Assembly: GCA_038049695.1 (NCBI GenBank)
Contig: CP142452.1
Span: 110,409,001-110,473,000, forward strand
Source: Cinnamomum chago
Lineage: Eukaryota > Streptophyta > Magnoliopsida > Laurales > Lauraceae
DNA: 64,000 bases
Reading direction: 5' to 3'
This document shows, in pieces, positions 1-64,000 of this stretch. A program made the position numbers and the translations under genes. The stretch's first letter is position 1. The number at the start of each line of letters is the position of its first letter. The notes below the pieces were generated by a model that saw only the letters and a list, made by a program, of their open reading frames with translations, was not told the origin of the DNA and did not search any database.

Positions 1-85
1 GTTTTAGTCACTACCTGTACTTGAAGCAGGAGGCCACTCCAAATAGATGGGAAAAGGCTTTAATGATGGCAAATTGACTTAGGAC

Positions 86-2399
86 TTACATGCCTGGTTC
101 ACCACGGTGATGACATCCAGTTGCCAATGAGAGAACCCTGCAGAGCTTCACTGGGTTTCGTCTCGTCCCCTGTTTTCCATCTGTATGGACATTTTCAAAC
201 AACAAGTCTTGGCTGTAGGGCTCCACACTCGCATCAGCCTGCTGAATTGATGACAGAGACTGCCACCTGTGCCTAAGTTGTGTAGAACTAATATTGCAGG
301 TCTTATGATGGGGCATCTTCATTATGGATGCCTTTCCTTGAACTATTGATTCATCACCTCTACTTCCTTGTGTCAAAATACCTGAGAAGGTTGGGGTCTG
401 GTACCTCTGGGCCATGTTCACTTCATGTCCTTGGAACATCTGTGTGCTTTCTAGATGTCTTATTTGACTTAAATTATGCTCTAATTTGGAGGCAAATTTC
501 TGGCCTGCTCTCTGTTTCAGAACAATTTCAGCAGCACCAAGGTTGTGCGGTTGCTTGAATAATGGAAGAAACGGTGCTGTCTGCTGTCCAGATGAACTTG
601 GGTCTGCAACCTCATTTTTAGGAACAGTCACCCTCTCCATCTCTTCCAGTTCTATTGGTTGGAGACTTATATTAACAGCAACAGGGCAGCTAAAAGCCTC
701 TGACAAAGCTTTGGAGATGGCTTCTTCAGACATTTCAAGTGCTAGTTTATCTTCTCGGCACTTAAATAATATATGCACTATTGCATTCGCTGTTGGAATG
801 ACATCCACATATTGAGAGTGAGCTCTTCTCATGGAAATGAATTTAAACTGTTTGCAATGCTTTAAAATTTTGACTGGACGTCAAGTCAATGGAGGCTAAG
901 GTTCAGTCAAATCAAGTTCAACCGTGGTTTATTCCAGTCTAACCGTGACATCAGAAAGACATCATAACTATATAATAAAAAAAGTTGTTCTGAAAAGGGA
1001 TAAATAAATTATAAAAAGAAAGAGGAAACTAATAACCAGTTGATTTCAGCAAAAAAAAAAAAAAAACAGTTGATGTTAAAACTTTATATTTACTTTCATT
1101 TTTTTTTATAAATTTTTTTACTGATTGGCTGGTTCTAAAAAACTAACTGGTTTTAATAGCTTGGACGGTTCAACCACATGAGTTCACCCACATCAAAAGG
1201 ATAAGCAGTTTTGGCTAGACCGACCTCCAACATCTAGAAATTCTAGTTCAACTGGGTCAGACTAGCGGCCAGTCCATTGGGTTTTAAAAACATTGATGCT
1301 TTGCAGGATTTAAAAGGACACATTATGACTGTATATGGTTAAAGAGTTTTGTGTAATACAAGCAGGGAAAAGTGCATTACCTCTAGAGACAGTCAGAGAG
1401 ACCAGCTTTCCTTGCTGCAGCAGAAATTCCTTCAAATAGGGACTATGAATCCTTCCTAGTATGTTCTGCCATACTTCATCCATATCACTTACCGGTGCCC
1501 ACTTGGGCTTCTCAATCATTTTAGCTGTGCAGTTGTCTGCACTATCAGTTCTTCTCGCAGATGTGTCTGCCTCATTTCCAGCGCTGATGCTAGGTAGCTC
1601 TTGGAGTCCATTCATTAAATGATGGGTCGTGGTTCGGCTATGATGAACAAGGTCGCATTGTTCCTTCAGGATTACATCAGTTGAATTTCTACCGTTGCTT
1701 ATGTCTATGTTTTCATCTGCTAGTACAAATGAATATGTTATACAATACTTGGCTTTCTCAGAACATGTTGAATGGTTACCTTGCTGAACACTTTGATATA
1801 CAATAATATACATTGTTACGTCATTCTCTAACATTCTCTAACAGCTTAAGCTTTTAAAGTAAGTGGTTGTCAACACACTTTGGCCCCAAAAAGAATACCT
1901 GCAGATATAATGTCTTTAGGCAGGACGATATTAGTTGATATGATGTTGGAGACACTGTCAGATGCAAATTCTAGTAATGCAGCAACAACCCTTGTAGCAT
2001 GGTCTCTTGAAGACTGCAGTTGCTTCTCTGTTTCAATTAGTATCTTCAGGGCATGGCATAGCCTTCGAGATCTGACTGCAACAAAATTTGGCCATAGAGT
2101 GAGAAGAAAGCCTTTCTGAGAAAGCATTCAGTGATAAAATCATCCAAAGCAACAGTGATAGTAAAAAATTACATGATGTGTCCCAGTGAGAGGTGCCCCA
2201 ATTAACACAAGGATAGCCACAATTGTGGGTCTCGGGAATGCACAGTAATATCAAAATTGTAGGTGAGAGTGTCGAGGCACACGACATCACCAAAACATGC
2301 AATTGACGTGTTCTAGAGCAGAGAACCAGCAACAACTGTAGTTGGGATACAGTTCATATTCAACAGGTTCAAGTGCAAGGCACTGCCAACAACCAAGCT

Positions 2400-2445
<46 letters not shown>

Positions 2446-3286
2446 CAGCCTCTCAGCATTAATGTCATTAAGGCATTAATGCAATCCATAAAAGCATATG
2501 GAAAAGAATTGTTCTACAAGAGAGACTCTACATAAGTATTAAGCAAATTCCCACTATACAGTCAAAACTCACAATCGAGGTGGAATAGAAAAACACACAA
2601 GGTTTGCTATCACCATAAAGAACTACATCCAAACATCATCAATGATGGTCATCAATGTTTTCCACCCTACACATCCAAGTGGATCAACTTAAATGGCCAT
2701 GAAGCACTTAGGCTTCTGAAATGGTTGGCCTTGGCCTTTGATATTTCAAAGTCCATTCACCTTTTACTGGTGAACACCTTCACGTCTATGCTTCTATAAA
2801 GCTCAGTTCTCTTTAGGCAATATGCTAATGCAACACCGACATTAAGTTCTTTGTCGTCATGCTTGATACATGGAACCCATGTCACCGCAGCACTACTAAA
2901 TCAGGGTATCACAGCCACATCATCCACATGTAACACATTGTTTTTTTGGAGTCACTGGGATGACCACCACCCGGCTGCCTCAGCAGTTTCTCGATTTTCA
3001 AAACAGAAAATGATCTCTAGTTATAGATGAGCATACAGAATTTGATTGTCTGACCATTAGAATAACAGTCGGTGACACTTTAGCAACACCACTGCATCAC
3101 AGCCATGGTATTCGCAGTATGGTTCCACATGTAGCAGTTTCCATGGTCATTTACATTGATGAAAGTAGGTAAAATTTATGCTTTCTCATGGATGCATCCT
3201 GAAATTGATTTTGTAAGGAGGTGAATCTCCTCGAGTGATGTAACAGATATGATAATTGCTGTAACAGATATGGTATATACATATGG

Positions 3287-3359
<73 letters not shown>

Positions 3360-5110
3360 CATGTGACATTGTTGTAAGAGTAGTGATTTACTTTTTCTTC
3401 TTGATGGTCTCTTCTTTTTATCTTTGCACAAGGGCACGGATGCGCCTGAGAGGATCTCGGTGATGAGGGCTGCCAGTTGAGATATGAGGTCTTGCGGCTG
3501 GACTCCCAGTGAGATGAGCTTCCTCGCCCGTCTCGCTGTTGTAATTGTATCTGAGGACATAGCCGCATCTAGTAAGCTGAGGAGCTTGGAGCGCGGCACC
3601 AGGCCTACCTGTCAGAGGAGAAGAAGAAGAAGGGAGGATAAATGAGTCAATGTTTTAATGAGCATATTTAAAACATACAAGGGTGCCCCTCCATGTATGT
3701 CAGCACAGTAGTAGTGGTGGACCAGAAGAGACCGGCCGGCCAGAGAAAGAGATATTTATTTATAGATGATCATATAAGAGCCAAGTTACCCACAAGCTGT
3801 TGAACCATGGAAGAGGTGATTGTTGACCCTAAGAGGGACATTTGTTCCAGTATGTTCTCAGCTTCTCTCATAGAGCCGTCCGCCTTGGCCGCTATCAGGC
3901 TGAGTGCGTCGCTGTCGATTCTGATGCCCTCTGCCGCCGCGATTCGTGCAAGCTTGAGGATGACGTCGGTGTCCTTGAGCTTGGGGAAGCTGAATTTCTG
4001 GCATCTGGACGATACAGCCTTGGGCACCGCCCCTCCCGAGGCGCCCATGCCCTCGTTGCTGCTGGTGACCATGACGAGGACGACTGAACCGTCGTGGTGG
4101 CAGAAGTCAACGATGCTCGGCAGTTGGTCCCATGCGAGGCATCCCTCTTCCTCCACTATGACGAAGACTTTGACTTTGAAAGTTCGAGCCAAGGCCGTGC
4201 TCTGGAGGAGGAGGGTCTTGATCCTCTCGACACCGCCCTGTCCCCCTCCTCCTCTGCTTCCAGGAGAGCAGAAGAGGTCGTTGATGTAGATGCTTGTCGA
4301 GCATCCTCTGCAGCTCCAACAGGGCCAAGCAGAGGCGGAGGCGGCGGCAGATGCAGAAGATTCGCAATTTGAGGCCATGGCGAAGATGGTTGCGGTGGAT
4401 GTCTTTCCAGTTCCGCTGGGCCCGTGGAAGAGGTAAAGAGGCGCGACCATGTCATTGTGGATGGCGCTGGAGAGAGCCTTTACATTGATTTCGTGGCCGA
4501 TGATATCCTCAAAAGTCTTGGGCCGATACTTGTTGCTGAGATTGAGGTTTCTGCTTCTGCTTCTGGTGCGGCAGGTGGAAATGGAATTGGTGGAATTGAA
4601 GCAGGGATGGGTTGCTGTCCTCACGGGATCCACTCGCTCTTCTTCTTCCTCCTCCGACGAAGAAGATGATGCGTATTCCTCCTCTTCTTCTTCTTGAGTG
4701 GAGGATTCCTCTTCCCAGACTCGTGTGAATTCACAAGCGGCCACTCTTGCATCACCGGTGGATCTCCTCTGTGCGGTGGAGGAGCCTTGATTTTCACATT
4801 TATCAATACGTCTCCTACGGTCGCCGTTGTGGTCTTGCTTGGTACTGAGAGATGCAAAGCCTGCTGTTGAGGAGGAGTGGAGGGATAATGATCGATGGAA
4901 GATGGGGATTCTGCTTGTTGGCAGATCGTGCTGAACATTGGCGAAACCTCCTTGAATTGAGCTGCTGCAAGAACATTTCCTCCTACGTCTGCCACTCTTC
5001 TTCTTTTTCTCCTTGCTCATGCGCATTTTGTTTCTCCTCTGCTCCTGCTGAGGTGATGGCTCTGCATCGATCTCTGTGCCTGATTCGAATTCGACGGTCT
5101 CGCTGGTCAT
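86..5110 (-). CDS. STICHEL-like protein (DNA polymerase III gamma/tau-like AAA+ ATPase), 5 exons
   Basis: Exons on the minus strand, chosen from GT-AG sites and frame: 5110-3790, 3604-3392, 2075-1899, about 1779-1381, 822-86 (stop TGTAA side at 86-88); about 949 residues. Seen: basic N-terminus with a KKKK/RRRRK nuclear-signal-like run (residues 35-45), an acidic Ser/Glu run (135-160), then NKYRPKTFEDIIGHE (193-207), Walker A GPSGTGKT (230-237), a four-cysteine module (C249, C264, C267, C270), a Walker B region VKVFVIVEEEG (313-323), SRC sensor motif (368-370) and the DGSMREAENILEQMSLLG helical domain. Exons 2-5 match the conserved middle and C-terminal parts of the STICHEL family. Known: Arabidopsis STICHEL controls trichome branching; its paralogues are less well characterised. 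The acceptor of exon 4 is uncertain (AAG at 1780 or CAG at 1784; only the first keeps the frame). The N-terminal region is short compared with STICHEL itself. Family assignment is sure; the exact paralogue is not. Confidence 0.88.
2404..2443. repeat. (GA)n microsatellite
   Basis: About 20 uninterrupted GA units just outside exon 3 of the STICHEL-like gene, inside the intron between exons 2 and 3. Confidence 0.95.
3289..3356. repeat. (GA)n microsatellite in intron 2 of the STICHEL-like gene
   Basis: About 33 GA units close behind the 5' splice site at 3391 (minus strand). On the coding strand it reads as a (CT)n tract. Open frames running through it are read-through of the repeat and not protein. 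Confidence 0.95.
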
Positions 5111-5600
5111 CGTAGCCTTCGTCTATACTGCACGCACTGCTGTACTCATTTGAATTTATAAATATAAGAGAGAAATAGAGATCGTCTCTGTTTTATATTT
5201 TTATGGGTTTGGCCTGCCGGCCCGGCCAAAGAAAAAAAAAAAAAACACGTCACATTTTCACTCCCAAGCTTGCTGCTCTTTCAATTAACTATATAACTAT
5301 ACATTACATGCAGTCCCTCCAACTGAAAAAGGCCAAAAGGAGACGCATTCAGGAGGTCCTGTATCTATTCGAAATGATAAATGATTTAGATGCATAAGAG
5401 GGAGAGGATCTTTTATTTATTTATGGAGAAAATAAGATGTGACATCTTACCTCACGTGGCATTACGTGATTGATCCAAACGGGAATCCTTTTTCGCAATC
5501 GAGTTTCATAACAATGAAAGCGCGGTGTACAAGATCACCCGGGGGTTTATTAGGGTTTAGGGTTTACCCCTTCCCTTTAAATACCCACCATTCCACTTCG
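5111..5600. promoter_or_regulatory. Divergent promoter between STICHEL-like gene and MUR3, with telobox cluster and TATA-like box
   Basis: The two genes are head to head and about 490 bp separates the STICHEL-like start codon from the likely MUR3 transcript start. The MUR3 side holds consecutive AGGGTTT units (about 5551-5567; telobox AAACCCT on the other strand), followed within 20 bp by TTTAAATA (about 5576-5583), which would place transcription near 5610. Teloboxes are known promoter elements of growth-related plant genes. Which elements serve which gene is not visible. Confidence 0.5.
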
Positions 5601-5700
5601 CAAACAGAAGCGCGGAAACTCTTGAAATCGATCCAGATCCAAACAAAACCTCTCACACATTTTTTTCTTCTTCACACTTTCTCCTCAAACCAGTTTCTCT

Positions 5701-6091
5701 GTAAGTCCCTCCTTTTCAGGTTTCTCTTCTTCTGATCTCATTTTTCCTCCTCCATCTCTCTCATTGATTGATTTACTTTCCTCTTAGGCAGATCTGATTT
5801 GTCTATATAATTGAAGAAAGCTCAGTTTTTTTTTTTTTTTCAATTTTTAAAGATTTTGTTTCGTTTAGATTTGATGGTGATTCATCCTGTTTGATCTGAG
5901 CTGGTATAGTTAGATTTTTCTTTCTAATGCTTTTCGTATGCGATGTGGTGGTTATTTTCCTCATATTCGATGAATGTCGAGCCGATTTGAAGATTTTGTC
6001 GATCGGAGTAGGGTTAGGGTTTATTTGATTAGTTTTGGATTGTTTTGTTGGTGGTGTGGATTTCTGACATGTATCTTGATTGTTGATGCAG
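5701..6091 (+). other. Probable 5'-leader intron of MUR3
   Basis: A strong donor CTCT|GTAAGT at 5701 follows a pyrimidine-rich leader; TTGATGCAG|GA at 6091 is the best acceptor seen. The T-rich sequence between is intron-like. The remaining leader 6092-6354 contains upstream ATGs, so another acceptor closer to 6355 is possible. Confidence 0.45.
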
Positions 6092-6354
6092 GATTTGGGA
6101 GGGATTCCCTGTTGTTGATGCTGGGTTTCAATGATTTGGATGTTTTCGTAGGGTTTGATGGAATTGAGCTGTTTTTTTTAGGGTTTGTTTTTAATTCGAT
6201 TGATTTTTATGTATAGTTTGGGTTTGGTTGTTGTGTTCATGCATTTGATTTGATGTAAGAGGCTTTTAGAGAAAAAGAGGGGACATTCATGTGTGGAATG
6301 ATATGATATAATATGATCTCTGTGTTTGATTGTTGTTGGGTTGTATAAAATCTG

Positions 6355-8019
6355 ATGAGACGCCGCCCATCTGTAAGCATTCCTTGTGGGCAGATGGAGA
6401 AGGTAGTTGGAAAGCACTCCAGGGGCCGTCTTTGTTTTCTAGTTTTCTTGTCTGCTCTGTTCTGGTTCTTATTATTTTACTTCCACTTCACCATCCTCGG
6501 AGGTGGCAGCCCCATCGATGAAGCAGTACAGCCCATTCCGTTCAATAGAGGGTCCTTTCAGGCTCATCGTGTCACTAAGAATTACCCATTTATGCGGGCG
6601 TTGAGAACAGTGGAAAACAAGAGCGATCCTTGTGGGGGCAGGTACATATATGTCCACGATCTCCCGCCCGAATTCAATGAGGCAATGCTCAGGGAATGTA
6701 AGAGTCTTAGCATTTGGACCAATATGTGTAAATTCACCAGCAATGCAGGGCTAGGTCCCCCACTTGAGAACGAGGAAGGGGTATTCTCGAATACTGGGTG
6801 GTACGCAACAAATCAGTTTGCGGTGGATGTGATATTCAGTAACCGAATGAAACAATATAAGTGTCTGACCAATGACTCTTCCATTGCTGCCGCTGTCTTT
6901 GTGCCTTTCTATGCTGGGTTGGATATTTCCCGGTACCTCTGGGGTCATAACATTTCAGTTAGAGATGCTGCTTCTCTTGCTTTGGTAGACTGGCTTGTTA
7001 AGAGGCCAGAATGGAGTGTCATGGATGGCAGAGACCATTTTCTGGTGGCAGGGAGGATAACATGGGATTTCAGGAGATTAACTGATACTGAAACAGATTG
7101 GGGCAATAAGCTTTTGTTTTTACCTGCTGCAAAGAACATGTCAATGCTGGTTGTTGAATCGAGCCCATGGAATGGGAATGATTTTGGTATCCCGTATCCC
7201 ACCTACTTTCATCCGGCGAAGGACTCTGATGTGTTTCTTTGGCAGGAACGGATGAGAAAATTGGACAGGCGATGGCTCTTTTCATTTGCTGGGGCCCCCC
7301 GTCCTGACAACCCCAAATCGATCAGGGGGCAAATCATTGATCAGTGCAAGAAGTCCAAGGTGGGCAAGTTACTGGAGTGTGATTTCGGCGAGAGCAAATG
7401 TCACTCTCCAAGCAGTATAATGCAGATGTTCCAGAGTTCTCTATTTTGCCTGCAGCCTCAGGGTGACTCTTATACACGGAGGTCAGCTTTTGACTCAATG
7501 CTGGCTGGTTGTATACCTGTTTTCTTCCATCCTGGTTCAGCCTACACTCAGTACACATGGCATCTTCCAAGGAATTATACAACGTACTCGGTATTTATTC
7601 CTGAGGATGATATTCGTAAGAGGAACATTAGCATAGAGGAGAGATTAAGTCAAATTTCTCCTGAGGAAGTCAAGATCATGAGGGAGGCGGTCATTAGTCT
7701 CATTCCAGGGCTAGTATATGCAGACCCTCGGTCTAAGCTAGAGACTCTTCAAGATGCATTTGATGTAGCTGTACAGGCTATTATTGACAAAGTTACCAAA
7801 TTGAGGAAGGACATCATTGAAGATCGTGAAGATCATGATTTTGTGGAGGAGAACAGTTGGAAATATGCTTTGTTGGAGGAGGGGCAGCGTACAGTTGGCC
7901 CACATGAATGGGATCCTTTCTTTTCAAAACCTAAGGATGCTAATAATGAGGACTCTGTTGATTCATCTGCCAAAGTTGCGAAAAAATCTTGGGAGAACGA
8001 ACAAAGGGGGCAATCCTGA
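6355..8019 (+). CDS. MUR3: Xyloglucan galactosyltransferase MUR3-type (exostosin family, GT47)
   Basis: A type II Golgi glycosyltransferase that adds galactose from UDP-Gal to xyloglucan side chains. The 554-residue frame is one coding exon, as in Arabidopsis MUR3/KATAMARI1 (about 619 residues). Seen: short cytosolic start MRRRPSVS as in MUR3, a single membrane anchor at residues 26-48, a short stem (about 60 residues shorter than Arabidopsis), then the exostosin-type catalytic domain from [14 protein letters not shown] to the C-terminus. Highly conserved blocks include [32 protein letters not shown]-type [18 protein letters not shown], and [19 protein letters not shown] followed by [20 protein letters not shown] (about residues 353-391). 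The C-terminus keeps [15 protein letters not shown]. Similarity to MUR3 runs along the whole length and is much higher than to the other GT47 clade A paralogues, so the name is fairly safe. Acceptor specificity (third xylose) is inferred from the family. Confidence 0.93.
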
Positions 8020-8929
8020 AAGCAGATATCGAATGTCTTTCAGAAGCTTGATGCAAGCCAGTTGCTTGAAACTTAAAATGTGCCTGCCTAAGGCAAGTAA
8101 AAGACCTGACAGGTATGTTTTCTGATTCAGATCTCAATGAAATCGTTTAAGGAACTTGTCTTCGAGTTTCTCATACCCAATTGTACAACATTGTGTAAAC
8201 CGAATGTAGGCTCATATACTCTAGAATGGTTTTTTTAATAGATATTTCTTCAGGTCAGGATTCATGATTTCTTGCCCTTTGGTTTTGGCTGAATAATTCT
8301 TTGTAATGCTTGAGTTGCTACTATGAAGATAGGCGGATTCTTAGCATTTCTTTTGCTTGATGTTCTTATGTACAAAAAGCAGATGAGAAGTGGTAATGAA
8401 ATATTAATCTCCGTAGTTAAACTACAACTGCTGCTTTGATGAATGCTTTACATCATTATGATTGAGAAAATAAAAAAGCTCTCAGGAAGAGTGAGTGTTA
8501 ATAGTTACATCAGTGGCTTTCAACCTGGTTTGGGCTACTCTGTTAAACGAAGGGCTGTTGAAACATGTAATCAGCGATAAACTCCTCTTTCGAGTGTTAT
8601 GATCTGGTTTGTTCAGGTGTATGGACTCTAATGAGAATCTTCCCTATTATTCAAAGGTATTATAATCAAGAGGGAAAGAACTGATTGAACCGTCTGGGAG
8701 TTGGTTTTTTTTTTTTTTTTTGGGTGGGGGGTTGCTCGGCAAGGAAGGAACCATACCATAATTCATGCATAAAGCCGAACTTTGTGATTTTATAGCATAG
8801 AATGTATAGTATGGTAAGAACGGAATGGAAAGGCTCCACATGACTTTGAAGACCTCCGATTTTCACTGTGCCATAGCTATGTTAGGGATAACTAACATAG
8901 GCGGCTGGTACACCCACCACTAGTGGCGG
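8020..8929. other. MUR3 3' region and intergenic DNA
   Basis: The first about 220 bases are probably the MUR3 3' UTR. Beyond that is AT-rich DNA with a T18-type homopolymer near 8705. No coding potential recognised. Confidence 0.5.
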
Positions 8930-9790
8930 ACCTAGGATTTTTGTTTGGGTGGGGAGAATTTTTTGCTCAACTTTACTAAATTTTTTCACATTAAAAATAC
9001 CAAAAAGAAAATGTATTGCGAGTAAATAGACACCACTTTTTTTTAGGCTCAGATCTCTTGCCTAATCGAAGGGCCCTCCCACTGCCTCTCCCAAATTTAG
9101 GTGATCATCAATTCATCATCATCAAAACAGCTAAGATAACATTTTCTTTAGTCCTAGGTGTTTGGATGCCTTGAAACGGTGATTTGGGTGAGCACCTAAT
9201 TACCCAATTTAGGTTTCTAAAGGAGTTCTATTTCGATCTAAAAAATCTGGTTGCCTGCACTTACCTAGCTCTAAAAGTAATTCCCTATAGTTGGTCATGG
9301 GCTTATGGCAAAGAAGAAAAATTTCCACTTAAATGTAACTCAAGTTATCAAACATATGAATCCTAAGGGCCTGATTTATTTGTGAATTGAAGATTAAAGT
9401 GTGCCCAATGGTGATTTGGTCGTCTTCGGACTTGTGGATATGTTAGATTAGTTGATTTAGGGCTTAGGGTTTGGATTAAGATTTAGGGACTAAGGGATTG
9501 AAATTATGATTTGGAGATTAACGACTTAGATTTGGGTATAGAGTGATTAGGGTTATACTAAATCCGAGGACGGAGGGAGATTGTTTTATTTATAGCTATT
9601 TGGTGAGAGACCCGCGAATAGGATCTGGTACTTTCAGTCACTAAGGTTTTATAACATGGGATGATCACAATGTTTAGATGTGGGGCAAAAAATACGTGGA
9701 ACAGGTAAGACCCATTTAAACTATTGGCAATTTCAAAATCAACATGGGGCACCCGCCCCAGGTTGCATATGTGTAGGTCCACCCGACCCA
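8930..9790. mobile_element. Eroded non-autonomous hAT copy
   Basis: The left end TAGTGGCGGACCTAGGATTT and the right end (reverse complement begins GGGTCGGGTGGACCTACAC) match the two ends of the intact element at 37774-39132 in sequence and order, including a GGGGCR(C/G)CYGCCC block just inside the right end. No target-site duplication is visible, so the termini are decayed and the limits are approximate. It carries no transposase. Confidence 0.5.
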
Positions 9791-11976
9791 GGTTGATTTA
9801 GGGCTTAGGGTTGGGCTTGGGTTACGGTCTTCAGTATCGCAATCCGACCCGACCCCTTCCCTTCTGTACATGTTACTCTGTAGGTAGGTAGTATCTCAAA
9901 TATTTGAAACATGAAGTTGCTCCTTTTTGTCTAAGGGAAGCAATTTTTCACTTCGCAAGGATTTTGCACTAACCAAGTATCAGGGAGATACTTTCCAACA
10001 ATAAAGTACTATGATAGAGGAATCTCCTCCTCTCTTCTTTCTTCAAATCCCATATTGTCTCTCCGTCTTCCTTAGGAGTCCACCACACCACAACCAGATA
10101 AAGAACAAATAGAGAAGATTTAGAGAGATTTTGCTGTCACAGCCCACCCTTCACAACACTCATCACTGCTCAAGTCCCCTTCACAGCCGACTTTTACCAG
10201 TTGCTGACGATCTTGCTGCCATCCCTCTACCACAGGCTGGGAAAGAAAGATAAGAGGGTTGAGTGGCATGAAGCAGTTGCAGCGGAGGGGGCAGGAGATG
10301 AGAATGATCTTGCTGTTGTAATTTATGGATATAAAAGGGAGGATGAAGATAAATGTCTTGGCCTATTTTCTATCATCTCATTGTTTATTCTTTTTGTTTT
10401 TTCATTAAACTCACCTAATATATTCTATTGGTATTTTGGGTTTTTTTTCTGAAGTTTTGAATTTGGGGCTTTATTGTAGAATTCTGTGGCTTCTTTGAAT
10501 TATTATGCATGAGGATTTTTGGTGTTGGCTTCACTGAAATTCGGGCTGATCGAGTCGGGTTTGCCTTACAGATTATATGGTTTGGACTTTGGTCAGGTTG
10601 GGTTGAAAGGTCATGTTGGCTCTAACCCCAGCCAAGTCCACCCTCTTTCTCTCTCTCCTCTTCTCCTTTCCTCTCTGGAGTTTTATCTATAACCTTTACC
10701 ATCCATTTTTTTCACTGTTTCCTTTTGTTTTCTCCATTTAGAAAAGACTTAAACTCACGCACCCACAGATTCTGCTCTGTCCATAACCATCTTCACAACA
10801 ACGAGGGACGACCTACATCTTATTTAAGGGCTTGTTTCTTTATGCTTTGGAAATGTAAAAGCAGAAAAGTTTCTGCTCTCTGCTGTTTGGAGCATTACAT
10901 CCAGAAAACTTTCTGCTCTCTGCTGCTTGGAGCATAATAACAAACCAGCACAGTTATTTAGCTGAAACGGCGCTTTACTTTTCCACCATTGGCTGGAATT
11001 CTGTTTTCCAAGGGGAGGGGCTGGAACGAGGGTTCAGCCCTCCAAAGAAGCTGACATGGCATGTCTGGCTGAAATCCATGTTCCATGGATGTGCTCAAAT
11101 GAACCCTGTTGATTTGAAATAAAAGGTTTTTTTTTTTTTGGCTCACCTGATTGAATTTCAATGGATACCCCAAGGCATTGGTATGCCACATGGTATTCTC
11201 ATGGGTGGGTTGAGTGCACTACAATTTTTCATTTTAGGTTTCTCTATAATCTAAAGAAGTTTGAGGGCGATGTATCTGCCAACTTCTCTAGAATGATCCA
11301 TAATCTTCCAGAGAGGAGAGAGATAGATAAACCTTCTTTTGAATGGTCTAAAATCCTCTATAGAGACGTTCCTAAAGATTTTACAATTGTGCGAATATTT
11401 TCAGTGCAGGGTATTCTAGTAGTGTCATAGATGAAAAAGAGTAGATTTATTAGTGAAGGGGAAATGTAAATTGAGTCTCAAGTTTCCTGACCTGCCATCA
11501 TCTACTTATGCATATAGTTGCAACTGCTGATTTTTATAATTTGAATAAACACACTCTTATTTGTAAATTGTAACCAACCTGCCCAACCATGTAATCAACC
11601 TTACAGTAGTGTCTATATGTACCATAGAGGTTTCTGGTAGTCATTAGGTGTGCTGTCAACTTGTTCAAGTGGTTTCACAAAGTATTTAAAGCTCACACTT
11701 TTTTCACCTATGGGAATCCTGCACAAGGGCGCAGGGATTTCTTCCACAACGCCCCCCACCCCCTGTTGGACTTAAAAGGCAGGGACTGAAAATCTTGCAC
11801 CACAACCAAGGATTTCCATTGGAAAAACCCCGCTTGAAAGTCTGACGTTTGATTTAATCACCATCAAATGCTGTTGCTTGAGTCACAGGCTCTATGTAGC
11901 AGGGGAAGCCTTCTATGCATGACTGGAGCCAAGTTTGCGTTGGACTTGTAAGTACTGAGGTTTTGAGGACTCATTG
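9791..11976. other. Intergenic DNA, no gene recognised
   Basis: Short open frames only, none resembling a known family. Contains a CT-rich block (about 10640-10680) and a short direct repeat of TTTCTGCTCTCTGCTG near 10868 and 10908. The string AAGGGCTTGTTTCTTT at 10827 looks like a MITE end but no partner was found. Confidence 0.4.
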
Positions 11977-12160
11977 ACCAAGTTTCTTTTTTTTTTTTTT
12001 TTTTTTCTCTCTTCTCCCAGTTGGCCCAGTGGCTGGGATATGTGAAAGTAACTTGCCTGCTCAGGGATTGATCCCTAGGTGGAGCTGTGGGAGTGGCCGC
12101 TATCCAAAGTGGCAGCCCTGTGATTCCCATGGCATTCCGTTTATTGTTCATTTTACCTAT
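11977..12160 (-). mobile_element. tRNA-derived SINE (candidate)
   Basis: Read on the minus strand the block ends in a long poly(A) (T-run 11987-12006 on the plus strand) and contains GGATCAATCC at about 12064-12073, close to the RNA polymerase III B box GGTTCRANYC. Length and tail suit a plant SINE. No clear target-site duplication was found. Confidence 0.4.
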
Positions 12161-15100
12161 GTAGTTTTGCTTGGATATATCACATAAACATCTGAAAATG
12201 AAATCTTAAACTGCCTAGAAACACTAAGGTGTTGGTGGAGTTGCACAGGACTGTAGGTTTTTTTAATCATTATTAGTTATAGTACTTGATTTTCATTATC
12301 ATCATCATCAGAGCCTTGTCTCAATTATGTTAGGGTCCACTACATGAATTTTGTTTCATTGCCATCTCAAAATTCATGCTGTAGCTGCGACAAAAGATTC
12401 ACACCAGCTGTCAACTTATCCAACGCTGCTCCTTTATCCGGTAGAGTACTTGATTTTCATAAATAGAAGAAATAGAGAACAAGAGTTTCAAATGTGGCAG
12501 ATATCTCTAGCCTATGCTGTACAAGAAATACATTGAACTCTCTTCAGAATCTTCCCATATATTGTCTAGAATTGACTTCGCATGCGTCCCTACTAACGTG
12601 CACAAAATCTTCAGAGATATTTTTAACTCTTTTTAAGTCTCAGTAACAATGAACCTGAATTACTGCCACACTTCCCCTGTACTTACACCCAAGAGTGCAT
12701 GTTCCAAGAATCTCCATCTTTGATTAGTTGCCCTGAGAATGATGCTTTAAACACCCTTATGGCTAAGGATTCTGTTACAATTGAATTGTTAGTGCAACTG
12801 GCCCTATGAATACAGGTTTCATCATGTATTCTATCACTTATCTTGCCTAGTTTGCTACCAGCTGCCTTAACCACTCTTGACTTTGAGAAGTCTTGGTTGT
12901 GCATACTGTCACTTTCACTTTTATTTTCCTTCTCAGTATTGTCTAGTATTAGTTTCTTTAGGGCTTGTTTGTTTGCATTAGATTATATAAGAATTCATGG
13001 TCAAATGAGTGCCACTGAATGATTATTAAAGAGGGGAGTGGTGAGTGAAGGATATAAGCTAGGAATATAGATGCAATGCTCACTTTCCTAGGATTTGAAT
13101 TACTAAGGTAGTGGCTGGACATTCTTCCTTTTCCATTAATTATTTGATGGTCATTTTTGTATATTCACTTTTTATCATCAACTTTTTTTTTTTTTTTTTA
13201 TCATTTACGACATGAATTCCTGTGTTTTACATGAAAACAATCAGGGCATCAAGGATGCCATTTATCTTGAGATTATTATCTTGACTATCTTTCTTTTGAT
13301 ATTCCTATTATTTGTGCTCTTGATCTGAGGATGCCATTTACATTGAGAATATGTTGGGACTGTACTTGTATGGCATCACTATTAGCATATATGCCTGTCA
13401 ATGGAACTCAAATCTCCAATTGGCGTCACTTGGCCGAAAGACAGAACATGCCACGTGCAAAAACTGACTCTGCATACTGTTCACAAAATTTTGAATCTTC
13501 CTTTCATCTCTAATGAACCCTAATTTTCAAAAGCACAAAATCTGCTTTTGGAAAAATCCTCAATCATACTACACGAGCCATCAGTTTTTTCCATTTTCTA
13601 CTCTATAATTAGCTCCCGTGCAATCATGCAAAACATGATGTCCCACTCAAATAAATAATGTAATGGTGGCGAGCCTATCCAAAGGGTTGTAAGGAATCAT
13701 ATAATGGAATAATAGCAGAGACCCTCACAAATAGGAATGAACAGCAGGCCGACCTAATAATGCAAGGGCCACTGTTGGGCCTATTGAATGATGAAAGCTT
13801 TGCAAAACACACGCAACACTGGCGCGATCAATATCCTATCATCTGGCAAGGATACAGATGGAAAGCCAAAACAAAATTTCAGCCGCACATTCTACGATTC
13901 TTCCTGTTTAACCATACCATACAATGGAGCCCACCCATTAAATCCAATTCAATTAAAATCTCAATTTAATCATTAATTATCTTTTTATCACACGCTTTGT
14001 TCTAATTCCAGGAATTTCTATCTGGAAAATTTCTGAATTCCTAAAAACAGTGGAATTCCTAAATGCTCTTTGGACTTGAGCATTTAAGAATTCTACTAAA
14101 ATGGAAGGGGAGTGGAATTCCTGGACTCCCAAAGATCAAAATAGACCTTTCATGTGGCTGAAATTCAAAAATGCTAGTAAATAAATATGAAATTCAGAAG
14201 TTCAAGAGGATGGTATGTCACGTGATATCCATAAATTTCTGAACATGGTGAATTCCTGACAGATATTTCTCTAAAAAAACAGAGGCTAAAAATCTAATCT
14301 ATAGTTACTTTACTACTTATGTATTTCTCGCTCACTTAACTTTACTCTATATTAAGAGGAAAAAAATGCATCTTTACTTTATCTATAAAATACTTCACAT
14401 TTATCATATTATTATATTTTTTTTTATTGATTTGATATTTACTTTTTCTTATTTGAAAAATTATTATTTTTTACTGTTCTAAAATTCTCTCCTTAGAGCT
14501 CCATTTCGTTTTGATATGATTTCTTTAATTCAAAGCCCGAGGGGATCCTAACTCCACTCACAAGTGCAATTGATCGGACAACCAATCAACTGAAACAATA
14601 GCTCCTTTGAACGAGGGTAGGCACTAATGGGCTCATAGGTTTTTAAGGCTGAGATGAGTCGCTCATCTGTCAAAAATGACAAAAATTATAAGAATCAGAT
14701 CATTACATGCAGGATAAAAGCATCCCCAAGCACCTGAAGAAGTCTAGTGCTAGTTGAAACTGATTTTTCTAACTTTCATTTTTTGAATGCTCCTTTGTTC
14801 TCTTGCTTAGATTGAATGAAAGAAAAAAGAAAAGAATGAATGAAAAGGCTTCTAGTTATTTCTTGAATCGGATTTGAGATTAGTTAGCTAGAAAGAGACC
14901 TGTGATTAAATAATCATGCTACACAAGAAAGAGACGAGGCAAAAAAGCAATAACTCACATATTAACTCTCTTCAAAGTTTAGAGTTTCAGATTTCATTAT
15001 TTATATAATCTACACTTTCTTGGCCCTTAAGAAAATCCCGATGCATTGACCAAAACACCCTCCACCCAGTCCCTAATCAATCAAATAGACCACTCCGGTA

Positions 15101-15441
15101 AATCCGAAATACAAGACATAAACCTAACAATCTCTACATTGGCTTTAATTCTATAAAATTCGAGTCACCAGGAAACTTAACCCGTGATGTCTTTTTATAT
15201 CTTGCTAACATATACGCACTCTCTTCAGCACTTTGACATGTTAAACCAATATCTTTGGCTTTTCAGCAAAGTTTCTTCTCTATTCAAAATTCTCCACCTC
15301 AAAATTGACATTCCATTGACGACATAATGAGTGTTTCCGGATCACTCATTCTATAGCTGTCAATTTGCCCAAATCTCTGCACCACATTGTGGATCTAATC
15401 ACCACAAGAACGTTGGTCAAGACGGATTGAAAATTCGACTC
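12161..15441. other. Intergenic DNA with repeat debris
   Basis: At 12320-12350 lies a piece resembling a widespread plant SINE/LINE tail (TCTCAATTATGTTAGGGTC then ACTACATGAATT); a related piece is at about 40295-40320. T-runs occur at 13180-13200. The AT-rich 14250-14480 stretch has no coding signal. No gene recognised. Confidence 0.35.
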
Positions 15442-15449
15442 CACATGGC

Positions 15450-16649
15450 TAGGCTTGTCAATGGGATGAGCCGGGCCTGGGCTTAGGTTATCCAATCCCG
15501 TCCCGAAAATAGGACGGGCCTGCCAGGTGTTGTCCAATCTTGATCCTAAATTGAACGGGCCTACATCAAATCCTGTCCTGTATGGGCCCGGGCTTAGCCC
15601 GATCCTGGACATAAGTAAAACATTCTGGTGCTAAATGACCATAGGGATGAGTGTGAAAGGGTTTCCATTGATCAAAGGTGGGCCCCAGTAGGCCCCACGG
15701 AGATAGACTGCATCTGTTGCTTGTGTGAGAACATCTCTCTTAGTTTTATTTACTAGTGTTGGGTTGGCTAGACTGTGACATAAGGCATGGGTTTGGTCCC
15801 CCAAGTATTGTGTTCAAAATTGCCCCTAGACTTGCTTGTGTTGGTATGGATTTAGTGGTAAGATGAAATATCACCCAAACCCAATTCTGCAGTGCCAGAA
15901 ATCCGCAACAAAGACATGCATTGAAATGTGAGTCCCCACGCCAAGGAATTCCACCCCCATCGAATCATGCCTATTTATATCAGATAATTCAGTGGGCCCC
16001 ACCACAAAGCGATTCAGTGGGCCACAATCATTCCTCAATAAAATCTTTCATATCATATAGGAAGAAGAAGGGCTGCTCAGCTTAAGTGCAATAAGAGAGA
16101 TAGATAGAGAGATAGAGAGAGAGAGAGAGATGGCTGGCAAAGCAGTGAAAAGTGCAGTAACGAAGGCAGTGGGAGAATACCAATATCCATGGAAAGAGAA
16201 GTTGGCCAAGTACGAAGATGAGCTATCGAAAGGCATCTGGCCCAGTAGATGAGAACAAGAAGAGGTAGAGGCAGAGCTGAGAAAAAAGAAGAGGCACAGA
16301 GAACGAACAAATGGAGCTAGGTTTTTTTTGGGTGCTGGGATGTTTTATTAGAGAGGGAGGGCAAAGTTACAAAACTGCCCCTCCTAATTAACCTTTTTTT
16401 TCCTGTTATTGAGGGGCAGTTCAGTAATATATAAACAATTATTATTAAATAACTTTGCAGCGGGCCGAGCCGGGCAGGGCCAGAATGGGCTGGGTTGTTT
16501 CTACCTAGTCCCAGTCCCATGTTGGCCGGACTTTAAAATGTATTGTCCAAGCCCAACCCACTGGGCTCAAATTTTTTTTAAAAAGCCCTGTATTTTCGGG
16601 CTTGGGCCGGGCTTTCTACTCGTTTCAACGCGTCCCATTAACAGGCCTA
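15450..16649. mobile_element. Non-autonomous hAT element with captured host exon
   Basis: A 1200-bp element flanked by an exact 8-bp duplication CACATGGC (15442-15449 and 16650-16657). The ends form imperfect terminal inverted repeats: TAGGCTTGTCAATGGGATG on the left and TAGGCCTGTTAATGGGACG on the right (reverse complement). Both subterminal zones are rich in GGGCCGGGC-like strings. Eight-base duplications and TAGG-type ends place it in the hAT superfamily, like the larger element at 18927. There is no transposase; the interior holds a host-like 5' leader and first coding exon at 16130. Confidence 0.88.
16130..16252 (+). pseudogene. Captured first exon resembling a mitoribosomal mL59-like protein
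   Basis: An ATG behind a GA-rich leader opens a 40-residue frame: MAGKAVKSAVTKAVGEYQYP followed by WKEKLAKYEDELSKGIW, then three residues and a stop. From memory this is the N-terminus of a conserved small plant mitochondrial protein with an mL59-type domain whose next exon begins GYWELGAWKP; here the similarity stops where an intron boundary would be expected. The frame lies wholly inside the hAT element, so it is a captured gene fragment and not the functional gene. The product name rests on recall and needs a database comparison. Confidence 0.5.
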
Positions 16650-16657
16650 CACATGGC

Positions 16658-18485
16658 ATCAAATCGTAAAAATAATATTCTGCACTTCGATCAATCAAGC
16701 TTCCTTGTTGATTGTTAAACTGTCAATCTCCCTTTTCAATTGTGTAGATATGCTCGCAACAAGTCTGTAGGCACATATAGATCTCAAATCAAACACCGGA
16801 CGGTTAAGTTATTGCGAAAAGGTCAGTAAAAAATCCATAAAAAAATGACTTTAGAATAGATAATCAAATGGTATTTTTCATGTACAACCACCATTATTCA
16901 TGACTAATGGTGGTCGTACGAAAAAGAATCCAATCAAATATACTATAGTTATCACTATCGTTTCGGACCCCATTTTACTCTGGCCTACAAAATGAAAAGT
17001 TTCGGCCAATTTGGAATTTTGATGAAACTTTTCGAAATTACATTTTGGAAAAAATATAACATAATATATGTAAAAATATTAAAAAGTAATAAATATTGAT
17101 TTAATCCATTCTAGTAAATTCTTTGGAATCACATTTTGGAAAAATATAAGAAATACAAAGTATATATGTGAAAAAAAAGTAAAAGAAAATTAAATTATGT
17201 AAAATACCATTTCGGCCGAATACAGGCTAAAATCTTGGATTTCGGCCGAAATTGACCAAAACTCAAATCGAAAAGTTTTGACTGAAATTTCGTTTCGACC
17301 ACTTGATAGAAACGAACTTTTTTGACCATTTCGGTCGAAACGGTACGAAATTAATAACTATAAAGTATAACGTACTAAATGTGCAATTCCTTTGGTGTTG
17401 CCATGGAAAGTCCTTTCTAGAATGGAATTGGTAAAAGATATGAAGATCTCATGCCCATTAGAATAGGAAAATGAGTAGTGAAGGAGGAGTAATGTAAGCC
17501 ATGATGTGAACTTTTTGACTTGCTCTTGTTTGGTGATGTGACATTTCCCCAAGTTTTTGGAAGCAAATGGAAAGATGCGTGAAAAGCTCCAACTCGTAGC
17601 TTACAACTCAAGGAAGTTAGGGATGCAAACGAGTATCCGATTTTCCGATTATGTGAAGGTTTTGATCCATAAATTATCGGGGTTGGAACTTGTTTTAGAT
17701 TCCAATTCATAAACGTATTTGGGCCCAGAACCCAATTTAGGCAGCGATTGATAAACATGTTCAGTTCTAGGTACATACGGGTCTCGACCCATGGACCCAT
17801 GATCCAACATACAAGTCTTTAATGTTGCGAATTATAGCTCAAAATTAACTTTTATTGGAAATTTTTATGTTTAATCCTAGAGGCAGTGGACTTGATGCGC
17901 TGTTGTAGGTTTAATGGTATCCTTATTATAATAAAAAAAAGAAAAAAAAGAAAAATGAAAAGAAGTCATAATTGATTTTGGAACTAGATTTCAGCTCTCT
18001 AGTTGGGCTCGGTTCTAGCACCAGATTTGGGTCCTCCTATTGGAACTAGATCTGAAGCTAACGAATTAAGTTTTGAGTTAGAACTGGATTTGGATTTGGA
18101 ACCATTATTTATAAATGGCTGAGTTCAGGCCGGTTCTAGCATTGTTCCAACCCGGAACTGTCCCATTTACAACCCTAAAGCAAATATATACTTGCGCTGC
18201 AACTATTATTCTAGATCTCCTCATCATTGTATTCTTATCATAATTAGTTAAACATATTTGTTATCCATACTTAAAGTGCAAGTGCCAGACACACCAATTG
18301 AGAACTTTATTACTTTTTTGCTATTCTTTCGTCGTGTACTGTTATGTACTATTTACAGTTATTTTAACCAACTTTTTAGAAAAAATACAGACTTTATTAA
18401 GCGAGCATGAAACTCATAATAATGCTGTTAAGCTTCTTTGGAAAGGGTGGATTGTCTTAATACCTAAAAAAATAGAAGGATAAAC
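16658..18485. other. Intergenic DNA with a possible LINE scrap
   Basis: AT-rich, without a recognisable gene. The frame ending near 18483 contains WIVLIPKKIEG, reminiscent of the LINE reverse-transcriptase motif FIVLIPKKEGA, followed by EIRDL; too short for a firm call. Confidence 0.3.
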
Positions 18486-18939
18486 AGAGATCAGAGACCT
18501 TGACTGCAATCAGCTGATGGCTCTCCGATGCCTCAGTTAGTGCTGTTACTGAACAAAGGATGAATGGAGAAGAAAAGAAAGTATGCTTGTATTGAATTGT
18601 ATGGCATTATGTAGCGTTATGTAGCATTACCTTTTTGGGATCTTTACCCATGTATATATATGTGGAAGTTCCATCTGGCGCTCCCTTAGTGAGGGGTAGG
18701 TGGAGTTACTGTCCAATCGGATCACGTGCTGACTTCTTGTATTAATGTGGATGTGATCGTCTGATAAGGACAAGCCCTTATCAATATTCGACGCCCATCT
18801 TATCTGTCAGTACGTTCTGCAATGTAGCCGTAGCTTCATGAGAGTACAATCATGGTCTAATACTCATCTATGTTGGTCGTACCGAATTGATGATGATACC
18901 GAGACAGGATATGGACGCGTCTTGGCTAGGGCTGCACAG

Positions 18940-19115
18940 AACCGGACCGCAGACCGGACCGGACCACAAAATCGTACCGGACCGGACCGAACTTGTGGTC
19001 TTTACAGCACAAATCCGGTCCGGTCCGGACCGGATTTGAAAAACCAGTTATATCCGGTCCGGTCCGGTCCAGGCCTTTTAAAAACCGGTCTAGACCGGAC
19101 CGGACCGGATTATAT
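18940..19115. repeat. Left subterminal CCGGAC repeat array of the hAT
   Basis: At least ten copies of CCGGAC or its complement GTCCGG, often overlapping as CCGGACCGGACC. Clustered short subterminal motifs are where hAT transposases such as Ac bind; the role here is inferred. Confidence 0.8.
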
Positions 19116-19904
19116 TTTTTATTTTTTTAATATAAAATTCCTAAGTCATGTGAACACTATTGCTCTCAGTGGTCTGTTCATCAAATCCCCAATCTACTGC
19201 TCTGTAGTCCAACCATCCCCTAGAAAGAACTTCGTGAGTTCGTGTCATTTTGGAGCCAACGGCCAACGCCATCTCCGAGACTCCGACTGCGATTCCAAAT
19301 CAGCAAATCGGCTAAGGAAAGGAGTAACTGAGTAAGGACTTCTCTCTCTCAGGCCTCAGCTCAAGTAAGGGTTAGGGTTTTTCCCCACAAATCCCCAATT
19401 TCTCCCCCGTCTTTGTTCCTTTCCCTTTTCTTTACCTCTTTCAGTTTTGAATTGTTGGCGGTTACTCTCATACAATGGCTTTCGATTTCACAACCTGTGC
19501 CTAAAAAGATGGAGTCAGATTGTCTCTCCCATTGCAAATCAGGAAGTGACAAGAACTGTGAAAGTTCCTCATGCGTCTCAGCCCCGTTGGGCTTTTGAGT
19601 GGATAGCTTTGTAGGGTGAGGCTATGGAATGGCTTTTACCCATTGAGGGATTTGCTTCTAAACAGTAGGTCTTTAACAATCCTTGAGGTATATTGTCAGT
19701 TCCTACAGAAGATGGAGGGATGAGGTATTGACGGTGAGAATAATGGAGCCTTTTGTGGTTAAATCATGTGGTGGTGAATGCTCAATTTCTGCAAACAATA
19801 GATTATCAGCAAATCAATATATTAAAACACTCCCTAGGAATGAAATCAGAGCCATGTGGACCACCACCACCTTTCGCCGTGCATCAAAGTCTTCACCTAG
19901 CTCC

Positions 19905-20030
19905 ATTCTATGGAAATGTTGGACAGGCACAAATAAATCATTGATGCTCATAATCAGTTTTTCCATCATTCTATGGAAATGTTGGACAGGCACAAATAAA
20001 TCATTGATGCACATAATCAGTTTTTCCATC
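19905..20030. repeat. 63-bp tandem duplication in the hAT 5' region
   Basis: Two adjacent copies, 19905-19967 and 19968-20030, differ at one base (T/A in ATTGATGC-T/A-CATAATC), so the duplication is recent compared with the rest of the element. Noncoding. Confidence 0.9.
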
Positions 20031-20328
20031 TGGTGCAGTCAGCTTTCTTTGAAAGTCCATGTATACATTAAATTGTCCCCTGCTGATTGGAGAGACAGTC
20101 CCCTCTGCATCTTTGGACACTTATTTGGGTTATCCTGAAACAAAGGTTACAATGGATTTGCAGAGAGGCTACTGATGAAATGTGGGCTTGACAAAATAGA
20201 GAGTCAGAGCACAAATATTGATCTCCAAGATGTTGACATACACTGTTTCCTTCAATCTCCTACCGGCTACCAAGCAAGGTAGCTTTTACATGTAACTGGT
20301 TATCCCAAGCTTTTATGGGATGTTGCAC

Positions 20329-20544
20329 CTATAATGATTGAATAAACTCTATGATAAGATCCACCATCCTGACATCATAGGCAGGTCCCTCCATTTGGAA
20401 GTGGCCAACACCTTCAAGTAAATGAATTTCAGCGCGCCTTGCTGCAGATTGTAGCTTGTTCTCCAACTGCTTTACACTTGTGAAGCCATCTTTGGTACCC
20501 ATAACAAAAAACAGAGCCTTAGCGCCTGAAACTTTCTTGCTAGA
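20329..20544 (-). pseudogene. Captured last exon of an alpha/beta-hydrolase gene, antisense within the hAT
   Basis: On the minus strand an uninterrupted 71-codon frame reads KKVSGAKALFFVMGTKDGFT, then VKQLENKLQSAA, then EGVGHFQMEGPAYD with a final amphipathic helix and a TAG stop at 20329. The G(T)KDGF segment followed by EGVGHFQMEGP is the Asp/His end of the alpha/beta-hydrolase fold with the catalytic His in GHF. The 5' limit coincides with an AAG/G acceptor-like site (CATTAAGG). No frame damage is seen. It runs opposite to the transposase and lies inside the target-site duplications, so it is a transduplicated host exon. Confidence 0.75.
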
Positions 20545-20854
20545 CCTTAATGAGGAGCTTATTATTAAGGCATTTTAATCCAGCCAGCCGTTTATATAGG
20601 AAGGCTCTGATGTTTACATGCCATACACGTTTGTATAATGAGGCTTACAGCCTGTAAAAGCCTATATTTTAATCTTTTGTTCCCATGATTTCTAAGTTCA
20701 TGTGATCGGTTTGATTGTTTTTTTTTGCAGAATGTATAATAAAACATGCCTCCTTTATTAATGTCTCTGATATGTTGTTCTGTTTCAGGCAAAGGTCTTC
20801 CACTTCTTTCCTTCTTTATTTATGTTCATAGACTTCTAGCAGGGGATTTCTAAA

Positions 20855-23071
20855 ATGAGTCATGTTGATGCTGGGGGATTGAGTTTAGAGGATGTGGATA
20901 TGATGGTTGAGGAGGAAGATGTTTCAGAAATTCCCACACCAAGTAGTGAACCACCTAAACCAAAAAGAAAGAATCAATCTATGGTTTAGACTTCTTTTAT
21001 AAAGAAGTATGTTGGTGACCCACCACGCCCTAGGGCATTTTGCAAATATTGTGATGCTGATTATGCTGCGGATGGAAATAAGAATGGGACGAAAAATTTG
21101 TTGGACCATCTTACTAAATGTAAGAAAAACCCCAATCAGCTACCCCCAAAACAAGTCAAGAGGCAAAAAACTTTAGCATATGAGAAGGGAGTTGAGGGTG
21201 ATGAGAACCCTAGAAATTTGGTGTTGGCAAAATTTTTTGACCATAATCATGCAATAGCTCTTCGTCAAGCTTTGGCAGAGTTTCTTATTGTTGATGAACT
21301 CCCTTTCAAGATTGTGGAGTCTCCCAAATTTAGAAAATTTGTACAGATGCTAGAGCCTAGATTTCAAGTCCCATCTCGCATGACCATTGCTAGGACTTGT
21401 ATGGACATTTTTAAGGATAAAAAAGCATGGTTGAAGTGTATGATGAGGGCTTGTGATAGTAGAGTTTGTCTCACCACTGATGCTTGGACTTCGATTCAGA
21501 ATTTGAGCTATATGGTTGTCACTGCCCATTGGATTGACAAGGAGTGGAAATTGCAGAAAAGAGTGATTAGCTTTCGTTTGATTGATAATCACAAAGGAGA
21601 CACAATTGGGGCGCAAGTGGAGGAGTGTTTACATGATTGGGGAATTGACAAGATTATGACCATCACAATTGATAACGCGTCTTCAAATGATACAGCTATT
21701 GGTTACTTGAAGAGACATCTATGAAGTAATGTGTTGAATGGTCTTTACATTCACATGAGATGTGCGGCGCATATTATGAATCTTGTGGTTGGTGATGGGT
21801 TGAAGATAAATGATGATGCAATTACAAGGGTTCGTGATGCAATTAGGTATGTATTTTTTTTCATTTCTTAGTACTATGCATAATTCGTTTATTAGAAATT
21901 CGTTATTTCTTATAGTTGTTTTTTGTGAAATGCAATTAGGTATGTGCGGTCTTCTCCTGCAAGGCTTATCAAGTTTAATCAATGTGTTGAGAAGGAGAGG
22001 ATTGAATGTTCCAAGAGTTTGTGCATTGATGTCTCAACTCGTTGGAACTCTACTTATTTGATGTTGGATGTTGCTGAGAAGTATGAGTTTGCTTTTGATA
22101 GAATGGAGAGTGATGATGTTGATTATCGTCCGCATTTTACCGAAGGTGAGTGTGGGAAGAGGAACTTGGGACCTCCAACAAAAGAGGACTGGACAAAAAT
22201 AAGGGAATTTTGCAAGTTTCTTGAACTCTTTTATGATGCTACAGTGCAATTTTATGGTTCTTTGTATGTTACTTCGAATTCCTACTTCCATGGACTCTAT
22301 GGGGTGCATTCCCATTTGTGTCGTTATTCACAAAGTACGGACAAAAGATTGAAAGACATGGCTGATATTATGATGGTTAAGTACCAAAAATATTGGGGGA
22401 GGAATGACAGGTTAAATTTGTTGATATTTATTGCAAATGTTATTGATCCACGGTCTAAGTTACAAGTAATGGGACAAATGGTGAGGTTGATGTATGGTGG
22501 AATAGAGGGAGAGAAGTTGGTGGCCAGTATAAGTGATTTGTTTCGTGCATTGTTTGATGAATATGCGTTGGGGTTACCACAGGCTCAGGTGCATTCATCT
22601 AGTACTACTAGTGTGCCTCCTCCTCCTGGACCTCCTCGAGTGGTTGCGGGTTCTGGCAGCAAGCTAACTCTATTTGAGGATTATTAGAGCATGGCTGTGT
22701 CGTTTGGAACATATTCATCAAGTCCTAGTGCAAACTTAGAAATTGATCGGTATTTGGCTGATCCACTTGTTGCCCTAGACAAGAATTTTGACGTATTGAA
22801 ATGGTGGAAGGATAATGATTTACGATATCCCGTCATTGCTAGGATTGCACGGGATGTATTGGCTATTCCTATCTCCACTGTGTCTTCAGAGTCCGCTTTT
22901 AGTACGGGGGGACGTGTACTTGATCCATTTCGGAGTTCATTAGCCCCAGCGACTGTGGAGGCCCTCATTTGCACCCAAGATTGGTTGAGGCGTGCGGATG
23001 AAAAGGAACCAATTGACATCAAAGAAACTTTGGATTGTATTGAGAGTTATGACATGGATTCCGGTAAATAA
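20855..23071 (+). pseudogene. hAT transposase (zinc finger BED, RICESLEEPER-like), three in-frame stops
   Basis: About 705 residues with one 93-nt intron (21847-21939). Order: acidic N-terminus with a PKPKRK basic patch; BED zinc finger (FCKYC, then LLDHLTKC, about 21040-21120); RNase H-like catalytic core with LTTDAWTS and TITIDNASSND; a long alpha-helical insertion; and the hAT C-terminal dimerisation block, IARDVLAIPISTVSSESAF then STGGRVLDPFRSSL (about 22850-22945), ending at TAA 23071. Apart from TAG near 20986, TGA at 21722 and TAG at 22685 the frame is unbroken. All three fit C-to-T change of a CAG or CGA codon. The product would have acted in the nucleus on the element's ends. Confidence 0.9.
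21837..21945 (+). other. Transposase intron bounded by a 16-bp direct repeat
   Basis: ATGCAATTAGGTATGT occurs at 21837-21852 and again at 21930-21945. Splicing at AG|GT in both copies (donor 21847, acceptor before 21940) restores the frame DAIRYVRSS. The intron is 93 nt and T-rich. Confidence 0.8.
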
Positions 23072-23509
23072 AATGTGTTTGTAATTTTAATTCTCCTTTT
23101 ATTTTCTCTATACTTTGCTTATATTTATTTGTTTTTAACATTTATTGACAGTTAAACTTGCAGAAATGGCAAGCAATAGCATTAGCACAGCAACAACCGA
23201 ACTTGGGACATCGTCATCAACCACCGGCAAGAATTAAGGAGGAGACTCATTTGTGACATTTGCAAGCTTTTTTAGTTTGTTAATGTATTTGTTTGTGCGT
23301 GTTTAAGACATTTGTATTTTGACTTATAGTGCTTAATTTGTTGAGACATTTGTAACTAATTTGTTATCTTAAGTCAAAATCACTCCATTTTTACGTTAAC
23401 TTTACAATTCAATAACTATATTGGAAGTAATCTTAACGAAGAAAACTAGACATATTTAGGTGTAATTTAGATGTGAGTTGAAAATGAAAAAAAAAAGAAG
23501 AAAAGAAAC

Positions 23510-23655
23510 CGGTTTGGACCACTTAAGTGGTCCAGACCGGACCGTTTTAGAACGGACCGGACCTGACCGGACCACTTATAAGTGGTCCGGTCCGGTCCTC
23601 ACATTTAGGTCGGACCAGATTCCGGTCCAAAAATCGGACCGAAAATCCGGTCGTG
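23510..23655. repeat. Right subterminal CCGGAC repeat array of the hAT
   Basis: Mirror of the left array: GGTCCGGTCCGG and CCGGACCGTT units, plus a hairpin-capable pair CCACTTAAGTGG / CCACTTATAAGTGG near 23518 and 23571. Confidence 0.8.
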
Positions 23656-23840
23656 CAGCCCTAGTCTTGGCACTATTGCCGAGGTGCCTTATGCAGAGAC
23701 TGAGGTGAGTCTGGCCGGTACTCTTATCGAAACTAGCTCAAGTTTGGTGCTAGCTGACACTATTGCCGAGCTTGGACACCGAGATCGGGATAAGACAAGT
23801 CGGTACTGTTACCAAGACTAGCTCAATCCTGCTATTAGGA

Positions 23841-26800
23841 AATCGTCCCACATAAATATATACGTGTGTGAGTTTTGCAACCTTCTTTGTGAGAAGACCA
23901 CCATTCATGTCTTTTTTAGCGATTACAACATTGTAAGCGTATTTACTTTTTTTAGTTGGATATAAAAAATGCATTCTTGCATAGTATTTTATAGTAAGCT
24001 CTCATTCCCTTCTGCCAAATTCAATGGATCGATCCTAAAAGACTCCGTATGAGTTAAAACAACCCTCAACCATGTTTGACAAATCTCGGAACCCACCATC
24101 AAACACCAAAAAACAATAATCAGTTTTTGTAGCTGACCTAAGATTGATAGGGTAAGGAATAAGGTTGCATTAGGATGATTAATGCTCAATATGTTTTCCT
24201 CACTCAAGTAAGTCCTCGTGGAAAATTAATCTTGGTCATTAAAAAGTTAATCTTGGTCACTATTAGTGGGATTCACTGCCCATCAAAGACTCGAAGAACT
24301 ATCTAATGAGTAACTTTTATGGTGAATAATCTTGACATCCTGATTTGTATTTTATTTGGTCTGGAAGTGAGCATGAAAAGACCTCACTATTTAACATGAT
24401 ATCCAAGCCTTAATTTCCCTCGCTGCGAGGTTTATAGCTTTGAGACTTACATGTAAAGTTAAAGTAAAATAAAGCCTCTATTTTCCAGACAAGAAAAGAT
24501 AAGGGGTAATATTAAAAGTATACAAATTCAAAATTTCCTCCTCTTTTTTTTTAATAAAAAGTAAAAAAGCAACATCCCTTCTCCACTAAATGACAAAAAA
24601 AAAAACTCATCTTTTTACACAAAAAGTAAAAAAAGATTCCCTATTAAACAACTAAAAATAAAAAAAACTATCATAGCCACCTATATTTTATTCTCTCTTG
24701 ATTTGATGATTCACCTCACTTTACTTCAATTCACCATGCATCCAAACACGAGAGCAGTTAGCGAGTTAAATGAACTAATAGTAGATTGAAGTGGAGATTA
24801 CCTACCATTTTTTATTTAAAATGTACTAGAAGTAGATTGAAGTAGAGATTGCTTACTTTTTTTTTTATTTGATTCTAATAAATTTCCAACATACAGTTAC
24901 TTCTGTGGCCTTCCATTGACACACCAAAAGGATCAGTTTTTACATTTCAAGCAGCCCTCCTACATCCACAAATGAAAATGCAATAGATAATGTGTAATGG
25001 TTGGGAGAGAGAAAGGGTTTATTTATGCGTAGATATGTAGCAAAGTATAAGGGCATGTTTGGTAACGGGAGAGGAATCCTTTCTTTGGATGATTCCTTGG
25101 TGATGTGGAATTAGGCTTTTCTCAATGAGAGGTTATGAGGGAAAGGATTCATTGAGTTCTACATTTGGCTAGCACAGATGAATTTGTGATGATCTCTTCA
25201 CATTCATGTTTGGAAAGCATATCAAATTCCATGGAAAACAAAATTAATGAGAAAAAATACTTATTTATTTTAAAATCTTAGGAAGAAAACTACCAAAAAA
25301 AGGACCCTAGATGGTCATTGATCGAAAACATGCCACTAGTCAATATGGTACGGAAGTGGTTCCCTGTGACCACTTTCGTTTTTATTTTATTTTTTTATTA
25401 AAGATTTAAACGTATGATGACGTCGTCGCATTCAAACCCATACAAATCGCAACAGAACCCCATTTCTCTCATTTTCCCTTTCTTCCTCCCATTGTTTTAC
25501 CCCTTTTTCAGGCGGTTTCCTTTTCTCCTTCCTCAAAAGGTCCTTACCTTGATGATTTATCCACAAAAAAATAATCATACAACAAAGATAATCAAATGAA
25601 TAAACTATATATCAAAACCATAATGAACTTTTCTCAAAAAGTAAATATGAAACTCAGGCTCTATGGTAGATAACGTATGAAAGAAGGTCAAACTTTGCTA
25701 TGCCTACCTTGCTAAGGGAGATCAACAACCTCCATAAGGAATATTCAATGTTGGAGAGAGTTCTATTCTGATTCATTTTGGTACAGAAAACTAGCAATCG
25801 CAGACAATAAAGGTCAGAGAAGAGGCAGATTTGACGACGTCGACACTAACTCTCAACATTAAGTGACAATGTTTGTTGAAAAAAGGAAAAAAAATGAATA
25901 TTTTGGCGGGAATACCGGTTCTGTTGCATAAAAACCTATGGGTGCCTCTTTTGGTTAGCGGCCATCTATGGTTTTTTATTTGGTAGTTTTATCAAGATTC
26001 AATTATACAAAGCAAACAAGATCTTAATGACACCAAATCATAAAATATATAACCCATGACACCACCCTTAGTGATACCAAATCAATATTGAACTCATTGA
26101 CACCTACAAGCATGACCGAGAGGGCAAATCATATACAACATCCATTCACAGTTTCTGTCATATATAGAAACAATATGATAATTGGCTTCTAGAAAACTGA
26201 TATAACATAAGTTAATGCAATCAGATATATATGGATTCATATGTAATCCTCAATACAATACATAAGATGATAATTAATTACTCTGTAGCACTACTATCCA
26301 GGATAACTAGGGCACATTACTAAATGGCTTCCAATAATGAGCATGCAATAACCCTAAGCATAAATTCATTCATATCCAAATGTTATAATTCTCTAAAATA
26401 ATCATCCAAATTTAAGTAAAAGAACCAAAAACCCAAATTCAACCCAAGATCTCTGATGAACAAATGGCATCAGATTCTGATGATCCTTGCAAATAGGGCT
26501 AGGAGACAGAGAAATGGAAATGGGGCTGGAACAAAAGATGAGGGGCTGGGTTTCGGTGTTAGGTTTGGGTGAGATTGAAAAGGGGTATCACATTGGGGCT
26601 GGGTTTAGAGAGAGAGAGAGAGCTGGGAGCTCTGGATTTGGGAGAGAGACCTTGGTAGCTCTAGATATGGAAGAGTGGGAGCTCTGGATTTGGGACAGAG
26701 ACCTTGGTAGCTCTAGATATGGAGAGAGAGAGAGAGACCTTGGTAGCTCTAGATATGGAGAGAGAGAGAGAGACTTGTGTACAAACCGGAGTAGGCGGTG

Positions 26801-27210
26801 TTGCAGAGGCAGAGGAAGGAGATGGAACGGCTTCACTTGGGAAGGAGATCGTCTCTCACTGGGAGGGCACGATCGATTTTCTTCTTTGGAGAAAGTGGTT
26901 TAAATAGTCCGCTTTTAAAATCGATGATTCAACCATTCCGATGCGGGAGGTTGGACCAGGGATCTCCTCTCTTCTACAGAATCTCAAAATCTTCAGGGAG
27001 GAAAACGTGGGGCGAGTAAAAATTACCAAACATGGATTTTTCTTGACCGTGAGGAAAGATTGAGAGGATTTCTCTTTGAAGATGGTCACCTTTCAAGTGG
27101 CTATGAAGAAATATAGTGGGCTTCATCGACAAATTGCTTTAGTGCTATACTGCTATACAGGTGAAAATGAAAACTCCATTTGCAGACGTGGGATGAGTAA
27201 AGATGAAAAC
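23841..27210. other. Intergenic DNA, AT-rich, no gene recognised
   Basis: Nothing matches a known protein. At 25050 GGGCATGTTTGGTAACGGG looks like a MITE end, and ATTACCAAACATGG near 27030 could be a partner, but no target duplication links them. A GA-rich tandem repeat lies at 26640-26776. Confidence 0.4.
26640..26776. repeat. Short tandem repeat of about 40-50 bp
   Basis: Three copies of a unit containing GACCTTGGTAGCTCTAGATA followed by TGGA(GA)n begin near 26648, 26698 and 26736. Open frames on either strand here are products of the repeat. Confidence 0.85.
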
Positions 27211-30200
27211 TTAGGGCCCGTTTGGCATGTCTACTTTTCAAGTCTATATCTCTTAAAACTAATTGGAAAAGACATTATGAGATATTAGACTGTTTGGATA
27301 TCACCAATAATATGTCTGTTTGAACCAGATCATAGACATTTTTTGTCTACTTCAAAATCATCCTCTGGGTATGCTGTTATGGACAGACAAAATGGTCTGA
27401 AGCGGGTAGCCCATTTTGAGTAATTTTCGGACAAGTTTGCCCTCACTCTATTCTGAGATTGACAAGTTTACCCATATTTCTCTCTGCAACAAAGAAATAT
27501 GGGTCCATTCCTTCGTTCCTTCCTCCACCTCATTCACATTCGAAAGAAAAACCCTAACAGAGCTTGGTGTCTCCTTCCTTCCTCCACCTTTTCTCCATTC
27601 CTCACAAGGTACTTCTCTCCTAATATGCCTTTAGTTTATGTGATTTTCTCTCTCTCTCTTTCCATTCCTCTCTTCATCTTTGTTATTGGTTTTGGAGGGT
27701 TTTTTTTTTTTCGTTCTTCATTTTCTCCCCTTTTAATAGTTTGGGTGAGGGTTGTGATGTGATTTGGGTTTCCTATCACCATTGTCGGATTTCAATTTCA
27801 GCAGCCATTTGCATGAGTTCTGTGGTAGGGTTTCGTCTCTCTCTCTCTCTCTCTCCTTTCGTTTGAACTTGTTCCAATCACACAAAAGCACATGAAGCTT
27901 GGTAGAAGACTGGTAGGAGCTTCTTGAATTTGGGTTTTGTCCTTGTTCTTTGAGTAGGTTTGGTGTTGAATGAGATTTTTTTTTTGGTGGCTTTGAGATG
28001 GATTTTGTGGGTTGATATCTGAAGTGGGTTTTGTGTTGGTCAGAAAATTTAGTTGCTTGTCATTTTAGCTGGAACAGTGATAAATGGAAGTTTTAGAGTC
28101 TAAGACCACAGTCACGACAACATCGAGGTTCCCCCACAATGCTAATAAATTTTAGTAACATGATGTATGTAACGGGATTTGATGACCATCCAATTAGAGA
28201 TGGCGGGTCCCTGATGGGCGACTAGGATGGCCCTGGACCCATGTGGATCGGGCCACTAGGGACCCACCATGTCCTTCTCCAAACAGTTGGGCGTAAAAAC
28301 CGATTCACTGGGCTGACGAATGGTGCTCCTCTTTTGTGTATAAAGTTCCTTTTTTAAAAAAAAATGGACCCTAGCAGTCTAGAATTTTCCCAAGAGCCCT
28401 CTTATGACCATTATGTACAGATATACACATACCTTAGATTACATCAGAATTCATGAACTGATTATACCATTACAGATTCTGCTATGGGCTTGAAATTTTA
28501 CTAAGGTGATAGATGTTGGTAAGAAGAAGCTTTATTAAGCCAAGGTCTGGGTCAGACCTTGGATGAATCCAAGTGTGTTCGTGATTGCTTGTTCACCCAT
28601 TTAGATATTTGCACCAATCAAGGTAATTTGATAGAGAAGAACTTGTGTCTAATTTTGTGAGTTGGGGTTTTTTCTTTTGTGGGTTTTATGATTTGGTGTA
28701 AAGGTTGGATTGTAAAAGTTGGATTGTAAAAGGTTTTCATGTGAAGCTGCAAAGACCCCAATTTCACTTTTTGGAAATCAATCACACACAGACCTGTTCT
28801 GATCTTGAAAGTTGAAATCCATCCACGCTGTGACATCTTTCATTGAGACTCCTTTCCCATGCCCTAAGAAAAAAGAGGCACACAAGTTCCTCCATGCCGA
28901 TTAGAATATAACTTTTTCCATTGTAGAATCCTTGTTGCCGATCTGATCAGAGTAAACATTAATGAACTTCCAGAAATGATTTCTTATATTTCCTAACATA
29001 TGCCGGCTGGAGGTTTTTTTCTATTTTGTATTTTATGTTTTTTGTGTTATGTTCTAGCTCGGTTTAAACCTTGGGTTATAAAAGTTAAAAGATTTCTGTA
29101 ATGGTCCTTTACACATTGCCAACGTGAATGTCATTGAAGGAGGAGGTTAGACATTTGCCACTCTACATTCAAAACAAAATCAAATTAGAAGTCTATAATC
29201 TATAGACTCTCTAGCCTCAATTCAATCTGCACAGCCTTCAAATGGTAATGGTTTTGTTTCATCTCTCAGATGATATATTAATAATGTAGAAACATATACT
29301 TGCCTGTCAAGCATTGGAGTGGATGTTGTAGTTTAGTTTCAGTCATTCAATCTGCACAACCTGTCAAGCATCAGTTATTTAGTTTCAGTCACTGTTTTTG
29401 TTTTGTTCATCACTTAAGTCCTGTGTGCTCTGTTTTAACAAAGTTTTCCACATGAATAGCTGATGATGATGATCACCTCAATAGCTAACAACTAGCCAAT
29501 CAAGTACTCTAATACCTCATCATCACTAGTCATTACTATTATAGTGTCCAGTTGGTTATTATAATGTGTCCATCTGTGTTTGTATGAATGTTTATGTATA
29601 TCATCATAACAATAATTATTATTATTACTACTACTATCAATCAAAGCATTTAATAAAGATGGACTCACTGGCCAATTCATTCTCCAATATCTTGTATGCA
29701 AAATGATGTCATTGATTCTTTTCTTTTCTTCCTTTCCTTTGTTTTCTTTTTCCCCATATGTAATGAAATGATGTTTTCAGCCCATTGTTTTAATAATTGC
29801 CCTTTTGGAATGAGAATGCTACAAATTGTCTGCTACTACGTATTTATGTCAATAATTTGAAATATATATATATTCATAAACAATGGCTGGTATTTTTAGG
29901 ATAGCCTTCTTTGAAAGGGGGAACAAAACCAGAGTCAAATTGGGCTTATCTATAAAGCCCATCAAGAGATGGGGCCTAGCTTGATGTTCAAATAAACATG
30001 TGTGGGACTGTTTTAAAGAAATCTTCTCTTTGTGTGCTCTTTGTTGCTTCTTTACACAAAAAAAACATAGAAACCAATTTGAGATTGAAAATCATACCTA
30101 GGTTCAGTTCTCTCCACTTCCCTTGACATGGTTCTTATTTACCACTTACTTTTTGAGGGCCACTCAGTTTGTAAGGAATATAATTTTTTGGTTTCAAGTT

Positions 30201-30248
30201 GGACTCATTTGCTTCTTTTTCTATAATTGATTTGACATTGATTTATTC

Positions 30249-30695
30249 ATGATACTTGAAGAGAGCCTAGTAATTATACTTGAAGAAGATAAGAAAGAAG
30301 AAGACAGAAAAAAAGAAGAGCGAAAAGAAGAAGAGAGGAAAGAAGAAGATAGAAAAAAAGAAGAGCGGAAAGAAGAAGAGAGAAAAAAAGAAGAGAGGAA
30401 AGAAGAAAAGAGGAAAGAAGAAGCGAGGAAAGAAGAAGAGAGGAAAGAAGAAAAGAGGAAAGAAGAAGCGAGGAAAGAAGAAGAGCGGAAAGAAAAAGAG
30501 AGGAAGCGAGGTCCTACTATGCAGGATTGTATTGATATTTTAAAGCAAATACCAAATATCCAAGTGACCTCAGAATTGTATTTTTTTGGCACAAGGGCAT
30601 TTAAAGACAAGGACAACAGAGATATTTTCATGTCGTTTGAAAGTAATGATGCCCGTCTCTACTGGCTGAATATGATAATGAAGCATGGGCCTTGA
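30249..30695 (+). CDS. Myb/SANT-associated C-terminal exon with KEEERK repeats (partial)
   Basis: 148 residues. Residues 14-88 are a highly charged repeat of KKEERKEEERKEE type, which would form a long charged helix. Residues 90-148 are ordinary sequence: TMQDCIDILKQIPNIQ, then ELYFFGTRAFKDKDNRDIFM and a tryptophan near the end (WLNMIMKHG). This CIxxLxxIP...LYxxAxxxFKDxxxRxxFM...WL pattern is typical of the end of plant L10-interacting-MYB/Harbinger Myb-like proteins. No Myb/SANT exon was found upstream, so it is probably a remnant. The repeated GAAGAAGAGAGGAAA DNA is expanding as a minisatellite within the frame. Confidence 0.45.
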   Translation: MILEESLVIILEEDKKEEDRKKEERKEEERKEEDRKKEERKEEERKKEERKEEKRKEEARKEEERKEEKRKEEARKEEERKEKERKRGPTMQDCIDILKQIPNIQVTSELYFFGTRAFKDKDNRDIFMSFESNDARLYWLNMIMKHGP

Positions 30696-30794
30696 TAGGT
30701 TTTATGTGAGCATTATAGGATGAATGTTAGAACACATGACTCATCACTTTTGTAGCCTTTATTTATTATCTTTTTTGTTGTTGTTGTTGTTGGG

Positions 30795-31095
30795 CTGAAT
30801 GAATATATGAACTTATGATTTTCTTTTCTATTATGAGATGAAATGAATGTAAGAGCTTATGATTTTCTTTTTTATTATGAGACGATATGAGTGTAGGAAG
30901 TTATGATTTTCTTTGTTATTGTGAGATGGAATGAATGTAGGAACTTAAGATTTTCTTTGTTTTTTGAGATGGAATGAATTTAGGAACTTATGATTTTCTT
31001 TTTTTATTATGAGAATGAATGTAGGAGCTTATGATTTTCTTTTTTATTATGGGATGGAATGAATGTATGAACTTTTTTTTATTGTTGGATGGAAT
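30795..31095. repeat. Minisatellite, about 45-bp unit, 6-7 copies
   Basis: Successive units share GAATGTAGGAACTTATGATT and then TTCTTTTTTATTATGAGATG, with point changes and small length changes. Noncoding; directly downstream of the charged-repeat exon. Confidence 0.85.
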
Positions 31096-31679
31096 GATGA
31101 TCCGACAGAAATGTCCCATTGGAACATAGTTTTCAACCACATTTTTTGGTGTAGATTGGAGCTGCTGTGTTTGAGAGTTTCTTAGAGTGGTTTGAGACCC
31201 TTTCCATTGGACTAGAGGCAAGTGAATAATTAGATCTGAGTATGCATGCTGGAAAAATTTATCTTTTATTCGAATTTCTGGCTTAAAACTTTAAAATCCT
31301 GTAATGGGTATGAGTTGTGAAGTTGGATTGGTTTTTGGTACTGATTTCATTACAGGTTGATGTCAATACCATTCAGGTTGTGTACTTAAATGTATGAAGT
31401 TGTAGTTTTTCTGCATTAGCTCAAAGGCTGGAAGCTCATTTGGAAATTCTTTAGTTTATATGATATAAATTCTGAACTCCTGTGTGCTTCTTAGTCATGT
31501 GATTTAGTTGTGTTTTATAGTCTTATAGATAGTTGGAATGAATGAGATGTTGGGAGTTTAATGGAGATAATTACAGAAGTTTTGCACTCAGTTTTGTGTC
31601 ATTGGGAGGTGAATAAATTCTGGATACAAGAAGGAAGGAAGAAACAGTGCAGATTTCCTGCACTGAACCGAGCAGGCAT

Positions 31680-31870
31680 GGCCCCTGTTTCAGGTCCAAT
31701 TCTGGGCTGTTTTCAGGCCCTTCTCTGGGCTGTTTTCAGGCCCGTTTCAGGTCTGTTTTAGGCATGTTCAAGCCCATTTCCAGGCCAATTTATGGGCTAT
31801 TTTGAAACCCATTTCAGGCCCATTCCAAGGCTGATTTCTACACCAATTTCTGTTCTGTTTTCCAGCCCAT
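31680..31870. repeat. Degenerate short repeat (GGGCTGTTTTCAGGCCC type)
   Basis: Alternating units such as CTGGGCTGTTTTCAGGCCC and GGCCCATTTCAGGCC appear about ten times with variable spacing. Not coding. Confidence 0.7.
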
Positions 31871-33224
31871 ATTGATATTTTCTATATAAGCATTTCCTTG
31901 TTCTTCTTATTATATTACATTAACATATCGTAAAACTGACACTGATTGACCATGTCCTGATTTTGGTGTCCTGTATTTGCAGGTTGGTTCAGCGTTTGAG
32001 TATGAACTGATGGTGCCAAATGTCTCAACTCAGATATGGATTCACTCCTATCATTGTATGTCTTTTGCATTGTTAGTATGTGAAAATTAATCAGATATTA
32101 CCATGAATGGAAAATGTATCAATTTGTAAGGCCATGTTGTTAGCTCAAGACAATTGCACTCTGATTGTAATTAAGCCAGTGAACTAATGAAATCTGACAG
32201 AGGCCCACTGCATCTCAATTTGTAACACTGCATCTCAATGTCAGGGAAACCTCACTTTGTTTTACTTACAGGTGGTTTAATTCTGAATCCTAGTCAATGC
32301 AGCATGACTTCATCAACTTCAATATGAATCTAAAACAAGAAAGAAAAGGGTTTTTTATGCTAAAAAAATAAAAAAAAGAAAGAAAAGAAAATGTTTCCAG
32401 AGGATCGATTTTTAGAAATTCTCTGTTTTTCCGGAGAAAGTAGGAATTGAACATAGATTTTCAAGTTGAGCATCACTCTTCACCACCGATCCAACTTAGA
32501 AGAAAAAGGGGCACCCTCATGTAGGTGAAATGTTCACTCCAATAGGTGGGCCTCATGGTGGAATTCCACCCCACAAACTTTCTTTTCTTCAACCGGCTCC
32601 CACTGGGACCCATAGAAAAAAAAACAGAGAAAATGAAACGAAGAATCTTTATTCTCACCGAGAAAGAAAAACATGCTCACGTAGGAAATAAATCTATCAG
32701 GGACTCTCAACTATGAGACAACCATTGTCACAAGGGGCACATCTTGAAGCCCAGAGCTGTGATCTAATGGGCCCAAGCAAGTGGTAAGTTGAAGAGGATT
32801 ATGGCACTCCATTTTAACAATTTGGTGGATCAAGACATAGCTTGGTTCATTTTATATTTTTCTTCCATTGGACGGACAAGATCATTCCAGTCATGAGGCC
32901 CACCATTTGGACAAGACACACAATTTATTGCTGCTCCATGTGTTCCAGTCAATAATACATTGTTTGAATGAATTTAAAAATAATTTGTAATGGATGTCAA
33001 ATTGAATTTCTTTCCTAAATTGACTTTTTTGGAAAAGACAAGAAATGCCCCTGTAATAAGCTCTTCTTTTTATGTTTACCAAACAAGTTTGATCAAATAG
33101 ATCTATTTGAATTAAATATACTGGATGTATTACCAAACGGTCTATTTGGTAATGAGTCTATTTGAAATAGTCTATTTGAGCCAGATCAATTACAAACAGA
33201 TCAGATTTACCAATCAGACCCTTA

Positions 33225-33816
33225 AATGGTTCAAATTTTTTTTTTTTTTTTCTAATAGTATTCTTACCAATTACGTTACGGATAGCAGTAAGTCCCGTGT
33301 TAGATGTGGGCAAACAACCGCCCAAGGGGCATAAGATCCATTTACCAAAAAAAAAAGGACATAAAATTCAACAAAAATGAAGGGAAGGGCGTTTATTGGG
33401 CCCCGACTGTGAAAGGGAAGCGGAGAGAGAGAGATAGGGCGTTGAGTGTACGTTTCGACCACTGAAAAATGAGGAAAAAAAAAAAAAAAGAGAATGAAAG
33501 AAGGAAATTATAGAGACCATCGACGTGGAGACCAGCCGGAGCCTACCTACGTGTGTCTGCCTCGGCCTCTTCCTTTTGAGTTTTGTGAAACCAAACGGCA
33601 AAAAATCAAAGAAGCAAATGCAATTCAAAAAGTCTACGAGGACCGATTTTTTGGACCGGGCGCTGGCCCGGACCCCATGGGGACCGTTGGATCCCCAGGT
33701 GTGCAATTTCCCCCTTCCTCCTACTCTTAATAATAATAATAGTAATAATAGGGTATTTTTTTCTTGTGGGCGCGAAGAGCAGAAACCCCACCCACAATAC
33801 AGTACAGGCGGCGGCC
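33225..33816 (+). promoter_or_regulatory. Upstream region of ABC1K3
   Basis: Holds an A-run near 33475, a GA block (33425-33436) and AATAATAATAATAGTAATAATA at 33729-33750, 65 bp before the start codon. No certain TATA box. Long minus-strand frames across 33368-34072 are shadows of exon 1. Confidence 0.35.
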
Positions 33817-36800
33817 ATGGCGGTTCCCGTTTCCCTCTCGTCATCCGCCACCATGTCTCCTCCTCCTCCTCGCTGTTGTTCCTGCGTTGGCGCCATGTCG
33901 GTGATGACGATGAGCAGTAGCAGCAGTACGAGGAGGAGCAGGAGGAGGACGCCTCCTCCTCCTCTACGGGCGGCTTTAGTCGCTGAGGCTGCTGGGGCAG
34001 CGGAGCAAGGAAGAAGAGGAGGAGGAGGAGACTACGATACATATGCCATACAGCTCTTTCAAGACTCCTCAAGGGATCGTGCTAATGACATGCAAGCAGA
34101 GGCCAGGGCCATGGCCCGTGCTGCTAATGCTTCCGTCTATAACCCCCAGTTCCTCTCAATCAAATACGGCTCTCGTCCCATCAAGGTAGGTGGTGGTATT
34201 CTTATCGGCTTGTTACATCTTCTCTGTTTATTTATTTATCTATCTATCTATTTATTTCATGTAAATTGGATACAAATTCCTTGGGACCGGATTTCTGTAA
34301 GCAGTTAAAAACGAAGAAAGAAAGAGAGAGGCGAATGTCCAAAATTGGCCACCAAATAACCTCCCCTCTTATGGAAATTGAACCAAGAGAAGACGGAAAA
34401 TGAATACAAATCATGGGAATGCGAAAGTCCCCTCTACCTTGCTGCCTCATATCTTTCACCTCATGCCTCAACTCTTTAATAATCCTTTGTTAAGCTCATT
34501 TGACCACGAATTCCTATGTATTCTATGCAACTGAAGATGCCCTTATTTGTCATATATCACCTGCATGCTACACAAACAGTGCAAATTTTTATTTTAATTG
34601 AACACATTCCCTTTTGTTACACAATCAAAACAGATGTTGCTTAGTCATGCTCATGGTTGCTTGTTTGTTCGCTCAAGCGTGGTATGTTGTTACTGTTTTT
34701 TTTTTCTTTTTTGACCCTTTCATGTTAGGCATTAGGGAGGGCCCTGGAGATCCTGATTGCCCTGGGAACCTTTGCCTTCAAACTGCTGTTGGATGATAGG
34801 AGTGGCCAGCTCGATCAGAACAAACAAACGAGAGCCAAGGAGCTAAGGATAGAGTTCACGCGACTGGGCCCCACTTTTGTCAAACTTGGACAAGGCTTGT
34901 CCACCAGGCCTGATCTCTGCCCCCCTGAGTACCTTGAGGAGCTCTCCCAACTGCAGGTAACTTGCCTGCCTTCCTCTTTTTACATTCCTCTTCCCCCCTA
35001 CTTCCCGCTACCATCATTTTTGCGTGTGCCTTCAAAGAATGTGCTGAATGTATGCTATATTTCTTGCTTTTCTTGTTTACCTGAAGCATCTAGGCAGTAG
35101 GATGAATAAAGCAGAACTTGGGCTCAAATTCAACGCAAAACCCTCGTAAAATAAGCAATAACAGAGGTGATGCATTCAAAAACAATTCAAAGGCAACACA
35201 AAGGGATCTATTTCTGGAGAACAATCAAAATGAACTTGCACCATTGTGGCCATGCTGGTAACAAGAAAGAGAAAAAAAAAAAAAAAATTTGAGAGGAAAA
35301 AACCAAAACAATACTCTAGCATTTTTAGAAGTGATAGGGTTTACTTTGAGCTTGTCTCTGGGTGGGGCTTCCCAAAAATGTCCCACCTTATGCCCTGTGC
35401 TTTAAGTATCTCACTTTATGAGGTATATTTGTAGAGTACGCACCAGATGAAGCATATGATGAAGTATAGTCCATATGTGGGGAATATGATCCATTGGCTA
35501 CTATTACTTTCTGTTTTTACTAATATATTTCTTATGTAATTATTTATTTGTTAAAAGGCATGGTCATGAGGCTCACGCCCCATGCTTTGCTCAATTGGGA
35601 CACCTTGCTTCACACCTCAATATTTCAAAAATTTAGTCAGGGTTAACTTGACTGCATGGTCATTTATGGGTCTCATATACACTGGGGCGTTTTGTAGTTG
35701 TTTGATTCTTGTTTTGGTTTTAGTTTTAGCGGGACTTGACAATTGAGTGTTGTCTTTAATTACTAGTGGGACTACTCTATCCAACATCTTATAAGGATTC
35801 CATATTTTCAGTAGTATGTAAGAGACCTATTTGTGTTACAGCATTGAAACTTCCCTATATATATGGCATGGTTGGATATGAATACACGCACATTATTTTT
35901 TCCCTTTCTCTCTATTCTTTAGTTCTTGTGAAGGTAACCCATTGGATTCCTATTTTATGTGAAAACTTATTTCAAACTGTGTTTGTTGCAGTCGAACAAT
36001 TACGCTGGGTATCTTGTTACAATTGTGTCAATTGTCATACAATTGCTTGAATTTAGCGACTTCTACACTTGAGTTCCAATATGGGGTTTCCTTAACTGAT
36101 AATATTTTTTTCTCTTCTCTCTCTGAGTGGGTTGTCTGTTCTCCCATTTTTGTGGTTTGTTCTTTAATTTTGTTTGAATTAAGGTCCTGTAGAAACCCAA
36201 TGTTATATATACTAGAATCACCATCATAGAGTGCATGTGTAGTGGAGAGTAGGGTGGATGACTGGGTCAATTTGATGACCACCTAGAGCCACATTGTCTC
36301 AAGTTTCAATACTTCTTCAGAACACACACACACAGAGGTTTGTGATTGCTAACATGACTTAACCTGCGACCTTGTGGTGCAATTATGAATGACTCCTAAG
36401 TGTGCTCGGGCCCTTCTCAGCAACTATGTAACTCCTCGATCATACTGTAGGCCAATATTCCTACTCAAACTAGTTATTAGAAAGCAATCCTATTAAGCAA
36501 CTAATTAATATTACTAATTTAAATATTCTCAAATAAGGATAGGGATCTCTGCCAAATCACAGATCATGTGGACCCCATCAGATGGGTCCGTCAGGGCCTG
36601 CGGGTCCTAGCCTTGTGTTGGGCTGCATCACAAATGAAGTTTATTTGAGTTTTTTAAATAGGATTAGTGCAAGGTGACAAGCCAGTAAAACTTCATGCGT
36701 TGAGTTTTGCTTCTAATTAAGGGATAAGTGGACGGCAAACCGATTATATCTCCATAGTAATATGGAGCTTGATATTGGCAAGAAGGAAACGACATGAATA

Positions 36801-39800
36801 TACACATGGCCAAGGTAGCGATGTAGGACAGTCAAGGTTCAATTCCACAGGAAGATTTTTTTGTTGCTATGGGTTTGTGTAAAATTAGGAATATGCGGTT
36901 CTATAGTATTTGGAACGAGTACATAAGAGGAAAATGTCAGGGAGCCTCCAACATGATAAGATAAAGTAATGATGTCTTAGATGGGTTTGGGCATGTGCAT
37001 AGAAGATAAGAAACCATGGAATGAAATTTCTATTGTTGCCAAGACGACTTGTCTAAATGATACAATGCCAGTACTTATCATGTTGGTATGACCCAACTAT
37101 ATATTGGAATGAAATCTCCGATGAAAGCACCATAGATCCAGTGATTTGGAAGGTGATGATAAAAAACAGTCCAAAAAACTGATCAAACACAAGAATCAGG
37201 AAATGGTCTTTCCTCCAATGGTGGAAAAAATGCTGAAAAATCTCAAAAAATCTCCAGAGAGACGCGCAAACCTCCTTGCAGAGGAATCCCAACCAATGAT
37301 GATCACCAGGTGAGCCCTGCAGTGATCACTTTCACACAACCAGGGACGTGCTGCTGCACCTTGATAAAAATAGATCTTCCTTCCAAGATGTATCAAAAAG
37401 ACAAACAAAAGGCACCAGTGGAAGGCCGGAAAGGAATCTGGTAATTTTGGAGTTGCTAATTCAAAAGTGAGTCCCTTCAGTCACATACAACAACTATCTC
37501 GAGCCGATGATCAAACCTTCACTATCTTTAAGCAAAAAACAGAGGGCTAGCTCTGATACCATATTACACATAACCCTTGTCACTCAATATTCAAACATAT
37601 GCTCACAAGTTGAATATAATTGGAGTGGAATTTAGTGCCTTCCAATGTGAGGGTTCATCGATCTTTACAGGATGCACTATGTTATTTAGTAACTTTGTGC
37701 ATCAGAATTTCTAATTTTGCAGCAATTATATCCCTTTTATTGGGGTGATTAAATCCTAAGAGGTTATTGTATGCAGTGGTGGACCCAGGATTTTCATTTC
37801 GGTAGGGCGAATGATGGTCAATTGAAAAAGTCAATCATACAACGGACTATCCAAGACTTTTATCTGAAGAGAACTGAAAAAATAAGACATAATCCATTTT
37901 TTATTCAAAACCCAATTATTGAAATCAACCACAGAAAACTGAAAAAAAAGGAAAAATCACTTACATCAACCCGCACAAAGAAACCTTTGATCTAACTATA
38001 CCATTAAAAAAAAATGGATCTAACTATCATTTTTCATGTCTCTTGCTACATATTAGGATCATCTAAAAGGATTTATATGGGAATTCTAGTCTATTTATCT
38101 GCTTAAACCATGGTACATAGGAGTTTGGATCTAAATGAAATTTCTATTGATGAAAAAAAATTATACTGAATACAAGTAGGAAGCCCCACTTTTATTTTTT
38201 ATTTCTTTGGTTTTGAAGTTCCTTTACCTGAGAGCTACAGAGGGGAGGCATCACACCCTATCCAGTATAACAGGAATGAAAGAAAAACCAGTCAAGCATC
38301 GCCCTTTTCTAGATAAACATCCATCTGAGCAGAGCTTTTCTAGCCCACCAAACCATTAATTAAGATGGAAGAGCATCAATTTCTCTGAAGCAATAAAATC
38401 CAAACAACCAAGTATAGCGCGCACACACATATATTACCTACAACAAATCCTAAATTCATTCAAACCAAAATATAACCAAAGAACCCACATCAATTTCACT
38501 GAAGCAATAAAATCCGACAAAATCACCACAACAGACATTGGCTTTCTCCTTGTCCAACAATCAAACCCAATATCTATCTAACGGCTAAAACTGAAAAATT
38601 TTAATAGCGAAGAGAAAACCCATTCGAGAATTGCACATTAAAAAAAAACATTTGAAACAGAAAAGAAATAGAAGAAGCAAAGATACCAATGGAAAGGTTA
38701 ACTGAATACAAAATTCATGAACAACCCAGCAGGCATCAAAGAAAGACTAAGGTTAATCAAACACCCAAAAAAAAAAACAGAAAATAAGAAAAATAGATAG
38801 AGGGGAACAGCCGAATAGAGATGGAGAGATTAGAGAAGAGAAAAGAAAGATAAGAGATTGAGAGAAGAGAGAGTAGATCAAGAGAAATAGTGAAGAATAC
38901 TTGCTTTGCCGGAGAGGAAGGAGACCGGAATCCGAATCTGGAGGAGGGGAAAGGCATTTAGGGCTAGGGTTTTCTATTGGGGAGAACTGGGAGAGCCAAA
39001 GAGGAGTTAGGGGCTTTTCAATTTTGAGGGTGGGGCATGATCAAATTTCAAAAGGGGCATGGGCCAGATGGGTATTTTTCAAATCTGACTGGGGCAGCTG
39101 CCCAACCATGCTAGTATGTGGGTCCACCCCTGATTGTATGATATGGTGCATATGTAGCGTATTGTACATCATGAATCTTTCAGTGTGGTGTTCCACAATG
39201 CTATTCTAATTTCTAATAGTGCATGTCATATACATAACGGACAAAGGGCATATACATGTGTTTATTTATGTAAATATTTTATAATTACAAATATTAACGG
39301 ACAAACAGAGGGGCTGGGTTGGGATGTGCCCTAATCCAGCCTTCAAGGTGGTGGGCTTTTCCAAATCGGTCCTACTATATGCTCAGGCTTTAGCACAAAA
39401 AAAGAGCCCCCTTTTTTGTGGGCTTTGGCAGGCCTTGTCAAAGGGTCAGATTGACCTGCATATGAAGGCTACAACGGGTTTCACAATGAAGCCAAAGGAT
39501 GGTTGGTAGGTTGCGAGAGAATGCATATAACACTAGTACTGTGTATCACTGTATCATGCATGATTCATTCTCTGATTGATTTTTTAACCAGTATTTGCAG
39601 TAGGTTTACTTACCATTTAAAAAAAACATAAAAAAAACCCAAGCAACAAATTCTTCTTCTTCTCTCTCTCTCTCAGTTGGCATTTGAAGTTGTTTCTGCT
39701 ATATAGGAGCAAAATTGGATATAATACTTTTCATTGTTACCGAGAATCACCATCTTGTTTTTTTATTGAGCAGGATGCATTGCCAACATTTCCAGATGAA

Positions 39801-42800
39801 GAGGCATTTTCATGCATTGAGAGAGAATTGGGACTGTCAATTGATTCCATTTTCTCATCCATATCTCCATCCCCAATTGCAGCAGCCAGTTTGGGCCAAG
39901 TTTACAAGGCTCAATTAAAGTATTCTGGACGTGTTGTTGCTGTGAAGGTGCAAAGGCCTGGTATAGAAGAAGCTATAGGACTGGACTTCTATCTGGTACG
40001 GGGTCTAGGTTTTCTGATAAATAAATATGTTGACTTCATCACCAGTGATGTTGTTGCTCTAATTGACGAGTTTGCCCGAAGAGTGTACCAGGAGCTGAAT
40101 TATGTCCAGGTACTCCTTAATTCTAATGCATGAAAATGCTATTTGTTAGTTTATCATCCTCCAATTTTGTTTAAATGAGAATTTCTTGTTACTAGTATGT
40201 GCATGTTATTCGTTTATGCAAAATTATCAAATGCAATGGTTTGTACTACAATAACCCATGTTGTGGCCCGCTGACCACATAAATGCATGGTTCATCATCT
40301 TAGTCTCATACCATCTATTTGGGGTTGTCTTTCAGAGTCCTAATGTAAAACTATAGAAAATCTATGTCAAATAAATGCATTGTTGATAGTTTGATATAAG
40401 GGGCAATGCATGGATTGCATATGGCTCAAAATATCACCTTCATTTGATGATCAAGAGTATTTCATGGGCATATCCAAGATAGATGGCTCGGACAATTTGG
40501 TTTGATGGTTACATTTTACATGGTCTCGATTCAATGGTTGTGATCATTAAATCAAATTGAAATTTAGACCATAGGTAATCTTTCGAGTACCCTTTCTATC
40601 TGTCTACCATGTGTGCAGGTTGCTCAAGTGTGTACAGCAGTGTCAGTTGTACTACACTACTACGATTTTAGTGGTTGGACTTGATGATTATTTTGTTTAA
40701 ATATGTGGTTATCTGGTTGCTGAATGATTGAAGCTATGTCAACCAATCACTTCATATGTATTTATCTCATTGCTGACTGATTGACGCCATGTTGAGCAAC
40801 CATGTCATCTTGTTCTCCAAGTTCTGTATCTTAATGTTATTAAATAGTACTCTGCTTTAGGATGGTCAGCCCAAGGTATAGGCCCAGGCCTAATATTCCG
40901 ATGGTTAAGTGGGCTGAGCCTGGATTTAAACCTTTTCATAAGTCTGACTAGATGCCCCAGTAAAGCGTGATTAACAGCTCAGAAGAAACCTAACAATTGG
41001 CTGATGGGCTGACCGTGGGCATTAATTTTACCCTTGTGGGCTGGATGTGGACCTGAATATTGGGCCCATGAAACAAACGGTCTGGACGTTGACAAGCTGA
41101 GGACAGCCCAGGATACTTCTGTTTAGTTTTGATTGGGACAGTTCTTTTATGTAGGAGGGGAAGAATGCACGGAGATTTAAGAAGTTATATGCAGACAAGG
41201 AAGATGTCCTTGTTCCAGATATCTTTTGGGATTACACCAGTGCAAAAGTTCTTACAATGGACTGGGTAGATGGTGTCAAATTAAATGAGCAAGAAGCTAT
41301 TGAGAGCCAAGGGTTGAAGCTCTTGGAGTTGGTGAACACAGGTATTCAGTGCAGCCTTAGGCAGCTGTTAGAGTATGGATATTTTCATGCAGACCCTCAT
41401 CCTGGCAATCTTTTGGCAACACCAGAAGGAAAGCTTGCTTTTCTTGATTTTGGAATGATGAGTGAGACCCCAGAGGAAGCAAGATATGCTATTATAGGCC
41501 ATGTTGTTCACATGGTAAATCGTGACTATGAAGCTATGGCCCGTGACTACTATGCCTTGGATTTCTTGTCCCCAGATGTAGATGTATCTCCAATTGTGCC
41601 AGCACTCAAGAACTTTTTTGATGATGCCCTTAATTCTACTGTGAGCGAGCTCAATTTCAAAACGCTGGTGGATGGTTTGGGTGCTGTTTTATATCAGTAT
41701 CCATTTACTGGTGAGTTCGCATTGCATGTTAATAACGACTTTAGGGCCTTTTTAGTTCTCTCGTGTGTTGCTTTTTTCCCATAGATTGTTTAACTAAATA
41801 GCTGCTTCACAGATGTTTCCGTATGAGGAACAATTTGAGCTTACTTGGCTCTCCAAATTCCTTTCAGTTCCTGCCTATTATGCATTGATATTGAGATCGC
41901 TCACCGTGCTGGAAGGTTTGGCTCTTTATGCTGATCCTAATTTTAAGGTCCTGGCCGCTTCATATCCATATTTTGCAAAAAGGCTTCTCACGGATCCAAA
42001 TCCTTACCTCAGAGATGCACTAATTGAGTTACTTTTCAAGGATGGTAGATTCAGGTGAGTGCATGATTTGCTAATAGTTTTAATGATTTTGGTTTTGGTT
42101 TGAGTACCACCCAAAAATCTGTTTCCTTTGCTTGGTTACAAGCCTCCTGGGGTTGATCAGTTCTATCTGTTAAAACTCGCAAAAAAATCTCTAAATTTAT
42201 GTTCCCTTTGCTGCATGCAGGTGGAATAGACTTGAGAACTTGCTTGTACAGGGGAGCAAGGATAGAGATTTCACAGCTAGAGAAGCTTTGCAACCTGTTC
42301 TAAAGCTACTAATGGGCCCTGATGGTGAAGAGCTACGTGCTTTAGTTGTTAAAGAGGCTATCCGAGTCACAGAAGCTATTGTAATAGGCACAACAATTGA
42401 TACATATAATGCCATTCCTGAGTTTCTGAGGTCTCTATTTTTCAACAGCAATGCAACTGGACCTTTTGCAATTAGTGGAAGTGAACAAGATAGCATGTTG
42501 GAACTTAGAGATCGTGTGTACAGAGTATGGAGTCTTCTGAGATCTTCGGAAAATTTTGACCCAGCCCTTCTGCAGCCTATTTTACAAGTAAGAAGCTAGA
42601 TAGTATTATTATACTGGGCAACACACTGTTTATAGGTTTAGGTAGTGGGATAATTGAAAATTGATTCCTGCATAATTTAAAGGTAACAATTGTGGATTAG
42701 CTGTGGCATTTGTTTGTTGTAGTGGTCATTTTAGAACTCCAGACTAGGTATTCCAATAAGATGCTGACCTGATGAGCATGGTCTGAGCAGGTCCTTCAAG

Positions 42801-42916
42801 AACCGGCAGCGCGCGACCTCAGTGGGCGTGTTGTTGGAGGGATTACTCAACGTCTTGCAGCACGCTTGCTGCAACAAGTTCTTCGTGCTCCACCTACGGT
42901 TCCTGCAACTCCATAG
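33817..42916 (+). CDS. ABC1K3: ABC1K3, plastid aarF/ABC1-type atypical kinase, 7 exons
   Basis: Exons 33817-34185, 34729-34956, 39774-40109, 41155-41710, 41868-42054, 42221-42587, 42791-42916 with matching phases give 722 residues (Arabidopsis At1g79600 about 711). Residues 1-60 are Ser/Arg/Pro-rich with few acids, a chloroplast transit peptide. ABC1 hallmarks are all present: KxGQ (K175-Q178), the AAAS loop replacing the glycine-rich loop (235-238), ATP-site lysine in VAVK (K257), HAD of the catalytic loop with the following Asn (389-396) and DFG (409-411). The C-terminal part matches the ABC1K3-specific extension to PATP. Known: in plastoglobules/thylakoids with ABC1K1, it affects plastoquinone and tocopherol metabolism and the light response (PGR6 is ABC1K1). 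Intron 2 is 4.8 kb because of transposon insertion. No damage to the reading frame. Confidence 0.95.
34957..37765. other. First part of ABC1K3 intron 2
   Basis: AT-rich intron. An A-run lies at 35273-35288. Nothing coding was recognised before the LTR-element fragment at about 36470-37560. Confidence 0.5.
36470..37560 (-). mobile_element. Copia-type LTR-element fossil fragment
   Basis: 36470-36630 is an inverted relative of the solo LTR at 48783: both have TGATGCAGCCC at one end and share a block around GGGGTCCACATGATC and GATAGGGATCTC. At 37548-37560, minus strand, TGGTATCAGAGC matches the initiator-Met tRNA primer-binding site used by Copia elements, followed by typical leader sequence. 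No coding region survives between. Old and broken; whether the two pieces belong to one insertion is uncertain. Confidence 0.5.
37774..39132. mobile_element. Non-autonomous hAT in ABC1K3 intron 2
   Basis: A 1359-bp element flanked by an exact 8-bp duplication ATTGTATG (37766-37773, 39133-39140). Ends: CAGTGGTGGACCCAGGATT on the left, CAGGGGTGGACCCACATAC on the right in reverse complement. No transposase coding. A pyrimidine-rich stretch near the right end on the minus strand (about 38960-38760) looks like a former promoter/leader. The copy at 8930-9790 is an older relative. Confidence 0.92.
39141..39773. other. End of ABC1K3 intron 2
   Basis: Includes TTCTTCTTCTTC(TC)n at 39651-39674 and a T-rich tract leading to the acceptor TTGAGCAG at 39773. 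Confidence 0.5.
40110..41154. other. ABC1K3 intron 3
   Basis: Near 40300 lies a fragment of the repeat also found at about 12330 (TCTCATACCATCTATTTGGGG). Otherwise ordinary intron sequence. Confidence 0.5.
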
Positions 42917-44672
42917 AAGCTGTAAACTAAGAAGTATCAGTTCAAGAGTAAACATCTGTAAAATTTTTATGATATAATTAGCAACAGCTATGGGTTGTTC
43001 GCTCTCCATTCTTCATTCATTCAGCCACTAAAAAAAAAAAAAAGACATGATGGATTGTGGGCTCTTAAAAGAATGGCTTCGGATGGTGAAGAAGTAGAAT
43101 TCACAAAGCCACCTCAAAATAGATGTGTTGAGGCTTTGATGATGATAATTTTGCTCCATGCGACGAGGCTTACCCATGACCCATGACTGTTCCAACGCTT
43201 TCATGTACAGAATGCTGCTAAAATCTGATAATTGCCCCCGCTTTTAACTGTTCATCCAACCTAAATCCTAAACCATTAAACTTAGAGCCCTTTAAATCAT
43301 AGGTTAGGATAATCTGATGGTTTTCCGTTCAGTCCTATTCCATTATGAGACATTTCTACCATTGTGTACTCTATTCTCGGTACATGCCACCTTACCTAGG
43401 ACTCAATTCAACCCAGGTAAGGAATTTTTTTTAATGCTTGCTGGGTGTTTTTTCATTCTAGCTGAGATCTTCTACCCTACGATTTTTTTTCTTGCATGTA
43501 TTTTGTATAAATTTTTATAAAAAAAAATCATTCCAAAGAAGTTATTTATATTTTTGGGCGTTTTATTATTTCAAGCTACTAGGTTCGTAGCATTCATATT
43601 CCATTTACAAGTTCATTATTAGGAGTCGTTTTAAGATTAAGAGATGTCTTGACTTGTTAGTTTTATAAAGACACGCAACAAGGGTCTTTAATTTTTCTTA
43701 CCTAAAAAAAAGGGTCTTTAATTTTTTTTTTAAATCTGCATTGGAGAATTTTTGAAGGGGTCATTCCTCTGGCCCACTTTCTGATTTAGAACACAGGCAC
43801 TGCCACTCACACAGCGGTTTTCCAACCAGCTGAATTACACGTTGGGGAAAATTTGTATTTCGTTTATCTCATTGAATAGAATGAAAATATGATTGATTTG
43901 TAGGGCTTTTGGTTTGAATGCTGACTCAAGAAAAAGGAAAGAGGGTAAAAGCCAATTTTATTTGCTGCAGTCCTGCATTTCAAGGAATAACAACACTTTT
44001 GAACGACAGGTTCACCAAAAGTTGTACGATTATTCCGAATAACATTTAAATCATTCGGTTTACAATCTGGAATTATATTGTTTCTTGGCCGTTCTAAACA
44101 ATCATTTGAGTGGTTTTTTCCCAAGAACATGGGGGCGGGCTACTCATTCAAGGCCTCTTCCTATAAGCCCTAACAAAGAATGCATTCTGTTTGGGGATAT
44201 TGGAAGGGGATACTACTGGATGTCCATTTGAAACAAGTCTGCTAAAAGAAGTCCATTTTGAAACTTTTATAAACTCCCCAAAACTCAAGCCCTACTTTTT
44301 GAAATTTCCCTATTAATTTATTTTTTGAGTGGTTTAAAAACTTAAGTAAGCCACTTGTTGATCCCCTCGCGCGTTTGGCAAGTTAGACCCTCATAGGGGA
44401 TCCTGACGTGACACACATGTGAGGCCGCATCCTGTTGAGAGTCAAGGCTGCATGCATCCATGTAATGTAAGTTTTATCTCGTAAGTGTCTGGTGCCCCTT
44501 GGCTGCTGCATTTCAGCCTCAAATGGGACATCTCTTTTGGCTCCTCATATGACCAATGTAAAACAATCCCGATTATAGAGAGAGAGAGAGAGAGAGAGAG
44601 AGGACACCTACGAGACCAGCTATCTCTTTATCCGTCCGTTATCCATCGGAGTAGCAAGAGGAAGAAGAGAAA
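42917..44672. other. Intergenic DNA between ABC1K3 and the NDH locus
   Basis: ABC1K3 3' UTR to about 43010, then AT-rich DNA. The last 100 bp are the leader of the next gene, with (GA)n at 44577-44602 and a start context AGAAAATGG. No gene recognised between. Confidence 0.5.
44577..44602. repeat. (GA)n in the 5' leader of the NDH locus
   Basis: About 13 GA units some 70 bp before the start codon at 44673. GA/CT tracts are common core-promoter or leader elements in plants. Confidence 0.85.
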
Positions 44673-44807
44673 ATGGCGTCGGTATCTCTCCTGAAGTCGT
44701 CTCTTGTTGTTGACAAGTACGAGTGGGCTAAGTCTCAGCCCCTCCTGCTCCCTTCTGCCACAGCATTCCGCTGCAACTCATTTGCTGACGAGGTCGTGAA
44801 GAACATG
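44673..44807 (+). other. Candidate shared transit-peptide exon (PNSB4 exon 1, possibly also PNSL2)
   Basis: ATG 44673 opens 45 codons: MASVSLLKSSLVVDKYEWAK, then a Leu/Ser/Pro/Ala-rich part, ending ADEVVKNM before the donor ATG|GTATCT at 44808. It ends in phase 0. Joined to 56042 it reads ...VVKNMNRSYRSKRGSL, which aligns with the N-terminal region of Arabidopsis PNSB4 (KNVNEKRERNLMRGSL, from memory). Joined to 50530 it reads ...VVKNMGRGYRSKRSSL. It is the only start exon recognised in the locus. Confidence 0.65.
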
Positions 44808-47800
44808 GTATCTCCATCCCCTCGCTTCTTTTATTCTCTTCCCTATTCGTCTTTATTATTATTATTATTATTATTTAATCCAAAAGACATGATATTGAAC
44901 TGTAGACTTGATTAGAATCTAGAGCTAGAGGAGATCTCTGTTTATTTTCTTTTCCTCATCAAAAGTAACTTCCAGTGAGAACTCTAAATATTCACGCATA
45001 AGAATCTAGCCCTAATGTAACATGTTGATTTTTTATTATTATAAAAAGTAATAATAAAGATATCAATTTATTTTAAAATGGAGATCATTTCTCTTCTTAT
45101 GGGAAAAAAAGAGAGAGCAAAAGTCCGGGTTGAAGGAAAAATATAAGGGATCGGAGCTCAAGCACTCCATCGTCGTCTCTTCTTGACTTTTCTGTGGCAG
45201 GTGGTTGAAAAAGAAGAACCCAACTCATTTCCAACGAACTCATCCTCACCAACCCTAGAGAGAAGAAAAAAAAGAAAAAAGAAAAAAGAAAAAGATCACC
45301 GATACACACTATAATTTAACTTGTGCCACACACAACATGAAGGAGCTTCTATGAAATGGGAGGAAAAAAAAAAAATTTCATTATCAGTTACCACTGTATC
45401 CTGAGGTACGTCTTAAGCAGAGTTAACTTTAGGGAGGTTGTAGAGAGAAATCTTCCGCGCTTTACCTCTACTCGTGCATAACCCATTTGATCCTCTCCCA
45501 TTTTAGCTCTCCCTTCGTATGGGAATAAGAAGAATATGTCAATATTGAAAATTGAAAGGCCCTTACAGAATACTGAGAGGATTTTAAGAACAGACCTTAA
45601 TTTTTCTATTGCTAGAAAGAATTAGCAAATTAAGAAAAATCACGGAAGACTTGCATGTAGCTCACACTTATTCAGATCCATTTCTCCCATTGCTCCTGCA
45701 TCAAAGTTGCTGTCAACCACCTTATTTGAGAGGTAGTGCTCTTCATCGGTCAGATGAAATCAAAATCCTGGGGGTAATTCTACATGGACATCTAATCTAG
45801 TGAGAACTGGATCCTTTCACATATCTTACGACATCTTATCCCAATTTGTAGCCTCTTGTTCTGGAAGCATGAAAATCGACCCAAAATTTATATGGGCAGG
45901 GTAGAAAAAGAACCAGTGGTGGAGCCTGCTTTTCTGGAAACACACATGTGACTCTCTCCAGATGCATATGGGTTCTGGAGAAGACTAAAGTTAACGATGC
46001 GACTATTAAGTAACCTCTAATTTCTCTATCCAACAGGAGGTGGGTAAAGTTAAAAGAGTCTGGTTTGTAGAAATAAAACAGAAAATTTTCTTTGAAGTAA
46101 AACTGGGTTGTAGCCCGTAAGCTTTTGTATGCAACATTCAACTGTAAAAGGCTCCCAAATTAGACTTTAATTTTCGTTTTGAAGGAAACATGAAAATATC
46201 GTATGATTAGATTGGTTTCCCAACATTTTGTGTTGTACTGACCCATGGAAAACCCAAAGGAGAATGGTAGTGGCCAACATGAATGTTCAAGTTCAAGAGG
46301 CATGAATATTGTTAGAACTAAACACCAGAGATGAAAAGAAAGGAAGAACCAGAAAAGTCTCTATCCCTGAAAGAATGAATGTAGTTGTTAAGTAAAAATG
46401 TTCTGATGTTGAGAAGGCCACCGTATACTGTTTTTGGAAGGGACTGAGATGTGGCATGTAAAGAAACTGAACCACTGAGAAAGACACTATTGGGGAATAA
46501 AAAAAAAAGATCAGCTATATCTGGTGTGTTGTGTCCCTAAGAGATCATTGTGGGGCTCACTCTGCTCTTTCTAAACCCTTAAAATTAATTCCTCCAATCT
46601 AGAAATTCACAGATATCACTTTGATTAAGCATCAGATTGAAACAAGGAAGATTATTTTTAAATTACAGTTTTGGGTTACTGCATTTGTAGTTATAGTAGA
46701 TATGAAAGTAGGAAGTAGTTGTGTTTTAATTTAAAAAGTTAGGTTCATGTTTGAATTTGAGACATTAGAAGTGGTTAGTAGTTATTTTCTACAGTAAGTC
46801 GATAGCTACATTCATGTTAGTCAGGGTGTTGTATTTTTTTTACAATCAAGTCGACGCATTTCCATTGAAACTTCATACCAACTTTTTTTTTCTCATCTTC
46901 AATTTTTGGTATTCCTTCTCTATTTTGCATTTTTCTTGAAGATAAAAAAACTTTGTTCGAAAACTTCACTCTTACACCCAGAATAGCCCATTTCAGAGCC
47001 ATGAATGAAGGGTCATATCATCTGTAGGTAACATAAAGATAACATCAAGTCAAGTTTGGACCGCACAACTGTCATCAGTGAAATTAGAAATTCTCTTGTT
47101 TCTTATGAATCTTTGGCTCAACAATTGTCCGGGTGCTCCATTTAGCGGAGGTGATGGATATGCGCTTTTCTCTTGTAAGAAAAGATCACAAAAGGCAGAT
47201 GAGAAAAAAGACCATTTGATTAGCCATGAGAATGATGAGACCCATAATGATACTTCTACCAAGCATGGCAATGAAGGTGGAACATTTGGTGATAGTCGAA
47301 AAGTTGTCAAGTGTTACCAATGTGGTAAAATTGGACATGCCTAAAATAATTGTCTAAAATTAAAGGGTGACTACGTAGTTGGAAGGAAATATGAACTAAT
47401 AAGATGAACATTGGAGGAAGTGCTTTGTGGTGGAAATAAGCATGATGGGTGCCTTAATGTCAATCAATGTAGAAGATGATTATATAGTTGACTCTAGTCG
47501 CAGATATCATATTACTGGAATAGCATTTTTCATGCTTTTGACACTATAGTGGCAACAACGCAATCATCATTGTGGATGAAAGTCTTTCTAAGGTGTAAAG
47601 CTTAATTGAAATCAATGCATAGTGATTTGGACCTTTTCCTACTCCATATTCGAGTTTTTGTTACACGCTGGTAATTGTGGATGATTTTACAAGATAAACA
47701 TGGTCCTATTTTAGAGAAAAAGCAGATGCGCTTTTCAAAATTTATTACCATTGAAAATTTGTGTGGGTGCGGGCATGGGGCCCAGGGATTAGTCCTGCCA

Positions 47801-50246
47801 AAGGTGGGGATACCCTGAGATATATATATATATATATTTATTACCATTGAAGGTGTACTTGATAAGATCGGATGGTTGAAGACTCTGATTATAGAGGAGA
47901 CTTTAAGTCAAATGAGTCACTTCATTTCGTCATGAAAACGATATCAAGGGAGAGCTCACTTGTGCCTCTATACCAGAATAAAAATGGTGAGGTGGGAAGA
48001 AACATCTGGCAAATGTCAGAGACTTGTAAGACGTGGTTACTTGCCATGTTCTTGTGCTGAATGAAATGACAACCAAACTAGAAGCAATGGCCAACCAAAT
48101 TTTTTTTTTTTTGAACTATGATGTGTCATCTTACTATGGTAAATGCTGCTGCTATTTGGAGTGTTGGTGATAATACCCATGTTCATGTTCAGCTGGAAGG
48201 AGGTGATGGTGAACCCAATGCACTTGAAGTGTCGAAGTGTTGGTGGACTCCTATTTGCCATCAGGGCTGAAAAGTGAAAGGAGAGAATGATGTTTATGAT
48301 GGACAACAAGGGCAGCAAGATGACAACTATATTGCTAGAGGAGACTGTACGACCTCTTGAAATGTCTGCAAAATGAATTGTCAAACCAGCGTGTTATGGG
48401 TATAGAAACTTGCTTAACACAATTTCATGTTTTCTTTGTCAGTTCAGCCAATGATGTTGAGCCATCTTCTTTTGGGAAAAGCAAAAGACCCCATGGAGTA
48501 GGTTCTGGCCATAAATGAGGAAATGAATGCTCGCATAAAATATGAAATATACGATCTTGTGCCTAGACCTGAGGACGTTAAACCAGTTAGATGTAATGGG
48601 TCTACTGGACAAAATGAAGGTGGATGAAAGTATTGGAAAAACTTAAAGACACTTTAGAAAGTACCATTTGAGCATATAAGAATGAAGTTGCGGGTTGCGG
48701 CTCATTTCCAGAAAATTACTTCTGAGTGGGGATGTCGAAACTAAAGAAATCTTTTGATTATTTTGAAGTTGTAGTTGGATTATGATGCAGCCCGATAGAA
48801 GTCTAGGGCCCGCAGGCCCCCTTGATGGATCATCTAATGGGGTCCACATGATCCCTGATTCAATTAGAGATCCCTATCCATCTAAATTAGTAATATCAAT
48901 TAGTTACTTAATAGGAATTGCTTTCTAAAATTCTAATTTGATTAGGAATAGGTATGTCACTAATTCCAATATTATGATTAGTTTTAGAAACATAATGTTC
49001 TATTATAAACAAAAGAGATATATAGTTTTTATCATGCTTATTCAATCAATAAACCATCGTGAGTTATTTTGGCGTATATAGTTTTGAGTGTTCTTTTGTG
49101 TGGAATCCCTTCATTGGATTCGATCAACCTCATTTGAGAGGTTGGCCTACTCAATCGAAGGTCCGGGGCTGCACCAGATTATTGCATGTAGAATAGGAAG
49201 TTAGCGGTGTATTTGAATTTAGAAAGTTAAGTTCATGTTTGAATTTGAGAAATTACTAGCGATTATTTGTCATTTGCTACGATAACTATATTCATCTGTA
49301 GTTAGTATGTTTGATTTTTTACAATCAAATTAATACATTTCCATTGAAACTCCTGACAGGCTTTATTTTGGTCTCTCTAATTTTTTGTGCCGTACTTCTA
49401 GGGTTGGTGTGAACTTAGGTTCCACTATTTGGTAAGCAAACTCTGTTGGTACTTGGAATTTATCGTTCTTCATTGTTTCAAACCATCGGTGAATATCAAT
49501 GTGATATTCAAGTGCATAATTATTAACGGGGATGGTTTGATCCAACAGTCTAGATCTATGATACCCGAATACTTGTACAAGCCCAATGTATTTGTATTGG
49601 ACCGATACGACACTTGCATTGGTACCTGATACTGCGCCGATACTTCTAGAGAACAAGTTTAACATATCCTACTTATGAAGTCCTTTATTTCATACAGTTT
49701 TTTTAATAGTTTTACTTCTCACCATAAACAGTGATAGAAAGGGACGAAAACAATGATAATTTCATTGATTAAAAAGTGATCTAAAGAAAAAATTAGGACA
49801 CCCGTAACTGTATCCATGTCCTAGATTTTCAAAAGTGAGGAGTCTTATCCCCAATTTCCGTATCAGTGTCTGCACCCCTATCTGTATCTGGGCATCATAG
49901 GTCCAGTCTTTCTTGCAGCTGATTGGGTTCAACCCAGACTTGAACTCTTTTAAGCATGAACTTGACTGAAATCTAAATATATATACACCATATGCCGACG
50001 TTCCGACCCAAACTAGTTTTCCTCGCTAGTTGTATGAAACTTGTATGAACCGGAGTTGATACACAATTTTTTGATATCGACAAATATAAGTTGAATATAT
50101 TGGACATTGTTATGAACATAGTACAATCTCTTTTCATTCCACTCACTTGAAAGAAATGGTAGAGGCCATCATGGTTTAGGGTAATTTCACCATGTCCAAG
50201 CAAAATGTTTACAACTCTACTCTTAGAGATGAACCATTTCAAAAAA

Positions 50247-50285
<39 letters not shown>

Positions 50286-53200
50286 CAATTTGGTATGTCA
50301 ATGTTTAGTTTGAAGGGAGGAAAAAACAAATGAGCAAATGTTCAATCTCTGGGTGGGATACTGGCTTGCTAGAGGTAGATGAATCCAATTTTACAAATTT
50401 GAATCATTTCACTCTATAATCCAATTTTATTAAATCAAATTTCATGAACAAGTGCATAGAGATGGGTTCCTTTCAAATTTCCACGTGTTAATCATATTGT
50501 ACATGTTCAACGATCGTTAGGGATTGCAGGGTAGAGGTTATAGAAGCAAAAGAAGTTCTTTATTGATTGCAAGGCAAAAGTTGATCATCCTAGTATCCAC
50601 TAGTGAGAAAAAGGCAACCCGACGAGAGTCAATCATGTTAACCTTGATGGCATCCACATTAGCACTCGGATTGCAACTATCAGCAACACCACCGCTAGTG
50701 GTAGCGAAGGAGCTATGGGGGACCCGTTCGTTCATCAAGGAACGCTTCTTTCAAGAAGGGCTCTCTCCGGAGGAGGCAGTGGCCCGGATCAAGCAAACGA
50801 CCGAGGGCCTTCATGCAATGAGACCCATGTTGGAGACCATGTCATGGAGATATGTCATCTTCTACATCCGCCTCAAGTCTGCATACCTCTCCTCCGACTT
50901 GAACAATGCACTCCGTACTTTGCCTGAAAGTCCTCGTCGGACATCTTACGTCAAGATTGCCAATGAGTTGGTCGATAACATGGCTGAGGTATATATTTGC
51001 ATGTGCACCTCTCTCTCAACCCTCCACTTTTTCTCCTTACCGTTTCATTTGTTTTTCTTTGCTTCAAGTGCTTATTGGTCTTACTTCCTGATGACTCCTA
51101 CCTCTTAGCCAGCTTCAATGTCTCCCACTTCTATTTTACTTAATATCTATCAAACCTTTACAAGAAAATTGACACCTACGACCCAACCAAACACCTTCAT
51201 TGTTTAGTCAACTCGGCAACTAAGTAAATGCATAGAAGGGGTCATAGTACTTGCCTCATATTTCGGAGTAAATATTAGCCACTTCTAGAATGGGCTTTAT
51301 TTGGCTATCAAGTCCGGTCGGACTTTTAATTAGCGGGCTATTCTAGGCCCGAGTCCTGCCTCTGCTTTATAAATAGATGGGTAGGATGGGCTTGGGCAAG
51401 CCCACATGTTAGATGTAGTAGATGAGTCCAAATGGAATTTTGTTTTTCAGGAACCCATGTAAAGAGAGATCTATTCAAGTGAAGTGAGAAATTGATTATA
51501 TTAAAGCTTCTTTTTTGGCAGTTGGATTACTACGTCCGTACACCAAAAGTATATGAGTCATATCTATACTATGAGAGGACACTCAAATCACTGGATGACT
51601 TGGTTGCTCTACTCGCCTAGTAAGGAGGTGCTGGATTCCATTAGCCATCAAGTGGATATGTCGCGTGCCTTTTCACATGCAATGATCTTTATGTTTCCAT
51701 TCCATGGTCATGTAATCCTTCTCATTCCAATAAAATTTTAATTTGATGGGTGTAAGAACCGAATTTTCTTCCCTTTTTTGAAACAAGTTCTATGTAATGT
51801 ACCTATGTCGTCATTAATTAAATGCTTAGCGCTAGAAATTTCTAAAATATATGTAATGATGATCTAGAAAGAAGACAGAGTATTGAAGTGCTTGACACTA
51901 TGGGGCTGATGATCTCTGGAAAAAAAAAAGGATTTCTTTTTAACCGCCTTTGCTTGAAGTAACACTGTAGGGGCCCATCTTTCAAGTGTGTATATAAAGA
52001 TATATTTCTAATACGTAATGGTTGGACTTTTCTTCGATTTTGCTATTAAAATTACTCTTTTAGTAATGCCATATAGTTGAGAGATCAGGGTGACTACTGT
52101 ACGTTCTGAGCTAGGCGTTGGGTGCTAGAGGCACTAACATAGAAGCACCAACATCCGTCAGGGAGGCTAGCACTAATGCCTCCCCTGAACTCTCTTGGAG
52201 GTGGGGTGGCCTCATTTTGGGGTTTCCGGGATTCTCGACTCTCCAACTAAATCTCTAGCTATCAACAAGCTTCAAGAAAGAAGTCTTGAAGAGCCTTGAA
52301 GAGCTCAAAAAATCTCAATAAAAAACCCTAGTAGAAGAATGCAAAGAAACTTGGAGATCAAAGCCAAGTTGAATACTCTTGGATTCTAGTTTCTAGATCC
52401 TAGAAAAGTGGGAGTCACGAGATGTTCCGTAGACTTCACTCTTTATTGAGATTGTTTCCCGCGTTGTCGCCTATGGACAAGGGTTTAATTTTCAATGCCG
52501 GTCTTCGTATTGATCTGAAGCAGGATGAGTTGGTGCTGCTTGTCTGGTTTGCGCCACTCGTGCTAGACCAATATGGGTTTACCGGTTTTAAAAGATCACA
52601 CAAAAAATTAAGAAATCAAGAAAAATTAATAAATAATAGGATAATGATAAACAAGTGTGAATTTAATACATAGTTGTATAATAACAGAGATATTTCATTA
52701 TTGTTAAAGCTAATGCTATGTTTTTTGATAAATGATCAAATTTTATGTCACCCAAAAAATAGAAAAAAACAAGACAATGAAAACTCCAACGAATAAGGAA
52801 AAAAAACACCTAAAAGAACGTATACATCAAAAGTAATAAAAGTGTGAAAAACTCATTCCTTGACAAGACCGTCTGCCATTGAATTAGCCCTCTTAAAATA
52901 TGCTGGGAAAAAAACACCCATATGAATTGAAACATCCTGCACCTCCTCCATCCAATCCGCCAGCCTCGAAGGATGAATAACCTTCCTAGAACCCCATTGG
53001 ATAAAAGAAAAGGAATCACCTTAGAGGATAGGATTAAAACCTCCCATTCTACACAACTCATGAGATCCAATCAGAAGAGCCAACAATTCTGCTTCATTTG
53101 CATATGAAGAATTAACCGGTCCTGAAATCTTTTTAATAATGTTTCCATTCCAATCTCTGACGGCACTAATGATACCTCCTCGTTGAACACTTTTGAACAA

Positions 53201-56200
53201 AACTACCATCAAAGTTCAATTTAAAAAATTCTTGGAGGAGGATGGTTCCACACTAATCTTTGCACAATTCCAGGACACCAACACCCTTTTAAAATACATG
53301 CCCTAGTCCTATTAAGATCTTCCAGAGAGATACCAACAAACTCCTTTTAATTACACACCCATTCCAATATAGTCCAAACAATGGACTCAACAATCTCCTC
53401 AATAGATTTCCTCTTGTTTCTAAACAGTCTACTGTTCCTCTCCAATCAAAGCTTTCAAACAGTAGTATAAAGAACTAACTTCCACAAGATATTACCACAA
53501 GCAACCTTACTTCGCAAACGCCATTGCAGAAAAAGATCTTCCATAGTCCTAGGCATAACTCAACTCATATCAAAGAATTCTAACATAGCAACCCAAACTA
53601 TATAAGCAAAATGATAATGATATAACAAATGTACTGTTTCCTCATCCTTTAAACACATAGGGTACCCATTTACTGTAAAATGATTTCTTCTTCGCAACAC
53701 TGTCAATAGCCATAATTTTATGCTGCCTCGCCACCCAACAAAAGACCAATACTCTTGGTGGAACAGAGGGATCCCAGAAAGATTTCCAATTTTCTCGTCT
53801 ACTAGAACTGTTAGTCAAAACATTATAAAATGACTTATTAAAAACTGACCTTTTGCATCAGGTTTACAAAGCCTTTCATCAGCTCTGCCAATTGACAAAT
53901 ATACCTTGTCAAGAATGCTAAGTATACCAGCAAGGTCAAAACTTCCATGTCGGTCAAGTTCCTCCGATATGAAAAATCCCAAACTTTGTTTCCACCAGAA
54001 CCACAGATTCTCAATAACAAATATTAGTTTGGGAACTAATTATTCAACATAAACTGCCCACACTACTAATCATGCCAGGATCTAACATGATGACCATCAT
54101 GAACCCCATAACGAATCCATGGATCAAAGTTCCCCTGAACAGAAATAACAGACTTCCATATTGTAGAAACCCTATAATCCTGGCTCGGAATACACCAACC
54201 ACCATTACCCAACTTATATTTACACAATAAAAGCCGCCTCCAAAATCCCTAACCTGGCTCCCCCTCCCTCCATAACTACTTTCCCAACAAGGCTTTATTT
54301 ACCTTATCAATAGGGCGAATACTCAAGCCACCTTGAACCAAAGGTTAACACACCTCCTCTCATTGAACCAAATGATACTTCCTTTTTTCAACAGTGTCAT
54401 TTCAAAGAAATCGCGCTAAATTTTCTCAATCCGGCAAGTAGGTCATAAAAGGATCATTGAATACATACAAAGAAACTCAGTGAGGTAAGTAGAGTCAACT
54501 CAGTGACTTGGAGAGTCAACTTGGGCTATTGAGTTATTTAATATTTTAACTTGGGTGTGGAGTCATCTTGGTTTTGAATGATACTGTTTCATCCTTACAT
54601 TGGTAACAAGTTCGCATACTTTTGTAAAGACTTGTAGATCCTTTAATATAATTTATCATTACTGATAAAAAAAAAAGATAGATCAATGCATATCAACTTA
54701 AAGACAGTGACTCAACTTAGAATTGAAATGTTTAAACATGGTTGAGTCTTGAGTCTTAAGAAGCAACTAGCTAAATCATATGTGGACCATCAAACAATCT
54801 TAACAGCCTTGATATTGGTTGTTTAAAGATTATATGTGCTCTACACATGCTCTAATTAGTCCCATTGTCAATTAAATATTTGCCAAGCATATGTAATGGA
54901 TAAGGGGAGCGACCATCATTGATTCCAAAATTTCTTATTGTACTAAAACATAGATAGTACTTCCTTCTGGTGAAACATATTTGGTAATAGAATTCATATT
55001 GTTTGAATTATTAACTTCATCTATGAATAGAGACCTGAAGTCAGATATGGAAGAGTAATGACATCGCAAAGAAAAAAATAGAGAGAGAAGTTCAAAGAAT
55101 TCTCATTTCATTAGGTGGATGGAAGAAAGTGTTTGTTTCAAGAAAACTCAATTGGAAGAGTTCATGGATCAATTAGTAGCGATGCAAGGAAGGAAAAGGA
55201 AGAGGTGAACAGTGCTGCTTATTGTAATAGCAGGTGAAGGAGATTTCTCATCCTTTTATTTTGGGCAAATGCCTTGCAATGGCTATAACATGGTTGTCAC
55301 ATCCCTTGTGAAAAGGTTAAAAACCATGGGGGCTTGAACAATGGGGAGTCCATTATTTTAGTATTTGTGCACTTCCTCCTTTTGTTTCATTGACTGAAAA
55401 TATGGTACACATGACATTCATTTACTGCAATTTTATGCTTAGGGCCACTTAATGAAGAGAGATTAATGGATTGTTGATTTTACTTTGTTGATATCCACTT
55501 ACAAAAATTCTCTCCAAACCAATTGGTGGGACTGTCCAAAGGATTTATCTTTAGAGTCCGGGTCCTCTGAGGTTTGGACTCACAACAACATCATGAGACT
55601 CCTTAGCGGAGCCAACTTGTGAAAAATCTAAATGGCTTAACCCCCATATTTATGGGCCTTCACACAACTCTACTGCTGTGAATTTTGTGAAGGCTCATAA
55701 ATATGTGGGGCACTTATTTTGAGTTGTTGTGACATTATATAATTTGGCCTTACTAAGTACTCTCATGAATTTATCTATGTGCACGCACGTGCAGTTTGGT
55801 ATGTTGATCTTTTGTTGTGGAAAACAAGGGGTTTGTCACTAGGAAAACAAGCTCTTGGAGGAACACTGGTAGGCTTTGGATAAACAAATCCTTTCATTTC
55901 ATTGAAATGGGTACCATTTCACTCGATAATCTAATTTTATCAAATCAAATATTTTGTAGTAGAAGGAGATGAGTCCATTTCAAATTTGGTCAATGTGCTA
56001 TCATAGTATGCATTTTCAGCAACAATCTTTAGGAATTGCAGAATCGAAGCTATAGAAGCAAAAGAGGTTCTTTATTGAAGACCACTGCTCTTCCACAATG
56101 GCCTCTTCTGGCAGTTCTAGTTGAGCACGTTCAGGGTCAAAGAGATTTTATAACCGAAAAGACAGTTTGGCATCTGAATGACCAAACTATAAAGAATGTC

Positions 56201-56863
56201 TGTAAGTGTTCTACTTGTCTTTACCCCTTTAGTTTTCTGAGTTATTAATTTATGATAGATGGTAGTGGGCAGGAATGAATTTATCATTGGATTGAAACTA
56301 GGAACTGCTATTGCAGATACCATGTATATCATGTTCACCTGTTGGGGATGCTGTTTTTTTGGATCCACCAAAGTAAGTCCTTGGGTCATCGGAAGCATGT
56401 CTTTATTCTTCACGAACTATTTTGCTCTTTGTTTCCTCTCTAGTACTAAAGATATCCATTGGATATAGGATCCATTCTATGATGGAGAACAGTATAGGAA
56501 AGATGGTGGAGATGGAACTGGAAATTGGGTTTATGAGAAGGTATGAGATTCCATCTCACTCTCACCTCATCCTTAAATAACGAATCATCCATCCATACTT
56601 TCATTCTACTGAAACTCTTTTTTTTTTTTTTTTTTTTGGACTCCATTCATGTGGCTGGCTGACCCCTGAAAATATTGAATAAACTCAACTGCGTACAACC
56701 ATCATGATAACTTGGCTGGTGGCTTTGTATTTCGTGGAAGCAGCAAGAGGACATTGAAGAGAGAGCAAGGGCAGAGCTATGGCGAGAGGAGCTGATTGAG
56801 GAGATCGAACAGAAGGTTGGAGGGTTGCGGGAGTTGGAAGAGGCAGGATCAAAGAGAGACTAG
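44673..56863 (+). CDS. PNSB4: PNSB4 (NDF6), chloroplast NDH subcomplex B subunit, 5 exons
   Basis: A subunit of subcomplex B of the chloroplast NDH-1 complex (cyclic electron flow around photosystem I), anchored in the thylakoid. Exons: 44673-44807, 56042-56201, 56317-56372, 56469-56540, 56744-56863; 180 residues (Arabidopsis about 174). Seen: transit peptide; FITEKTVWHLNDQTIKNV; a hydrophobic segment with YIMFTCWGCCFFGS; DPFYDG...GDGTGNWVYEK; and a charged C-terminal helix ARAELWREELIEEIEQKV then GGLRELEEAG. All splice sites are GT-AG and phases agree (0, 1, 0, 0). Intron 1 is 11.2 kb and contains the PNSL2 exons, a Copia fossil, SINE and LINE. Exons 2-5 are certain. The assignment of exon 1 rests on frame, on the N-terminal resemblance and on lack of another candidate. 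Confidence 0.85.
44808..46650. other. First part of NDH-locus intron 1
   Basis: AT-rich, with an ATT repeat (44850-44875) and a polypurine block 45258-45295. Short frames at 45600-46140 look like decayed repeat sequence. No alternative start exon for PNSL2 recognised. Confidence 0.4.
47756..47836 (+). mobile_element. Short SINE inserted in the Copia fossil
   Basis: 81 bp flanked by an exact 15-bp duplication TTTATTACCATTGAA (47741-47755 and 47837-47851). Contains GGGATTAGTCC (B-box-like) and ends in (TA)n. Size, duplication length and tail fit a 5'-truncated or very short SINE. Confidence 0.75.
48783..49176 (+). mobile_element. Solo LTR inserted in the 3' LTR of the Copia fossil
   Basis: 394 bp beginning TGATGCAGCCC and ending GGGGCTGCACCA, which are inverted-repeat-like TG...CA ends, flanked by a 5-bp duplication GATTA (48778-48782, 49177-49181). 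It lies inside sequence that continues the 3' LTR of the surrounding Copia remnant, so it inserted later. It is related in inverted orientation to 36470-36630. Confidence 0.85.
49400..50283. other. NDH-locus intron 1, central part
   Basis: A minus-strand frame ending at 49363 contains YALEYHIDIHRWFETMKND followed by KFQVPTEFAYQIVEPKFTP, protein-like but unrecognised. A (TC)n microsatellite is at 50250-50283. Confidence 0.35.
50284..50557 (+). repeat. Copy 1 of duplicated intron end, splice acceptor and exon start
   Basis: Aligns with 55795-56076. Best part: CATTTCACTC(T/G)ATAATC(C/T)AATTTTAT(T/C)AAATCAAAT, then CAAATTT, then TTAGG(G/A)ATTGCAG, then the coding start TATAGAAGCAAAAGA(A/G)GTTC and TTTATTGA. 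Similarity is strong over the last 170 bp and weaker upstream. It stops inside the exon, at the point where PNSL2-specific sequence begins. Confidence 0.75.
50530..51620 (+). CDS. PNSL2: PNSL2 (PsbQ-like, PQL), chloroplast NDH lumenal subunit; start exon probably 44673-44807
   Basis: A PsbQ-like subunit of the lumenal part of the chloroplast NDH complex. Exons 50530-50988 (acceptor ATTGCAG|GGT) and 51522-51620 (stop TAG). Seen: GRGYRSKRSSLL shared with PNSB4; twin-arginine EKKATRRESIM and a hydrophobic stretch ending before AKELW, a thylakoid-lumen (Tat-type) signal; then the PsbQ-like four-helix domain WGTRSFIKERFFQEGLSPEE, AVARIKQTTEGL, MSWRYVIFYIRLKSAYLSSD, and DYYVRTPKVYESYLYYERTL. An in-frame TAG (50518-50520) lies just before the acceptor, so no start is available upstream without splicing; with exon 1 the protein is 230 residues (family about 190). 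The intron after NMAE is retained, so this is not a processed retrocopy. No lesion seen in the frame. Identity is firm; use of exon 1 is inference. Confidence 0.87.
51729..51735 (+). terminator. Polyadenylation signal of the PNSL2 transcript
   Basis: AATAAAA 109 bp after the PNSL2 stop codon, followed by a T-rich stretch. It would end a short transcript inside PNSB4 intron 1. Confidence 0.55.
51740..52690. other. Intron/intergenic DNA after PNSL2
   Basis: No gene recognised. 52090-52260 is GC-richer and repeat-like. A short frame at 52422 begins MFRRLHSLLRLFP, superficially a targeting peptide, but leads nowhere. Confidence 0.35.
52690..54400 (-). mobile_element. LINE (L1-type) 3' remnant
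   Basis: Minus-strand pieces include LSIRPIDKVNKALLGK (about 54330-54285, end of the reverse-transcriptase domain), a zf-RVT-like stretch, and the RNase H segment GGIISAVRDWNGNI and NEAELLALLIGSHEL (about 53190-53060). The pieces lie in several frames with stops, so the element is an old 5'-truncated copy. It lies in PNSB4 intron 1 in antisense orientation. Confidence 0.75.
54401..55794. other. Last part of PNSB4 intron 1
   Basis: AT-rich, no known repeat or gene. The frame at 55131 (MEESVCFKKTQLEEF) ends at a GTGAAC donor-like site but in a phase that does not fit exon 2, and it lacks transit-peptide character. Confidence 0.4.
55795..56076 (+). repeat. Copy 2 of duplicated intron end, splice acceptor and exon start (PNSB4 exon 2)
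   Basis: Partner of 50284-50557. Includes the acceptor AATTGCAG before 56042 and the first dozen codons NRSYRSKRGSLL. In PNSB4 these codons continue into the conserved KTTALP segment, so this copy is probably the original. Confidence 0.75.
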
Positions 56864-58789
56864 TGGCATGCCTGTTTAATATGTGACCCTCTGTTGTCCA
56901 GTTGGATTTGTATATATCTCCAATTTATTGTTGTTGTTGTTGTTTTTCTGTGACCTTGTCCTAGGCCAAAAGTGTTAAAAGTTGGCGGGCATGATTGGAT
57001 CATAGGTTGAACAGCTAGGTTGCTCCCAATTGACCCGCATGTGTTAGATCCTGGCAAGCAAATATGTAGCGGCCCACCATTTAGATTCATTGGTCCACCA
57101 GTCGGGACCACTTTTATCTCGTCATCTTCTGCTTTTTTTTTTTTCCAAACAAAACGTATAGCAACATAAAACTGTATCGTTCTGTGCGGAGCAACATATA
57201 AAAGCCATAGAGATGAATAGATTATTGGGGGCTCCATGATATCCAGGATCTTCGCATTTACCAGAACCGAATTCTTTGTATGGGGGTTTTGATCATCTTC
57301 TTGATCATAAGACTCCTCACTAAATGAGGTGTCATGGGCGGCGACAAGCACCTTTGTTGCTCATCTTCACTTTCATTCACAAAGCCCACAAATAAAGAGG
57401 GTTAAAAGAGCTTTAGCAGAACATAAAATATATATATATATATATATTTCCTTTAAAAAAAAAAAGTTAAAAGAGACCCCTATCCAACCCCTGCACCTAT
57501 CTAATGCGTCAAAATGTCACCCTTGACAGAAGTCGAGAGTAATTCAGTAACCTCGTCCACAGAGTACTAACAAAAGAGGAGCTTCACGTGAAGGACTTAG
57601 GGCGAATTTGCTTGGGCTCGTTAAAATTCAAACATGCTTTTTTTAAAAGTAGCTTCCAAAATTTACTTTTTTTAAAGCAATTATTTAAGAGAGAATTTCG
57701 TTTGGTTAGTTAAATTTCTTCCCTTAATTTTTAAAAGGAAAAACATCCAAGATTGTTTGGTTTAACATACAGAAAGCAACTTTTAACTTATGAAAATTAA
57801 ATAGTTTATAATAACCCAATGCATTCAAATCATCCTAGTGCGTTCAAATCAAACTACCCCAATGCATTCAAACAAAACACACACCCAAGAAGACGACACC
57901 TTATAAACAATTGTTCGAGCATCTGAGCATAGGCGAGAAATCCAATATATGGGTCTTGTTTAACAACTTAACATCACATTGTAGTTGACCACCCACTAAA
58001 GAGCATGGGTTAATGATCTCGGCACATATATTAGGCCATGTAGTTATATTTCAAATGCTTATGGGTTTATGAAATATTGTCACTGGAATAAAACACTGAT
58101 ACTGTGAGTAAATACTACATTGTATTTGACCACCCAATAAAGTAAATCATAAAAATCTAATTAGAAGTACACACCTCAAATAAATAAATAGAAACATGAA
58201 AAATTAACCATTCAAAATCGGCTCCATATTTCAATTTATACAAAAACTAATGAAATTCATCTCACCATTAAGATCAATGGCAGATGCCTAAATGCATCAA
58301 AACCCCCAAATCTTTCTTGAACTACCGACCAATGCCACCTGTCAAGTCCCACGACCTTCTTCACCACCCACTTCAACCCAAACTCGTCTAATTATTTCCC
58401 ATCACCACCATTATCGTACAGTGCTCCTTTCACACCTCTCAAATTGGGAAAATCCACCATTGACAACACTCACAGCTTAAAGCATTTTCCTCCCAGATAC
58501 CCCACCCATTTATCTTTTCCATCCCATCTTGATTAATTCTCACAAATCAAAACAGGAAAGAGAGGAAAAAATAAAAATAAAAATAGAAGGAGATGGAGAG
58601 GGTACTTATAGGAAGAAGAAGATCATCTTCTTTCTCGTCATGGCAGGAAAAATCATATCAGAATCTACCGTTGATTAGTCGTGTAAGTGCCTAAAAATTA
58701 CGGACTTGGTTAAGAGATGATTAGGTTCTCAATTTGATTATTTGGGAAAAGATTAATCTCCTGAAACCTGAAAAGGAAAGCAGAGAAAT
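56864..58789. other. PNSB4 3' region and intergenic DNA
   Basis: Contains TTGTTGTTGTTGTTG (56928-56943), a (TA)n at 57428-57447 and AT-rich DNA. No gene recognised. A T-run (56618-56637) lies in the last PNSB4 intron just before. Confidence 0.45.
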
Positions 58790-61440
58790 AGGTCAGAGCC
58801 CGTGGCTGTAGGCAGCCGAAGGCACTCCGATGCCTGAATTAGTTTGGTGACCGAACTTAGGAGGAGTGAATGGGGAAGAAGAAAGAGTATATGGATATCT
58901 TTGCTTGCATACCTTTGGTGGTTTTACCTCATGCATATATACAGGCATGAGAGTTGACTCTTGGGGCAGGGGTCCCATCATATCCTTCTTGAGTAGTGGT
59001 AGGTAAAAAGGGGAAGTCCCATCAACCTGTTTTTTTGCCTCAATGGCTGTGGATGGGACCGTGAGATAAGGTTGGCTATTTATCTAGGTTCGGTGTCCAT
59101 TCTTCTTGTCAGCTCGTGGCAGTGCATTTATAGCTGAATGACAGCAGAGACCGAGATCAGGTTAGGGCCGAGACAAAGATGCGCCTCGCAGATATTTTCA
59201 CTGGGATGGCTCTCAAAATCTTTCCAGGCTGGCGCTCCTGCCGAGTTGGGTAAGACCGAGACCAAGAATTATTCTAGCATTAAGAAATGCCCCCACAAAA
59301 TTGCCCCTAGCTCCTGACCTTTTAGGATTTTCATACCCTTTGAGGTCGGGAGCTAAAAATGAGAGGATAAATTGTGCCTGGGTCCCATCTTGGCGCCAAT
59401 TGCTGACGTCTGATCCTTATCATGAAGCCGTTTCGTCTGCCCGAGGTAATAAATGGCGTGTCATCATTATTTCGTCTGGCTGAACACGCGAATGTCGCTT
59501 CGTATGCCCGAGGCGACTGATGATGTGTGGGAGTTATTACGGAGGATGAATTAGTGGTGCCACGTGTCATCTTTCGGCTGGCTGCTGCTTGTATCGAAGC
59601 GACGTGTGGAGATTTTGAGGCGATGCTTCGCACGCGTGCTTTTAAGAGGCGCCTCTTCCCTCTATAAATAGGGATGCCTCTTCTTCCTTTTCTTACTTTT
59701 GCTTTTGCTTGGAAGAAAACCCTGCCGGAGAAGACTTTCTGCCGAGATCAGAACTCAGCGAACCCGGAGATCCCCGTTTTCGAATCCTTTGCTCCTACTC
59801 TGTGAGTTTTCTTCTTCCTTATCTTTCCTTGTTCCTTTCGTCTTTTAGGGTTTCTGTCTTTCTCTTTTTAGGGTTTCTACCCCACTGTCCTCTAGGGTTT
59901 CGAATCTCGTTCTTCCCTGCTTCCCGACCTTTCTAGCTCTTAGGAATGGGGATTTACAGTCACTGGGTAGAGAACCCCCAGGCTCTGGAGGGGTTTAGAA
60001 ATGCATACAAGATATGAGACGACGTTCTGGTGAAGTCGGGTGAGCTCCAGGGCATTTTTGATGGCCATACCTACTTCAAAAAATGGATGCCCTTTCCTCT
60101 GGTGGCAATAACTGAAGGTGGGGTCAGATTTCCCACCCACCCCCTTATCCGATCGTGCCTGAGCGCCTGGCGGCTCTGCCCCTTTCAATTAATACCCAAT
60201 GGTTTCAAAATAATCATGGGTGTCGCCGAACTCAACGAGATCCTCGGCATTAACCTCGGAGTGCACGACATAGAGCATGTCTACGACATCTGTAAGTCCA
60301 CAGGGGGTGAAGACACATACTATCTCTGGGTGAAGGCGAGACGTCGGCCCCTGATTAATGCTTTAGAAGATTCTAGCAATTATGCTGGGGATGACCGCCT
60401 GCTCGTATCGGGGAATTCGGGATTTGGTCTGACCGAGACTGAGGAGGCAAGGAGAATCAAGGTTCCTTGGAGACCTGGGACCCTTCCGAGTAAATATTCA
60501 CTCCCTCTGGGGTATTGTATTTGCTTTACCACCATTTTGTCGAGCTGATGTTTTCCTTTCTGTCTTCTATGCATGCGTCCAGCGAAGAAGGAAAGAGGCC
60601 GGCCTAGACCGTTGGAAAAGGAACGAGGATTGGTTCCAGAAGATATACCAGTACCACGGTCATAACGACCGAGCTGCATTCTCTCTGCTTCGGTACACGC
60701 CGAGGTACCAGTCCTACATCAAGAGGACGACCGAGCTCCCTACCAAGCTGATAGGGGAGGTGATGCTTACTCTTGTCGAGGCCAGCGGGAGAGTGTCTTC
60801 GGGCGCCGAGGCTTCTTCTTCGGTGGTTGACCCTACGGGCTCCGACCAGGTCAAGGTCGTTGAAGTCTGTTCTTCCTCCCCAAGCCTAGAAGAAGGAGAA
60901 GAAGAAGAAGGAATAGAGGAGATGGACGGGCATCGACCCCCTATTACCGACCTGGCGGCCACCATTTTCAAAGGCCGAGGTCCGCCTATTCCGAAGCGTC
61001 CCTCCAGCGGATCCGGCGCGGTTTTTGGGTCTTCGGCCGGCGCCCCCTCCGGTCTTTCAGATGCAGCCGGGGCCTCGTCCTCCGCCCGGAAGAAGAGTGC
61101 CCATGGCCTGTATAAGGAGAAGAGGGGCAGGTCGGAGGAACCAATCAAGGAGACTCGGCAGCGAGCGACCGAGATTGGAAAGGAGGGGGAGAGGCCCCCA
61201 CCAGAAAAGAGGCCCCAGGTGGAGGGTGAGTCGAAGCAGACTCCTGGAGCGGCCTTGGAGTGCCAGCATGCCGGGCCACCCCACTTCAGGCCTGACTTCC
61301 AGCTCGATCCCGACCACTATTTGAATGTAGAGGACCGGGTAGGGGCCGGTGCTGAGGTCATTGCAGCGTCGCCAGGGCCTGCGCTCTCCCAAAAGATATG
61401 GAGAAGCACAATAAAACCGGCCAGCTGAGTTTGCTTTTGT
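58790..61440 (+). mobile_element. Gypsy-type LTR retrotransposon fossil (LTR-like block and gag-like domain)
   Basis: 58790-59700 is LTR-like, with a TATA box (CTATAAATAG, about 59661) and short-leader features; it loosely resembles the block split by the hAT at 18.5-23.8 kb. 60030-60540 encodes a protein like the plant gypsy-type gag domain PF04195 (FPTHPLIRSCLSAWRLCPFQ followed by a GVAELNEILGI stretch). 60760-61428 is a Ser/Pro/Glu-rich downstream region. Protease, reverse transcriptase and a second LTR are absent or outside. Broken, with several breaks; age cannot be estimated without a paired LTR. Confidence 0.6.
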
Positions 61441-61479
61441 CGTCAATGAAGGCGTCGATTGAGGTGAGTCTCAGTTTTT

Positions 61480-64000
61480 TCAGTGATATACTTCTATGAC
61501 TAATTCTCTCTGCTTTGTATAGCTAGTAAATGTACTGGGAGAAACTTCTTTGAAGAATTCTTCCATTCCATTATTCCTTATTCCTTCTTTGATGATTTGA
61601 AGGATAGGGATTATATATTCAGGGTTCCAATGGTGGAAGGGAAATTCTTTTAAGAAATTTTTTAGGTTTTGGAAATAAAACCTAGGAGTGGTCCGTGCTT
61701 CAAGCTGATCTTGTGCCAATATACCTTTGAGAGTCTTAAGATTCTCGATATTCTCTGGTAGTAGCTCAAGTACTTGTGGATGAGCTGGTTCTGGGTCTTG
61801 ATGTAGAGCCAGATAAGCACAAACTGGAAAAGGAACTAAGTCCTCTTGGTAGGCATAGTTAATGGCTTCTTGACAAACCATGCTGTGTTCTGGTAGTGAA
61901 TGGATGAATTGTGCATAGGCATTAATGTATTCTTTAAAAAGCCCATTTTGCATAGCAATTATCCTATAATCAATGCTATTTCTGGGTAAGTGAGAATATC
62001 CTTCACTTATAACTTTTATCTGTTGTAAAAATAGAATTAGGTCAGTTCTATGCAAGTTGAAGATTTGATCAAGATCAGCTCTTTTGTTGGCTGTGAAGAG
62101 TATATCTTCTAGGAGTAAAGTTCTCCTTCTCCGCATAACTTCCGATAAGACTGTGTCTATGTTTGGAAAGTTCATGGGTATTACAAAACTCATGAAGTTT
62201 TCCCGGAAGTTTTTGTGTGCCAGTCTAGAAGCTGTAGATAGGTTCTAGATCGGGCCGCTGTGTATACCTGATATACAAGATTCTGTAAGGATACTTCATA
62301 GTAAGGAAGATCCTTAAAGATCCGTGGATCTGGTATGTTAGGAATACCAGATACTGTGCAAGAGTATCCCAAAGGATTACTCATACTGTGCAAAGGTTGA
62401 GAGTCAACCAAAGGGACTGGAATCAACCAAGGCCTATGATACAACCAAGGGTGTATGGTCAACTAAGGTCGTATGGCTATGATACCAAGCTGGTCTGGTC
62501 TGGTCTTTGATCTCACTTTCAACAAAACAATTGATGATTATATAGAGAAGAGGAAAAACAGGTGATGATTAAGAAATAACCATTAAGACAAGCCATATCT
62601 AATAATAGTTCTTCTCTAACCAAGTTTTTACACTATAATAATACGTGGGTTATGGTCCACCTATGCTTCTGGTCCGCTTTATCTCTCTCTAAGACTATCT
62701 TGTAGTCTCTGGGAGGAACAATATTTTCATCTGTTTAGTAATGCAGTTTCTTTAGGACTCGTCTTCTAGCCCCCTATGCAGACAACGGAAAACAACACCT
62801 AACGCCCTCCTGGCTTAACGGCAAAACAGTCCTCTAGGTCCATAGGTATCCGACTATCATTATGGCCTTACCACATTCATGATTTAGAGATCAGAATAAG
62901 CATGCAGGAACATAATGGTGAAATATAACAACATATTATTGCAAATGTAAACAAAAGTTTAGAGTACAAACATATTACAAGATTGGCATTGCCCTTCCGG
63001 CTACTCCGGAGAGGGGTTTAGCCTAGCATACCTCACAATCTTCTATCTCCTATATCCTCCAATCTTCGTTGGAGCTTCAACTATAAGCTTCTGCCTTTTA
63101 TAGGCAGCGGATGCCAAAGTTTTAGCAAATACATTTTTTTTACAGATAAGGTCCGGTTCACGGACGGACTGTGTTGGGACACCTGGAAAGCAAGTCCTTC
63201 AATTATATGCTCCTTTTTTGGATCCCAATGAATCAGGCGGACAACTCCATTAATTGTCTCCTGCTTTTAACTGTAGGGAGTTGGGTTCTGTGCTGCATGC
63301 GCTTACTGCGTCGAATGTTGTGTCGGACCTGTCGGTTGGCGAGTCAGGGCTCTGGTCCATGTCTTCAGGTCCATCTGGAGTGACCCAATTTGCCAATTCG
63401 AATATGGCCGGGTTAGATAGTTCGAGAGTAGTGGCTTCGGTTAATGAGCTGGGCAGGTCTATTTGGATTGGGGTATGGTCTTTTTTCATTTTTTCAACCG
63501 TACCGCTTTCTTGGATCTCCGCTGTCTGGATGACTAGTTTATCGGAGATGTAGAGAGTATACCATTCTCCCGAGTGTTCACCAAGATGGTATTGGATTAG
63601 CTTTATGTTTAAAGCTCCCTGCTTCAGGATTTCATCCTTTGTAAAGGCTTGATTGGGAAGGGGCAGCCATATCCTCTGCATTAATCCATGAGAGACATGG
63701 AGTTTCTTCTAGGATTTGGATGAGGATAAACATGTCTTTGGTTAAGACAATAGTCCTCAAAGTACAAGGGTATTCTCCCACTACTCTTTTCAAGATCCTC
63801 TGTGCTTCTGTAGGTAGAATTTGCATATCCTTTGTTGATGCTAGTTCTACATACTTGACAAACCCTGTAGTAAACACAGCATGCTTCTTTGCATCTTTTG
63901 CTGTAGTGTGAGCTTCTTTCAACAGCAAATTTGGGATGTATTCACATCTTTCTTGATAAAGGAGACAAATACCATCTTTCTCTGCTCCTTGTTTCAGCTG
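61480..64000 (-). mobile_element. Virus-like or LTR-element fossil with tRNA primer site (pararetrovirus-like candidate)
   Basis: Minus strand. Short reading frames at 63928-63250 are followed by an about 760-bp noncoding region with a TATA box (CTATAAAAGG, about 63105-63095), then TTGGTATCATAGCC at 62489-62475, a near match to the initiator-Met tRNA primer site, and directly after it further frames (62462-61480). Frames on both sides of a promoter/primer region, with no host junction, fit a circular pararetrovirus genome or a tandem LTR element. The proteins were not recognised. It looks broken with a few breaks, and runs off the right edge. Confidence 0.45.

Follow-up and report, generated by a model that had tools for sequence, protein, structure and literature searches.

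In grasses, SDH2 (SDHB) and RPS14 have been described (PMC1543663) to share one primary transcript and one targeting exon, from which two mitochondrial proteins are generated by alternative splicing, one gene being located within an intron of the other. There, the guest moved from the mitochondrial genome and makes use of the SDH2 targeting peptide. A comparable arrangement is reported in PMC8941745 for the mangrove Bruguiera and for Malpighiales, where a nuclear SOD gene gives rise, through alternative splicing, to the chloroplast-targeted protein RPL32; in this case, the guest was transferred from the plastid genome, and the systems to which the partners belong are unrelated. The SOD–RPL32 pair was split by duplication instead in Hypericum, Populus, and Salix. 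That source also cites RPS7 of Passiflora, which acquired its transit exon from thioredoxin m by exon shuffling.

The locus presented here was found in a window of 64,000 nucleotides (the whole stretch of DNA analyzed) from Cinnamomum chago, and it is very likely one transcription unit giving rise to two chloroplast NDH subunits, PNSL2 and PNSB4, through alternative splicing of a transit exon borrowed from an aldolase gene. Similar to SDH2–RPS14, it would combine a common targeting exon with alternative splicing, as read from the sequence and from gene models, and one gene lies within an intron of the other. In contrast to that system, both partners are nuclear and belong to one complex, each appears to have given up its original targeting exon, and the shared exon comes from a third gene. 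As for Passiflora RPS7, the transit exon originates from an unrelated gene, apparently also for a plastid protein; however, RPS7 is the one recipient as cited, whereas here a promoter piece, exon, and donor were taken over together and would serve two recipients. The first-pass annotation of this DNA knew of no such description for NDH, and our search of the open-licence literature, judged by titles and the beginnings of abstracts, likewise found no description of such a case of a shared exon among the papers listed, up to 20 per query.

Exon anatomy and identity of PNSL2 and PNSB4

All coding exons of the locus are located on the plus strand. Exon 1 (44673–44807) comprises 45 codons, encodes the transit peptide MASVSLLKSSLVVDKYEWAKSQPLLLPSATAFRCNSFADEVVKNM, and ends in phase 0 with the donor ATG/GTATCT, not a strong match to the consensus as judged by eye. 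At a distance of 5.7 kb downstream, it is followed by the PNSL2 coding exon, featuring a lumen signal and the PsbQ-like domain (50521–50988, with in-frame acceptors at both 50521 and 50530), and by the last PNSL2 exon with the stop codon (51522–51620). The PNSB4 exons start 11.2 kb downstream of exon 1. The order of start exon, PNSL2, and PNSB4, in phase 0 and with the translations given, was already recognized in the first-pass annotation, which had placed PNSB4 exons 2 to 5 in one interval, 56042–56863. This interval was retained and resolved into exon 2 (56042–56201), exon 3 (56317–56372), exon 4 (56469–56540), and exon 5 with the stop codon (56744–56863). The PNSL2 acceptor, previously set at 50530, possibly needs correction to 50521, as Gly-Leu-Gln follows directly after exon 1 in the avocado and Cinnamomum models, which fits the acceptor 9 nt upstream. 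Exon 1 is open to the stop with both sets, yielding 230 amino acids with PNSL2 (acceptor 50530) and 180 amino acids with PNSB4. Inspection of the sequence also revealed AATAAA at 51729–51734, 109 bp beyond the normal PNSL2 stop, where it may serve as the poly(A) signal of the PNSL2 message.

Both downstream exon sets thus match the phase of the one exon 1, and neither was found to have a start of its own. The in-frame stop just upstream of the PNSL2 acceptor, noticed previously, was located as TAG at 50518–50520, 9 bp 5' of 50530, and a second in-frame TAG occupies the corresponding site 9 bp 5' of the PNSB4 acceptor 56042 (56030–56032). Within the PNSL2 exon, methionine first occurs at residue 39, numbering from 50521, and thus inside the lumen signal, which includes an Arg-Arg pair (signal and signal type assigned by eye); PNSB4 exon 2 is devoid of any methionine. 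Because of these upstream in-frame stops and the lack of a usable early methionine, neither PNSL2 nor PNSB4 seems able to start alone.

Both identities were determined by profile and structure-database searches. PNSL2 matched PF05757 with 121 bits and the solved PNSL2 chain 7wff_g with an E-value of 9e-58, and the top three of ten PDB sequences for this query were PNSL2, clearly ahead of PsbQ and PNSL3. For PNSB4 (NDF6), all three PDB matches were PNSB4 (9grx_4, E 2e-49; 7wff_d, E 4e-40; 7eu3_9, E 9e-28). In 7wff and 7wg5, the PNSL2 and PNSB4 sequences are each represented by two chains in two entries, that is, by one chain each per entry. Exon 1 alone as query yielded no match in the PDB search.

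Intron 1 harbors direct repeats (46709–46910 and 49194–49388, 74% identical) bounding what is probably a decayed LTR retrotransposon on the plus strand (46709–49388, element type assigned by eye). A zinc-knuckle-like stretch was also seen by eye in this region.

Origin of exon 1 and of the acceptor segments

To trace the source of exon 1, aldolase genes were located via PF00274, which gave 17 matches in the genome, exon by exon, and the regions around three of them were compared. These alignments identify the aldolase (FBA) gene on C3 as the source of the shared exon, whose promoter piece, 5'UTR, and donor were copied along with it from the 5' part of that gene. Exon 1 matched the transit exon of this gene (start at C3:16197269) with a tblastn E-value of 3e-12, and positions 44650–44779 aligned with C3:16197247–16197378 at 75% identity over 133 bp (blastn, E 1e-18); the first exon of the C4 FBA gene was a poorer match (tblastn, E 4e-7). 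Upstream, the captured promoter and 5'UTR extend over 44478–44672 on the plus strand, the outer limit being set by eye on a longer alignment, and include a piece (44499–44536) with 89% identity to C3 FBA over 38 bp (blastn). Downstream, the donor and intron start (44808–44837, plus strand) are also FBA-derived (blastn, 76% over 66 bp, 44774–44837). The longer alignment of the captured 5' end with FBA scored 328, and the best of 100 shuffles reached 183.5.

The captured promoter contains the 20-bp motif AGCCTCAAATGGGACATCTC at −158 of the exon, which is identical in C3 FBA at −249 and kept at 15 of 20 positions in the C4 FBA paralogue at −162. The CACGTG box of C3 FBA (−282) has no counterpart within 600 bp 5' of the captured exon. 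Both the C3 and the C4 aldolases are presumably plastid isozymes, and the C3 gene is apparently plastid-type, as suggested by their sequence and by the transit-like first exons. Compared to the C3 exon, the captured one is about 14 codons short, and cleavage of the transit peptide is uncertain because the absent part is where we presume that aldolase gets processed.

An origin of exon 1 from PNSB4 itself was considered and rejected, since the PNSB4 N-termini inspected in other plants (MAE.IMGFTMPKP... and alike) are unrelated to it by eye and aldolase matches it. Accordingly, the claim that one transit exon may serve two NDH subunits was kept as regards the sharing, which is well supported by the avocado models and the single copies found, and was given up as regards the ownership of the exon by PNSB4.

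The two acceptors were described previously as near-identical, and the segments around them indeed showed 76% identity over 168 bp within the window (E 1e-25). Copy 1 (50287–50566, the likeness reaching to about 50572; plus strand, outer limits by eye) comprises the tail of an exon 1 relic, an intron tail, the acceptor, and the start of exon 2; copy 2 (55793–56084, plus strand, outer limits by eye) was taken as the original intron tail and exon 2 start of PNSB4. A genome search with 50405–50600 gave matches at the two acceptor places only (E ≤ 0.01), and the segment was accordingly rejected as a dispersed repeat. The coding start after the acceptors is identical at 31 of 37 bp between the copies and PNSB4-like (YRSKRGSLL, compared to KRSKRGSLL in Magnolia), and the copy before PNSL2 was therefore taken as the duplicate. 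Beyond the duplicate, the ancestral PNSL2 sequence possibly sets in again close to where it once began (LIARQK vs. TIAKQM in Magnolia, by eye; the placement by the aligner differs). A derivation of the acceptor intron tails from aldolase introns was also tried and rejected, as none of four comparisons with 60 shuffles each exceeded every shuffle. The scores, with shuffle maxima in parentheses, were 67.0 (86), 90.5 (93.5; shuffle mean 75.9), 76.0 (85), and 79.5 (94); of these, 90.5 is high, yet below the shuffle maximum.

Upstream of the PNSL2 acceptor, the stretch 50156–50374 on the plus strand reads MVEAIMV*GNFTMSKQNVYNSTLR...CSISGWDTGLLE, with two in-frame stops and a CT repeat. It matched the PNSB4 N-termini of Ranunculus and Tasmannia with tblastn E-values of 0.004 and 0.045, respectively, in 13 kb. 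Its two-part profile score of 12.9 bits was the best of the window (next 5.2) and was reached by none of 100 dinucleotide-shuffled windows (best 9.7); its best single-part score of 6.1 bits was not significant, as shuffling gave higher values in 4 of 20 windows. These comparisons strongly indicate that the stretch is a broken relic of the ancestral transit-peptide exon of PNSB4. It is located further upstream than the intron tails of about 160 bp 5' of each acceptor that were first tried as decayed PNSB4 coding sequence, for which 4 and 7 out of 60 shuffles, respectively, were equally good.

The suggestion that PNSL2 entered PNSB4 intron 1 as a guest did not hold in this simple form, given that the PNSL2 start is a duplicated piece of the PNSB4 5' end, that exon 1 is aldolase-derived, and that the two genes have adjoining locus tags in Papaver and Ranunculus. 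A gene nested in an intron by insertion, with its own 5' end and an exon ancestral to the host, is contradicted by the first two of these features.

In the PNSB4 isoform X1 of Tasmannia lanceolata (P0148), GLSLHLMKDEGLQ is found at roughly the place that corresponds to GLQ in the laurel acceptor sequence (by eye). This isoform suggests that intron 1 of PNSB4 and its acceptor may be ancestral, and that splicing there may readily shift to an upstream acceptor.

Several other features were observed in the window. Exons of an ABC1-type atypical kinase are located 5' of the captured aldolase module (39684–42599; PF03109 in 41257–41781, the other two open reading frames being assigned by eye). Remains of a hAT transposase were seen at 21098–23071, with PF05699 in the open reading frame 22691–23071 and no Pfam match for 21098–21721. 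A 554-amino-acid open reading frame at 6355–8019 carries an exostosin GT47 domain (PF03016), and a clamp-loader (DnaX)-like gene, which we take to be perhaps of the STICHEL kind, is encoded on the minus strand at 3770–5110 (PF13177, PF22608).

Related genomes, copy number, and rival explanations

Homologue searches, of which the best 120 of 351 matches for PNSL2 and the best 120 of 268 for PNSB4 were considered, revealed the same arrangement in avocado. The gene models at the avocado locus AAC387_Pa03g4670 comprise P0003 (PNSL2, 233 amino acids) and P0123 (PNSB4, 180 amino acids), which are identical in their first 45 residues, 42 of these matching exon 1 of the window. Over the whole query, identity between window and avocado amounts to 95% for PNSL2 and 97% for PNSB4. 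The avocado T2T genome was annotated by BRAKER3, using ab initio predictions together with those from transcriptome and proteins, and the RNA originated from leaves, stems, and fruits (PMC11220182). Judging by the gene-name style (Pa##g####), the AAC387 models probably correspond to this annotation, and AAC387_Pa03g4670 would accordingly be RNA-seq-aided; no paper naming AAC387 was found. For Cinnamomum micranthum, a single fused model of 363 amino acids (P0004) carries the same exon 1 (41 of 45 residues identical), and a query with residues 1–60 of P0004 retrieved, out of 14 candidates, just this protein itself and P0003, with no aldolases.

In Magnolia, Tasmannia, and Aristolochia, the N-termini of PNSL2 and PNSB4 are conventional and mutually unrelated (by eye), so the change to exon sharing probably occurred within the magnoliids on the side of the laurels. 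The neighborhood of the two genes is probably old. Among the matches listed, PNSB4 and PNSL2 have neighboring locus tags in Papaver somniferum (044144 and 044145, respectively), the corresponding tags in Ranunculus cassubicifolius are 008952 and 008950, and the contigs bearing the two genes are equal in size in Magnolia sinica and Macadamia integrifolia; these adjoining tags and equal-sized contigs underlie the assessment. Many other species among the matches listed have the two genes on differently sized contigs, as judged by eye (e.g., Nelumbo, Tasmannia, Aristolochia fimbriata, and Tetracentron).

The genome searched comprises 1.06 Gb in 14 contigs, and copy searches scored the best candidates. 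A PNSL2 query of 91 residues matched the locus itself and two places of 29–30% identity, taken as paralogues. PNSB4 without exon 1 matched the locus exon by exon, with one weak match elsewhere (E 0.09). The first-pass annotation had proposed a search for a second, conventional PNSL2; among the best candidates scored in the genome, none was found, nor was a second PNSB4. Start exons were sought in the introns by scanning for phase-0 ATG-to-donor stretches of 30–90 codons with a few donor patterns, in comparison to 50 simple shuffles.

It is quite unlikely that PNSL2 or PNSB4 starts from a separate first exon that escaped detection, with a promoter inside the intron, and that exon 1 is unshared. 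Transit peptides are poorly conserved, very short exons or unusual donors would escape the scan, and the eight candidate ATGs in 44808–50520 exceed the shuffle range (0–6, mean 2.0). However, all eight are located at 47.2–48.8 kb within the retroelement-like stretch and are not transit-peptide-like by eye, no PNSB4 candidate at all was obtained in 51621–56041 (shuffles: mean 0.9, range 0–6), and the old PNSB4 exon 1 is broken by stops. Moreover, the avocado models assign the shared exon to both proteins. These models likewise bear on the idea of a single polyprotein, in which exon 1, PNSL2 minus its last residues, and PNSB4 would be fused via a donor inside the last PNSL2 exon. P0004 of C. micranthum is such a chain, and the same GT is present after position 51602 in the window, but the donor GTTGCT is far off the consensus by eye, PNSL2 retains its normal stop with AATAAA behind it, and avocado has two separate proteins. 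A predictor restricted to one model per locus would generate such a chain, and a lumenal and a membrane-arm subunit, as we take PNSL2 and PNSB4 to be, could hardly function as one; we regard the fusion as highly improbable. Scarcely more can be said for a fossil arrangement, in which one gene is silent here and exon 1 serves just one of the two, be it PNSB4 or PNSL2: neither reading frame is disrupted, both are nearly identical to avocado at the levels given above, and each gene is the sole copy found in the genome.

The sharing of one transit-peptide exon by both NDH subunits is therefore considered well supported, though not proven, and the avocado gene models strongly indicate that both isoforms are in use, although the fused C. 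micranthum model speaks against it.

Proposed mechanism and implications

Under the preferred reading of one transcription unit for two subunits, PNSL2 and PNSB4 seem both to have lost their own transit peptides and to depend on the borrowed exon. The pre-mRNA would be processed along two routes. In one, exon 1 would be joined to the PNSL2 acceptor and the transcript would end near 51.75 kb, after the AATAAA at 51729, yielding lumenal PNSL2, whose own lumen signal would be preceded by a stromal transit peptide. In the other, exon 1 would skip PNSL2 and be joined to the closely similar PNSB4 acceptor, and PNSB4 would be imported with the transit peptide alone. Alternative polyadenylation probably accompanies the splice choice; the similar acceptors would be in competition, and with fast splicing, the early poly(A) site is expected to favor PNSL2.

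As regards its history, PNSL2 and PNSB4 may have been neighboring genes before a duplicated PNSB4 5' end displaced the PNSL2 start, such that PNSL2 borrowed the PNSB4 transit peptide. The aldolase 5' end would then have arrived upstream and the PNSB4-type transit exons would have decayed, although the order of these last two events is a guess. The site of the PNSB4 exon 1 relic agrees with the prediction of this model and is counted in its favor. The fuller picture is put forward tentatively: it holds that the two subunits are made solely from one unit under an aldolase, i.e., Calvin-cycle, promoter, that acceptor choice and early polyadenylation set their ratio, and that transit peptides were replaced serially (that of PNSL2, that of PNSB4, and that of aldolase).

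If true, exon sharing would be more than a stopgap for genes newly transferred from organelles, as two nuclear genes would have surrendered their targeting exons and become alternative halves of one gene. Since both products belong to one complex, with one chain each per entry in 7wff and 7wg5, the locus would offer a natural test of whether splice choice balances subunits, and its relics would document, step by step, how transit peptides were replaced.
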